In this document: piece by piece, positions 1 to 64,000 of the stretch | Layout of the letters: each line of letters begins with the position of its first letter | Numbering within the stretch: the first letter of the stretch is position 1 | DNA from: Mesostigma viride | Taxonomy: Eukaryota; Streptophyta; Mesostigmatophyceae; Mesostigmatales; Mesostigmataceae | NCBI GenBank assembly: GCA_009746045.1 | Contig: RPFO01000065.1 | Coordinates: 9,387,128 to 9,451,127, forward strand | Length of the DNA: 64,000 nucleotides | Direction of reading: 5' to 3' | The notes under the pieces: model-generated | Database searches by the model: none | Told to the model about the DNA's origin: nothing | Seen by the model: the letters and a program-made list of their open reading frames with translations, nothing else | Made by a program: the position numbers and the translations under genes

Positions 1-90
1 TTAATTAATTAATAGACACGTGATTGCGTCACGTGAGCATAAGTCCTCAGTGGGAGGGGAACATGGGATGGAATGGATGGTATAAGCTAT

Positions 91-1197
91 CTAGGTCCTA
101 GTTACAGGGGTGTGGGCACCGCGGCCCGAATCGCTATGAATGCCATACTTGGTCACACGCGGAGCCCCCACAGGCTTGGGGGTGGTCTCCTTCATCACTA
201 CTTGCCATCTATCCTTGCGCACCATCTGCCTCCATATTACAGACAAACCAGGAGGCTGCCCGGGGGTGAGCCCGTCACGTCTAGTGTAGCACATGTCCAT
301 GCCGAGTCTATCACGAAAAGTCCACGGGTGGCGGCCCTGCCGCGCGCGGCCGGGGGCACGCCAGGTGAGGACATATCGCCCAGGCTGGGCGGGCTTGGTG
401 CCAGCTAGTCTATCTGATGTATCTACCTGATCTGTGCGGGCCAGGTGCCCGGCTAGGCCCAGGCGCCTGTGCCTAATAATGTGGGAAACATAGGGCAAAT
501 CAGCGTACAAATCCTCATTACTAATGTGCAAACCAAAGGGGATGTTAAGGGCCTTGCGCAGCATCTTGGTGACGGCGCCGTCGAGTCGTTGCTCCAGCTC
601 CTGCATCAGTGTCCACGTCTCGGCGCCGTAGGTCAGGATCGTCAGAATGACGACCTTGAAGAGGTCACGCTTGACGATCCGGGGTAGGGCGGGGTTGCTC
701 CACCAGCGGCGGTGGTCATGGAGGTGCGCCCACGCCATGCCGATCCGTGTCGTCATGTCGTCCTCGCAGTCAGGAAGCCAACTGCCGAGCAGCTTGAAGC
801 GGCCTGAAGTAGGGTAGTTGACCTCGGCATCGTCTAAGAGGCGGAGTGTGGGTGGGGGCCCTGCCATGCCGAGGGCCAGGGCCTCCGTTTTGGGGCTGAT
901 TTCTAGACCAACCGCCCGAGCCTCGAGCGCCAGGCAGTCCAGCCAAAGTTGGGCAGACTCCGGCTTCTCGATGAGCGTGATGTCGTCGGCATAAATGAGG
1001 TCAGCTAGTAAATTCTGCTTGTTAGTCGGCCCCCCTTCCCCAAGCTCGTTCGTGATCGCTAGGCCAGGGGCACGGCCTGCAATGCTAGCAAAGCGAGCAC
1101 GTGCCTGGCGCATAACATAATCCACTACAATAATAAACAGGTACGGCGACAGGACGCAACCCTGCCAGACGCCGGTCTGCAGTGGGCAGGGCGGGGT
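91..1197 (-). pseudogene. LINE ORF2 segment 3: RT YADD motif and C-terminal domain
   Basis: After the frameshift near 1,197 the RT continues in another frame. The catalytic YADD is seen in DLIYADDITLIEKPES, followed by GLEISPKTEAL, FKLLGSWL and a thumb-like helical region. Further on come LTYGAETWTL and the RHRRLGLAGHLAR motif typical of the C-terminal region of LINE ORF2 proteins. The frame runs into the 3' part of the element, about 90 bases from the TTAA-rich tail. The second copy at 26.2-27.7 kb matches closely. Confidence 0.8.
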
Positions 1198-2993
1198 ATG
1201 CCGTGCTGAGTGCGCACCGAAGTGGTGGACCCCTCATACAGCGTGCGGATGACGGTAATCAGGGGAGTGGGGACGCGAGCGCGAGCAAGTACAGCCCATA
1301 GAGCGTCCCAGAGGACAGAATCAAAAGCCTTGATGAAGTCGACGAAGATCAGGATGGCGGGAAACTCACCAGGTTGCAGGAGAGCGATTTCCTCGAAGAG
1401 GCGACGCGCGACGAAGATGGCCATGACGGTGTTGCGCCCAGGACGGAAGCCCATTTGACTTTCCCCAAGGTGACAGTCGAGAGCAGAACGAAGGCGGTTG
1501 AGGATCATGCGCATGAACAACTTAAGTGCGGCGCTCTGGATGCAGACTCCTCTGTAGTTGGCGGGGTCGTCAGGGGAACCTTTGTTTTTGTACAGCATAA
1601 TACGGTAGCTGTGCTGCCACTCAGGAATCGGCGGCGCGTCGGCAAGCAGGATCCGGTTGCAGACGTCAAGCAGGAACCCCGTGAGCGCCGTCAGCTTAAT
1701 CACCGGGGCTGGGAGCTGGTCAGGTCCAACGGCAGCATAGAAGCGGAGTTGCTTGGCGGCGGTGCTCAGCTCGAGCTCGGTGAACGGCGGGAGCTCGTTG
1801 GGGTGGGCCAGGGGTTCCGTCAGGGCTGGGTACGTGTAGTCCTGCTCAGCGGCGGGCGGCGTGGGCGGCGCAGGGACGTCCGCCGGTGCTACTGCCAGGC
1901 GTGCGGCCGCCAGAGGGCCAAGCGGCGGAGGCGGCGGGGGGGCGCCGAGCAGCCGGGACTGGGAGGAATACCACTGGTTGAGCTGCTGCTGCGGTGAGCC
2001 AGAGAGCGTCCGCGGCGCCGGCTGCGCGCCGCCGGCGGGCCGTTGGGCGTGACGCAGGCGGGTCCAGGCGTACTTGCCGTGCTGGTCCTTGAGGTGGGCG
2101 AAGTACTCGCGGACATGAAGGTCCTCCTGCTCCTTGGTCGCCTGCCGGATGGCCGAGTGGTAATCGGCTTTGAGGCGGGCGTAGCGGGCGGGGTCGCGGT
2201 TGTCGCGCAGGGCTTGCCGGGCCTGGATGACGGCGGGGAGCCGGTGCAGGCTGGTGAAGCGGGGCGGGCGGCGGGGGGGCAGTAGGGCCCCGGCCGCGGG
2301 CAGCTTGTCAGCGAGGTGCCGAAGGGCCGATGCCGGGCCGGCAGCGAACAGCTGGGCGTGGCTGGCCGGGATGTCCAGCGCGTCGACGAACGCCTCTGCG
2401 GCGCGCTTGTGGGCGCGTTTTTCAGGGAAGTCCTCCAGAGCGTCGTCAGATTTCTCGAGCAACTGAAGTGTGCGCAAATCAGGTGGTGCCACGTGCTTAC
2501 GAAAGGGCGAGGGGAATCGCAGGCGGATGCGGGCGGTGACGATGCGATGATCGGAGCGCACCAGGGGGATCACATGCGAGCGAGCAGCTAGTACAGATCC
2601 TTGATGACGCTTGCGCATTACAACATAGTCAATGCAGCGTTCAGTGCCAGTTGGCGAGGTGTGTGTGACCAAAGCATCTGGACTATGTGGAAAGCGGGTG
2701 TTGGCAGTGACCAAATCGCATGTCGTAAGCAAATCAGCAAAAAGTTCGGTGTTGGCATTGGAGACCGTACCGTTGGGGGCGTGCTGACATCCGCCAGTAC
2801 CCGGTGGTAGCGTGGCGTTGGCGTCCAGCAGCAGAGCGAGGTAGTTGCGACCAGGGATGCCGTTCGCCAGGTTCTCCAGCGCTGCAAAGAAGTCCTTGCG
2901 GTCTTGTTCTGGGTGGCCGGAGTGGGGTGCGTAACCAACGCCCACCGTCAGGGCGTAGGTCGAGTGGCCCTCCATCGAATGAAAAGTGGCCAC
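1125..2993 (-). pseudogene. LINE ORF2 segment 2: endonuclease C-half and RT fingers/palm
   Basis: This segment continues the endonuclease: YAPHSG, the metal-binding LLLDANA motif, and SDHRIVTARI near residue 150 (the catalytic SDH). A long Arg/Ala/Pro linker follows. The N-terminal half of a LINE reverse transcriptase comes next: AVGPDQLPAPVIK, WQHSYRIMLYKNKGS, NYRGVCIQSAALKL, MGFRPGRNT and the first palm Asp in ILIFVDFIKAFD. The frame is lost after VRTQHGI; the second LINE copy has one extra A at the equivalent of 1,197 and stays in frame there. Open but defective. Confidence 0.8.
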
Positions 2994-3721
2994 GAGGAGC
3001 GAGCGTTGACCAGCTGGGGTTCGCCCATGTGGCGTACGGCGAGCGGGGAGCAGAGGAGACCGACGCCCCCGTTCCCGGTGCCGTCGCCGCCTCCGTAGTA
3101 GAACCGCCAGCCGTCGATGTCGTCAGCAACAAGGGCAGTTGATCCGCGGGCCGATGCAGTGCGCCTGTGTTCTTGGATTCCCAGGATGGCGATATTATTG
3201 TCGATGCAGAAACCAATAAGATTGGAGACTCGATGGCACTGACAGTCGTCACTGCGCAGGCAGTGACAGCGGTCAGCGTCGGGCTGGAGCGTGCGGGCGT
3301 TGAAGGTGGCGATGACCAAGGGCGCGCGTTGACCGAAAAGGGGGGTGCAGGCGGGGGTGGGGGCGGAGATGGAGCAGGGTGGTGATGGGGGTGGGGGTGG
3401 AGGTGGTGGGGTAGGGGGGGCGGGTTGGGGACTTATGCTTTCAATCACCATTTCGATTCTTCCTGCCAACGCGTCGAGGCGACGCCGACGGTTGGCTCGG
3501 GTGGCCAGGTAGAATGAGTTTGCGTCTGCACGCATAAGAAATGCGTGCAGTCTGAGGAGGTTTCGGAGGCGGCCGCGCGAGGCGGGGCTAACCTGGCTCA
3601 CTGCCGACCCGTTGCTCTCTCTCCGACAGCCCGAGGGCTGCGAAGGCAAAGGGGCGGGAAGGGGAGTTAGGCAGATCCCACTGCTAGAGCCGCGGAGCCG
3701 CGGGGCCGCGAGCGTCGTCAT
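2948..3721 (-). pseudogene. LINE ORF2 segment 1: proline-rich N-terminus and APE endonuclease start
   Basis: This 257-codon frame starts with an Arg-rich region, then a Pro run (about residues 100-118). The first half of an APE-type endonuclease follows. The strand with VIATFNARTL and the catalytic-Glu motif ILGIQEHRR are visible, then GVGLLCS. The frame stops at 2,948, while endonuclease homology continues in the overlapping frame that is open from 2,993, so a small indel near 2,960-2,990 breaks the protein. Known role of the family: the endonuclease nicks the target for target-primed reverse transcription. Confidence 0.75.
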
Positions 3722-3925
3722 TGATAGGAGAGAAGGGTTCGCATACTAGAGGCTACCTTAAGTTTTTCAGCCTATACACCCGCAGGTCTACCCACACACT
3801 TTAGTCAATACAGTTTTATTGAGCCAGACAATGCCCCCGCCTTGTCACCCACCGGTAGGACTGTTTGCACCCACCCATCCATCCATCGGGGTAATGCTCC
3901 GTGACTCCCCAACGGGATCACGAGG

Positions 3926-4190
3926 GCTTTATTAATTAATTGTCACCCACGCACATTAATTCAGCATTTTAGAGCACCCTGGCACAGTTATGCCAGACTC
4001 TTCACTCTCCTCGTGAGTAGTTTCGATTGCAACTGTGGCTTGCCTCCGGGCATGAGGGAAGACGGGTGTCTCTGCCCCTTCCCAGGGTGCAACATATATA
4101 CAGCGATGATCGAAAAGCAATTTAACTCTGTATCATTGTGCTCCGTGACTCCCCATGCAACAGGAGCGCGTGTTTCATTTTTTGGGCTAT
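3926..4190 (+). repeat. Old copy of the TTAA-tailed short retroposon family
   Basis: The stretch has the family body ('gcatgagggaag ... tctctgcccctt') and the family end 'gctccgtgactcccc'. Better copies lie at 27,183-27,422, 24,205-24,262 and 25,486-25,715. This copy is diverged and its end is interrupted. No protein is visible. Confidence 0.5.
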
Positions 4191-4674
4191 CTGCTCATTT
4201 TATAATTATGTTGATGCGGGCTCACAGGGGGCCGATATGCCGCCTGTAGCGTAGCTCTACCGTAAGGTAAACCACAACACCCGCTAAGGGCCACCCCTGG
4301 ACCCCCCCCCCACCCCCCCACCCCCCAGCATTTTGCGCAATTTGGTTTGAAATGATCAGAATATTCAACAACAGGTGGCGGCGTAGCTGCAATGGAAGGG
4401 CCAGCGGTTGCCTCCAGGCCATGCCGTAATTCCAGCTGCTTGTTGTCGGTCGTTGCTTCGTATGTATACTCTGATTTTCTGATTTACAGTCGGTACTTGC
4501 ATCGTATGGATTGAGCAACGATCGTTCCACAAGGTTACGTGCTCCGCATAGAGCTCGACAAGCAGCTTGTTCACTGTTCCATATGAACCAATGTTCATTC
4601 CCTATGACGACCATATAAGCCGTCGAGTCGTGACAACGGATGTCACCCTGAAAGGGTTGGCGTATTATCAATTA

Positions 4675-4750
4675 AGGAGACAACCAGCGCAGGTCAGAAA
4701 TCGAGAGAATCCGGACCTTGGTAGCTCGAGCCTGCCGTTATCTTGTCCGC
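4675..4750 (+). repeat. tRNA-like SINE head, truncated copy
   Basis: It shares about 75 bases with 5,097-5,200 and 24,495-24,600 (core 'ggtagctcgagcctgccg'). It diverges before the B-box-like part seen in the other two copies. Confidence 0.5.
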
Positions 4751-5096
4751 CTGTTAGTGGCTTACGTGTAGAGCGACTAGATTACCTAGACGGCGTATTA
4801 TGATAGTAATGATCACGGGTGCCAATAGAGGCTGCTGCTGGCTGGTCCGAGTTGGAGCTAGAAAACCCTCGCGACAAAAATGTTATCGCTGTTTCCGTAA
4901 ATGGCGACAAAGCGGAATTACGGAAGTTTGCTGGACAGTGCTTTCTTTTCCCGTTGCGTCACTGAAAAGGTAAACGGTCTTGCGATGTCAAAACAGCAGC
5001 TAGTAGAAGTCGCTGTGTTTAATTGCAATCAGTGGTAGTTTGCCTGAAGCATATACTGCCTGAAGCTTTTCAAGGCTTGCTGGGATGTTGCCCATA

Positions 5097-5205
5097 TCAA
5101 GGAGACAACCAGCGCAGGCCAGAAATCGGGAGAATCCGGACCATGGTAGCTCGAGCCTGCCGTTATCTTGTCCGCGTGTTCGAGTCGTTCAGGATGATGA
5201 AGACT
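5097..5205 (+). repeat. tRNA-like SINE candidate
   Basis: One of three dispersed copies of a roughly 100-base repeat. It contains an A-box-like TGGTAGCTCGAG and, about 35 bases later, a B-box-like TGTTCGAGTCG. This is the spacing expected of an internal RNA polymerase III promoter in tRNA-derived SINEs. The boxes are imperfect and no cloverleaf folds convincingly, so it is a candidate only. Confidence 0.45.
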
Positions 5206-5896
5206 GTCGCCCATATGTTTCTAACGCTTTAACTCTTGTTCAAGTGATGAAGACTGGCTTGGAAACTTGAGCTTGTCATGTTTACATTGTTATTGTGTTA
5301 CAATATGTGCCTCTTTTCAGTATATGTTTCATATATAATGCGAGGCTTCAGCATGATGGTTTAGCACCGTGGTGGCAGCCAAGCCTCTAATGACAATCTT
5401 GGACCTAACCTTGGCAAATATTTGCTTCTTGTTTCACTCTTTGGACTGAGCCAGCTTTACACCTGCTGTTTGGCCTGCACCATCGTCCCTGGCTGCCAGT
5501 TACATTTGTGCCCCCCCCTGGCAGGCTGCAGGGTCTAGGATAGCGAGGGTGTAACGTAGACATGTTGTGGGCACCCTCGGTGCATTTTCAGGACCAGCCA
5601 TGACCTGGCCATGCCTTCTTTTTGGCACATTGAACATGACTTGAGTGCTTTTTGGTCACTCGCGTAACGACCCCCCTGCATTCATAAATCGTAAACAACT
5701 ATACCATGAGCATATTTCATGGAGCATTTCAACTCTTGAGCATATGGTTCCATACCGTACCCATGGATGTGTTGACATGTGTGAGTTATTACAAATGGTA
5801 TCCATCTTTAAAATGTCCTCATTTGAGGACATTTTCTTGCAGTGATTAGACATCAAGGTTCTAGATTTTTGCCCTTGCCCACACTCAATCCTGCTC

Positions 5897-6252
5897 ACAC
5901 GCCCACGCCCACGCCCACGCCCACGCCCACGCCCACGCCCACGCCCACGCCCACGCCCACGCCCACGCCCACGCCCACGCCCACGCCCACGCCCACGCCC
6001 ACGCCCACGCCCACGCCCACGCCCACGCCCACGCCCACGCCCACGCCCACGCCCACGCCCACGCCCTTGCCCACGCCCTTGCCCTTGCCCTTGCCCTTGC
6101 CCTTGCCCTTGCCCTTGCCCTTGCCCTTGCCCTTGCCCTTGCCCTTGCCCACGCCCACGCCCACGCCCACGCCCACGCCCACGCCCACGCCCACGCCCAC
6201 GCCCACGCCCACGCCCACGCCCACGCCCACGCCCACGCCCACGCCCACGCCC
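5897..6252. repeat. Hexanucleotide satellite (GCCCAC)n with an inner (GCCCTT)n block
   Basis: About 355 bases are made of a 6-base unit. The outer arrays are GCCCAC; the middle (about 6,062-6,148) is GCCCTT. Because 6 is a multiple of 3, every frame stays open and gives fake Pro-Thr, Ala-Trp or Gly-Val proteins. The opposite strand is G-rich. Confidence 0.95.
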
Positions 6253-6439
6253 AAACGCCCACGACCATGGAAGTAACTAATGTCTAACTAAATTACTTGT
6301 TTCAAAACTACAATAGAATAGTTGTCGATCTCACTTCATATGTCTTAATGGATCTATGATTCCATGTTGTTGCTTGATATGGCAAGTAACACAACAATCG
6401 AACACTTTTGACACACCCACACACCTTGGCACAGTTCAG

Positions 6440-6908
6440 GGTGGCCCTATGTGGTCGCTTGATGTGCCATAATAAGTTAGACTAGTTCACGGCAAATCAC
6501 GGCTCATCAATCACACAACCATGCCAAGACTTTATTGAAAACTTGAACTCGATTCAGGTGGCCCTATGTGGTCGCTTGATGTGCAACAGTAAGTTAGACT
6601 TGCTCATGGCAAATCATGGGTCATCAATCACACAACCATGCAGTGACTTTATTGAAAACTTGAACACGATTCAGATGGCCCTATGTGGTCGCTTGATGTG
6701 CCATAGTACTTAAGTTAGACGTGTTCATGGCAAATCACGGCTCATCAATCACACAACCATGCAGTGACTTTATTGAAAACTTGAACACAATTCAGGTGGC
6801 CCTATGTGGTCGCTTGATGTGCCATAATAAGTTAGACTAGTTCATGGCAAATCACGGCTCATCAATCACACAACCATGCAAAGACTTTATTGAAAACTTG
6901 AACACAAT
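6440..6908 (-). repeat. Four tandem copies of a ~117-base poly(A)-signal-bearing unit
   Basis: Units of 117, 117 and 121 bases are recognised by the recurring 'ggccctatgtggtcgcttga'. Each carries TTTATTGAAAAC, which on the minus strand is GTTTTCAATAAA, a consensus polyadenylation signal. The array lies directly downstream of the stop codon of the coding segment at 6,909-7,197 (minus strand). It therefore looks like a tandemly amplified 3' UTR. Confidence 0.85.
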
Positions 6909-7197
6909 TCAGGAGGCCAGCTGTCGCAGCTGCTTCCAAGCATCGATGGTAGCGTGCTCTTTCTTAAACAGTTTTTGATAGTCGTTCCAGCTGCATTCCC
7001 GCAATTTCTCCTCTGGAACAACCTCGAGAAGGAGCCGGTGATACAACTCTACAGTCGGTTGCCTTGGGAGCGTTGCCCTCGGCGTCTTTCATTGTGACGA
7101 TGACGAGGGCTTTAAAGTGGATATAGTCAACTAAGCCAGCATCCAGCCGATCCTCTGGGAGAATGCTGGATGCCCGGACGTGTCTTCTGCCATCCCC
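6909..7197 (-). pseudogene. Terminal coding segment of an unrecognised protein, one frameshift
   Basis: Read on the minus strand, 7,197 to about 7,085 gives a protein-like stretch including ILPEDRLDAGLVDYIHFKAL. From about 7,078 another frame gives VELYHRLLLEVVPEEKLREC and ends with KQLRQLAS and TGA at 6,911-6,909. AATAAA follows 3 times or more in the repeat array. The frame change near 7,080 may be an indel, a sequencing error or an unseen intron. Amino-acid composition and the polyadenylation context argue for a real gene end. Upstream exons were not found and the family is not recognised. Confidence 0.45.
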
Positions 7198-7417
7198 TCA
7201 CGAAGTCTGTCACTCAGCTGTTCTGCGTCTTCAGTTCAGGGTTCTCAGCCGTCAATGGAAGCAGCTAGCAAACTGGAAGCCCGCCATGTGACCAAGGCTG
7301 CATGCTGAGCAGAATAATTTAATTAAGCCGCTAGCCATGGACGGTAACCAAGGCTTTTCCCCGCTTTCCCCTGCTTTTCACTGCTAAAAAACAGGGGTGG
7401 CCCTTAACCCGACTTTG

Positions 7418-7420
7418 CCC

Positions 7421-7451
<31 letters not shown>
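7418..7451 (+). repeat. Homopolymer C(24)A(10)
   Basis: A run of about 24 C followed by about 10 A. Length is likely to be unreliable in sequencing. Confidence 0.9.
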
Positions 7452-7452
<1 letters not shown>

Positions 7453-7788
7453 GTACCAAAACGGTCCCAACAAGAATTTTACCATGCGAAGTCGATGTCG
7501 CTGATTCCAAATCCGTGCTCAGAATGACAATCTGCCCAGTCCTGCGAATAAATAATGCCAGGAGTTTTGCAATTAAGGTGGCCGTCCGGGTGGTTTACCT
7601 TACCAGTGTAGTGTAGAAAATTGCTCTGCCTTTGTGCCAAAAGAGCCAAACGCCCAAAGCCAACTTCCAAGACGCCCAAAGCCACATTCCAAGACGCCCA
7701 AAGCCCAAAGGCGGGCGAGTCTGGCGCGGCGCGCCTGTCCTGGAGGCGCCGGAATAACAGAAATCCCGTCGCAACGTGGTAAGTACAG

Positions 7789-8678
7789 TCATTCCCGCGT
7801 TAAGTTGCGATCGCCCCCCAAAACTTGACGCCGCAACTTAACGCGGGAACGCAACTTAACGGTAGAATTAGGCTAGCAGCCCACCACCTCCTCCTCTGAC
7901 GGACTTCTATACGGCATTCGACAGCTCTCGTCAAGCCCGATCCAGGTGCAGCGTCAAAGCCGGCCCAAGTCCAATTTCCAGGCCAGATATCAGTTTAGTT
8001 GGACAAAGGCGGGCTGCAAAACACGCCGTGGGCAGCCATGCAGTTCCTGCGTTTTTGATACCACAAATGTAGTGTGTTTTAACCCTCGACTTTGGCTCTC
8101 TTTTTGGCGGGTTACTTAATTGCCAGCCGGCTTCACATTTGACTGTGACAAAACATGGGAACAGTCGTGAGGGAAGCTTCATTTACTGTCAATGGCCTCC
8201 ATGCCGTGTAAACAATAACAACAGCATGGAGGCCGCAGGCCGTGAAACTGCCTGTGGCCTCAACGACCATGTCTTTGCCCTTCTGTGGTGCATTCGGCAT
8301 GAAGTGGTGGTAATTTCCGGCAAGATGTCTCAATTACAGACCCTGCATGGTCGTGGATTCTTATGTACCGCAGCCCGCAGGCTGCAAAACTGAATTTGTA
8401 AGGTTGCATTTGCGCTTTTCACCTAAGCCAGCAGGCGGGGAAATTTGCGCGCCAGTGGGGCTTGCGTATTTTGCCGCCTAAAATCACGTAGCGGATCCGG
8501 ACTTGGCAAAAAATGGCCTCCTGCGCGGCCAAAAATGGCCTGACACCTACAAATTGAGTCATTACCGCGTTAAGTTGCGATGGTCTCCATGCTTAAGTTG
8601 CGGTCGCCCCCCAAACTTCGGCGTCGCAACTTAACGCGGGAACGCAACCTTAAGAAACGCAACTTAACGCGGGAATGA
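7789..8678. mobile_element. MITE-like element with ~20-base TIRs and subterminal repeats
   Basis: The element starts with TCATTCCCGCGTTAAGTTGC and ends with its exact reverse complement. Extra inverted copies of 'gcgttaagttgcg' lie just inside both ends (about 7,796-7,862 and 8,568-8,678), as is usual for transposase-binding subterminal repeats. It is 890 bases long with no coding capacity. No convincing target duplication was found, so the superfamily is open. Confidence 0.7.
8194..8234. repeat. Perfect 11-base-arm hairpin
   Basis: GGCCTCCATGC and its exact reverse complement are separated by 19 bases. It lies inside the MITE-like element. Confidence 0.8.
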
Positions 8679-8721
8679 TGGTACCCCTTTTATTATCAAG
8701 TAACGTGCGTGTTTGCAACTT

Positions 8722-9025
8722 GGGGTTTTGGAAATCACACCCGGTGTTGGGAACACCCGGTGACGGGTGACGGGTGACGCTAGGGTACGGTACGCGTCGA
8801 TAAATACGAATGGAAGGAACGAACGGGACGGTGTGGGCCGATTAATACGAATGGCTGACATCTTGACACCCTGGCTTAGCAGGGATTAATTACTGGCTAT
8901 ATTTGGAATAAACGTACACCTATTTACCTGGAATACGAATGCCGTATGCATACGCGGCGGCATGAGCCGGCATCGACGTTACAAGGGACGAACAGAACGG
9001 AAAACGCAGCCTAGTGGCGCCTACT
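8722..9025 (+). repeat. Left TIR of the MULE-like element, with ~80-base insertion
   Basis: It matches the right TIR in reverse complement. About 80 extra bases (roughly 8,857-8,936, beginning 'ctgacatcttgaca') are absent from the right arm. Confidence 0.8.
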
Positions 9026-12000
9026 AGGGCGCCAGAGCAGGTGCACGTGCGAAGGCTATTGAACGGGTAGCATGAGACTCGGTGCGTAAATTTTGGGTGC
9101 GGAAGTACAAATGACAGAATAAACTGCAGGCGCGCCAACTTCCAAGCAAAGGTTCGCGCAGGGCGCAAGGCAGAAAACGTCTAAGTCCATCGCTATGGCG
9201 AAGCATAAGCGGGGGCGTTTGCTTAGCATAATGAAGTGAACTCCACAGCAAGAGAATGCGGCGGACCGAAAGAATGTAGCGGCATTAGTGCCAGTCAAGT
9301 AGTCTGACATTTCAGTTCCTTGTCTATAAACGGCTGAATCCTTGCGTTGCAGTTCTAGCTGGCAAGACAAACTAGCCCAGTCAAGAAAATGGCGGCTAGG
9401 ATTGGTTTCTTTAAAATCTTCCGCTTTGCTGTGGAGGAGATCCGTCGGGTTGTGCGCAGCACTTTTCACATCTCGTTGCGGACTATATTCGCACGATGAT
9501 AGTTCTTTCAACCTGCATGAAGGTGCGGGCACAAGACGACGATATTTAGGCAAATATTTTCCATTGCAGGACGCAGGTCCCATGGTGCTTTGTGTCGTAA
9601 CGGCGGTGTTGCCACTTCGAAATGAGCTGCTCCGCAGGTGCTGATAACTTCGCCAGCTGAGCGGACGCTACAGGAAAGCAAGCCTCGGTTATTACTGGCG
9701 CTGCCAGCAAGACAGAAAGAGCGGTGAGACCGGATGGGCGCAGCTAAGCAGGCGGCTAGCGAGCATCCTGCAGATGTTCCCTCTCATCCTGGAATTGCCG
9801 CTCCATTTGTTGCATTGTTGTGACAATATTCGCTCGGATCCTTACTACACCGATTTGCAAGTCTGTTCAAAATATTGTATACACAATCAAAGTGTGTCGA
9901 TATCATTTTGAGAGAATGGATCGCTTGCTTGTGTCATGGTAGTCGGTTGTATTGGTAGTTACAATCATCTCTATCCTGTTCGGTTGGTTTATTCCAACCA
10001 GTCAGTCAATACTCGTGTGTCAATGAAGGGAGCTCACCATACCGTGATGCCATCGTAACACCTCGATGTTGTGCAACGTTGCCCATTGTCATACTTGTTT
10101 CTCCGACAAAAGTTATGTGCAGATGTTGTCTCCATGATAGCTTTCTGCCATCCTTGCACGCAAACATGTGAGGGATAGGGTTACTTGCCATTATCCATTT
10201 AAGAAAGGGCCCTTGTGGTCAAGTGGCATCTGCAACAAGGAAGTTCCCAATAAACAGATTTTAAAACAACCTGTTTGACATCTTTGTGCGCGGCATGTGT
10301 TTTCATGTCAGCTGCCAGGATCTCCTCTGCTCCAGCCTTTCTACCAAAGCGGGTTTACTGCATTGGTGACCTTAATGATGTTAAAGGGTGGCAAGGCGAA
10401 GGGTCCACAAGCGGAGGGGCGAGGTATTTTTTCCGCGGAGGACGGCGGGGTGGCGGGCAGTCGGGCGCTGCTGGGCGGGTGCCTTGTATAGTTACCAATG
10501 GCGTGGCTGTCCCAAGAATGTTGACAGTGGCAGCAGCCCAGGTGCTAAGCCAATAGATGAGGCATGCTTGGGATGTTGTGGTGTGGGGCAGGTAAAGGCC
10601 ACTAGGTGCCCTTGGCGCTTGTACCATGACCACATGCCGTTGTCATCTTGTTTCCCCTAACATGTGTGGAGTCTCTACACGGCATCAGCGCCCTCCTGGT
10701 ATGTAGGCCCGTTCTAGAAACGAGGTGTGTGCTGTGCCGGGGGTCAGGTGAGGCGTGGTGGGGTGTCGGCAAGATGACGACCGGGAGTGCCAGAATGGTT
10801 TGGGTTGTACAAAGCACACAAAGCGCTATGATTCATGCATATGTGTTGTAATTATTTAGTGAGTAAGTAAAAAAGCATGTACATTCTTACATTAATTAAT
10901 TTATTATTTAATAGACACGTGACTGCGTAAATTCTTACATATTAGAACTATTTAAAAAAAATTAAATTATAACATGCCTCCGTTGGGATATTAGAACTAT
11001 ACCGACAGGAGTGCCTGATCAGAATACCGACAATGTAAGCCCTCGAGGGGGCACGTTAACCGGTACTCCCGGCCACGTGGACTATGCAAATATTTCAAAG
11101 AGGCCAAAAATTTGCGCTGTGCAAGTGTATAGTTGGATTGTTAATAAATTAGCACGTGACTGCGTCGGGTGGATGTAATTAGCTATCTGGTTCCTAAATA
11201 CTCGATGCATTAACCCGTATTTTTTTTTTTAGAACACGATATACTACGTTGTAAGCTATTGGAGAGTCACTGAGCATTAACCCCGATGGATGGATGGATG
11301 GATGGGTACGTGCAAGCAGTCCTACCGGTCTAATCTATCTACATCAGCTACCTACGACATCTATCTATCAGCATTCTAACTACAACATCTATCTAGACAG
11401 CCTAACGATGCCCTATAAACGGGGATATCATGAGCTAGGAGGGTCAAAACGTTGAAAATAGGAGTTGTATAAGTTATACAGCATCAAACATGCATCAAAC
11501 ATCATGACTGGATGACATAATATGACTGAATCAGGCAGCCATAGCCAAAGCATCATCCACGCTCACAACGTGTTGAGCACATGCCTCGTGGGAAGGGAGG
11601 CACTGGGTTTTCATTCCATAACGTGTGCAATACTGAAAGAAAGAAGCCAGTGTAATGCAAGGCTTGGATAGGTTGAGTGATCCATGAGCTTACATGCAGG
11701 CAAAGATGACGCTGGAATGCATGCTAGCAAATGGTGGCAAGATGCTAACAACGCATGATTATACACCATGATTATGGGCACCTAGCTGATCTTCTTGCAC
11801 AATCAACACAGTATAAACCATCAATATCCAATCCTCACGATATATTCACGGCTTGACGATGTATACAGCACCTAAATACTGCACAACTGCAACCTGCTAT
11901 GGCTGACATGCAAGCAACGTCGAGTAGGATGGCGGTCTTAGAGAGGCTGGGCAGAGGTCGGTAGAAATAAGTGGAAAACTGGCAGAAACTACTATGTATG

Positions 12001-13261
12001 ACGAAGACTTGACAAGGGGGAAATTTTGAGGGAATTGGATGGATGAATGAATGAGAGGGAGTGCGGACGAGATGGGGAAGGGGATGATGTCACGATGGAT
12101 AGGTGCAGGGACCGCGGGGGGGACAAATGGAGGGACAGGTGGAGGGGTGGACCGAGGGACATCCTCAACAATCGATGCATTCATGGTAAGTTGAATGACT
12201 GGATAAGAGGGAGTGTGGACGAGATGGAGGTACTAAGGGCGTGAGGGGTGAATGAATTGGTAGAAACGGACAGTTGGAAAGATGGACGGAGGGATGTGGG
12301 CGCACGAACGCTTGAGGGACCATATGCCATCCGGCTCTGCCGATGCAGCTAGCGGCATTATGCGGACCAAGCCCGTGTACAAGGTTGCTATGTTGGAGGA
12401 ATTCGTAGTGTAGGCGGGCTGGGTTGACCGGATGTAAGGACCCTCGGGTGGGACGTCGGAGGCGCGCGCTTGCAAGTAGCAGGTCGAGGATGACGGCAAA
12501 ATCGAGGAAGCGGGGCCTGTGGCATGGCACAAACCATGGAGGTATGATGAGCATGGGCGAGTCGAGGAGGACATGCATGGGATGGGGGCTGAGCAACCGA
12601 AGGCAATCGTACACAAAGGCTCGCGGATGGCACTAACATGATGCAAAAAAGATAAAATGGCACCCAAGGGCAGCACTTAAGGTGGTCCGCAAGGGCAACA
12701 GCTACCTACACGCTCTTTGAAGTAACTGACGAAAAAAAATTCTACTTCTACCCAGCAAATCCCATTTAAAGCGGCGGGTAGACAACAGGACATAAGGCCT
12801 AAGTAAAGACGTACCATCATAATGGAAGCTAGACAGTGCCGAGACACCGCGACCATTGTCGATAAGAATGCCCACGACAGGCGCCAACGATAAGACAACA
12901 ATGCAAACAATCATCGCTACCATGATCGCGGCCTTTCCGCGCAGTCTATAGTTGTCGTGGCCCGGCATCACATCCGGGCCCATCTCTACAAGCTCACCAG
13001 CCACTGGAATGACTGTTCAAAGGGTGACAAGAGTGCGCGGACACCTTTCATGTTCCTACCTTCATGCTCCTTCATGGACAACGGTGCCGGATATCTTGTT
13101 TGAAGGTTCCGTTACAGCGATTTCCCGCCTTGCGCTCTCTGCACTCAGAAGTCTTAATTGTCTTACGCCACGTCCAAACCACTGTTCCAAATTTTTTTTA
13201 CGTGGCCGCCTTGGCATGGTATGGCCCCACTGGCCCCACATCTAGACTTCGCGGTTTTGGC
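9026..13261. other. Interior of the MULE-like element; no gene recognised
   Basis: Frames of up to 175 codons (e.g. 9,056-9,583 minus) overlap one another and resemble no family I know. Apart from LINE fragments at 10,890-11,340, nothing can be supported. Confidence 0.5.
10890..11340 (+). repeat. Two scrambled LINE-end fragments
   Basis: The stretch holds 'aatagacacgtgactgcgt' and 'gcacgtgactgcgtc', matching the LINE 3' end at 13-35. 'gatggatggatgggt' then 'cagtcctaccggt' matches the reverse complement of the LINE 5' end near 3,850-3,890. They are short truncated pieces with no coding sequence. Confidence 0.6.
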
Positions 13262-13478
13262 AAGTAGGCGCCACTAGGCTGCGGTTTCCGTTCTGTTCGT
13301 CCCTTGTAACGTCGATGCCGGCTCATGCCGCCGCGTATGCATACGGCATTCGTATTAATCGGCCCACACCGTCCCGTTCGTTCCTTCCATTCGTATTTAT
13401 CGACGCGTACCGTACCCTAGCGTCACCCGTCACCCGTCACCGGGTGTTCCCAACACCGGGTGTGATTTCCAAAACCCC
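13262..13478 (-). repeat. Right TIR of the MULE-like element
   Basis: 217-base arm, nearly identical to the left arm without its insertion. It ends CCAAAACCCC next to the TTGCAACTT duplication. Confidence 0.8.
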
Positions 13479-13504
13479 TTGCAACTTGCCCGTTGAAACT
13501 CTAC

Positions 13505-14374
13505 GGCGGAGCCAATTTTCGGAAGAACCTCACCCTTAGGCTTGCAAATTAGGGACAAATTCGGTGGATGGATGGATGTAGGGTTGTACCGAATAGTGTT
13601 CCGAATACCGAATATCCCCCGAATACCGAACCGAACACCGAATATGTTCAGTATACGGCGAACGGTCTGTCCGTCTGAACATATTCGGTATCGGTATCGG
13701 GAGGCAAGCTCTACTTACGAATATGTTCGGTATCGAAATCGGGACACCCTACTATTCGACGAATATATTCGTAGTTCCGAATATCGAATAGTAGTACCCC
13801 TACTAGCGGGCGGCGCAGCCTCCAGCCTCCACTCACCAGCTGGCGCGGTCATGCCTCCGCCGACTCAGAGTTAGGCCAACGCCCAAAAGCTGAATGCACT
13901 ATGCCGGGAAGGCAACTGTGTGTGTGTGTGATACAAAAATTAAATTAAAATTTTAATTTAATTTAATTTAATTTGAATAAGTCTCATTAATATAATTGAT
14001 ACAAGTTGTCTACCTAATACGTTGTAGTGAAATTAGTAGCTACTGTCGTCATTATTCGATCGGCGTCCGAATAGTTCGGAGAACTATTCGGTGTTCGATT
14101 CGGGAAGGGCCCTTCAGCTCCGAACATATTCGGTATCGGTATCGGGAGGCTCCAAATATATTCGGCATCGGGCTCGGGGCACCCCCCTGGTCCGAGTATC
14201 CGATTCGGCAAGCCAAAACGCTATTCGGTACAACCCTAGATGGATGGGTGGATGAACGGATTCACTGGATTGACGGATTTTCATCCCCTATTCCTATGTT
14301 TTCTCACGTGTACGGCCTTATAAGCTTCGCCAATTCTGGCGAACCTAACGGTTCGTCCGAAAATTGGCTCCGCC
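13505..14374. mobile_element. MITE-like element with 19-25-base TIRs
   Basis: It starts GGCGGAGCCAATTTTCGGA and ends with the exact reverse complement; a further six bases match with one mismatch. The interior is filled with degenerate short repeats around 'cggtatcgg' and 'gaatattcg', with an AT-rich stretch at 13,930-14,000. No target duplication and no transposase were seen. It lies only 17 bases from the right target duplication of the MULE-like element. Confidence 0.6.
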
Positions 14375-14406
14375 TGATTAGTCTATTACCTAACGATATA
14401 CGAAGG

Positions 14407-17400
14407 CAAAATGAAAAAAGTTAAAACGTTAGCCGCCGACAATCTGGAGCGTACGATGATGGATCCAACGGCCGCGATAAACCCGCTAAGTTAGCGGCTC
14501 GGGTCGTCCGTCCAGAATACTACAAAATACTACACATAAACAACCAATCCAAAACAAGCAAACTACGGAAAACAAACGGCCTTCGGCCCCAACGGTCACA
14601 AATCCAACGGAAACGACCCGAAATCGATACATAACACCACCGAAACGACGCAGCCGCAGGCCACGCCGCCGGACGAAAAAAACAAAGTGACGTGCTCCGC
14701 GAGCAATTTGCTGGCTGGCGATGGCAGGAAACGTACGCTAGAAAATTGGGATGGGGAATGCGCAGCCATGGTTTTATACGTCAAAATTTTATGTTTGAAG
14801 AGCAAGTACGAAATTTTCTGAGCTGGAGGTGCGTCAACGGAGTGATACCTGCGTGGGAGAGGTCCGCGTCGCTATGGCGACCTGGAAATGGAATGTCGTT
14901 GTAGATTTAGGTATTGTAGTATCATGCTTAATTGCTTTACGTACTGGGTGCCTAGTAAAATCAGTTTGCTGTTCGTGGAAGGCGTGGGGCCGACGAGTTT
15001 CTGGTGTCATCATATTGGAAAGAACTCTGGATTTTTTGCCACGGGACGTAACTGGCGATGCCGATGGTGAGGCGTACTACCTACCGGGGTACTACCTGCT
15101 CTCTTTCTGATGCATTTTCATGGTTGCGTTCTTTCCATTTCGCCGAATCCATCTAGTCGCAGACATAGCGTAGCGTTGCGTTTTATTAGCCGTGCAGGAC
15201 GCCATCTTCATGGTCCTTCGAATGTCCTGTGTGAACGTCCGTTGCCCAAGGATCTGTGATGCTTTTTTCTGGAATATGCTGGGCTTGGAAAGCCCCTCTG
15301 GATGCTTGCTGTCACGGGTTTGGGGCGTCATTTACATTCATGGTGCTTTCTGCGTAGCTGCTGACTTGCTTCGCACGTGGATTTTCACTGGACTGAAGAG
15401 CGCGTCTGCTAGCATGTTTACGTGGTGTATAAGGTGATCAATCAACTATTTGTTTATTATATGTTGACAATAGATATATGTTGTTTATTATATGTTGACA
15501 ATAGAAGGTGTGTTATATATTTCTTCATCAAGCATGTCAAAAGTAATCTCCACTCGCTTACAACCTGAATTTTGCTTTGCTGGGTCTGCTGTGTTTGTGT
15601 CTCACTGTGCAGGCTATCCCCTTGGTTGATCAACCAGCGGGTGCTTTTTGGTGGCAGCGGGGCCTTATACTCTTCTTGGCGTTTTTCATCCATGGCATGT
15701 CAACCAACGCATGCATGCCAGCCCCTAAACAAGAAAACACTAAGTCACCAAAGAATGGAATTCAGGGCATGGTCATGAGCAGGGTAACAGCAGCATTAAT
15801 ATTAAATGGGCATGATGTCAACAGGAAAACACTAAGTCACGTGAGGGAAGTCTTTTTATGATCCCAAACAGCCTGGACGTGGCCGTGTGCCGAATTAATT
15901 TGTGTAGTCCGCGCATTTCCGGCGCAAGTCGCCGGCCGGACCTTGTGACAGCGCCAGAATAATTATTAACATTGTATGACTTTTGTAGGTAGAAAAATGT
16001 CTGTGGAGACGCTGTGCGTCGCGCTTAAATATTTTAATATAATTTTAATGAAAAGTTTGAAATGTTTCGTAAACCTTACCTAAGCTTAGCCGCTAGGCGG
16101 CTAAGCTTAGCCAAACCACATGTGCACAAAATGAAAAAAGTTAAAACGTTAGCCGCCGACAATCTGGAGCGTACGATGATGGATCCAACGGCCGCGATAA
16201 ACCCACTAAGTTAGCGGCTCGGGTCGTCCGTCCAGAATACTACAAAATACTACACATAAACAACCAATCCAAAACAAGCAAACTACGGAAAACAAACGGC
16301 CTTCGGCCCCAACGGTCACAAATCCAACGGAAACGACCCGAAATCGATACATAACACCACCGAATCGACGCAGCCGCAGGCCACGCCGCCGGACGAAAAA
16401 AACAAAGTGACGTGCTCCGCGAGCAATTTGCTGGCTGGCGATGGCAGGAAACGTACGCTAGAAAATTGGGATGGGGAATGCGCAGCCATGGTTTTATACG
16501 TCAAAATTTTATGTTTGAAGAGCAAGTACGAAATTTTCTGAGCTGGAGGTGCGTCAACGGAGTGATACCTGCGTGGGAGAGGTCCGCGTCGCTATGGCGA
16601 CCTGGAAATGGAATGTCGTTGTAGATTTAGGTATTGTAGTATCATGCTTAATTGCTTTACGTACTGGGTGCCTAGTAAAATCAGTTTGCTGTTCGTGGAA
16701 GGCGTGGGGCCGACGAGTTTCTGGTGTCATCATATTGGAAAGAACTCTGGATTTTTTGCCACGGGACGTAACTGGCGATGCCGATGGTGAGGCGTACTAC
16801 CTACCGGGGTACTACCTGCTCTCTTTCTGATGCATTTTCATGGTTGCGTTCTTTCCATTTCGCCGAATCCATCTAGTCGCAGACATAGCGTAGCGTTGCG
16901 TTTTATTAGCCGTGCAGGACGCCATCTTCATGGTCCTTCGAATGTCCTGTGTGAACGTCCGTTGCCCAAGGATCTGTGATGCTTTTTTCTGGAATATGCT
17001 GGGCTTGGAAAGCCCCTCTGGATGCTTGCTGTCACGGGTTTGGGGCGTCATTTACATTCATGGTGCTTTCTGCGTAACTGCTGACTTGCTTCGCACGTGG
17101 ATTTTCACTGGACTGAAGAGCGCGTCTGCTAGCATGTTTACGTGGTGTATAAGGTGATCAATCAACTATTTGTTTATTATATGTTGACAATAGATATATG
17201 TTGTTTATTATATGTTGACAATAGAAGGTGTGTTATATATTTCTTCATCAAGCATGTCAAAAGTAATCTCCACTCGCTTACAACCTGAATTTTGCTTTGC
17301 TGGGTCTGCTGTGTTTGTGTCTCACTGTGCAGGCTATCCCCTTGGTTGATCAACCAGCGGGTGCTTTTTGGTGGCAGCGGGGCCTTATACTCTTCTTGGC

Positions 17401-19567
17401 GTTTTTCATCCATGGCATGTCAACCAACGCATGCATGCCAGCCCCTAAACAAGAAAACACTAAGTCACCAAAGAATGGAATTCAGGGCATGGTCATGAGC
17501 AGGGTAACAGCAGCATTAATATTAAATGGGCATGATGTCAACAGGAAAACACTAAGTCACGTGAGGGAAGTCTTTTTATGATCCCAAACAGCCTGGACGT
17601 GGCCGTGTGCCGAATTAATTTGTGTAGTCCGCGCATTTCCGGCGCAAGTCGCCGGCCGGACCTTGTGACAGCGCCAGAATAATTATTAACATTGTATGAC
17701 TTTTGTAGGTAGAAAAATGTCTGTGGAGACGCTGTGCGTCGCGCTTAAATATTTTAATATAATTTTAATGAAAAGTTTGAAATGTTTCGTAAACCTTACC
17801 TAAGCTTAGCCGCTAGGCGGCTAAGCTTAGCCAAACCACATGTGCACAAAATGAAAAAAGTTAAAACGTTAGCCGCCGACAATCTGGAGCGTACGATGAT
17901 GGATCCAACGGCCGCGATAAACCCGCTAAGTTAGCGGCTCGGGTCGTCCGTCCAGAATACTACAAAATACTACACATAAACAACCAATCCAAAACAAGCA
18001 AACTACGGAAAACAAACGGCCTTCGGCCCCAACGGTCACAAATCCAACGGAAACGACCCGAAATCGATACATAACACCACCGAAACGACGCAGCCGCAGG
18101 CCACGCCGCCGGACGAAAAAAACAAAGTGACGTGCTCCGCGAGCAATTTGCTGGCTGGCGATGGCAGGAAACGTACGCTAGAAAATTGGGATGGGGAATG
18201 CGCAGCCATGGTTTTATACGTCAAAATTTTATGTTTGAAGAGCAAGTACGAAATTTTCTGAGCTGGAGGTGCGTCAACGGAGTGATACCTGCGTGGGAGA
18301 GGTCCGCGTCGCTATGGCGACCTGGAAATGGAATGTCGTTGTAGATTTAGGTATTGTAGTATCATGCTTAATTGCTTTACGTACTGGGTGCCTAGTAAAA
18401 TCAGTTTGCTGTTCGTGGAAGGCGTGGGGCCGACGAGTTTCTGGTGTCATCATATTGGAAAGAACTCTGGATTTTTTGCCACGGGACGTAACTGGCGATG
18501 CCGATGGTGAGGCGTACTACCTACCGGGGTACTACCTGCTCTCTTTCTGATGCATTTTCATGGTTGCGTTCTTTCCATTTCGCCGAATCCATCTAGTCGC
18601 AGACATAGCGTAGCGTTGCGTTTTATTAGCCGTGCAGGACGCCATCTTCATGGTCCTTCGAATGTCCTGTGTGAACGTCCGTTGCCCAAGGATCTGTGAT
18701 GCTTTTTTCTGGAATATGCTGGGCTTGGAAAGCCCCTCTGGATGCTTGCTGTCACGGGTTTGGGGCGTCATTTACATTCATGGTGCTTTCTGCGTAACTG
18801 CTGACTTGCTTCGCACGTGGATTTTCACTGGACTGAAGAGCGCGTCTGCTAGCATGTTTACGTGGTGTATAAGGTGATCAATCAACTATTTGTTTATTAT
18901 ATGTTGACAATAGATATATGTTGTTTATTATATGTTGACAATAGAAGGTGTGTTATATATTTCTTCATCAAGCATGTCAAAAGTAATCTCCACTCGCTTA
19001 CAACCTGAATTTTGCTTTGCTGGGTCTGCTGTGTTTGTGTCTCACTGTGCAGGCTATCCCCTTGGTTGATCAACCAGCGGGTGCTTTTTGGTGGCAGCGG
19101 GGCCTTATACTCTTCTTGGCGTTTTTCATCCATGGCATGTCAACCAACGCATGGCATGCCAGCCCCTAAACAAGAAAACACTAAGTCACCAAAGAATGGA
19201 ATTCAGGGCATGGTCATGAGCAGGGTAACAGCGGCATTAATATTAAATGGGCATGATGTCAACAGGAAAACACTAAGTCACGTGAGGGAAGTCTTTTTAT
19301 GATCCCAAACAGCCTGGACGTGGCCGTGTGCCGAATTAATTTGTGTAGTCCGCGCATTTCCGGCGCAAGTCGCCGGCCGGACCTTGTGACAGCGCCAGAA
19401 TAATTATTAACATTGTATGACTTTTGTAGGTAGAAAAATGTCTGTGGAGACGCTGTGCGTCGCGCTTAAATATTTTAATATAATTTTAATGAAAAGTTTG
19501 AAATGTTTCGTAGACCTTACCTAAGCTTAGCCGCTAGGCGGCTAAGCTTAGCCAAACCACATGTGCA
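14407..19567. repeat. Three tandem copies of a 1720-base unit
   Basis: Units start at 14,407, 16,127 and 17,847; the third is 1721 bases because of a one-base insertion near 19,154. Only a handful of substitutions distinguish the copies (for example near 14,475, 14,645, 15,357 and 19,512). Each unit ends with a strong hairpin (TAAGCTTAGCCGC, 3-base loop, exact reverse complement) and contains a duplicated 'atatgttgacaatag'. Small frames (60-96 codons) repeat with the unit but none resembles a known protein. Such homogeneity implies very recent amplification or an assembly duplication. Confidence 0.95.
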
Positions 19568-19575
19568 CATCGAAT

Positions 19576-19646
19576 AGTCTCAAAAAAAAAAAACATCCAT
19601 CAAGATCCAGAGTCTCAAAAAAAAAAAACATCCATCAAGATCCAGA
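19576..19646 (+). repeat. Direct duplication of a 35-base A-rich unit
   Basis: Two copies of 'gtctc' + A(12) + 'catccatcaagatccag' in tandem, next to the end of the 1720-base array. Confidence 0.85.
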
Positions 19647-19649
19647 GGG

Positions 19650-20900
19650 AGATCATGCGCTTGGCACTTGACAAAACTCACGGTTGTTGGAACCTGCACC
19701 TACGGGTTATTACGGGCCTCCCATTGGTTAATAAAAAATACCCATTTACCCTTGATTTACCCGGAAATTTCGTAGTGGCCGAGGATGTGCGCTGTAGTTG
19801 GCGATGGTTGACTTTTCTGCCCGGCCAAATGTAGTCACATCTCGCGCCCAGGTACTTGCGTGGATAACTATGCGGGGCAGCAAACGTGGCTGCCCGCCGT
19901 CGAAAGTTTCGATTGTCTTTATGGTTGCGAACAAGCTGCTTTACGCCGCATGGATAGTCCTGTTTTTGCTGGCCCCTCAAGTCCAAGGAAGAAAACGCAT
20001 CCCGGGGGAAATGCCGACAAAAATAGTAAGTACTTGCATATGTTCCATCAGGAGGAAGGTTGCCAACATTATTACACCTTCCCGTAGCTGCTCGCTCGGG
20101 GACTTTGCTGCCTAGGCTTCGCGAGAACCACCCTCGCACCGGGGGCCGGTTGGCCCATACCGAGGCAGGGCGTCAGGCTTCATTCGGAACGCGTCGTTTA
20201 CCCTCTCATTCGGCACAATATTCAATTATATATTGTATATGATGCGTTGTACAAGCAGTGCTCTTTCCGCCGTGGATAGTAAACATTCAAACAGCTAGCG
20301 GGGCCCTTGGTGCAGGCCCATGGAGCTGGCGGTTATGGCGAATGCATAATCGATATCCTCCCTCTACGGTTCCATTCACGGATGTATACCCACTCGCCCC
20401 CACCCTCGCTCACACCTCCACCCCCATTCCCACCCAAAGGCACCTGGCGTGCACCTCTACCCTGACATCCACCCCCACGCCATGAGGATGCATACTCGCC
20501 TGCTGAATGCCACGCCGCATGCCTCCTGTTTTTGCCATGTTTGATGCCCCCCGACACAACGTGCTCAATGCCATGCTGCGCTGCCACACAACGTGCCCCA
20601 CGCCAATGATGCTGCCCAAGTTATATAACGTTATATACGTCAGTTCTATGGTGCTAATTGATATTACATGTTCAATGCCACGATGCGTGCAGTAATGTGT
20701 TTCACGCATGGATGCCTTATCGGCGCCATCTACTCATGCGCGCTGCGACGTGTTTCGATGCCGTCTACTCATGCGCGCTGCGACGTGTTTCTATGCCACG
20801 TGGATGTGCCTGCCCCTGATCGCAGCGCATTCATTCGGACGAGTTAAAGACATACTGGGGCACGCACGAGGCACGGCTGTGGCCCAAGCCCGTGAGTGAT
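19650..20900. other. No gene recognised
   Basis: One minus frame of 153 codons (19,678-20,139) overlaps plus-strand frames of equal quality and has no recognisable domain. Nothing else can be supported. Confidence 0.4.
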
Positions 20901-20904
20901 GAAG

Positions 20905-21040
20905 TGTGTGCAGAGGGGGGACACCCGTGCGTGGAGGCATGCACAGAGGGGGGGACACCCGTGCGTGGAGGCATGCACAGAGGGGGGGACACCCGTGCGT
21001 GGAAGCATGTGCAGAGGGGGGGACACCCGTGCGTGGAAGT
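20905..21040 (+). repeat. Four tandem 32-33-base units
   Basis: Units carry 'gggggacacccgtgcgtgga' separated by 'gcatgcacagag' or 'gcatgtgcagag'. It is open in all frames by chance, so the apparent Cys/Gly-rich peptides are not genes. Confidence 0.9.
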
Positions 21041-21849
21041 TTCAGTTCAGTTTTGTTTATTTCCCACGCCGGCTGTGCCGACAGAGATGTAAGTGAGTGA
21101 TTAATACATATAAATTTATTAGTGATCCAGCGGCTGGTCCCGCCTGAGTGGAAGTACTAGTAGCTGACTTGTGAGTGGATGTACCAGTGGCAGAGGGTGA
21201 AAAACTCGTTTGTGGAACTGGTAGCAGAAATCGGTAGGAAAACGTGTCTGGCAAACCAAAGGTTTGCCGAAGGGAAATTAACCCAGGAGTGAAAGTACTA
21301 GGAGAGGGCGGCCTAGCTGCATGGGTAGGGTGGAGGAACGCCGTGAGTGGGAAGGCTGGGCGAAGTGTCGTGAATGGAACTACCGTTGGTAGGTATCTTG
21401 TCTTGTCCGTGGCAGTAGCAAAGGGAAGAAACAATGAGGGAAAGTGAAGGTGACAGAGGGGTCGTAACCAGTGACTGGAACTGGTGGAGGAGGTGGAGAA
21501 AGATGGAGACGCGTGCGGGCATCTAGCAGACTCAGGGGGGCTACCATGGCGACAGTGCATGTCATGTCTGCGGCGGCGGTGCAAATAGGCCCCTCTGGGT
21601 ATATTGGGATCCGGTCATCTTCCTTATTCACTCTTGTGCCATGGCTCCAGTGTTTTTCAACGGGTCGGTCTCCGTACCTGATGTTAATCATCCCACGTAC
21701 TTTGGTACGTCTTTACTCTTCTAGGGCTTGGCAAGGCAACAGGGGTCGGTCTCCGTACCTTGTTGTTCTAGTTTTGGCACACATCACGTCTCAGAACCAC
21801 TGCATGGCTTGATCCTCACATGGGCGCCCCATGGGTGTCCACTTTGTAC

Positions 21850-22026
21850 CGGCCAAATCGGATGTGCGTCAGGGCGCGCCCTTCTCTAATTATTGTGTGT
21901 TAATCTTGTCATATCTCTAATTGCCCTCAATTCTTACACAATAATCAAATCGGATGTGCGTCAGGGCGCGCCCTTCTCTAATTATTGTGTTCTAATCCAG
22001 TCATATCTCTAATTGCCCTCAATTAA
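21850..22026 (+). repeat. Tandem duplication (~95 bases) upstream of the GT29 gene
   Basis: Two copies of a unit beginning 'aaatcggatgtgcgtcaggg' and ending 'ctctaattgccctcaatt'. They lie directly before the splice acceptor of the GT29 exon, so they are probably intronic or 5' regulatory. Function unknown. Confidence 0.8.
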
Positions 22027-22038
22027 CACACCAAGTTT

Positions 22039-22470
22039 GTGGGTGTCCTTGTTCGGTTGTCACTCTCTGCCTCTTCTGCGTGTGCGGTGCAGCCCTTGAC
22101 GGGGGCATCCCGACAACGCGGGGCGGCATCAGCGACCCAACAACCCAGCCCAACTCCCCTGTCCTCGGATCTCACACTCCAAAGCTTGGACAAGGCTTTC
22201 GCTAAAGTTAACGGCCCCGACCGCAGACGAATTAGCCGCCGTAGCCCGCCCCCGCCCGCCTTCGACTACTTGCACGAGAAGCCTTGGAATTTCACCCAGT
22301 GTATCTGTTACAAGCCGCAGGCAAGTACCAGCATATCGCCATCCGTTTCTCCCGCTACCCGTCCCGGTGGACTGATTGCGAATACTGTCATGAGCGGCAG
22401 AAACGCCATCAAGAATAGCACGCTATCCTTGGCATCATCATCGTCGTCGTCGTCGTCATCATCAGCACCG

Positions 22471-22513
<43 letters not shown>

Positions 22514-23784
22514 TATCATCATCATCATCATCATCATCATCGCCATCATCATCATCACGACCATCATCATCGTCGCCCCTGGCATCGCTGGCACCCCCCA
22601 CCCCACAGGGCCGCCTCTCCTACCACCACTTCCCCTCGTATTTGGCCCGGTACTCGCAATGCCACTACCCGTTCCTCGACCGCGCCAACCTGGGTGCAGA
22701 CTTCCACGAGTCCCTGCCCATTGGCACGGTGAAGGCCAACGCGGCCGACCTGGCCCGGCTGGCGTCCCAGCCGGACGTGCCGGACAAGTTCCGTCGAACG
22801 TCATGGCTCGACCGGTGCAGCAAGTCATGCGCGGTCGTGGGCGGTGGGGGCACGCTACTGGGGCTAGGGCAGGGGCCGGAGATTGACGGTCACGAGATCA
22901 TCATACGTGTGAATGTGGGCCCGGTGGCCGGGTATGAACAGGACGTGGGCAGCCGGACCACGATCCGCGTATTCTACCCAGAGTCGTATGCGCCTCGGGC
23001 GGATGCACCGAGCCCCACATTCACTCATGACGGAAACGACGGCGGCGGTGGTGGCGGTGGTGGTGGTGGTGCCTCGCAGGGAAAGAGACAAGGGAGGAGG
23101 GACATGGCGGAACTGTATGCAATGGTGGCATTCAAGCCTCTCGACGTGAAGTGGTTGGCAGCGGCGCTTGACAAGAAGAATCGCGGCAGGCCTTACAAGG
23201 GTGCCTTCTATCAGAAGGTCGAGGTGGTTCCCCTGGTCGCGGGCCCCTTTGTGCTGGTTCACCCGTATATCGTCCGAGCGGTGAGATCCCACTGGCTCTT
23301 GCGGAAAAAGGAGGGCGAGTGGCCGACGACGGGAATGATCGCGATCATGCTCGGCATGCTGCTGTGCGAGAGGGTGACCGCATACGGGTACTCCTACCCG
23401 GGCAGTTCGAGCGCGCACTACGGGCACTACTACGGCAGAGACGTGTACGACGTTGCGTGCGGCCACCACGCGTTTGAGCGCGAGTGGGAGGTGATCGACG
23501 AGCTTGGGGTGAGGTCGCCGAGGGAGTCGGTGCGCAAGCGGGAGGAACTGAACAACCGCAAGGCGGTGGGTGCCAACGGAGGGTTGGTCGTGGCCGGACC
23601 GGTGAAGAGGGTTGCAAGTTGTAAACCGATGCAAAAGGAAAAAAAGAGTTCTGCAGGTGCGGCCAACCGTGGGGCGTTGGAACACAGGAAGGCCGCGTCG
23701 GGCTCTGGAAAGGGGCCGGAGGCATCCACCCCCCCAAACACGTTTAAGATTGAGGTCCGACCAATCCAGGGCTCACGATCTTAA
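22039..23784 (+). CDS. GT29 (sialyltransferase-family) glycosyltransferase, large exon
   Basis: A 581-codon open frame with the GT29 sialylmotifs. Motif L is at about residues 264-316 (CAVVGGGGTLLGLGQG, then IIIRVNVG). Motif S is at about 429-455 (TTGMIAIMLGMLLCERVTAY). Motif III is HYGHYYGRDVY near 460. Motif VS is His-x4-Glu near 477-482 (HAFERE). The Cys pair linking L and S is present. Family members transfer sialic acid (or Kdo-like sugars in plants) in the Golgi lumen. A poly-Ser tract (~133-178) and a Gly run (~335) are unusual insertions. The frame opens with GTG and no ATG occurs before residue 118. A pyrimidine-rich stretch ending TGCAG at about 22,092 suggests a 3' splice site, with the membrane anchor in an upstream exon. 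The real substrate cannot be told. Confidence 0.85.
22436..22575 (+). repeat. Coding (TCA/TCG)n trinucleotide repeat
   Basis: A long run of Ser codons inside the GT29 exon; the reverse frame reads as poly-Asp. Length is probably polymorphic. Confidence 0.95.
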
Positions 23785-24204
23785 AGAATCTTACTGCTGT
23801 GATTCGACTCTACTGAATTCTACTACATTCTACTACTAATCTACTAAGTTAGTAGAGGTCACATCCAGTGTCTCATAATCTTAGACCTGGGATTCTTAAA
23901 CGTGGGGGGGGCGTGGGGGTAGAGCATGGAAGGGGCATCAGAAGGCCGGGGTCGTGCGGCGCGGAATGGGGAAGAAATGGCCGTCTAAGATAGCAGCGGC
24001 ATCAAAGCTTCGATACGGAGATAGAACACAAAGGTTCGATCCGGGGACTGGGCGGGTATAGGGCATCGATCGGGGATGCTAAACGCACAAACAAAGTGTC
24101 CGCATGTAGCAAGCACTGGCTGGAGGTGAGTCGCGGCCCCCGGCCTGAAAACATGTCCTTGGATGGGGTCCAGGACATCTGCATGATTCCTATGTGCTCT
24201 TAAA
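23785..24204. other. 3' flank of the GT29 gene; no gene
   Basis: Directly after the stop there are short 'ctactaat/ctactga' repeats (23,810-23,850). No AATAAA signal is seen within 300 bases. Nothing else is recognised. Confidence 0.4.
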
Positions 24205-24262
24205 AGCACTCCGGTGCTCCGTGACTCCCCAACAGGAGCACGAGTTTAATTAATTAATTAAT
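24205..24262 (+). repeat. End of the TTAA-tailed retroposon family
   Basis: It contains GGTGCTCCGTGACTCCCC, a hairpin-forming GTGCTCC/GGAGCAC pair, and a (TTAA)n tail at 24,244-24,262. The same end occurs at 25,650-25,715, 3,890-3,925 and, inverted, at 27,183-27,245. Confidence 0.7.
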
Positions 24263-24494
24263 CTGCAATAAGCACCTTCCTGAAGGGCATGATCCTGTTG
24301 TCTCTCCACGGCCCCCGCGGCCCAGGGTAGCTGTCCGCAGGTGGATATTATTGCCCCTGATCGAGGAATCAGCCGCTACACTACAGCCTCGTCTACGATT
24401 CCAGTCTAGATCGAGGACGTACAGCTCAGATGAGGATTATATCCCCATCTAGTACTATGTGGCTGGGGCAGGCGCGATGCAGGCGATATTTAAA

Positions 24495-24600
24495 AGAGAC
24501 AAACAGCGCAGGCCCAGAAATCTGGAAGAATCCGGAGGTCCCATGGTAGCTCGAGCCTGCCGGTATCTTATCCGCGTCTGTCGAGTCGTTCCGGATTATG
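24495..24600 (+). repeat. tRNA-like SINE candidate, third copy
   Basis: Same repeat as at 5,097-5,205, with A-box-like TGGTAGCTCGAG and B-box-like 'ctgtcgagtcg'. Confidence 0.45.
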
Positions 24601-24763
24601 GAAATGATATTTGTCTGTTGAGTGTGCACTTATTTTTCAATGAGATTAGCATAGTACTCCGTGGCATGCCTATGCGCATGACACGCAAGTACTTACAGTT
24701 ATCAATGAGATAACTGGATCGAGTACTTACTTATTCTTACTTACTTACTTACGTATACTTCTG

Positions 24764-25121
24764 ATGACCGCCCGCTACGCCCGCCTCGATCAGGCCGGGA
24801 AGAATACCACTCGGCCATCCGGCAGGCGACCGAGGAGCAGGAGGACCTCCATGTCCCACTCACGGGACAAGGCGGCTCCCCCACCAGTCCTGCTCACCTT
24901 CCCCTCCCCTGAGGACAAGCAGCGGTTCCTTTCTCGTCGCAAGAGGTTGCACGACCTCACCTGGACGCTGGACGACGACCTAACCCCCGCTCAGCAGCAG
25001 CAGCGAAGCGACCTGTGGCCTGAATATCTCCGCCACAACTGCAGGACCCCCAGAAGCCCAAGGTGAACTGGAGGGGCAGGGACCTGATGATCAACCACAA
25101 GATGTGGTCGCCCCCTGCGGG
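24764..25121 (+). pseudogene. Chimeric LINE fragment: ORF2 piece joined to ORF1 C-terminus
   Basis: 24,770-24,857 resembles LINE ORF2 at the RYARL ... HSAIRQATKEQEDLHV region of copy 1 (in two frames). From about 24,886 the frame VLLTFPSPEDKQRFLSRRK ... DLTPAQQQQR resembles the RRM/C-terminal region of LINE ORF1 proteins. It continues after a frame change as VNWRGRDLMINHKMW and stop at 25,121. ORF1 normally precedes ORF2, so the order is scrambled. This is a dead fragment and the only visible relic of this family's ORF1 besides 25,716-25,960. Confidence 0.6.
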
Positions 25122-25485
25122 CTAGAATAGCCCTAGCTTGTAATCATTGGTAGTCACTGCCGCCATGGCAGCCATGCCTAGAATGTTTGCAGCTTGCCGT
25201 GCCACACCTAGTCACGTGCACCGCTAACGCATGGTACACAACCAGCCATAGCCTTTGCTTAGCCCTTGTACAGGCTACCAGCCATGCTACGTCCTGGCTA
25301 TGATTACTTGCCCACGCTCCTTGTTATGATATGCTCACACGGGTCTTATTGCACCCACAGAACCTGCCGGATCGTCTATCATGTCCGATTGCTGCTGTGG
25401 CATGCCTCTGGCATGAAGGATAAAGGGGGTCTCCGCCCTTTCTTCCTGTTGTGCACATAATTAATTAATTAATTAATTAATTATC
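25122..25485 (+). repeat. LINE-derived 3' region with (TTAA)n tail
   Basis: It follows the ORF1 fragment and ends in a TTAATTAATTAA tail at 25,459-25,485. The part from 25,307 ('tacttgcccacgctcc') matches the insertion at 27,183-27,422 in reverse complement, so both use the same 3' region. Confidence 0.6.
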
Positions 25486-25715
25486 AACATCACTCCGTTG
25501 GGAGTAGATGTAGCACATAGCCCTGAGAAGGGGCATATGGCTTTTAATACTTTCTAGGCTACTTCATGCAAGGGTGGGAATGTAAGCTACCCCTGCTCTA
25601 GGTGCACCAGGGCACCCGCACCCTATATGTGCACATAATGCAGGGATTAAAAGCACTCCGGTGCTCCGTGACTCCCCAACGGGAGCACGAGTTTAATGAA
25701 TTAATTAATTAATGT
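25486..25715 (+). repeat. Short TTAA-tailed retroposon, complete-looking copy
   Basis: It begins 'atcactccgttgggag' and ends 'ctccccaacgggagcacgag' plus a (TTAA)n tail, so the two ends are partly inverted copies of each other. Related starts lie at 10,970-10,990 and 28,513-28,540. No coding sequence. Confidence 0.6.
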
Positions 25716-25960
25716 CCGCGAATACCGTCCCCCACCTTGAGGACCAGCACGGCAAGTATGCCTCACGGCAAGGATGACCTCCGCGCAGTGCTGGAGGAGC
25801 ACGTGACCTGGCCGTAACTTGGCCTAGAAGCTGACCTCGCTGAACACGACGCTCAACACGGTGGAGGCCCGGGTCTCCAATGTAGCCAAGGTCGCCCGCA
25901 AGATCCAACCTCAGCTCACGGCGCTGCAGACCGCGGCACCGGCAGGCATCTGAGGCACAT
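25716..25960 (+). pseudogene. Second chimeric LINE fragment (ORF2 piece plus ORF1 coiled coil)
   Basis: EDQHGKYA matches the ORF2 sequence HLKDQHGKYAW of LINE copy 1. It is followed by a heptad-like ORF1 stretch (LKLTSLNTTLNTVEARVSNV in another frame) that ends at a stop near 25,952. Dead fragment. Confidence 0.5.
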
Positions 25961-26190
25961 GCTGCACTTGTCTCTCGCCTAAATCAGGTGGAGGGCAAGT
26001 GCGGCCTGCCCGTTAACCCTTAAATGGTACCCAACTGACTGCCATAAATAGCGGACAGTTAGCACTTTGCATCATAATGTCCACAAACCAAGCTAGTAAT
26101 TATTTACGGTCCATACTAGGACCAAAGCACACACATATGTGGACCTCCTTGGGGGTCATATGTCTTGGGTCATGTTGCAATGTCCTATTT

Positions 26191-27820
26191 TTAATTAATT
26201 AATTAATAGACACGTGACTGCGTCACGTGAGCATAAGTCCTCAGTGGGAGGGGAACATGGGATGGAATGGATGGTATAAGCTATATAGGTCCTAGTTACA
26301 GGGGTGTGGGCACCGCGGCCCGAATCGCTATGAATGCCATACTTGGTCACACGTACGCGGAGCCCCACAGGCTTGGGGGTGGTCTCCTTCATCACTACTT
26401 GCCATCTATCCTTGCGCACCATCTGCCTTATTATTACAGACAAACCAGGAGGCTGCCCGGGGGTGAGCCCGTCACGTCTAGTGTAGAAAATGTCCGTGCC
26501 GAGTCTATTATCACGAAAAGTCCACGGGTGGCGGCCCTGCCGCGCGCGGCCGGGGGCACGCCAGGTGAGGACATATCGCCCAGGCTGGGCGGGCTTGGTG
26601 CCAGCTAGTCTATCTGAGGTATCTACCTGATCTGTGCGGGCCAGGTGCCCGGCTAGGCCCAGGCGCCTGTGCCTAATAATGTGGGAAACATAGGGCAAAT
26701 CAGCGTACAAATCCTCATTACTAATGTGCAAACCAAAGGGGCCTTGCGCAGCATCTTGGTGACGGCACCGTCGAGTCGTTGCTCCAGCTCCTGCGTCAGT
26801 GTCCACGTCTCGGCGCCGTAGGTCAGGATCGTCAGAATGACGACCTTGAAGAGGTCACGCTTGACGATCCGGGGTAGGGCGGGGTTGCTCCACCAGCGGC
26901 GGTGGTCATGGAGGTGCGCCCACGCCATGCCGATCCGTGTCGTCATGTCGTCCTCGCAGTCGGGAAGCCACCTGCCGAGCAGCTTGAAGCGGCCTGAAGG
27001 AGGGTAGTTGACCTCGGCATCGTCTAAGAGGCGGAGTGTGGGTGGGGGCCCTGCCATGCCGAGGGCCAGGGCCTCCGTTGGGGGGCTGATTTCTAGACCA
27101 ACCGCCCGGGCCTCGAGCGCTAGGCAGTCCAGCCAAAGTTGGGCAGACTCCGGCTTCTCGATGAGCGTGATGTCGTCGGCATAATTAATTAATTAATTAA
27201 ACTCGTGCTCCCGTTGGGGAGTCACGGAGCACCGAAGTGCTTTTAATCCCTGTGTGTGCACTACAGGAGAAAGGGCAGAGACCCCCAGTCTCCTTCATGC
27301 CAAAGGCATGCCACAGCTGCAATCGGGCGCGGCTAGCTAAAAGGACAGGCTAACGATCCGGCAAACTGTGGGTGCAATAAGACCCATGTGAGCATATCAT
27401 AGCAAGGAGCGTGGGCAAGTAAATGTCGTCGGCATTTATAAATGAGGTCAGCTAGTAAATTCTGCTTGTTAGTCGGCCCCCCTTCCCCAAGCTCGTTCGT
27501 GATCGCTAGGCCAGGGGCACGGCCTGCAATGCTAGCAAAGCGAGCACGTGCCTGGCGCATAACATAATCCACTACAATAATAAACAGGTACGGCGACAGG
27601 ACGCAACCCTGCCAGACGCCGGTCTGCAGTGGGCATGGCGGGGTAATGCCGTGTTGAGTGCGCACGCACCGAAGTGGTCGACCCCTCATACAACGTGCGG
27701 ATGACGGTAATCAGGGGAGTGGGGACGCGAGCGCGAGCAAGTACAGCCCATAGAGTGTCCCAGAGGACAGAATCAAAAGCCTTGATGAAGTCGACGAAGA
27801 TCAGGATGGCGGGAAACTCC
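26191..27820 (-). mobile_element. LINE copy 2, 5'-truncated, interrupted by a short retroposon
   Basis: It matches copy 1 from its 3' end (TTAATTAATTAA tail at 26,193-26,208) up to 27,819, where homology stops abruptly. The likely target duplication is TCCTATT on both sides (about 26,184-26,190 and 27,820-27,826). It retains GVWQGCVLSPYLF, which is frameshifted in copy 1. The RT is broken by the insertion at 27,183-27,422 exactly at the YADD region and by small indels near 26,740. Confidence 0.85.
27183..27422 (-). mobile_element. TTAA-tailed short retroposon inserted in LINE copy 2
   Basis: A 240-base insertion with a 13-base target duplication ATGTCGTCGGCAT (27,170-27,182 and 27,423-27,435); copy 1 has the empty site. 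One end is (TTAA)n plus 'actcgtgctcccgttgggga'. This is the clearest proof that the family moves as an independent unit, by target-primed insertion as judged from the long duplication and simple tail. Confidence 0.8.
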
Positions 27821-27835
27821 TATTATTATGAGTGC

Positions 27836-29250
27836 TACTAAATGTAGCACCCCCTGGCAGGGGATGCGTAGAGTGCGAGACAAAAGAGTCACACCTATAA
27901 TGCAATATTGGATGCCAAATCACGTTTGTTGGTCCTAGTCCTGCCAAGGCAGTTGAATGGGAAGCCAGTAAGGGCCTCTGAGCACTGACATCATGGGGTG
28001 TCCCAGGGACCCAGCTGCAAGCTCTAAAAATAACTGCCCGCTACAAATAGCGGACAGTTTGGCTGGTGATGCCTGCTAGCATTACAAGCTAAATTCTTAT
28101 CCCGTAGCAACAAAAAACATCACGGATGATCAAACATGCTAACAACATCCTGTCCAGGCTGCAGAACATCCATCATAGCATATAAAGATAGGTAACCACG
28201 CCCATGCACAGTCAATAGTCATACTTGTACGTAAAGTCATAGCATGGTAAGGGCACACCCTTGAAACCACACAAGACAAACATGATGCTCACTTTTTTCT
28301 TGTGCTGATGCTTTAATAAACAAGTGCAAGTAAGCCTAGCTCAATGGCAATGCTAGCTAGTTCTCCCTGTATGCTGGGCTTTGTCATACTAGCTGCAAAC
28401 TGGCTATGGGGTGTCCTCTACTAACAAAGGCAGAAAGCTTACCAAAACCTGGCCAGGATACCATCTTTCCAAAAGAATGTAGGCAAGAAAAAAATTTAAA
28501 TTAAATTATAACATGACTCCGTTGGGAGATCATGTAGCACATATTCCCTTGCTGCATGGATGGATGGAGTTAGCATATTGGGGCACCAATGTGCTGGTTG
28601 GATGCAGGTTAAGGAGACCTTTCCAACGCCGTGCCAACCGCCTAGAACAGACAAGGGATTTGAAAGATATCAGGTCCCGAAGTACTGCCGACCGGTGGGC
28701 GGTGGCGGTGCACTCTCAGGGCACAGTGGACAGGACACGTGGCAGGCAGGGCCTGCACACTGAGGCTTTTAGCCTGAACCATCACGTGACTGGGACACAG
28801 TGTACTGAGGATCGACGCAATAGTCCTGCATGCATGTGGCTAGTAGAAGCCAGTGGCCAGCCAGCAGGTCTGCAAGGATGTAACTCCGTGCAGAGCTGTG
28901 GCAGGTCCTGTGCTAACCTAGACACAGGATAGCCAGAGATTCCTGTGTGGTGCTTGTGACGAGGATGCAAGGCAGCGATACGGGGCTCTGGCAAGGTAGC
29001 GTTGCACAGCGTTGCTCATGACCAAGGAACAAGGATGGAACGAGGTATTCATATAGCTCGAGGCCCAACGAGGCAATGAGCGTCTTCATGCACACGAACC
29101 TTGGTCGTCACGACGAGTGGCGAGCCTATCGAGGGTCGTAGGCCTGGTGTGAGGATAAAGATTGCTAGTAGCCAAGCAGCCTAGCTAGGGTCATTCCAGC
29201 CAGCAAGACCAGAAGCTCACAAGCTCGCTGACGAGTCGCTGTACAAATCG
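27836..29250. other. No gene recognised
   Basis: Short frames only. A piece near 28,030-28,065 ('actgcccgctacaaatagcg') resembles 26,036-26,065. The start of the TTAA retroposon family recurs at 28,513-28,540 next to an ATTAAATTATAACATG stretch. Confidence 0.4.
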
Positions 29251-29255
29251 TACTA

Positions 29256-30344
29256 TTGCCTTCCTTGCAAGATTTCATGTCTGCCAGCTCATGGTCCAGC
29301 GGCAACGGCACGGGTGAGACGGGTGAGCAGCGTGATTCGCAAGCTTTCTATCCCTATCGTAACAAAGCATACGCTCCTACGTTCGTGCAGGCCGCCTATA
29401 TTGCAAGGGGCTTGGCCGAGGAGGGGTGGGTGGCGGTATCAGTTAGGTTAAATAGTGCCGGAACCTTTTGCCGCCTGAGGCAAATCGGTCCGTCACACTA
29501 TTTTGCCCGGAATAACCACTTCCGAGCACCCAAGTTAATTCGGCCACTGAGCACGCAAATGTAAATGCGCCGGAGCTGCCCGGACTCGAACCCCTGACCT
29601 CCAAGGTGCACAGGTTTTAGTTAGGTTAAATAGTGCCGGAACCTTTTGCCGCCTGAGGCAAATCGGTCCGTCACACTATTTTGCCCGGAATAACCACTTC
29701 CGAGCACCCAAGTTAATTCGGCCGAATTAACTTGGGTGCTCGGAAGTGGTTATTCCGGGCAAAATAGTGTGACGGACCGATTTGCCTCAGGCGGCAAAAG
29801 GTTCCGGCACTATTTAACCTAACTAAAACCTGTGCACCTTGGAGGTCAGGGGTTCGAGTCCGGGCAGCTCCGGCGCATTTACATTTGCGTGCTCAGTGGC
29901 CTAGGCGGATGTCTCATATTCAACCCACCCTCCACGAGGCCAGGTTTTAGTTAGGTTAAATAGTGCCGGAACCTTTTGCCGCCTGAGGCAAATCGGTCCG
30001 TCACACTATTTTGCTCGGAAGTGGTTATTCCGGGCAAAATAGTGTGACGGACCGATTTGCCTCAGGCGGCAAAAGGTTCCGGCACTATTTAACCTAACTG
30101 TATCGGGAGGAGGCAACAGGCCAGCGGCGGCGGATCCCATTGTACAACGGGCTCGCGTCGTCGTGTCTCTGGGCGCGAGGCAGGACGGCCGGGTAGCGGT
30201 GGAGGTGCTGGTGCGGCTACGTGACGCGCTTGCAGCGACTGCCAACGGTGTAGATGTAGCCTATCAGGGCGGCCATATCACAACCGCGGCTCTTGACCTG
30301 GCCAGGGAAGCGCTCAGCCAGATCGTGGCGACAGCGCTATAGGT
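29256..30344 (+). pseudogene. Unrecognised coding segment split by a foldback-type insertion
   Basis: Frame 29,256-29,440 (starting MPSLQDFMSASSW) ends in AEEGWVAV, runs into the mobile element at 29,441-30,099, and resumes in a coding-like frame at 30,105. That continues through VVVSLGARQDGRVAVEVLVR to LSQIVATAL and a TAG at about 30,343. Removing the insertion and one 5-base target duplication joins the two halves at GTATC. The product is about 140 residues, helical and Ala-rich. No family is recognised; a retroelement structural protein is possible but is a guess. Confidence 0.45.
29441..30099. mobile_element. Foldback-type composite of ~105-base inverted units, 5-bp target duplication
   Basis: It begins AGTTAGGTTAAATAGTGCCG and ends with the exact reverse complement; a 5-base duplication GTATC flanks it (29,436-29,440 and 30,100-30,104). 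Inside are five copies of a roughly 105-base unit ending 'cacccaagttaattcggcc', arranged + + - + -. Linkers contain 'ggttcgagtcc', which resembles a tRNA B box. The same unit occurs at 54,322-54,868 inside a copia element. No coding sequence. Confidence 0.75.
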
Positions 30345-30382
30345 ACATAGCATGAGGCTGTTTAACCACTGGGTGGCGACAG

Positions 30383-31330
30383 ATGTGCTGGGGGATCGAG
30401 GGGGTACCGGAGTCCGACATAATCCGGAACGCCAGAGCTCGCGAGGTGGTCAAGGCGTGGAGCACGGCGCAGGTATTTGCCCAAACAATTGAAAATCTGG
30501 TTGCTGTCCTTTTGCAAGAGTCGAGGGGATACGCAAACAGGTTTTATATTACCACTCAGCCTTTCGGGGTATATTCCCGGCTCGACACGCCCAGACCAGA
30601 GACGGCGTCGGGGTGGGGTCCAGAAGTCGAGATATAGTCACCGGGATCGAGAAGACGCCCGAGGACGTCCACTTCAAATGAGTGGACCGACAGGCCGGAG
30701 GGTTCCGTAAAGCGCTCTGCCCAGCGTATCAACGAGGGCGACGGCACTACTGCGACATACGAGGAGAGGCAGAGCGCGGATCTGCACATCCCTCGTGAGT
30801 CGACTCACGAGTACGACCGGATCGGCCGAGGCAAGCAAAACGAGCTTGCTGGTGGTGGGATGCGGTGGGTATGCAATCTTGCTTGGTTTCGGAATCCAGG
30901 CGAGGAGCAGCACGCGGTCGAACGTAAGGAAGACGGTAGACCTGTGAGCTGCGTCTTGGGAGAGTTCAATCCGGACCTTCAGATTGTGGCCACGCCGGTT
31001 GCTGAGAGTGCTGAGGTGCGTGCACAACAGGATCATGAGGCAGCACAGGCGAGCCTGGGCAGGCCAGGAGGCGGCCTCCTCTGGGGTGGGTGAGACGTCA
31101 GCCTGAGGGATTCCCAGAAGCCATAGGCGCGTTGTTTCTTGTATTATAATGCTTCGTAACACACGCGGGGGCGGCAGCGGGAGCGGGGGCGGGAGATGGA
31201 GGTGGTGGAGCAAGGGCAGAAACGGAGGGCCCCGCCAACGTCTTGCCAGAAGGGGATCCAATCCCAACGGCAGAGGGCGTCAATGGCAGGAGGGCATCAA
31301 ATCGGAAACGGAAGGACTCAGGTTGCACAA
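30383..31330 (+). other. Coding-like segments, unrecognised
   Basis: 30,383-30,637 reads as a plausible protein piece (ESDIIRNARAREVVKAWSTA, then FAQTIENLVAVLLQESRGYA). 30,680-31,093 is open with an acidic/polar composition (DRIGRGKQNELAGGGMRWVC). A third frame at 31,150-31,330 ends at a donor-like AAG|GTGAGC 13 bases before the LTR element. Together they may be exons of one decayed gene or of a mobile element continuing from 29,256. No domain is recognised. Confidence 0.3.
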
Positions 31331-31346
31331 GGTGAGCAGAGGGCGC

Positions 31347-32050
31347 TGTAACGACTAAAAATGTTGTGTTTGCAACAGCCTCAGTATCAACATTGGTGTG
31401 AAAAGATCTTTATACCTGGGTTGGAGTCGCGATCGACAGATAACTTCACGTCCAGAGAAGCAATGAAGATGGATCTTCAACAGTTAAGGGAATGAGTCCC
31501 CACCCTTGTTAGACACAACAGACAAGTTATATCCAAGTCGACTATCTGTTGAAGTTATAGTTGACTTTTAGCAAGGGTTGTTTGATTGATGAAACAAGGA
31601 AACCCTTGAATTACACCATAGCTTTAGCTCTCACGTACGCAGACATGCACGACCTCCACCAACAGGATAAAAGTCATCGTGCATGCAGAGTCGGCTCAAT
31701 CCTAACCCGAAAGGACCAATCAGATGTGAAGATCACTCAAGGTAAGATCCTGTCCTCAGAATCCACAACACAACACAAGGCCAGCACTACAGAATCTCCG
31801 TGACCTGGAACCAGATCCCCCAGGTACAACAGTCTTAAAGAGAATCTATGACTGGTTGAACTAAACCATGCAAAGTACCCCACGTGGATCAGGCCACGAC
31901 CAATGAGGGTAGAACAATAATTCGACAGATCTTAGCAGGCCCAATATCAATCCTACGTCGAAGCCTCCTAACTTTCCAAATAATTGTCCCCAAGAACTCA
32001 TAATAAGATCAACAGTAGGAAAACTTTGGATGTAACATTTGGTTGTTACA
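31347..32050 (-). repeat. 3' LTR of the LARD-like element
   Basis: 704 bases, TGTAACGAC...TTGTTACA. It differs from the 5' LTR by a few substitutions and two small indels. Confidence 0.9.
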
Positions 32051-32064
32051 TATCTCCCCCTCAA
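32051..32064 (-). other. Polypurine tract
   Basis: On the minus strand TTGAGGGGGAGATA directly precedes the 3' LTR, the expected place for plus-strand priming. Confidence 0.8.
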
Positions 32065-33297
32065 GATAGGAACTCCCAGTTCCTAGAAGCCAAGAAGACT
32101 AAAACAACAACCTCCACAAGAACAACACAACAATAAACAGGAAGTCCGCCACCATCTCTTGGGACAAGCAGATGGGTTTTTACATCCCTGAAGCCAGGGC
32201 CTCCTATCTCATAAACATCTAGTCACATGTGCTTAAAGAAGACAAGTCACATCCTTATCCACTACAAGCCCAGATAATCACAGCAATACTGGAAGTCATC
32301 CCGTCATCATTCTGGAATTCTGGAACTCTGGACTGGAACATCAGAACTGGAATGGAGCCCCCCCCATCATCCATCCTGGAATCCCCCCCCTCACACCACA
32401 ATCCAAAGCCCCCCCCCCTTTTCTTCTCAGCCCTGTTCCTCACAGGCTATACCAATCCCCATTCAGGCCACCTTGCCATTGGGTCCACACATGGGAACTG
32501 CTCCACCATGTGGGCCAACTCTGGCCAGTTCCTGCTAACCTGCAGCACCATGCAAGTCTCAGCAGCCCCTGCCACCATCTGGACAGCATAGCGAAAGCAT
32601 GCCCCAGGAGAAGAGCACCACAGACTGACTCGCAGGGTCCATCACCCAAGTAGAGGACGTCTTGTGCCTGCTCACCCTTGATCTGTACGCCCACCAGAAC
32701 TGCAGAACGGTCTTGACCACAGACCACTTAGCACCTATCAGAGGCACCAGCACCCGTAGTGGCATCAGACGGACCCTGAGTTCCACAGTGTACTTGGGCA
32801 ACCCGGGATTGCAAAAGAGGTAGAAGTCTCCAAAGGAAAACACCGTCTGGTTGAGCTGGAGGAAGAAGGAACCAAATCAAAGTCACCCTTCTGAACTGAA
32901 AACTCCAACAGCTCCCTGTAGGAAGCCTCTCCCATACTCACTGGCTGCAACTGAGTAAATGCCTCCTTCAAGGCCTCAGGTAAGGCTGCTAGCATGTCCT
33001 GCCCCTCAGCAGGCCTCATGTCAATCTCAGGAACCACGTGTCTGAATCATACCAGGCATCAAGCCCTAGGTGAACAACTCCATATGTCGGGGTTACAACA
33101 CAGAAGTCACTCTCCATGTGCCATCCAGGCTCAGATCCCCTCAACCATCCTCAGAAGCTGGTCACCAAAATCTGGATGTCATCTCAGCTTAGTCCAACCA
33201 AACTCCCACCAGAGTCCATCCCACTCAACTCAGATCCCAGTCGGATTCGATGAGTCCACATGAATCCAGGAAGGAGTAAACAGGATCAAGGCACCTA
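32065..33297 (-). other. 3' interior of the LARD-like element; no gene
   Basis: Overlapping short minus frames (for example 32,440-32,727 and 32,765-33,037) show no recognisable domain and are interrupted by stops. Confidence 0.4.
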
Positions 33298-36200
33298 CAG
33301 GGGTCACCCGCAGTATCGCAACAAGAATCGCAACTACGCAACTTTCCAGGAGGACCAAAAAACACTTTTGTTGCGATTCTTGCGAGGACCGATTTGGACG
33401 AAAAGTTGCGAAACGGCAAACGCGTGGTATCGCAACTAAAGATACACCCCGACGTGAAGTATGTCACTCCTTGGCTGACCGGCGCGAAGAATCAACCGAA
33501 CTGAAATGAGCGGCGTCAGAAAAATGCTTTAGCCGCAGTCGCGCAACATCTAATGATGCGCACATTATCTCGGGCTGGTTTTTACTGCGTCTACACGCGT
33601 TAATCATCACGGGGGTGACGATGAAAGGCAGCACTTGTTATTAGCTTCTGTATCATTGAATTTTTCGCAACCAGTAGTTTTCGTATGATGTATTTCGCGT
33701 ATTTCATCATCGTTCAGGGCCAGGAAAGTCTCGACGCCGTGATGAGATTGCCTTTCTGTCATGAGATTGCTAGCTTTCCGCTAGCCTTCTTTTTGCGGTT
33801 TCGGCATGGCGCAGTTTAGTGTACCTGCGGATACCGTCAACAAGGTAAAGTCGTTATATCATTCGGTAAGTAATCTCGGACACGTTGTTGAAGGTTTGTG
33901 GTGTTAAGTTCGCTAACTTACTACTCCTGTGTACTAGTTTGTGGTTGTGGTTTTGTACAACCGTCGTCGTAAGATTTTCATCAGTTTTGTTCATGATTAG
34001 CTGCGTCTGTACCTAATTTTCTAGAATGACGATTGATTTAACATCTAAAGGAGTTGTAGATGGTAGCACGATGGTTTCTATTGCCTAAATTCTTCAGGAA
34101 AGATGGTATCATGGCCAGTTTTTTGTCAGCCTTTTGGCTTTGCTAGTAAAGGACGCCTGTGCAGTTGTGCAGTCCGTGCAACATCTATGGAGGCCCCAGT
34201 GCCTTGCTGACGTAGAAAAGAAGTTCGATGCAGTGTTTGTATATTTTCATCCTAGGCATGCAAATGGAGGTCATTTCTCATGTTCTGGATGCATGGGTAA
34301 CACCGCCCCTTGCACCCCCTTGCTACGTGTGCATTTGGGCCTTGGTTTGTGAAGACGTCCAATATTGCATTATCACTTAACATTGCATTGTAAGTGTCTT
34401 TTTTATCGCACCCGTGCACCCCCTGAGATTAGTGCTGTATTTAGCACCCATAGGACATATAGGACATTGCAACATGACTAATGACATGACCCCGAAGTAA
34501 CTCCCTATATGCGTGTGCTTTGGTCCCAGTATGGACACTAGATTGTTATCAGGCTGGTTTCTGGACATTATCATGCAAGGTGCAACCAGCCATAATTAGG
34601 GGTAGAGTTACACACTGGTCATCCAAGGGCTAAGTGCAGGCCAGCACGCGGTAAAATGGTGACTGTGCATTAATATTAAAAAATTAAATTACGACACGCA
34701 GACGCTACGCGTTGATCAGGCGTCGCGTGACCGCCATGCGAACATTAATAGTTGTCGCGTATATTACATCCTCAATGATGTGGAGGCGGAGATGGAATGA
34801 GTATCTATAATGTAACCTTGAGTGACAGGGTTGCTGACACCACGGCCCGAATCACTGTTATTACACTTGTACTGAATTGGGTCACATGCATACCCCCACC
34901 GACTTGGGGTTGGTATCCTTTATATATCCTGCCATGGACTGGAATCGTTGTCTCCTTGAATACATGTATAACTCACATGGGTCAGGGGGCCTGCCCATAT
35001 TCACCACTATATTAATCCCTAAAAGGTGCTTACACTGTCCTCGGTCGCATTCATGCATGCATTCGCGTATCCATGCATGCAATCACTTCCATCCCTGCAA
35101 GCATTCACGCATCCATGCATGCAAACACCATCCATCCACGCAAGCATTCACGTATCCATGCATGCAAACACCATCCACCCCAAGCATTCACACATTCATG
35201 CATGCAAACACCATCCATCCATGCTAGCATTCACGTATCCATGCATGCAAACACCACCCATCCGTGCAAGCATTCACGTATCCATGCATGCAAACACCAT
35301 CCACCCAGGCAAGCATTCACGTATCCATGCATGCAAACACCACCCATCCGTGCAAGCATTCACGCATCCATGCATGCAAACACCATCCACCCATGCAAGC
35401 ATTCACGTATCCATGCATGCAAACACCATCCACCCCAAGCTTTCAGGTATCCATGCATGCAAACACCACCCATCCATGCATGCAAACACCATCCACCCAT
35501 GCAAGCATTCACACATTCATGCATGCAAACACCATCCATCCCTGCAAGCATTTACGTATCCATGCATGCAAACACCACCCATCCCTGCAAGCATTCACGT
35601 ATCCATGCATGCAAACACCATCCATCCCTGCAAGCATTCACGTATCCACGCATGCAAACACCATCCATCCCTGCAAGCATTAATGCAATATCGATTCGTG
35701 TAATTAGCACCCATCCTGCGAGCATCCATGCAATTACCACCCATCCTGCGAACATTCACGTGCAATCCATGCATGCAGACACCGCCATCCATTCGATGCA
35801 AGCATTCACGTTTCCATGCAGCCACCCATCCTCGGCCCGCAGCATCATGGTGAACACAGCATTTCCCTTGCCCGGCCTGCGGCCGGACTGTAACACTGGA
35901 CTGTCTCACCGCTTTAACAAAGACGGTTCAGGGCGATATATGTAGTCGCCTCAAAGTTGCACCCGCACGGCCAGCAAATGCTGGGCCGCTGCCATCCCCA
36001 CTTCACAAACACACCCTCTTTCAGAATCTGTCCAGTATTGTTGCCTAATGCATCCCCGTTCGAAAGAGCGACATAATGAAACCACACTGTGAATGAAACA
36101 ACGCAGTTTGTTTAACATGCCACGGCGCCGACTATACCTCAAGACCATAGCTGTGTAATGTCGGCGGGACAATGACGGGGTAATGACGCGCAATGACGAG

Positions 36201-36714
36201 ACGATGACGCGCGTGATGATTAGGGAACTGTTTGATAACGAAAGGTTAGTGGTTGTAGACTAATTATAGGTCGTTGATTATTCAATGAAGAGGCGGCACA
36301 CTTTTGTTTTTGTTCATTATTGCACTGACTTCCGCGCGATGAATCCCACTGAACTGAACTGAACACCGCGCGGCCAATCAATCGTCAACGGCGGTAACTA
36401 TTGCAAGTACATATCGGATCCTGCACGCCGATTGGCGACAATTTATTCCTTCCGGCGCACGTGTACGGCGTACTTTTGGTATACTTGCCAGGTTTGTTGC
36501 GATTCTGTTGCATTGCGGAACTCTAGAATTGGTGGGTTTTCAGTTGCGGAACTAGGTGTTGCGATACTCGAGCACGCTCCCATTTTTCATCCAAACATCA
36601 CTTTTGAAAAGTGAAGGTGCCATGGTGTGCCCATACCTGCCCTTAATCGAAGTGGATGATAAAATTTTTTTTTTTGAGTTGCGATTCTTGTTGCGATACT
36701 GCGGGTGACCCCTG
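33298..36714. mobile_element. TIR DNA element with TA target duplication, non-autonomous
   Basis: Perfect TIRs of about 38 bases start CAGGGGTCACCCGCAGTATC. TA lies outside both ends (33,296-33,297 and 36,715-36,716). Subterminal 'ttgcgat' repeats fill about 120 bases inside each end. TA duplication suggests a Tc1/mariner-like mechanism, but no transposase is visible. The interior holds the minisatellite at 35,040-35,820 and, at 34,440-34,600, an inverted relative of 26,060-26,190. Confidence 0.75.
35040..35820 (+). repeat. ~42-base minisatellite, about 16 units
   Basis: Units contain 'catgcatgcaaacaccatcc' followed by a variable 'atcc-tgcaagcattcacgta'. Unit length is close to a multiple of three, so long His/Pro/Cys-rich frames appear in several phases. 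These are not proteins. Confidence 0.95.
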
Positions 36715-36928
36715 TAAGCCAAACAAGGTGAGGCCACTCCAGGTTCTGGGACCCCACCCTCCCTCAGCTAGAGTCCACGGGTGAAGGACAAGCCTGACAT
36801 TCCCAGGGATAACGGGTCATCCACAGGGATCCATGCCATGAATACTGACAGCTCTCACTGCTTGCTCAGGGCAGGAAGCTTAGTGTCATGTAGCAAGGCT
36901 AACCCTCTATACAGCCAACCCCCCATAA

Positions 36929-37135
36929 TTAACTGGGCTGCCAGGGTCCCAGGCTCATCAGGTCATAGCAGGCTGGATGGATGCCAAGAATGCTCAATCC
37001 TAACACAGGAGCTGGCATGAGCTTCTGCTGCAGCAAGTCCAAAGCCTGCTGACACCCGTCAGTCCACGCAAACTGGAACGAGGAAACGTCCACAGCGCCC
37101 CAGGTGGAAGTGCAGTCACCAAGAGGCATGAGCAA
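36929..37135 (-). pseudogene. Ty3/gypsy RT-RNase H linker fragment
   Basis: FAWTDGCQQALDLLQQKLMP followed by APVLG matches the conserved 'W(T/S)..C..AF..LK..L..APVL' connection between reverse transcriptase and RNase H of Ty3/gypsy polyproteins. The catalytic Asp region expected next is not recognisable. It is on the same strand as the element's transcription and is the only protein relic found in the interior. Confidence 0.55.
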
Positions 37136-37139
37136 TGCC

Positions 37140-40100
37140 AGCAGGAAGTCGTCGCCAACAGGGTCGCCTCATGAAGAGCAAGGTTATCTCAGAAGTACGC
37201 CCATGATGAAGAGAGGCCGTGGACAGGGTTGTCTCCAGTGGGTACCCGTCAGCAGGTTGGGGAGATGCAACAAAGCACAGCCAAAATAGCCCACCGATGG
37301 CCAGCGAAACCAGGATACCACCTAGTCAGGGATCTATGAGGAGACCCAGAAAAGATGAACTGAAATCCCAAGGTGTCTCCACGCTATGATCCTCATAGAT
37401 CTCCTCCCCACCAGAACAAAATTCCCCCCCTCCAGTCGCTCCCAAAGGAGTGAGAGTGAGGTAAAGCCACATCTCCTTAGTAGCTAGTACTCTCAAACCC
37501 ATAGCCAGTGGCTTTTTATGATCCAAGGCACACTATTGCTCCATAACGGATGCCTGGGAAACCATCCACAGCCTTGATAGGGATAGCAGAAGATCAGTAA
37601 GGCCTCACCAGCCTTATGAACGGTATGCCCCAACTGGTAAAGCGTAGCACACGCTACCCCCATGCAAGGGATAGATGCAGCCCAATCCCCTGCACGCCCT
37701 GCTCCCCACACAATCCCCCTCAGCATAACTGGTAAACTGGAGACGACCAGCATGCCTACTAGTAATTCCCCCTTCTGCGTAGAATAAGCTGTAATAATCC
37801 TGGTATCAGTTCCCAAAATTGACAGCATAACCTAGCAGGAATAAACGCCATGGGATACGCATAAAGACAGAGGCCCAGCCAACCAGAGAAGGGTGGGGGA
37901 GGCCTGTCTCTCAGCCCACTGACCCACTGGTGGCCTGCAGGGTCTCTCTATAACGGCGTCCTATGCACCTCATGACTAAACATGGGATGGGCACTACAGC
38001 AAAGTGTCCAAGACGGAGTTGCATACAAGGCAGCTTGAGAGCAGACTGAAAGCAATCACCAATCAGCCAACTGATGTGCTCAAGCTTGGCAGGGCCCCCA
38101 GCAACAACATCACTCCCCGCAACCATCCAGGTGGCACTACCATGCAAGGTAATGTGGGCATTAGGATCGAAGGAGCCCAAGACAAGGTTGCACAAGTAGG
38201 GCAGCATAAGGGTATGCTGGATGAGGCCATCAGTCATCAAACAGATACACCCTCAGCTTGGCAGGGCCCTAGCAAGTAGACTGAACAATGTCCCCCTAGT
38301 CAAAGCATGGAAGGTAGTATCCATGTCCGTGAACCACGTAGACTGCCAAATGGTATTAATGTCAGTGTACCACGGATACTGATGCACATGAGGCAGGTTG
38401 TAAGGGTGGTAAAGGGCTGAATGGGTCCCTCAACAAACCCCCACCTCTAAGCTCATGTGAGCCCCCCCGCCCAGCACCCAGTAGTCCAACTCCTCAATTA
38501 AGAGTCAACGGAGTGGGCACCATTGTCATCACTGTCATGCCAAAGATTCCAGCCGGCCCCACAGTTGTAGCTCCGTTGATCCCGCCCATCATCCAACCCA
38601 CAAGGACATCCTACCCATGCAAACATGATGCCAGACCCCCCGTGCAAGCAGTCCTATTCATACAACCATCATGCTGTGCAAGCAATCAGCTCAAGGGCGG
38701 ATGGTGTACTATCAAGACAACAAGCCATCCTGGCACCATGCAAGCAAGGATAAGTCCATAGCAGGGCAAAGCAAGGGTAGGAGGTTACTCATCTGCACAT
38801 GGCTGGCTTGATGTCCACCAGCAGGCAGGACCCAACACAGCGTCAGGAGCAGGCACCAGCATTGCAGATATGCGTCACTTGGGCGTCCCCAAGTCACCAG
38901 AGTCCCAGCGGCCACCATGCAGTGCTTGATGAAGTCGCCACCATTGAGTGCTTGCAGTCACCACCAACAGCATTAGTCCACCACCAGGATACTCTCCAAC
39001 GTCGCCTCCATGCACCATGTCCGCCATCGACAAGTTACCAATCCCCCACTGGCCTCAAGCCCCCAATAGGCTACTGCCACCACGCCCAATCAGCGTTGGA
39101 CCATCCCCACATGTGGGTATCCAACACAGCTGTTGCCTGAATGGACAACCAAGACTACCTGCTTGCGCCGGTCCCGCAATGGGGAAGTGACTAAGCTGCT
39201 TTAAGGAGGCCTGGAACGGACACCAATGAGCCTGGCTCCAGAAGCTGCTTGGAAGAATGACCACATGCTGTCAACTTCCCGGACTGAATCAGCTGCAAGA
39301 AGGAGCCAGCAACCTTCACTATGGCACTCAGAAAAACTGCCTAGTAGGCCAACCTGTCAAGGGAGCATACTCTAACATGGCTACTACCAAGTGCCAGGTA
39401 GCCAGAACTCCTAAGCCTAAGGAGTGACAAGGGCCTGAGGTGGTCCAACAGCCAGCACAACTGCCCAAAAGTCAAGAGAATGGGCCTAAAAGCGCCTTGA
39501 CCAGTGTCAACAATTCTGATCTGAGAACTATATCAGATATATTCACAGATAAGAACTATGACAGCAGCCCTGGTGTCCATACTTGCTGTCCTAGTGCACC
39601 TCCTAGGCCCAACAGGGGCCGTCTGCCAACAAGCAGTGGTAACCATCATGTCCTCGGAGAAGTAAATGCGTGGTCACAATGGTCTGGCGCAGGTAAGGGC
39701 CCCAACTGGCAAGTGACCCACACCCCACTTGTACAGGGACGTTGTCAAGCAAGTGGTCCACCCCCTCTGGGAACATGTGTCAAAGGACACCGTCTGGCAA
39801 GTGGGCAACCCATGCAAGAGACCACTGGCAACTCATGTGATACCCTTTAGGGGACAACCCACTGCAGGTATCCCGATGTCCCCTGATGTGGTGGCATCTA
39901 CCATGCCATGTGCCTCCATGATAGCATCTGGCAACCCTTTGGCAGACCTGGGATATCCATGTGTCAAAGGACACCGTCTGGCAAGTGGGCAACCCATGCA
40001 AGAGACCCCTGGCAACTCATGAGATACCCTTTAGGGGACAACCCACTGCAGGTATCCCGATGTCCCCTGATGTGGTGGCATCTACCATGCCATGTGCCTC

Positions 40101-41524
40101 CATGATAGCATCTGGCAACCCTTTGGCAGACCTGGGATATCCACTCCCCCGCAGAAATTTTCTCAGGGTAACTAGACACAGCGCTGTCCAAGTATGATAG
40201 TGGAAACCCCGTACATGCTGTTGTTCTGCCCTGGCATGTGTGATGCCGTCTGGAAATTACATTGCAGACATCCCGGATGTCCACTCCCCCGCAAAAATTT
40301 GCTCAGGGTAACCAGACGTAGCTGCCACCAATCTGGACAACTCTGGACAACTCCTAAGGAGCTCGCCCTATCCATAGTACCATGTTGATAGTGGGAACAA
40401 CTCAGATGCCGTTGTTCTCCTCCCCACCAAAACCAAACCACCATCCACGTGGGAGGAACCAAAGCTCAACCTAGAACGCCTCCACTGTCATGATGCTCAA
40501 CAAGAAAAGGAAGAGTTTCCCCCACAACTGAAACAATTGTTTGGCGACGCGTGAATTAAGAACGTGCCACAGTCCTTAAACAGCAAGGGTAGGCTGCCCA
40601 TGCACGGAAGAAAAGGATCCTGAAAGATTGTCAAGTGAGTGCAAAAGGAACCTTGCGTGAAAAAGGCAGCCATGAATTCCTACTGTCCGCTCATCCGGAG
40701 CCACCCTCAAAAGACACGAGGTGTAACCTGAGCCACACCGTAACAATGTCGTCAAAGAAAAGCAGCACCGGGAAAAAAACAACCTGAGACAGCGACGTCG
40801 TCAGGCGGTCGCGGTGGTGGTCGTGCGTGCAGCCGCAACCCGGAAGCCGGGTGATAGGTGCCGTCGGCAGCAACAGTGCGTCGGCTCAGCCATAACCCGT
40901 AGCGCCATGTCAGCCTGGCCGAAAACAGAGCCGGCAGGAAAAAAAAACAGCTCCTAGCAGGATTCTGGAGCCGGACCTGCTGAGCTACTGGACCAACACT
41001 CCGCACTGCCCTGCTCGAAACGTAGCAACACTTGCGTAATGCTAATATATAAAGATGTTTGGAGCTAGGAGGAGACTGCGGCGTCAGCAGCCACGACAGA
41101 CAGGGCGGTGGTCGGACTTCAGCACGATGCGGCCAGCCAGCCGACAGCCCGTAAGTAAGTACGCTTGTCTATGAAATATTGCACGAATCCAAATAGTTGA
41201 CGTCTGGGAGTAGATGAAAAAACCCTTTCATCACCGGTAGTCGCTGCGGAGCTGCTAAAGATGTGGTAGCATCTTCAACTCTCTTACTTGATTCCGGTGG
41301 TTGTGTCTCCGGGTTACTCATCACTCCATGGGTCGCGCATGCCGGACTGGGGAGACGTTAAAAACTTGTGAGTTCAAGGCAGCTCTCAGAGCAAGACTGT
41401 CACATAAGGATGAGTCACACTCTAAAAACTGTCCGAGCGCACAGCATTACGTACCCTCTCTGGGTCGGGCATGACTTTCATTGTTAACCGTGAACTAATA
41501 CTATCAAGATCACCAACACCTAGG
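37140..41524 (-). other. 5' interior of the LARD-like element; no intact gene
   Basis: It contains a tandem duplication (39,777-40,144), and frames of up to about 110 codons on either strand without recognisable domains (for example 37,493-37,828 and 37,911-38,240, minus). gag, protease and integrase motifs were looked for and not seen. Confidence 0.4.
39777..40144 (+). repeat. Tandem duplication of a 184-base unit
   Basis: Two nearly identical units start 'gtgtcaaaggacaccgtctg' at 39,777 and 39,961. A third, partial relative of the end ('tccactcccccgca') is at about 40,279. Confidence 0.9.
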
Positions 41525-41526
41525 TA

Positions 41527-41543
41527 GAAACCTCCGATACCAA
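41527..41543 (-). other. Primer-binding site
   Basis: On the minus strand TTGGTATCGGAGGTTTC directly follows the 5' LTR. It begins with TGG and resembles initiator-Met-tRNA-type primer sites (TGGTATCAGAGC) used by many LTR elements. The gag-only element at 61,975-61,989 has nearly the same site. Confidence 0.8.
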
Positions 41544-42264
41544 TGTAACGACTAAAAATGTTGTGTTTGCAACAGCCTCAGTATCAACATTGGTGTGAAA
41601 AGATCTTTATACCTGGGTTGGAGTCGCGACAGATAACTTCACGTCCAGAGAAGCAATGAAGATGGATCTTCAACAGTTAAGGGAATGAGTCCCCACCCTT
41701 GTTAGACACAACAGACAAGTTATATCCAAGTCGACTATCTGTTGAAGTTATAGTTGACTTTTAGCAAGGGTTGTTTGATTGATGAAACAAGGAAACCCTT
41801 GAATTACACCATAGCTTTAGCTCTCACGTACGCAGACATGCACGACCTCCACCAACAGGATAAAAGTCATCGTGCATGCAGAGTCGGCTCAATCCTAACC
41901 CGAAAGGACCAATCAGATGTGAAGATCACTCAAGGTAAGATCCAGCTAAGGTTGTGGATCACTTACCTTGAGTGATCCACAACACAACACAAGGCCAGCA
42001 CTACAGAATCTCCGTGACCTGGAACCAGATCCCCCAGGTACAACAGTCTTAAAGAGAATCTATGACTGGTTGAACTAAACCATGCAAAGTACCCCACGTG
42101 GATCAGGCCACGACCAATGAGGGTAGAACAATAATTCGACAGATCTCAGCAGGCCCAATATCAATCCTACGTCGAAGCCTCCTAACTTTCCAAATAATTG
42201 TCCCCAAGAACTCATAATAAGATCAACAGTAGGAAAACTTTGGATGTAACATTTGGTTGTTACA
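41544..42264 (-). repeat. 5' LTR of the LARD-like element
   Basis: 721 bases. Compared with the 3' LTR it carries a small hairpin-forming insertion near 41,942-41,980 ('ttgtggatcacttacc' and its inverse). Confidence 0.9.
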
Positions 42265-42471
42265 GGCGCAGTGGCCAACCGACGGCGTGGTGCCGATGGG
42301 GGCGGGCCAAGGAGCAAGAACGTCAGGACACGGGTAAGAGAGCTCGCGTGCCCAGGATCCTATTGTTCCTACGCGTATAAATATCCTAGTGTGCCTGGGC
42401 CTTCAGCAGCAGTGGCTCCTGCCATAGGTAGTGATCATCCGTGTAACTTTGCCCGGTACTAGGCCTCATAT

Positions 42472-43412
42472 GAGTGCTGTGGCTGTGATGAATGGCCAGA
42501 AGCCTCTCAAGCCTCCTCAGTGCATGTGGGACAGGAAGAGCTAGACAAGTGGTTGGAGGAATCAATGATATGGAGCTGGTAGCCTGCTCTGTAGATCCCA
42601 CTGTCAACCTTGTGGAGGTATTCCACACTTCCACGGCTAATAGGGATTCCAGTGAGCGTGTGAGGGACAAGACCAGGACAGCAGTCAAGGACAAGCTGAC
42701 CTGGGGTCAGTTCCTACTAAGACTACGTCAGGAGTTCTCTGATAAGGTTCTCAACCTCACCAATCACTATAAGCTGAGCTATGACACCTTTGAGATCAAG
42801 GGTACAATAGCTGAGGAGCTGCAGCGGCTCCCACGCAACAGGGAGAAGGGGGCCAAGCAGGGCTGAACATGCTAACTGACAGAGCAGTGGCAGACTACTT
42901 CCTGGATCGCATGGGGCTGAGTGTGGATGGGAGGAATGCAGCTAGGATGTTTGCTGATCAGACAGATGGGTCGTGGCCAGCCTTGCAAAAGGTTACTTTG
43001 AACATACGCCCATCTGATGCTGCTTGCAAGGCAATCCAGGTCACTGGTGCCTCTTCAGCCTCCGCTAACCAGGTCCATGGTGATGCTCAGGTGGGCATGG
43101 GGCCCAGGCAGACGATCCCAGGCCTATAGTAGGCGTCAGAGGGCTAACAGACGCAGGCAGAATGGTAACCAAGGTGGCAAGGGCCAGCAGCAGGGATCCA
43201 AAGGCAAGGGTCAGCAGCAGGCTGGGGGTCACCGAGGTGGTCAGCAGAACAAGGGTGGCCAAGGGCAAGGCAAGAGCCAGGGCCAGGGCACCCAGGCCAG
43301 TCAGAGCAGCCAGAACCAGGATGGTCAGAGGAAGGCTACTGCTGGGAAGGATGACAAGTGCTTTGGCTGTGGCAGGACAGGTCATTGGCGACGTGACTGC
43401 CCAGACTACTAG
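42472..43412 (+). pseudogene. Copia gag with CCHC zinc knuckle
   Basis: Pieces in changing frames: MNGQKPLKPPQCMWDR near 42,490, then ELVACSVDPTVNLVE ... LTWGQFLLRLRQEFSD. A stop follows at about 42,864, then AVADYFLDRMGLSVDGRNAA. A Gln/Gly/Lys-rich tail ends with the knuckle CFGCGRTGHWRRDC (C-x2-C-x4-H-x4-C) and stop at 43,412. Frameshifts near 42,540, 42,866 and 43,020-43,130 make it non-functional. The knuckle lies 9 bases before the target duplication of the inserted gypsy-like element. Confidence 0.7.
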
Positions 43413-43424
43413 GCCAAGTCTGCT

Positions 43425-43563
43425 TGTCGCGTCTGCGTGCCACAATCTCCGGCGCACCGATGGCGGCTGGCCACTCAGCTTTGGTAAAACCCAAATGAGC
43501 TGAGCTGACGCGCCTGCCTTAACTGCATGCCCTGTGGGGTGGGCGAGGACTTGTCCCATGATT
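43425..43563 (-). repeat. Split direct repeat B2 (3' end of the gypsy-DNMT element)
   Basis: 139 bases ending (minus strand) in GACGCGACA at the TGCT target duplication. Second copy of B1. Confidence 0.9.
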
Positions 43564-44821
43564 AATGAAAAGAGGGCTCTCAGCCGAGGACAAGGAACTG
43601 TCCCTCGTGCCTGATGTCCACCTTATTGATCCCCTTGTGTACCGTCGCGTGCCGCGTTTGAATATCCTTGCTGGGGCGTTAGCTAAACGCTCCAACTACT
43701 CTAATTGCGACAATATGATGGTGCAAGAGGATGCTTTTGCCTCCCCTGCTATAGGACAATGCTTTCACAACACACACTTTGCACAGTCTGATGATGAAGC
43801 CGCACATGCGGAATTTATTCAATGAGAAAGTTAATACAATTACAACACGTTGATAGTCTCAATATCGATGCACTCCATGCTCACGAGCCCGCAGTTAGGC
43901 AGCGCTCCATGACATGCTACCGGCCTTGCTCCCAAGGAAAGGGAGAAACACGAAGGCCACTAACGAGAGACTCGAAGAGACTACACGCTGCGTGAGAGTC
44001 CTCTTCGACTATGAACCAAACCATTCGTCATGCCACACGCATGACACACGCCACACTTGTCAGTCCAGCCAGGAATGCCAAAACTATCTTGCTGCCTGAA
44101 CCATGCAAATAGAAACCGCATTCCAGTTGCCGTCCTGGCTTTCTACCACACATGCCAACAAAAGCAGGAAGGCATCCCAACAAATCTAAATTGCTACCCT
44201 GTTGCCGATCTCATCTCCTAGAGGCTCCGGCATTTCTGTCCCCGGGAATGTCCGACATTGAGTCACGTCCACCAAGGTCGAAGCATAATATCCTTCAGAC
44301 AATCTGCACGCTCACACCTTGCGTGTGAGTGGCCCAGCAACCATTGCGTCTAATCGTTCCTTTCTAGAAGAAATCCCTTTGTAGGGCTGCCAGCGATTTC
44401 GCATTCATTCCAGCGATCTGGCTCTGCACCGCAAATTGTCCTTTTCCATTTTCTGTCCAGTCCTCATAACGTTGACCCGCTATTCTATACACCACAAAGA
44501 CACCTGGCCTGTCAATAGCCTCGGCGCTGTTGAAGTCCAGCAGTCCAGCTCCAGCTCCAGCTGTCCACTAACACGCGTATGATCCTCTCGACGCTGCGCA
44601 CTTGTGCTGCCGTCCGCTCAAGTCAGTGCTGCGCGCCCAGCTGTGCCTGGCCCGGCGCGCGCGCACGTACACTTTCGTCCGCTCTTATGCTGCAAGTGCT
44701 AGTGTCCCCCCCCCGGTCACTAGCCTTTGTCGCAAATGCGTAGAAAACAAATTCCTTGCGCACGTCACCGGTCTTGTGCATAGTGGGCGCCCGGCGGATG
44801 ACATAGCTCGCGTCCGTGACA
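43564..44821 (-). repeat. Split direct repeat A2
   Basis: 1258 bases, second copy of A1. It runs directly into B2 with no internal sequence between them. Confidence 0.9.
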
Positions 44822-44823
44822 GC

Positions 44824-44962
44824 TGTCGCGTCTGCGTGCCACAATCTCCGGCGCACCGATGGCGGCTGGCCACTCAGCTTTGGTAAAACCCAAATGAGCT
44901 GAGCTGACGCGCCTGCCTTAACTGCATGCCCTGTGGGGCGGGCGAGGACTTGTCCCATGATT
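44824..44962 (-). repeat. Split direct repeat B1
   Basis: 139 bases directly downstream of the polypurine tract (minus strand), differing from B2 at a single base. Its end GCGACA, the dinucleotide GC and the start of A2 (TGTCACGG) form the palindrome-like GACAGCTGTC. Confidence 0.9.
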
Positions 44963-44974
44963 CCCCCCCTCGCT
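44963..44974 (-). other. Polypurine tract of the gypsy-DNMT element
   Basis: On the minus strand GCGAGGGGGGG directly precedes B1, so plus-strand DNA synthesis would be expected to start at B1 rather than at the TGTC end of A2. Confidence 0.65.
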
Positions 44975-44988
44975 GGCGACCGGCCCCA

Positions 44989-46314
44989 TCACGAAGACAG
45001 CGATCGTACCAAGACAAGGGCAGCGGTGACCGCAGTCAAGCTGCGGGAGGTAAACTGCGCAGCGGTGCACACTGGACAAAACCAATTCCCCTCCGGAATG
45101 CTGGTGACCACTGGCTGCAAACACTGCATGTGCCAACCACAGTTACACTGATCACACAATAACATGGACTCCGCCTGATCGACCCGGTGACAAACCTGAC
45201 ACTGGGCGTCCTTGACTCGGCGAGATGTGTGCGGTTGGAGGTCGTGGACCAAATTGGGCAGCGAGCAGGGACTGAGATTGCTGAGGTTGTCTGTCGTACG
45301 GCTCCCGTCGGCGCCCTCCAAAATTGCCACTCCCGATGGTTTGATAGCCACAATGCGCAAAATGGTGGGCCCTGCCTCCACATCCAAAGTGTGCTTCAGC
45401 TGAGTGCGCAGGAAAACATACTGCCCTGGCCTAAACCGCAGCTGGCGAGCCATGTATGCGCCCCCCCGGCGCTGAGCGTAGCGCAGGGAGTCCCTGTGCT
45501 GAGCAATGAACAAGTTGTTCATCGCGATGGGCATGACCTTCTTAAAAGTCTCTGCCCTGGCCAACACCTCAACCAAAAATTGCTGAGCGTTGTCGAAGGC
45601 CATGGGTTCGGGGTGCGCAACCTGTGCCTCCGTAGGCAAAAGAGGATTACGCCCGAACAGAAGGAAATACGGGGAGAAGGTAGCGAGAGACTCTTGGGGA
45701 GACATGCGATAACCCATGGCAATCCATGCCAACTCGCGATCCCACCTGGCCGACTCCGGCACCTGCAGGCTCCACTTGCGCAGCGCCTGCTTGACGGTCT
45801 GCACCAATCTCTCAGCCAAACCATTGGCCTGAGGATGCTCCCGAGAGGTGCGACGGTGATCAATAAGACATCCATCCAGCAACTCCTGGAACTCACCCCT
45901 GAACTCACCACCCTGGTCCGTGACTACCTCCGCGGGAGCCCCAAACCTGGTTATGATGTCCGCAAAATGCTTCGCTGTGGTAGCGGCATGCTTGTCAGCA
46001 ATGGGGATCAACTCAACCCATTTGCTAAAGCTCTCCACGCATACCATGACATAGAGGTTGCCGTCAGGGCTCTCCTGAAAAGGCCCGCACAGATCGACGT
46101 GCCAGCGATAAAACAAGCCCTTGATGGGAAGCGACATCAGCTCCTTGGCACCATGATCTGCGCTAAAGTTAGCCTTGGTTCGAGCACACGGGACACAGCT
46201 GGCCACTACCTGGGCCACCGTGTGTCGCATGTTATTCCACCAATATATTCCACCAATATATTCCACCAATGGTCCGTACGAGGCTGAGCGTGCGATTGCC
46301 ACCCAAGTGACCAT
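44989..46314 (-). CDS. DDE integrase with C-terminal PHD finger
   Basis: 441 codons. CVPCARTKANF is the Cys pair of the H2C2 finger. The catalytic core has D in WHVDLCGPF, D in VVTDQGGEF and E in HPQANGLAERLVQTVK. An SH3-like region (RFRPGQYVFLRT ... GPTILRIVAIKPSG) follows. At about residues 373-418 is a complete C4HC3 PHD finger: CQVC, LLCDQC, GWHMQC and WFCPVC. PHD fingers read histone-tail modifications. In this position it could replace the chromodomain found in chromoviruses and guide integration (inference). The reading frame is intact from the finger to the end; the beginning is separated from RNase H by the 13-base repeat. Confidence 0.9.
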   Translation of the reverse strand: MVTWVAIARSASYGPLVEYIGGIYWWNNMRHTVAQVVASCVPCARTKANFSADHGAKELMSLPIKGLFYRWHVDLCGPFQESPDGNLYVMVCVESFSKWVELIPIADKHAATTAKHFADIITRFGAPAEVVTDQGGEFRGEFQELLDGCLIDHRRTSREHPQANGLAERLVQTVKQALRKWSLQVPESARWDRELAWIAMGYRMSPQESLATFSPYFLLFGRNPLLPTEAQVAHPEPMAFDNAQQFLVEVLARAETFKKVMPIAMNNLFIAQHRDSLRYAQRRGGAYMARQLRFRPGQYVFLRTQLKHTLDVEAGPTILRIVAIKPSGVAILEGADGSRTTDNLSNLSPCSLPNLVHDLQPHTSRRVKDAQCQVCHRVDQAESMLLCDQCNCGWHMQCLQPVVTSIPEGNWFCPVCTAAQFTSRSLTAVTAALVLVRSLSS

Positions 46315-47290
46315 ACCGCTCGTGGTACGCCTGCACTATAGCAACGCGCTTGTCAGGCGGTGGGACGACCACCCTACGCTTGCCCAACAGCTTGTACAAA
46401 ACCCCATCTTCCCAACCATAGGTTGCAGCCCTGTGCTGCACCCTGTTCAACTCCGTTGCCTTCTGAGCAGGAGTCCAATCGACTGGAGTAGGAGTCAAGA
46501 TAGCACCCTGCACTTGCTCCAACACTCGACCATCTAGCCAGATATCAGCGGTGTAGCAATCAGCAAGAGAGCTACGCGCTAAGAGAGCCTGCACAGCGAT
46601 CAGCTGCTGCAGAGAAGGATCAATGTCAAAGGACAGAGACCTACCCTCTTCCATAGCGCACACAGCTTTGGATGGCGTGAATGGAGACGGCCGCACCGGG
46701 TCGTCGCTGGTGCCGAAGTCCGCCACAGAGTACTCGATACTGCGCCACCATGCCTCCTCCTCATCGTCGGCCGCATACCCAGCAGCGTTCACAAAGACCA
46801 CAGAACCAGACGAGCCCTCGGCACCCATGGCCCGGGCTCCAGTGTGGTCAACAGTGGTAGGCATGGCGTATCGGGATAGCACATCGGCGTTGACATGGTC
46901 CTTGCCGGCCCGATGCACAATGGTCATGTGGGACTCCTGGATAATCATGGCCCATCGGGCGAGCTTACCCGTCAGGTTGGTGTTGGTCATTAGCCACTGA
47001 AGCGGCTGGTGATCTGTCACCAGAGTAAACACGCGCCCAAATAAATACGGGCGAAAGTGCTTGATGGCCCACACCACAGCCAGTGCCTCCCCCTCAGAGG
47101 AAGAATACCGGCTCTCCGCTGGGTTGTTGCTGCGACTAGCATAAGCAATAACGTGCTCGCGCCCATCACCATCCTTTTGCGCAATGGATGTATTACCCGA
47201 TGCAGCGTGGGCTCGCCGGCCAGCACGGTGCTGGTCAGCAGGGCGGTCATGAGAAGGATAGTCCACACCTGTCGCAGACGCCACCCCCAT
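46232..47290 (-). pseudogene. Ty3/gypsy RNase H (N-truncated) and integrase zinc-binding start
   Basis: REHVIAYASRSNNPAESRYS begins the recognisable RNase H, with the catalytic Glu in SSSEGEALAVVWAI, Asp in VTDHQPLQWL and Asp in DHVNADVLSR. The first catalytic Asp (usually TD.S) and all of reverse transcriptase are missing upstream. After an acidic/variable linker, the integrase H2C2 zinc-binding domain starts with HERYGHLGGNRTL. The frame ends because a 13-base unit ('aatatattccacc') is tandemly multiplied at 46,236-46,271, pushing the remaining integrase into another frame. Confidence 0.8.
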
Positions 47291-47464
47291 GCTGATGAAG
47301 TCCCCGGCGCTGCAGGGCGCTTCAGTTTGGCGGCGCGCGCCTCAACCTGCTGAGGCGGATTGGCTGGGGACGCCCCCCCAGACTGGCGCACGGCAACCGA
47401 GGCAAGCAGCACATACCCGACCTGCAACACCGACATAGCCTGGCCTATCAAAGACCAGCGCTCA
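47290..47464 (-). CDS. DNA methyltransferase motif X in the +1 frame
   Basis: The main frame ends GARA-stop at 47,464-47,462 (codons GCG TGA). Skipping one base at the stop gives ERWSLIGQAMSVLQVGYVLL, a good match to motif X of C5 methyltransferases (R..(L/I)GNAV....V), which completes the fold. The frame stays open past 47,290 (QVEARAAKLKRPAAPGT follows) but no further homology is seen. It could be reached by programmed +1 frameshifting at GCG-UGA or could mark a one-base mutation. Confidence 0.6.
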
Positions 47465-50400
47465 CGCTCGAGCACCGGCGCCCGGCAGCGCCGAGGCCCC
47501 GACATGAAAACCCATGCTGGCCTCACGAAATTCTGCGGGTGGCTGCACCAACAGACCGGTGGTAGTGTCCCAAACGAGACCCTTACCCCGATCACGGTAT
47601 GCTGTCGACCCTTGGTAACTGACCAGGGCCGGCAGTGCACACATGGGGCTCCCGACCCGGTTGACGCGTGCATACGGTGGGCGATCCTCGCTATCCACCT
47701 TCTGCGTGACTAGGTGGGAAGGCAATGCTACCTCCGCAGACACACTCGGATGCTGCCTTGCTACGGCCCCCAAGACCACCTGCACACCGGTCGCACACGC
47801 CACGTTGGTCCAATAGGCACGCAAACGATGCGTGAGCCCACCCAGCCCTGCGTTGTCACACACGATGGGCTCCCCCAGGAGTGCCACGATAGTAGCCCAG
47901 TCCTCCCGCACCGCCTGATGTGGGCTGTCACCCGCCACAACGTTCTCAAACAGATACGCAGGCGGATGGGGCTGACGCGACTGCAACAGTCCCACCACAC
48001 GCAACAGTTCCCAGAACAGCGCGCTACGCGGATCGGCTAGCCCCCGCCCTTGCCCTGCCTGGCTCAGGCCCTGGCACTCCCAACCCGCGATTACCAAGTC
48101 GATGGCATGATGCCTGCGCAACAACTGCTGCACCTGCACCTCACCGATGGCTCGGATATCTTGAGGACATTCCCCAAACGGGTCACGCCATGCTGATGGC
48201 GGAAACTGCGCGGGATACTCTCGCGACAACACGCCACAGTGACTGAAGTACACCTGACGCGCCTTGTGCGATGGCTCTACCGCGATGAGTTTACGGCACA
48301 CGCCGCCTGCGGCCAAAAAGCCTGCAATGCCCCCTCCGATCCCCGCAAACAGTTCCAACACTACCGCACCCTTGGCAAAATCAGGGGCCTGCGGTAAGAT
48401 TGCAGCAGAAAAATTACCTTGGGCCTCCGAGACACCCGGTTGCACCAAAGTGAGGCCATGGCTGGCCATCTGAGGAATGGTGACGACGGCTTCAGTCACC
48501 CGCTTGCGCATAGCCAGCTGCCGCGTGGACGTCACAGCATCCAGCGACCACTGCGTGCGCATCTTGGCAATGCTCGCCGTTGGCTGAGGCAGCACCGTCC
48601 GATGCTTGTCCCACGCCGATGAGCCCGCCGCCCGTACCTCCACCATGCTGACCTCCACCACGCCCGCAGCCGCTGAAGGGTTGAGGCGTGCAGCCCCGGC
48701 TGAAGAACTGAAGCATGAGACCGGCACACTGGCCCGCTTCAGGCCAGCCCCATCCCAATCAGGGATGTAAGATGCCTCCTCCGCCCTATAGTCCACCTGA
48801 ACCATGGCGCGAGCAAGGACATCCACCCCGAGTAGTGCGGAATATCCACACTTGTTGACCACCAGCGCATACGCGGACACGGTGGTCATGCTAGAGGCGC
48901 GCAACGGATTGAAAATCACGTTGACTTTAACCGCCGTCATAGCGTACGGCTTACTAGCCGGACCCTGCCAACCTGACACAGACACGGGGCTTTCCACTAA
49001 GCCACCGTTCTCGTAGGTCAGGTTCAGCATGGTGGCCAAGTCTGTGCTGATGACTAGCGGCTGAGCACCGCTATCAAGCTTGACTGCGCCAACCAACGGA
49101 CATGTCACCATGTCGCTCCATACATCTCCACAGGCTCCAACTGCTTGGAACGCTATGGACGGCTCACCATTGGGGTATGGAACCACCGTGGGAACCTGGG
49201 GAACTGCACTAGTGCGCTGCTGGCTACTTGTGCTGACCACTCCCGCTTGCACCACGGGCACTGCGGCTTCTACCGGCTGACGCCCGTAGGTGACGGACTC
49301 AGAATTGCGCAAGGTGCGCACATCATGCCCATCTGCGAACAACTGGATCTCGGACACAACCGACCCCAGCCACTCAACCCCCTTCTGCCCGAAGGTGTCG
49401 ACCACCTGCCGTGCTGAAAACATGGGTACGTCCACAATGAACGGCATTGGGTACACAGGCGCCAATCGCCTACGCTGCTCCAGCCCAGCAGGGTTCGCAT
49501 GCTCAAAAGCAGATTGCACCCCAGCCAGCGGCATGGAAAAGGACGCGGGCAACTGCCCGGCAGGCAACATGGGTGCCTGCTGAAAAGAAAGCGGGCTGCG
49601 TGCCTGCTTGCCTTTGGTAGCCTCCGCAGCGTTGATCTCGACGTCACCCGGCATGGGCGCCCAGAATGGGTCCTCCCGGTACACCGTCGCGAATTGGTTG
49701 GGGGGCGCCGTCGCCTCCTCACCATGCTTGATGGCAGCCACCTGGGCTTCCATCGAGTCGGTCTTGCCCGCCATCTCGGCGAAGTGGACCGTCTTGATGC
49801 CCGCGGCTGGACACTTGTTCATCAGGTGCCACTTCGTGTCTGCCCCATGCGGCTTCGTGCAGCGGCTTGGACACTCGCGACTAAGGTGCCCATCCTTGTC
49901 GCAAAGGTAACATTTACCGCGTGACGGGGTGGGTGCGCCCAGCGCGCCTTGCACGCCCTGCGCCTCCTGAGTCCCATCCGATGACGGCGGACGACCGCCT
50001 CCGCCTCGACCACCACCGCGACCCCGACCACCGTAGCCACTGCCGCCGCCACCACGACTGACACCGCCGCTGCCACCCTGACCGCCACCGCCGCTGCCCC
50101 CGTGACCGGCGTTGCCACCACCCTGAGTGCCGACATATTCACCGCGCCCCGCACCAGGCAGCCGCTGGCCACCCTTGACCGCGATGGCCTTCTCCATCTC
50201 AGCCATCTTCTTGCGCATCTCAGCCAGCTCAGACGAGATACCCTTCTCGCCTTCCGCACGCTTCCTGAGCAGCCGCTTGAATGCTGCACAGAGAGTCACC
50301 AAAGTCCACTCCCCACCGGGCGGCTCCGGAAGATCGATGGCCAGCAGGGGCACTGCACTCCGCCATAACCGGCAAGCCTTGGTCTGCGTATAATCAGGCA

Positions 50401-51940
50401 CTTTGCCCGCAAACGCGAGAAGCCGGTCAAGGGAGAAAGCCGGATCCTCACCCTCGGCGACGGTGAACGCTCCATTCCATTCCGCGATGGCCTTGACGTG
50501 CTCAACTGGGTACTCCAGCCGCAGTTGCTGCCACAGCTGCTCTGCCGGGTCGACATCGAAGATGATCGAGTCGAGATCCGGTGTGCCCATGTCCGTGAGC
50601 GCAAACCATATGTCCGTGCGATGACATCGGTCCACGAGCGCTCGGTAATGCTGGACCAAAACCTGGACCTTCTTCTTGGTCAGGTCATGGAAAAAAAGGT
50701 GAATAAAATCCATCACCATCTCATGGCGAAGAGGATACCCCGAGGCATAACGATAAGTGTTACAATGAGCTCGGAAGAGCTCATAGGCTTCCTCTAAAGT
50801 CGCACCCGTGCCTGCTGAGGTGAACTTCTCGCGAAGCTCCACCTTGGGCAGCGATGGCACACGAGTGGATTCGCCATGCACGCCGTACGGCATGCGGTGG
50901 GGTCGCTGGACGTCGTCGCCCTCACCCCATGGTATGCTGGCTACCTCCCGATCGACTTGGCCCCAGCCGAAGTCTGACCGAGTGCCGCCAAGCCTGGGCC
51001 GCCCTGCGGTGCCACCCAACGGCGTTGCTGCCGCCGTCATGGGTGGCCGACCTGTGCTAAACAAGCCACCTGATGCTCCCCCCCTGGGGGCTGCACCATA
51101 CCCGCCGCGCCACGATAACGTGCCTTGGTTGGGTGCCCGTAGGTTCCCCCCCAGCGTATAAGATGCGTCGGCAGTCGACCGGGTGCCTACCCGACCGACG
51201 TTCGGCTGCAGCTCGTCATCCTGCGCCATTTCCCCGTCGCCCCGCCGTTGACCGCTTGGTCCGACGCGTGGCTGACTGGGCTCAACGTTGCGTAGTGGAC
51301 CTGTCCCACTGCGCTCTTCGTCGAAGTGTCCGCGTTGGTCGCGCAGCGCCTCATGTCGCCGCGCTTCCTCGGCAGCGGCCTCCTCGTCGGCAGCCTGCCT
51401 GGCCTCGGCGTCGCGTTGGGCCGCAGCTTGGCAGGCGCGTGCAGCTTCCGTGGTTGCCTCCGCCTGCCGCCGTTGCTCAGCGCGCTCCGTAGCACGCCTC
51501 GCTTCAGCCGTAGATTCCGCGCGCTCCAAAGCAAGTCGCACAGTTTCTTCAACAAGCGTCGCCTGTTGCGATAACTGCGTCGCTTGCTGAGCTCGGAGTG
51601 CCGCCAGCTCTGCCGCTTGCTCTTGCAGCAGGCGCAGCACTTGGGTAAGAGCACCACCGTCCCCTGCCGAAGAAAGGGAAGGCGCTCCATTACCTAACAA
51701 AGCGGTGTCCGCACTAGTGCCGAGACGACCGCTGGGCGGGTCAGTTGCTTGACCGCCCGTAGCTGCCGGCGCTGACCCACCACTGCCTGATGCTGTGGGG
51801 TCAGTTCCTGACATGTTGATGGTGGTATCGACCCTGGAGAGCTCCTGCCCGTCGGTGTCGACGCCCGTGTTGGCACAGCCTGCGTGGCTTGCCAAAAACG
51901 CTGTGACCGACCTAGTGTGATATGACATAAACTGCCACAA
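47462..51940 (-). CDS. gag - zinc knuckle - protease - C5-cytosine DNA methyltransferase polyprotein
   Basis: A 1492-codon frame; a second in-frame ATG at residue 43 (51,814) may be the real start. In order: a low-complexity N-terminus; an Ala/Arg/Glu/Gln coiled coil (~95-210); a gag-like region (~395-590); a Gly-rich linker; and a CCHC knuckle CYLCDKDGHLSREC (~677). A retroviral-type protease follows with active-site DSGA (~952) and LLGVDVLARA. The methyltransferase has motif I LFAGIGGG (~1197), motif IV GWECQGLSQAG (~1285) with the catalytic Cys but Glu in place of the usual Pro, motif VI FENV (~1327), motif VIII HRLRAYW (~1368) and a REASMGFHVG element (~1475). Motif X continues in the +1 frame. 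The expected product would methylate cytosine in DNA, perhaps of the element itself (inference). Confidence 0.9.
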   Translation of the reverse strand: MWQFMSYHTRSVTAFLASHAGCANTGVDTDGQELSRVDTTINMSGTDPTASGSGGSAPAATGGQATDPPSGRLGTSADTALLGNGAPSLSSAGDGGALTQVLRLLQEQAAELAALRAQQATQLSQQATLVEETVRLALERAESTAEARRATERAEQRRQAEATTEAARACQAAAQRDAEARQAADEEAAAEEARRHEALRDQRGHFDEERSGTGPLRNVEPSQPRVGPSGQRRGDGEMAQDDELQPNVGRVGTRSTADASYTLGGNLRAPNQGTLSWRGGYGAAPRGGASGGLFSTGRPPMTAAATPLGGTAGRPRLGGTRSDFGWGQVDREVASIPWGEGDDVQRPHRMPYGVHGESTRVPSLPKVELREKFTSAGTGATLEEAYELFRAHCNTYRYASGYPLRHEMVMDFIHLFFHDLTKKKVQVLVQHYRALVDRCHRTDIWFALTDMGTPDLDSIIFDVDPAEQLWQQLRLEYPVEHVKAIAEWNGAFTVAEGEDPAFSLDRLLAFAGKVPDYTQTKACRLWRSAVPLLAIDLPEPPGGEWTLVTLCAAFKRLLRKRAEGEKGISSELAEMRKKMAEMEKAIAVKGGQRLPGAGRGEYVGTQGGGNAGHGGSGGGGQGGSGGVSRGGGGSGYGGRGRGGGRGGGGRPPSSDGTQEAQGVQGALGAPTPSRGKCYLCDKDGHLSRECPSRCTKPHGADTKWHLMNKCPAAGIKTVHFAEMAGKTDSMEAQVAAIKHGEEATAPPNQFATVYREDPFWAPMPGDVEINAAEATKGKQARSPLSFQQAPMLPAGQLPASFSMPLAGVQSAFEHANPAGLEQRRRLAPVYPMPFIVDVPMFSARQVVDTFGQKGVEWLGSVVSEIQLFADGHDVRTLRNSESVTYGRQPVEAAVPVVQAGVVSTSSQQRTSAVPQVPTVVPYPNGEPSIAFQAVGACGDVWSDMVTCPLVGAVKLDSGAQPLVISTDLATMLNLTYENGGLVESPVSVSGWQGPASKPYAMTAVKVNVIFNPLRASSMTTVSAYALVVNKCGYSALLGVDVLARAMVQVDYRAEEASYIPDWDGAGLKRASVPVSCFSSSAGAARLNPSAAAGVVEVSMVEVRAAGSSAWDKHRTVLPQPTASIAKMRTQWSLDAVTSTRQLAMRKRVTEAVVTIPQMASHGLTLVQPGVSEAQGNFSAAILPQAPDFAKGAVVLELFAGIGGGIAGFLAAGGVCRKLIAVEPSHKARQVYFSHCGVLSREYPAQFPPSAWRDPFGECPQDIRAIGEVQVQQLLRRHHAIDLVIAGWECQGLSQAGQGRGLADPRSALFWELLRVVGLLQSRQPHPPAYLFENVVAGDSPHQAVREDWATIVALLGEPIVCDNAGLGGLTHRLRAYWTNVACATGVQVVLGAVARQHPSVSAEVALPSHLVTQKVDSEDRPPYARVNRVGSPMCALPALVSYQGSTAYRDRGKGLVWDTTTGLLVQPPAEFREASMGFHVGASALPGAGARA

Positions 51941-52086
51941 CCACTACCAAGTAGCAACGGTCTAATCTGAAAGACTTAATGGTTGATCAGGCCACTATGT
52001 GTGCTAGTCTTCCCCAGAAAACTGCACACCGTCTCTCTTTGCTGAAATGAAAATGTTCCTTTGCAGATGGAGCTAGTCTCTTCGAG
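51941..52086 (-). other. 5' untranslated leader of the gypsy-DNMT element
   Basis: 146 bases lie between repeat A1 and the first ATG. The sequence directly after A1 (minus strand CTCGAAGAGACTAGC) does not start with TGG, so no standard tRNA primer-binding site is evident. This differs from the other two LTR elements in the window. Confidence 0.5.
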
Positions 52087-53337
52087 TAATGAAAAGAGGG
52101 CTCTCAGCCGAGGACAAGGAACTGTCCCTCGTGCCTGATGACCACCTTCTTGATCCCCTTGTGTACCGTCGCGTGCCGCGTTTGAATATCCTTGCTGGGG
52201 CGTTAGCTAGACGCTCCAACTACTCTAATTGCGACAATATGATGGTGCAAGAGGTGCTTTTGCCTCCCCTGCTATAGAACAATGCTTTCACAACACACAC
52301 TTTGCACAGTCTGATGATGAAGCCGCACATGCGGAATTTATTGAGAAAGTTAATACAATTACAACACGTTGATAGTCTCAATATCGATGCACTCCATGCT
52401 CACGAGCCCGCAGTTAGGCAGCGCTCCATGACATGCTACCGGCCTTGCTCCCAAGGAAAGGGAGAAACACGAAGGCCACTAACGAGAGACTCGAAGAGAC
52501 TACACGCTGCGTGAGAGTCCTCTTCGACTATGAACCAAACCATTCGTCATGCCACACGCATGACACACGCCACACTTGTCAGTCCAGCCAGGAATGCCAA
52601 AACTATCTTGCTGCCTGAACCATGCAAATAGAAACCGCATTCCAGTTGCCGTCCTGGCTTTCTACCACACATGCCAACAAAAGCAGGAAGGCATCCCGAC
52701 AAATCTAAATTGCTACCCTGTTGCCGATCTCATCTCCTAGAGGCTCCGGCATTTCTGTCCCTGGGAATGTCCGCATTGAGTCACGTCCACCAAGGTCGAA
52801 GCATAATATCCTTCAGACAATCTGCACGCTCACACCTTGCGTGTGAGTGGCCCAGCAAACATTGCGTCTAATCGTTCCTTTCTAGAAGAAATCCCTTTGT
52901 AGGGCTGCCAGCGATTTCGCATTCATTCCAGCGATCTGGCTCCGCACCGCAAATTGTCCTTTTCCATTTTCTGTCCAGTCCTCATAACGTTGACCCGCTA
53001 TTCTACACCACAAAGACACCTGGCCTGTCAATAGCCTCGGCGCTGTTGAAGTCCAGCAGTCCAGCTCCAGCTCCAGCTGTCCACTAACACGCGTATGATC
53101 CTCTCGACGCTGCGCACTTGTGCTGCCGTCCGCTCAAGTCAGTGCTGCGCGCCCAGCTGTGCCTGGCCCGGCGCGCGCGCACGTACACTTTCGTCCGCTC
53201 TTATGCTGCAAGTGCTAGTGTCCCCCCCCCGGTCACTAGCCTTTGTCGCAAATGCGTAGAAAACAAATTCCTTGCGCACGTCACCGGTCTTGTGCATAGT
53301 GGGCGCCCGGCGGATGACATAGCTCGCGTCCGTGACA
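52087..53337 (-). repeat. Split direct repeat A1 (5' end of the gypsy-DNMT element)
   Basis: 1251 bases. On the minus strand it begins TGTCACGGACG and ends TTTTCATTA. It is about 99% identical to A2. Unlike an ordinary 5' LTR, it is followed directly by the internal region and lacks the 139-base B part. Confidence 0.9.
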
Positions 53338-53341
53338 TGCT

Positions 53342-54320
53342 GGAGCAGGCTCTGGCCAGGTGGGTAGCCATGATGTGTTGTCCCCTGTAAATAATCAAAC
53401 ACCCCAGGTGGGACAGACATCAGTTGTATGTACTAACGGGGGTGTCCCTCTTGTGCAGCAGCAATTAAGGGATTGGGAATGATGAGGTGCTTCCACTAAA
53501 TGATTGCAATGATGCTGCTGCAGCAGTGGAATTCACTGTACCTGTGGCAGGTGCAGGGTCTCCAGTGGCTGGGGTTGGCTCTGGGAGTCAAGCCACCAGG
53601 CTGGAAGGATCGCTCAGCTAGCTGCTACCGTGGGAACCAGGACTGGCTCTTGGAGCCAAGCATCCTTTGATGTGGTCCCCAGGTGGAGCAAGAGAACAGC
53701 AGGTGGGTCGTGCTTTCCCAAGCACACAGTCTTTGTCACGTTCCTCAGACTCTGTGCAGCCAGGCTGACAGGGGACTGAGCTATGCTCAGGCTGGAAACA
53801 CGTTACACCATATCTTTGGCCACTCTAACTAAGCAGGCAGAGCTGTTTGCTTGTCGAAGATTGGCAAGGAGCTTTTGCTTGAGGCCTGCAGTGCAGCTAG
53901 CTGCTCACAATTGTGTATGTCAGGAGAATCAGATTCGCCTCCCACAGTTCCATGCCAGAGAGCCTGCTATAGAGAGCAGGGGGATATCCAGGTGTACATC
54001 CAGCATATCAGGGCGATGTATCTGTTGGTGGGGGTGGATAGGTTTAGCAGATATAGATTGCTGACCATTCTACCTGGCATGCATGCAGGAGCATCAGCTG
54101 TTGATGGGTCTCCAGTCTTTGTTGCCTGGCTTTGGGGTGTACACCAAAGTGCAAGCTGACTTGCAGTTTGACTGCTTGCTCAAGCTGGCTGACCAGCTTC
54201 CATGTAAGCTGGTAGTGGTCCCTGGAGAGAGCCATGGACAGCAGGGAGCTAAAGAGAGATCTGTACGTGAAGTAAAAACATTGGTGCTAGCAGCTAAGAG
54301 TGTGCAGGCTGTTGTGGCAT
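53342..54320 (+). pseudogene. Copia protease/integrase relic
   Basis: In broken frames: the zinc-binding/GAG-pre-integrase region (SKIGKELLLEACSAAS and a later Cys pair) at about 53,850-53,930. The integrase start follows (MYLLVGVDRFSRYRLLTI) at about 54,013-54,070, and the end of the core (GQQGAKERSVREVKTLVLAA) at about 54,240-54,300. The protease before it cannot be recognised. It is interrupted at 54,322 by inverted-unit repeats. Confidence 0.6.
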
Positions 54321-54321
54321 C

Positions 54322-54868
54322 AGTTAGGTTAAATAGTGCCAGAACCTTTTGCCGCCTGAGGCAAATCGGGCCGGAACACTATTTTGCCCGGAAGAACCAT
54401 TTCCCAGCACCCAAGTTAATTCCGACGGCCCGATTTGCCTCAGGCGGCAAAACGTTCCGGCACTATTTAACCTAACTAAACCCTGGCCTCGTGGAGGGGG
54501 AGTCGAATAGATCTGGAGACAACCGCCTGGGCTGCTGGCACGCAAATGATTTTATATTGCGCCGGAACTTCCTCTGGCAGGTTTCAAACCCCTGACCTCC
54601 AAGGTGCACAGGTTTTAGTTAGGTTAAATAGTGCCGGAACCTTTTGCCGCCTGAGGCAAATCGCGGGCCGGAACACTATTTTGCCCGGAAGAACCACTTC
54701 CGAGCACCCAAGTTAATTCGGTCTATTCGACTCCCCTTCCACGAGGCCAGGTTTTAGTTAGGTTAAATAGTGCCGGAACCTTTTGCCGCCTCAGTGAGGC
54801 AAAATGGGCCGGAACACTACTTTGCCCGGAAGAACCACTTCCGAGCACCCAAGTTAATTCGGCCGAAA
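54322..54868. mobile_element. Foldback-type inverted-unit repeats inside copia
   Basis: Starts AGTTAGGTTAAATAGTGCCA; three related blocks follow: an inverted pair (54,322-54,477) and two plus-oriented units (54,616-54,720 and 54,757-54,868). The unit is the same as at 29,441-30,099. Divergence is greater than in that composite. Confidence 0.7.
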
Positions 54869-54986
54869 TCATTTCCAGTGATAAACTAGCCATCCAGGAC
54901 CTGGGTGGTGTTGCTCTGAATCATTTCAAAATTCCCCTTCAATCACTTCTTCAAACCAACATTGCTTCTGTAAATTTTGCTTAATT

Positions 54987-55478
54987 TTGCTACCCCCAAG
55001 TATGCTCCAGGACAAGAACCCTGTGTGGCAGATTTGGTTCACAATCAAAAACTTCATCCCTCCTCGATCCTTTGGATTGGGCAAGCATGATGTAGAAAAA
55101 ATGTTGCCCCTTTCTTATTATGAACTGATAGAGCAAGACTGTCGCACACACATAGGTTTCCTAAAATGGGTGGAGGCCTTCAACAAGGCCATGGAAGAAT
55201 GGGTAGTGCCAGATCCACTTAGTCCATCTCACACTCCACCTGTTACCCCTATTGACAAAAAGCCTGCAGGGTGCAAGCACTTGCGCCTGAAGTTTGTGTG
55301 TAAACATAAGCCAGCAGCAGATGGGTCAGTCATTTTTCATGCCAGACCTTGTGTGACAGAGTTCAAGGGGACCACTGATCTGACAGAAGCAGAGCTGTAC
55401 ACGCCAGGCATTCAGCAAACCTCTCTAAAAATCTTGCTGTCTGTCTTTGTGGGTCACCTCAATGCAGGGGATTGTTAG
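54987..55478 (+). pseudogene. Copia reverse transcriptase, N-terminal piece
   Basis: HLRLKFVCKHKPAADGSV, HARPCVTEFKGTTDLTEAEL and TPGIQQTSLKILLSVFVGHL match the beginning of copia RT ('K.RLV.KG....G.DY..TF.PV....S.R.LL.LA'). The frame stops at 55,478, before the YVDD region, and nothing of RNase H follows. Truncated. Confidence 0.65.
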
Positions 55479-56224
55479 CGCTCCCACGGTCCTAAATTTA
55501 GGACTTTGTCCTAATTTGTCCTAGAGGTCACTATAACCAAGGTACCGGGGGGGGGGGGGTCACTATATGGACCGTACCCCATGTGGACCGTACCCGGCAT
55601 GATGTACCCGACCCGTGGTACCGGCACATGGTACCCGGATTCCGTACCCGGGTACCGGGTATATAATGGCGGGAAAGTAGGTACCTCGACCAAAAATATA
55701 ACCGATTTTGGAGCGAAAAAGTGGGTGCGGGAATGAAGTGAGGTGGATATGGCGACCTGACAATCGTGGCCGGCGTTTTCACGTGCGTTTATCATTTCGG
55801 GCGCCCAGTAGCAAAAACGAAAGGTTGTTAGTTATGCTTAAAGGCTGTGAATATTTTCTGCGCAAGTTTTTATGTGTAGCGCTGTAGCACAGCGGCACAA
55901 CACAAGTGGGTCGCAGATCGCCTGCTCGGGGAGGGTCGATTTTGGCACAAACATGTTAGTGTATTAGCAATGGTGGTGCGAATCAAGCCAGGAAATTTTT
56001 GGGGACGATTTTGACTATAGTCTGGAGTTTAGAAACGGAGTATTTGACATGGGAGCGCCTGGGCCGTGATATTCTTGCCCGATTTCCATTGTCGACCATG
56101 TTTTAGGGGCGTTCAGGCTGGGCATGCAGCGAGCGCACCTTATAGGTCTTCACTTTCGGTATTTCTTGGACCTAGAACGCAGCACAAGCATGGTTTATAT
56201 CCACTAGGAACTCGGCTTTGAGAA

Positions 56225-56530
56225 TGGGTGAGAAATGGTGAGAAAAAGGGTGAGAAAGGTGAGAAAAAGGGTGAGAAATGGGTGAGAATGGGTGAGAAAG
56301 GTGAGAAAAAAGGGTGGGAATGGGGTGAGAATGGGTGAGAAAACACGTTTCTCACCCGGGTGAGATTGCCCCAAAAAAGGTGAAAAAAGGGGAAAAACGT
56401 GAGAAAAATCTCAAAAAACAGGACGTGAGAAAAGTGAGAAAAACGGGAGGTGTGAACGTGAGAAAAGTGAGAAAATCAGGACGTGAGAAAAGTGAGAAAA
56501 GTGAGAAAAACAGGACGTGAGAAAAGTGAG
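56225..56530 (+). repeat. Irregular GTGAGAAA-type repeat
   Basis: About 300 purine-rich bases built from 'gtgagaaaa', 'gggtgagaa' and similar words. The opposite strand gives a false Phe/Ser/Leu-rich protein. Confidence 0.9.
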
Positions 56531-56705
56531 AAAGCACAGCGCTGAGAAACACAGGCATAATACAATTAATATGCTGGCAGCAGACACATGCATGCAGTGC
56601 CAGTAACAACCGCTGTTCAAAACAGCACGAACAATCATGATTTTTAATTTTGAATAATTTTAATATTTACAGCTGCAATAGCCCGTTGATTCAACTATTC
56701 AACAC

Positions 56706-56805
56706 TGTTATGGCGTTATGTACATCTTCGGCATTCAATGCCTGTTCAACACATGCAGTCTGTTATGGCGTTATGACATCTTCGGCATTCAATGCCTTTT
56801 ATCAA
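56706..56805 (+). repeat. Tandem duplication (~53 bases)
   Basis: Two copies of 'ctgttatggcgttatg' + 'catcttcggcattcaatgcc', directly 3' of the minus-strand gene ending at 56,824. Confidence 0.8.
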
Positions 56806-56823
56806 GTACTATATGGCAGCTAG

Positions 56824-58882
56824 CTAACAAAGCGGGTCGCTCGACAGGGCGTCACATGCTGACTTGAAAGTGGGACCGCTTGCATTTAACTCTCGTGGTC
56901 CCTGCAAGAAATCAAGAAAACCGACACAATATATGCAAGAGGAAAAGAAATCAGATCCTTGACATAGACGTAAGCGTTCTACAAGGATCTTGAGCTCAGC
57001 ACCACCTAACAATCCATGCAGCAAATGTGTATGGCAATCAAACCAAGCAACATACAATTCCACACATCCATGCATGCAAGAGGGGGAAAAAAAAACAGGC
57101 CCTTGCAGATAAACATCTATATACCTTCAAATGCCAAAAACATGACACCTATAATTCCCCCCAAAATGAAAGCAGTGCAGCTAACCTTGGATGGTGATGC
57201 AACGCTCGACGCCGATGACATGGTATCGTCATTGCCATCCTCAATGTCAGTCCTCCTACCACGAGCTTCCTCCTGGGCGGTCCAGTTTACCTGCAAGTAA
57301 GAGGCATACAAGGAAATCAACTAAATCATGTTCAGGAAAACTTTGCAGAAAAAAGATGCTATCAATAAATGGCGATTTTTATAACGGAACAAAATTTCAG
57401 AAATCATAGGGGAAAAAACAACAAAACCTTATCAGCCAACATAATTTACCATGATTACAATCATTACATGAACACCAATATGGCATGCATGCAAGATGCA
57501 AACAACTTATTTTTAGGCGCGACTAAAAAGGTATACTTACCGATGTCATCCCCGTTGCCGTCGAGATGTCGATAGTCGCAGTACCCTGCCGGGCGCGAAC
57601 AAGGGCCTTTTGTTTTGCTAGGAGGGCTTCTAGCCTGGCCAGTTCTCGCTCTGCCTCCTTCAAATCCGGCTCGAGTTCCATATCCACGTCCCTGAATTCC
57701 AGTTTAGCAGGCGCAACCGACAGCACCGTTGGCGTGGCGACCTCCGCCTTGGCCTCAGTGCGCTGCTGCCGGCGTGGCGACCTCCGCCTTGGCCTGCGCC
57801 GCTGCCGGCGTGGCGACCTCCGCCTTGGCCTGCGCCGCTGCCGGCGTGGCGACCTCCTCCTTGGCCTGCGCCGCCGCCGCCGTGGCAACCTCCGCCTTGG
57901 CTTTCTCCACAGCAGGCGTGGTGACTACCACCTTTGTCCCCGCCTTTGCCTCGCTGCCCTGCACCGCAGCCCCAGCCACAACTCCCTAAGTTCGCACGCT
58001 TCACAGGCACCTGCTGCGCGGACTCCTCCACCTGTCTCTTTTTCACCGGATCCTGCATGTTGTTGGGGTCCACAGAGGCAGCAGCCTTCACGGCTGCTTG
58101 GGACCGCTTGCATTCGAGGACTCGGTACGCCGTCATGTCCTCGGGGTACACTCCATCAAGAGCCACCCAAGCACATATTTCCTTGCTGTTCTCGTCTTGG
58201 GGGAGGTCGTTGAGGGCGAGCTCATAAGTCTTGCTTGCGCCGTCATGCTCGACAAACAGGATTGAGTGTGGGATCTTCCTTTTCTTGTTGATGGAGCAGA
58301 CAAACTCCCAGATCCACTCATCCTGGTCCTTCTGAGGGTCCTCCAGGAGGAAACGCACGGCGATGAACAGCCCGATTTTCGGCTGGGCATCCTTGCGGAC
58401 GGTGGCCACGCGGCTGAGCTGCGGGAGAAAGTGAGACAGGCCCATGTCGAGGGGGGGACCGCATTCCTTCTTGATTTGGGGCTCCCGTTCCTTCTTGATT
58501 TGGGGCTCCCGTTTCTTTGGCGGCACATCAGCTTTCTTCTCGACTTGGTTCTTCTGCGTCTTTGGAATGAAGCGGCCAACGACCTCGGCTGCCGGGGCAG
58601 CGGCCTGGGCTGCCGGGGCCGAGCGGCCTGGGCTGCCGGGGCAGCGGCCTGGGCTGCCGGGGCAGCGGCCTTGGCTGCCGGCGCCGCGGCCTTGGCTGCC
58701 GGCGCCGCGGTCTTGGCTGCCGGGGCCGCGGCCTTGGCTGCCGGGGCCGCGGTCTTGGCTGCCCCGGCAGCGGCCTTGGCTGCCGGCGCCGCGGTTTCTG
58801 CGGCGGGGGGAGCCGACGTGGCGGAGGGGGAAGCAGCCACGGCAAGGACAGGCTTCCTTGGTGGCACAGGGGGCGGCGCCAT
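56824..58882 (-). CDS. Split gene, unrecognised protein with Ala/Pro/Lys-rich N-terminus and coiled coil
   Basis: Proposed exons (minus): 58,882-57,541, 57,290-57,186 and 56,901-56,824. Introns start GTAAGT and GTTAGC and end CAG, both phase 0. The start is ATGGCGCCGCC, the end CDALSSDPLC-stop. The protein has an (AAPAAK)n region resembling histone H1 tails (~25-90), then a Lys-rich stretch. A globular part follows (FLPQLSRVATVRKDAQPKIG, then WIWEFVCSINKKRK). Then come (AEVATPAAAQAK)n repeats and a coiled coil AERELARLEALLAKQKALV. The first exon needs three frame corrections: two extra bases near 58,620, one near 57,975 and a four-base excess near 57,760. Two of these lie in repeats. Either a pseudogene or sequence errors. 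Function unknown; a chromatin role is only suggested by composition. Confidence 0.6.
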
Positions 58883-58965
58883 GATATATGTAGAGGACCG
58901 ACTGTTCTGAAGCTGAGGCCGCCTTTGCAGATTGTTCAAGTGCAGCTAGTCTGGCGCGGAGGACT

Positions 58966-61900
58966 TCAGGCGATTTCCTGCTGCTGGGGCGTCAGGCCTT
59001 CTGTGTTCTCGACCTGCGCATGCCACAATTTCGGGGAAACGGACACAACCAACTAGACACAAAAGTTAGAGGACGTGATTTCTTGAGCTATTTGCTCATC
59101 TGACATGGGGGCGCTTGAAAATGGCAAAGGCAAAGCGGAGCCCGCCGCCTTTAGGCGGGCGTAACAGGTTGGTGGGGTGCTGGCATATGCATAAATAAAT
59201 GGGGTGGGGTGCTGGCATGCATAAATGAATGGTGTGGGGTGCTGGCATGCATAAATGAATGGGGTGGGGTGCTGGCATGCATAAATAAATGGGGTGGGGT
59301 GCTGGCATGCATAAATAAATGGGGTGGGGTGCTGGCATGCATAAATAAATGGGGTGCATGGGGTGCTGGCATGCATAAATAAATGGGGTGGGGTACGTGC
59401 TGGCATGCATTACAAGTATTAAATTTTTTTTCTAGGCTTGTCAGTCACTGTAGCATTTCTTAACCAGATTTATAGAAGGGCGCGTGAATACCCACGGTTA
59501 AAAAAGAAAATGTTCACGAGCATGGAGAGTGGAAAGCAACCATCTTTGCCGACGACATACAGTAAGCTAGCAGCCAGAATGCTTTCTTGCGGTAACATAC
59601 CTTGGCCGGGGCTTGTGGCTCGAGGTGAGTCTTGTCTTGCTTGGGATTCGCCATCTTGGGCTTTGGCACCCCGACCTTCACCTACGATCGTGCGAGTGAT
59701 ACGACGATTGTGGGGAAACAAAGACAAGCAAATCAATTTGTTTAAAATACATGAATGGGTTGAATGTCATTTATTTATGAATTTATTACGAGAGACATGG
59801 CATGAGAGACGATGCTTTAGGTATGGCCCGCATCGTATTTTTATAGGCAGAAAAGAGGTACTGCCAGATGGCAAACAACCAAAGAACCATCGCCAGATTC
59901 TAGAATATTGTTTGTATGATTGCCAAATGTCAAACTGTCAAGACAACCGTTTGTATGATTGCCAGATGTCATCTGTAAAATCAACCCTGATATAATGCAT
60001 GGAATCTCATCCAGTAAAGTGACACCTGTCCATGGAATAAAGAATCACTGTCCATGTAACGTAGTGACATAGCTGCTGGCATACTAGTTGAGAACCGTAC
60101 ACTATAACAAAAAACACACACAACATAGATTAATATCTTGCTAAGTACTGATTCAAAAAAGTCAGTAAAAATATCAGCACGTAGCTAATCAAACACACTC
60201 CAAGAAATCACAAACAACACACAAAAGACCCACCTGCCCAGAATAGAAATAATTCAGGCATGTGGCCACTGGGAATAATTAATTAATTCCCAAACACCCC
60301 CCTTGGCAACTGCCTAAAGAGGGAAACACTCTAGTAGTGCTAGTACTATGTCCCAGTTTATATTCACCTATCAAACTAGTAACCATTTCCTAGCGGTCAT
60401 TGCACTCAGGGCTAAGGACCTTTACAACTAGGACTAGGGCAGGTGATTGCTACGGGCCACCCCCCTCAAACACATGCCCCGTAGTGAGCGGGCAATAGGC
60501 TTTAAGGCAGAAGCATACCGGTACAAGGTGGTTTTTGGCTGACCACGAACCAAAAAGACTAGTCACGACGGGACTAGTGCACTACGTAGACTACCTACGC
60601 CGAGGTGGCCACGACGGGGCCACTATATGCAGCGGGTCACGACGGGACAACGCTGAAAAGTGTGCTTTTTGACATAGGGCTTAGCAACAAAACCCGAAGA
60701 GATGCTTTTTTACGGTTCAGCAATAACCGACGAAAAAATGGAAAACCGGCTGAAAAATTTAAAATGCAAATGTGGACGGCATTTCCGGTGCCTCCATTGT
60801 CGAGGTGCCCATGAGAGGATTGGTTTCCGTAAAATGCACGGCGCCGCCGTTGGGCCGGGGGCGACGCTCCGGATACTTGGTCCAGCAGCGCTCGGCACGG
60901 TGGCCAGGGCGCTTGCAATGGCTGCACACCGGGCGAGTTGCAAATGCTTGGCCCGGTGGGAGCTCGCCTTCGTCGCGAGAAGTCGCAGCCGAGCCGGCGG
61001 GCGCAGTCGAACCGGCTGGGCGGTCCTTGAGCTGGTCAGCGGCTTGGAGGAGGAGGACGCGTGCGTCAGTGAGAGAAATGTCATCACGCACAAAAACTGC
61101 AGCGACAAGTGGACGATATTTGGCCGGGAGGCCATCCAGCAGATTCTGGACGAATTCAGTCTCAGGCAGCGTCCCCCCCAGCTTTAAGTACTCGCGGTAG
61201 CGTAGTTCATGTTCCGTCAAGTACAGGCCCATGTCGCCGTCCTCAGCCAGCTCGCAGCGGTGTATGTAGCTGACGACGGAGCTCCTGCTTGTGAGACCGG
61301 GTATGCCGTGGCTGGTCGTACACGGCATCCACGAGCTTGAACGCCACGCTGCCATGACGAGGCTCAGCTTGATCAGCAACGGTAAGCGCCTGACCGTCCA
61401 GGCGCGAACAAAGTGCAGCAAAAAGAATGCGGTCTTGACGGTCGTTGACGTCGTCACCGTGCAGCACACTGAGCATGGTGAATGCTCCCGCGACAGATTT
61501 GAAGCGAATTTTAAAAGCAGGGTAGTCGGCCAGTCTGGTACCGTTGAAAATAGGAATTCCGCTGACGGCACTAATGAGGGCCGTCTCCTTGAGTGCGTTC
61601 GCCATTTACGACGGATAAAATTTTAGACGCCAGGTAGGGTTTCAAGAGACTCTCGATTTCCGATAAGCTTGACGATTCGAATCGAAATACAGCTCCTTGC
61701 CACCGGATAATGATTTTGGCAGGAGGAACGTAAACAGACCTCAGAGAACTCTCAGGATAAAATCCTGGTTTCTCGAATTGCTCGTAGCCAACGGGATACG
61801 CAATCACAGGTTCTTCGGCGACAATGACGCCTTGTTCCGGCTGTCCGAAAAAGTCTTCGAGATTGTCAAGTACATCAAAGTCCCAAGGACGATTGACAAA

Positions 61901-63369
61901 ATCGTCATCAGGCAAAAAATCATCGTCGTTTGCAAAAGTAGGAGAATCTGCCATGAGGAGAAACGGTGATCGAACATCCTCCGATACCATGTTTAAAATA
62001 CATGAATGGGTTGAATGTCATTTATTGATGAATTTATTACGAGAGACATGGCATGAGAGACGATGCTTTAGGTATGGCCCGCATCGTATTTTTATAGGCA
62101 GAAAAGAGGTACTGCCAGATGGCAAACAACCAAAGAACCATCGCCAGATTCTAGAATATTGTTTGTATGATTGCCAAATGTCAAACTGTCAAGACAACCG
62201 TTTGTATGATTGCCAGATGTCATCTGTAAAATCAACCCTGATATAATGCATGGAATCTCATCCAGTAAAGTGACACCTGTCCATGGAATAAAGAATCACT
62301 GTCCATGTAACGTAGTGACATAGCTGCTGGCATACTAGTTGAGAACCGTACACTATAACAAAAAACACACACAACATAGATTAATATCTTGCTAAGTACT
62401 GATTCAAAAAAGTCAGTAAAAATATCAGCACGTAGCTAATCAAACACACTCCAAGAAATCACAAACAACACACAAAAGACCCACCTGCCCAGAATAGAAA
62501 TAATTCAGGCATGTGGCCACTGGGAATAATTAATTAATTCCCAAACACAATTAAAAGAAGGAACTTGACATCGAACGAAGCTAGCGGCAAGTACACATTT
62601 TACTCCAATACTAATGCTGCCGGATCAGAAAATATTGCATGCATGAAGTTCGGTTGCCTTTGCATCGGGAAAAGAAAAGCATTCAGGTGGAATAAGTCCA
62701 ATGTAGAGCTTATTAGCTATACCTTGGGCGTGTCCAGGTTGGTTAGGTTGGCCAAGGCACCCCCCTCGTCCGGTTTGCGAATGCCGCGCTTCCCGCCATT
62801 TGCCTTGTACTTCGAATTCGACAAGTATCGAGACAGCTCGGCGGCTACAAATTTCCGCGCCGGCTGGAATACCGGAGCCTTGCCCGCCTAGCTTCGCGGG
62901 GTCTACTTTCTGCAATTCCTCGTACCTCCGCGTTGCTGCCTCAAAAACTGAGTTTTCTAATGCCCCGGCAAACTCGCATATTTTTAGCAGTCTATCGACA
63001 ACTGCGGCAACTAACACAGCATCTTGTTTAGCTTTTGGGTCCCCAAGGTGAAGGTACCTCCGCGATAGCACTGCTATCTAGCTGCGGAGGACTGCCAGCC
63101 GGTTACTCTCGGCGACAAATGGCAAAGGGACTTCCTCGCTGGTCTTGTTCAAACGGAATGAGCGCCACTCTTTATCTGTGGCCTTGTAAGGCCCATCCTC
63201 CTCTGCTGCCATGTAACTACCCAACCGCCGTTGGGTAGAAAATTAAATGCGTTTTAACCTGGGTCAATGCGTCGGCCGCCTGTGTGTGCGGCTCCATGGC
63301 AACAACGACTACTTTCTGTGGACGCGGCAAATTCAACGCATACATCATCTTGAAATCGTGACCGTCCAT
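58966..63369 (-). CDS. Split gene, unrecognised protein, with an LTR element in an intron
   Basis: Proposed exons (minus): 63,369-63,259, 63,077-62,723, 59,681-59,601 and 59,013-58,966. Introns are GT-AG and phase 0. The last two exons begin with Val, and exons 2 and 3 end with Lys. The protein starts MDGHDFKMMYALNLPRPQKV, continues AVVDRLLKICEFAGALENSV and RKFVAAELSRYLSNSKYKAN. It ends KVENTEGLTPQQQEIA-stop. Exon 2 changes frame near 62,888-62,906: either a 19-base GTAGA...CTAG micro-intron is spliced out or one base is in excess. A gag-only retrotransposon occupies nearly all of the intron 62,722-59,682. Upstream coding exons are possible. No family is recognised. Confidence 0.6.
59160..59412 (+). 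repeat. 30-base tandem repeat, about 8 units
   Basis: Units of 'ggggtggggtgctggcatgc' + 'ataaataaat'. It lies in the last intron of the minus-strand gene ending at 58,966; reverse frames look like His/Pro-rich proteins but are not genes. Confidence 0.9.
59739..60296 (-). repeat. 3' LTR of the gag-only element
   Basis: 558 bases, one visible difference from the other LTR ('atttatttatg' versus 'atttattgatg'). Confidence 0.9.
60297..60758 (-). other. Non-coding 3' part of the gag-only element
   Basis: It includes the polypurine tract next to the LTR and a patch of repeated 'acgacggga' words (60,560-60,650). No pol motifs. Confidence 0.5.
60759..61605 (-). pseudogene. Copia-type gag with CCHC knuckle, one frameshift
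   Basis: From ATG at 61,605: GIPIFNGTRLADYPAFKIRF and LDGQALTVADQA, the N-terminal part of a copia (UBN2-like) gag. After a frame change near 61,290 it continues EHELRYREYLKLGGTLPETE, LLDGLPAKYRPLVAAVFV, and ends with CSHCKRPGHRAERC (C-x2-C-x4-H-x4-C) before a stop at 60,759. Gag would form the particle that packages the RNA. The frameshift makes this copy doubtful as a protein source. Confidence 0.75.
61571..61954 (-). CDS. Small acidic ORF upstream of gag, unknown function
   Basis: 127 codons from ATG at 61,954, starting MADSPTFANDDDFLPDDDFV; strongly acidic at the start, then a more ordinary region (VPPAKIIIRWQGAVFRFESS). It overlaps the start of gag (61,605) by 35 bases in a different frame. 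The frame is actually open from the LTR edge. An extra ORF before gag is unusual for copia-type elements. It may be a separate protein, or the gag N-terminus joined by frameshifting. Confidence 0.6.
   Translation of the reverse strand: MADSPTFANDDDFLPDDDFVNRPWDFDVLDNLEDFFGQPEQGVIVAEEPVIAYPVGYEQFEKPGFYPESSLRSVYVPPAKIIIRWQGAVFRFESSSLSEIESLLKPYLASKILSVVNGERTQGDGPH
61975..61989 (-). other. Primer-binding site of the gag-only element
   Basis: Minus strand TGGTATCGGAGGATG directly after the 5' LTR; shares TGGTATCGGAGG with the site at 41,527-41,543. Confidence 0.8.
61990..62547 (-). repeat. 5' LTR of the gag-only element
   Basis: 558 bases with TG...CA ends. Contains an internal tandem 'gtttgtatgattgcca' duplication near 62,160-62,215. 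Confidence 0.9.
62888..62906 (-). other. Candidate 19-base micro-intron
   Basis: On the minus strand GTAGACCCCGCGAAGCTAG; removing it joins EELQK to AGKAPVFQPARK in frame. A single-base excess in the sequence would explain the frame change equally well. Confidence 0.25.
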
Positions 63370-63741
63370 CTGCACCGATCCGACGACTCATGCAGTATCC
63401 CGCTTTTTTTTCTCTTGCAGGAGAGCCATTGGCCGGTTCCCGACGCGTGCGACCACTGGTCTGCATTAACTTAACTTACCTTAAGTTCTCCAGAGAAGTG
63501 ACCCAAGCCGTCGGATGGCACTCATCGACGTTAGCCTCAGTGTGTTGACGCGTCCGCGCGATTGACGCGGCGGCACCACACGGCACCTACCGACAGAGGG
63601 AGCACCGCGCAACCTAAACAACGCGTTCGTCTCATCTGTCGAGGTCTGCTATGGCTTCGACGAGGAGTTCGCATCAAGTCTGACGCGGGCCCTTCCGTGA
63701 CTTTATATTTATTGTCATATTTATTCTTGAATACTTTAACA
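63370..63741. promoter_or_regulatory. Intergenic region between two divergent gene starts
   Basis: About 370 bases separate the proposed starts of the minus-strand gene (63,369) and the plus-strand gene (63,742). An AT-rich 'ctttatatttattgtcata' lies 30-40 bases before the latter. It is a reasonable place for a shared promoter, with no specific motif proven. Confidence 0.35.
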
Positions 63742-64000
63742 ATGGCGGATTTGAACTGTAGCGTAGATGATTTTTACAGGAGGGGGGCGATCATCTGCCT
63801 GGTACCGGGGAGGAGGATGCAAAAGAGTTTGCCAGAAACTTCGCAGCTACAGTAGGCAAAATATCAGCAGACACACCACTTTATTCAGGATCCAGTAACA
63901 CTGCCATAGCTAGCGCGTTGGAGCTCTTATCTATACTCGGCAGGCATTCTGCATCGGCTGCCCTAACGGATGAGGTATTCAGTTTCATCATGCAGCAAAG
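63742..64000 (+). CDS. Start of an unrecognised gene, runs off the window
   Basis: ATGGCGGATTTGAAC gives MADLNCS; further on another frame is clearly protein-like (GTGEEDAKEFARNFAATVGK, then NTAIASALELLSILGRHSAS) and remains open to the window end. The two are joined in frame if the 17 bases GTAGATGATTTTTACAG (63,763-63,779) are spliced out, or if the G-run just after them is one base too short. Mostly helical; family not recognised. Confidence 0.5.

Follow-up and report, generated by a model that had tools for sequence, protein, structure and literature searches.

A minus-strand element in a 64,000-nucleotide stretch of the Mesostigma viride genome (contig RPFO01000065.1; the whole stretch is referred to here as the window) raises the question of how direct repeats split in the manner of PAT and DIRS elements come to be carried by a gypsy-like retrotransposon with a DDE integrase. 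An earlier note on this DNA had proposed integration from a circular, two-repeat intermediate cut at an internal attachment site. Analysis of the element and its relatives suggests that the integrase inserts copies via a site within the repeats instead of using the reverse-transcribed ends. We consider it probable that the element is a Ty3/gypsy-type retrotransposon whose integrase acts at this internal site.

Structure of the element in the window

The element runs on the minus strand from 53337 to 43425 in the order A1-PBS-gag/DNMT-RNaseH-IN/PHD-PPT-B1-GC-A2-B2. The A1 repeat (52087-53337, 1251 bp) starts with the outer left end TGTC and is adjoined by the PBS, CTCGAAGAGACTA (52074-52086). 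At the other side of the internal region the polypurine tract (PPT) GAGGGGGGGA (44962-44971), the longest purine run of the element, ends at B1 (44824-44961, 138 bp). A GC spacer (44822-44823) separates B1 from A2 (43563-44821, 1259 bp), which extends from TGTC to the A2|B2 joint CATTA|ATCATGG, and B2 (43425-43562, 138 bp) closes the element with the outer right end GACA. Between the A repeats there are 8 substitutions and 8 gap columns over 1259, and between the B repeats 1 substitution in 138. Repeat homology breaks off precisely at TGTC (left) and at GACA (right), so the ends of the element are defined without recourse to the flanking duplication TGCT, which lies at 43421-43424 and 53338-53341 (plus strand). 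These coordinates bear out the repeat order, outer ends, target duplication and PPT position given in the earlier note, as well as the inner B1/A2 junction GACA-GC-TGTC, of which B-GC-A has 245 exact occurrences in the genome. This palindrome, centred on the GC spacer, is the proposed internal attachment site; its symmetry past 10 bp is modest, with 10/15 in 15-nt arms, a value equalled at 17 of 9881 positions. An AATAAA lies about 255 nt upstream of the A2|B2 joint. Rfam and tRNA searches of the window gave no match.

The element sits just past the stop of a plus-strand ORF (43017-43412) that is presumably gag-like, by its motif. When the insertion site was rejoined, one frame stayed open for 46 codons further, but a stop comes before the joint, and the plus-strand frames from 53338 to 62000 contained no Pfam domain; the host reading frame is therefore weak support. 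Direct repeats of about 720 bp, 96% identical, lie at 31347-32050 and 41544-42264 and are possibly the LTRs of a retrotransposon that received the element.

Coding content and loss of the reverse transcriptase

The internal region contains three minus-strand ORFs with recognisable domains. The longest (47462-51940, 1492 aa) encodes gag with a zinc knuckle, a region that is presumably protease-like by its motif, and a C5 DNA methyltransferase with weak PDB sequence matches to the plant DRM and HhaI methyltransferases. The second (46232-47290) encodes RNase H and the start of an integrase zinc-binding domain that scored below the curated cut-off. The third (44989-46314) encodes an integrase with part of the H2C2 domain, an rve core and a C-terminal PHD finger, and its PDB sequence matches were to PFV and Ty3 integrase and to PHD fingers. 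Pfam searches of the three minus-strand frames of the element thus identified an rve-type integrase and no tyrosine recombinase family (E 0.001), in agreement with the DDE integrase claimed earlier. Where the RNase H ORF joins the integrase ORF and the frame changes, a 13-bp unit is repeated 2.9 times (46233-46270).

The methyltransferase in the gag/pol ORF and the missing reverse transcriptase core had not been mentioned in the earlier note. RVT_1 was absent from the three frames of the window copy; the corresponding stretch of a relative, L079, contained RVT_1 (97.7 bits) and a full RNase H. The distance from A|PBS to B-GC-A is 7260 in the window copy, compared with 8444 to 8496 in 13 of 16 pairs from other copies and shorter values in the remaining 3; the pairs were those on one contig and within 10 kb among the matches listed. 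Because of this shorter distance and the RVT_1 found at that place in a relative, we conclude that the window copy, which falls short of most close relatives by about 1.2 kb, has lost this sequence, including the reverse transcriptase core, at 47290-47470 (minus strand). The window element belongs to a common retrotransposon family, of which it is a damaged member. RNase H followed by an rve integrase in pol is the Ty3/gypsy (Metaviridae) order, and reverse transcriptase precedes RNase H in L079 but not in the window copy.

The split-repeat form recurs with fresh target duplications

The 440-Mb assembly holding the window was searched with exact patterns. The 245 exact B-GC-A junctions compare with 0 for a reversed-pattern control, and 59 loci fetched from them (100 were listed) were combined with the window into a census of 60. 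Two census pairs (L006/L118 and L121/L122) each have a common right flank and are probably not independent. Upstream of B-GC-A, the PPT was present at 57 of the 60 loci, B1 was truncated or absent at 2 and other sequence was found at 1 (L084). Downstream of A, the B joint had the normal length at 35 loci and was scarred at 11; the B of another family followed at 3 and the PBS at 2 (L008, L084), and 9 were truncated or reached a contig end. Nine right-end-only pieces outside the census all had joints of normal length.

Left ends were sought in 44 copies (26 + 17 + 1), and both ends were located in 23 (12 + 11 + 0). An exact 4-bp duplication flanked A1...B2 in 21 of these 23, or 22 of 24 with the window copy, compared with agreement at 4 bp in 2 of 506 mismatched pairs; flanking agreement at lengths of 3, 5 or 6 was found in none of the copies with both ends. 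A short duplication of fixed length is a Ty3/gypsy trait. Identical LTRs at both ends, another such trait, are not what the family has: A1 stands at one end and A2-B2 at the other. The two copies without a matching duplication (C998:1164220 and C224:3620205, the latter with a B2 of another type) count against insertion through an internal site. An ordinary A-B repeat joined to the PBS, searched as the exact B|PBS pattern, occurred 0 times in the genome.

Because 4-bp duplications flank 21 of the 23 copies and the window copy, A1...B2 is taken as the replicating form. The genome search that the earlier note had suggested therefore gave the recurrence at unrelated loci that it had envisaged, and the window copy is neither the sole permuted one, the structure being present at dozens of loci, nor accompanied by an ordinary LTR form with the exact B|PBS pattern. 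An ordinary A-B LTR that had lost a piece was rejected on the recurrent duplicated flanks and the B|PBS count. A rearranged or mis-assembled ordinary LTR element has next to no chance of being the explanation: the damage to the window copy alone was all that could be found in its favour, and for the family it is refuted by the junction census together with the recurrent copies in duplicated flanks.

A1/A2 identity reached 99.8% or more in 6 of 12 copies; the split-repeat form is therefore young and was inserted recently. A1 resembled its own A2 more than any other copy in 6 of 12 cases, equally in 4 and less in 2, the window among these; this comparison does not discriminate between models, and its row for C47 is unsafe, the A1 having been ended at a wrong, later PBS. 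No relatives were found in viral contigs or in prokaryote genome contigs, and no phage records with B were found. Four loci (L085, L097, L037, L100) contain other B-type sequences with the common ending GCAAACGCGACA; judged by this ending, they apparently belong to related families with a common attachment end that are sometimes joined to the A of the window family.

The PBS matches a segment inside the A repeat

The 13-nt PBS directly after A1 is the complement of TAGTCTCTTCGAG, located inside A at 52490-52502 in A1 and, in a second copy, at 43971-43983 in A2 (minus strand). Other internal positions with an anchored 13-nt match to A numbered 0 of 7079. A predicted fold of the stretch from this segment to 40 nt past the PBS start pairs the two. 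Of 13 left pieces from other copies, all but C47 had the 13-nt PBS (12 of 13), and 11 had the 13-nt primer segment. The two without this segment are C667, whose piece begins downstream of it, and C1, whose A1 does not contain that stretch; the case of C1 counts against the internal-site model. The bases 3' of the PBS fall into two types among copies.

These matches suggest priming from the element's own RNA 5' region, as in Tf1, with a predicted RNA 5' end at TAGTCTCTTCGAG. The standard retroviral scheme has the PBS and PPT borders set the ends of the cDNA. Since the PBS adjoins A1 and the PPT adjoins B1, the predicted cDNA is B-A-int-B-A. Its predicted ends are unlike the ends at which copies are inserted, a difference that the earlier note had pointed out and that is supported by the PBS and PPT borders, the scarred A2|B2 joints described below and the B|PBS count of 0.

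Some A2|B2 joints bear scars

The A2|B2 joint is the exact meeting point of the A border, as set at the PBS, and the B border, as set at the PPT. Scars were found in 11 of 46 sampled A2|B2 joints compared with 1 of 57 (L115) for the same B start beside the PPT (Fisher P = 0.001). Scarred joints were scored by eye and entered by hand, and joints with substitutions only (e.g. L092, L101, L110) were scored as normal. One base had been gained in L069, L090 and L108, and the extra bases in L108 and L090 can be read as the PPT side; one or three bases had been lost in L070 and L098. The whole 13-nt PBS stands between A2 and B2 in L093, and about 130 nt of the internal 3' end together with the PPT in L096. 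The joint of L112 contains a B-type unit of another family, inverted, 89 bp long and complete to its GACA end with 1 mismatch. A2 is shortened at the joint in L113, L119 and L123; deletion at a later time might account for these scars, and L123 may represent a tandem unit that lost its interior. Omission of these three left 8 of 43 joints scarred (P = 0.005). All five scarred copies with both ends located (L069, L070, L108, L112, L119) have a perfect duplication.

The joining of reverse-transcription ends would leave just such traces at the joint, namely a PBS copy and PPT-side bases. Because the scars lie at the predicted meeting point of the cDNA ends, these ends appear to be joined by the cell, with the integrase acting at GACA-GC-TGTC. 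Two features of the joints count against the internal-site model: 35 of 46 are of normal length, which templated copying would also give, and three carry the B of another family. In such a DIRS-like route, a transcript from A1 to B2 would itself contain the joint, the internal B1-A2 would serve as a splint that restores the ends, and the joint would be copied and not made anew. The uniform length fits this route, the repeat layout is that of PAT elements (PMC4157794), and a published DIRS circle model uses internal copies (PMC3266345). We nevertheless hold it unlikely, as the joint falls on the PBS and PPT boundaries, shows more variation than this B start does next to the PPT, and in some copies holds a PBS copy or PPT-side bases.

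The PBS-side site appears to be the one that is cut

We lean, by no great distance from even chances, towards a route in which the retroviral-type integrase cuts the PBS-side palindrome of linear cDNA and inserts both resulting ends, and the host seals the ends made by reverse transcription. RNA would start at TAGTCTCTTCGAG in A1 and fold back onto the PBS beside A1 to prime minus-strand DNA, and plus-strand DNA would begin at the PPT beside B1. The resulting linear B-A-int-B-A would have one GACA-GC-TGTC palindrome inside each B-A repeat. Integrase, with GACAGCTGTC and not the reverse-transcribed ends as its putative substrate, would nick the PBS-side palindrome after CA on both strands, yielding two ordinary processed ends, one each on B and A, with a recessed CA and a 2-nt 5' overhang. 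Both would be inserted with a 4-bp stagger, and the cell would join the A end to the B start, producing the A2|B2 joint. The final structure has 4-bp duplications and a joint at the reverse-transcription borders, and a minority of copies bear end-joining scars there; the identity of the cutting enzyme and the order of joining relative to strand transfer are what we infer.

The same final structure and the same scars would result if the ends made by reverse transcription were first joined into a two-repeat circle, in which the integrase then cut one B-GC-A site for insertion. Circles with two LTRs have been described, and their junctions are precise in most cases (36 of 40 clones; PMC1180852). 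Such a circle would, however, offer two equivalent sites, and cutting at the other one would give A-B-A-int-B. The A of the window family stood upstream of the B1 start in 0 of 58 sampled junctions, 57 of which had the PPT there and one (L084) other sequence. The scarless pattern of TTA|B followed by GC-A had 4 matches in the genome, and 0 of 4 were preceded by the window family's A. In two of the four (L146, L147) two B starts lie head to head, an apparent end-joining product. In addition, a free B-type fragment, seen in one case (L112), is not a product of one cut in a circle. The circle is thus a possible but less probable intermediate, and of the earlier proposal the internal attachment site stands, whereas the second-site product that a circular intermediate would leave was not seen among the sampled junctions and pattern matches. 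As only the PBS-side site seems to be used, a symmetrical circle cut at random is argued against. We favour a cut in the PBS-side repeat while the cDNA is linear or still incomplete, since this repeat becomes double-stranded earlier in plus-strand synthesis.

A few loci have other arrangements. A 9450-bp unit (L084/L085), of which the ends were read, starts with B-GC-A|PBS and finishes with PPT|B-GC-A; its right neighbour is another family's B, and its left neighbour is other sequence, at a guess another family's A. This unit and the inverted B-type unit of L112, a single case each, fit linear cDNA and released B pieces. Contig C133 was rejected as a plain integrated linear cDNA, its right side being another family's B; the reading is limited to a unit with the ends of B-A-int-B-A between two foreign joins. 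At L007/L008 (contig C111) the arrangement is tandem-like, with junctions 9450 bp apart and PPT|B-GC-A|PBS at L008. Arrangements of this kind would fit insertion of a one-repeat circle (A-int-B) by homology into an existing solo A-B with its duplication, giving A-int-B-A-B. We consider this very improbable as the general origin of the structure: it leaves unexplained both how an A-B with TGTC...GACA ends arose and why joints are scarred with PBS and PPT sequence. A|PBS pairs about 9720 bp apart were seen on contigs C1566 and C1952.

Relation to known systems

The split-repeat gypsy layout is already in print and is not new. According to the legend of Fig. 4 in de Mendoza et al. 2018 (PMC5890265), which devotes a single sentence to the repeats, KnitGypsy-Dnmt3 of Klebsormidium nitens has repeats structured as in a DIRS element and gypsy domains. 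By this description the window family resembles it in the gypsy domain set, the C5 methyltransferase in the polyprotein and the DIRS-like repeats (PMC5890265). All three were found here, with the reverse transcriptase in the relative alone. The main text of PMC5890265 lacks the terms circular, target site and self-prim. Among the matches listed, literature on split repeats, self-priming and circle or junction integration contained no mechanism for a split-repeat gypsy element.

The order A1-int-B1-A2-B2 is shared with PAT (PMC4157794), and an internal copy of the end-to-end junction with PAT, DIRS and Ngaro elements (PMC4157794, PMC3266345). Unlike these, the window family has a DDE integrase, a 4-bp duplication, and a PBS and PPT at the repeat borders; the split direct repeats of PAT/DIRS elements are present, but neither their tyrosine recombinase nor their lack of a target duplication was found. 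Bacterial insertion sequences that form circles, IS911 and IS30 among them, have a DDE enzyme acting on abutted ends a few bases apart and do not use reverse transcription. The abutted ends of the window family, unlike theirs, are permanently encoded.

Self-priming has been described for plant Tcn1 and for Tf1/sushi elements (PMC6317226). The window family would resemble self-priming Tf1/sushi Ty3/gypsy elements in a PBS complementary to its own predicted RNA 5' region (PMC6317226), but differs from them in its split repeats and in the PHD finger found after its integrase core. Retroviral integrase cuts a palindromic LTR-LTR junction in vitro (PMC1180852, PMC1905944). The proposed cut resembles that of spumavirus integrase, a double-strand cut of a palindrome after CA that gives processed ends (PMC1180852). 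The spumavirus palindrome is the LTR-LTR joint made by circularisation (PMC1180852), whereas the window family has its palindrome within each repeat and its joint at another place. For avian retroviruses, integration via joined ends at an internal attachment site was put forward in the 1980s and later came into dispute (PMC1180852). In the window family, which has a high copy number, an internal site appears to be the usual route of insertion, and end-joining scars of the intermediate persist in the genome. This also suggests a way for split repeats to come about where no tyrosine recombinase is present, a point of relevance to the origin of PAT and DIRS elements. If the proposed route is true, every insertion holds a built-in record, a natural read-out, of host end joining.

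Other features of the window

Several repeats lie outside the element. A tandem repeat with a unit of about 1720 bp, 99.8% identical, occupies 14407-19569. Related clusters of direct and inverted repeats were found at 29435-30100 and 54301-54865, and a 559-bp direct repeat, 99.8% identical, at 59739-60297 and 61990-62548. A long plus-strand ORF at 22039-23784 is presumably sialyltransferase-like, by its motif.
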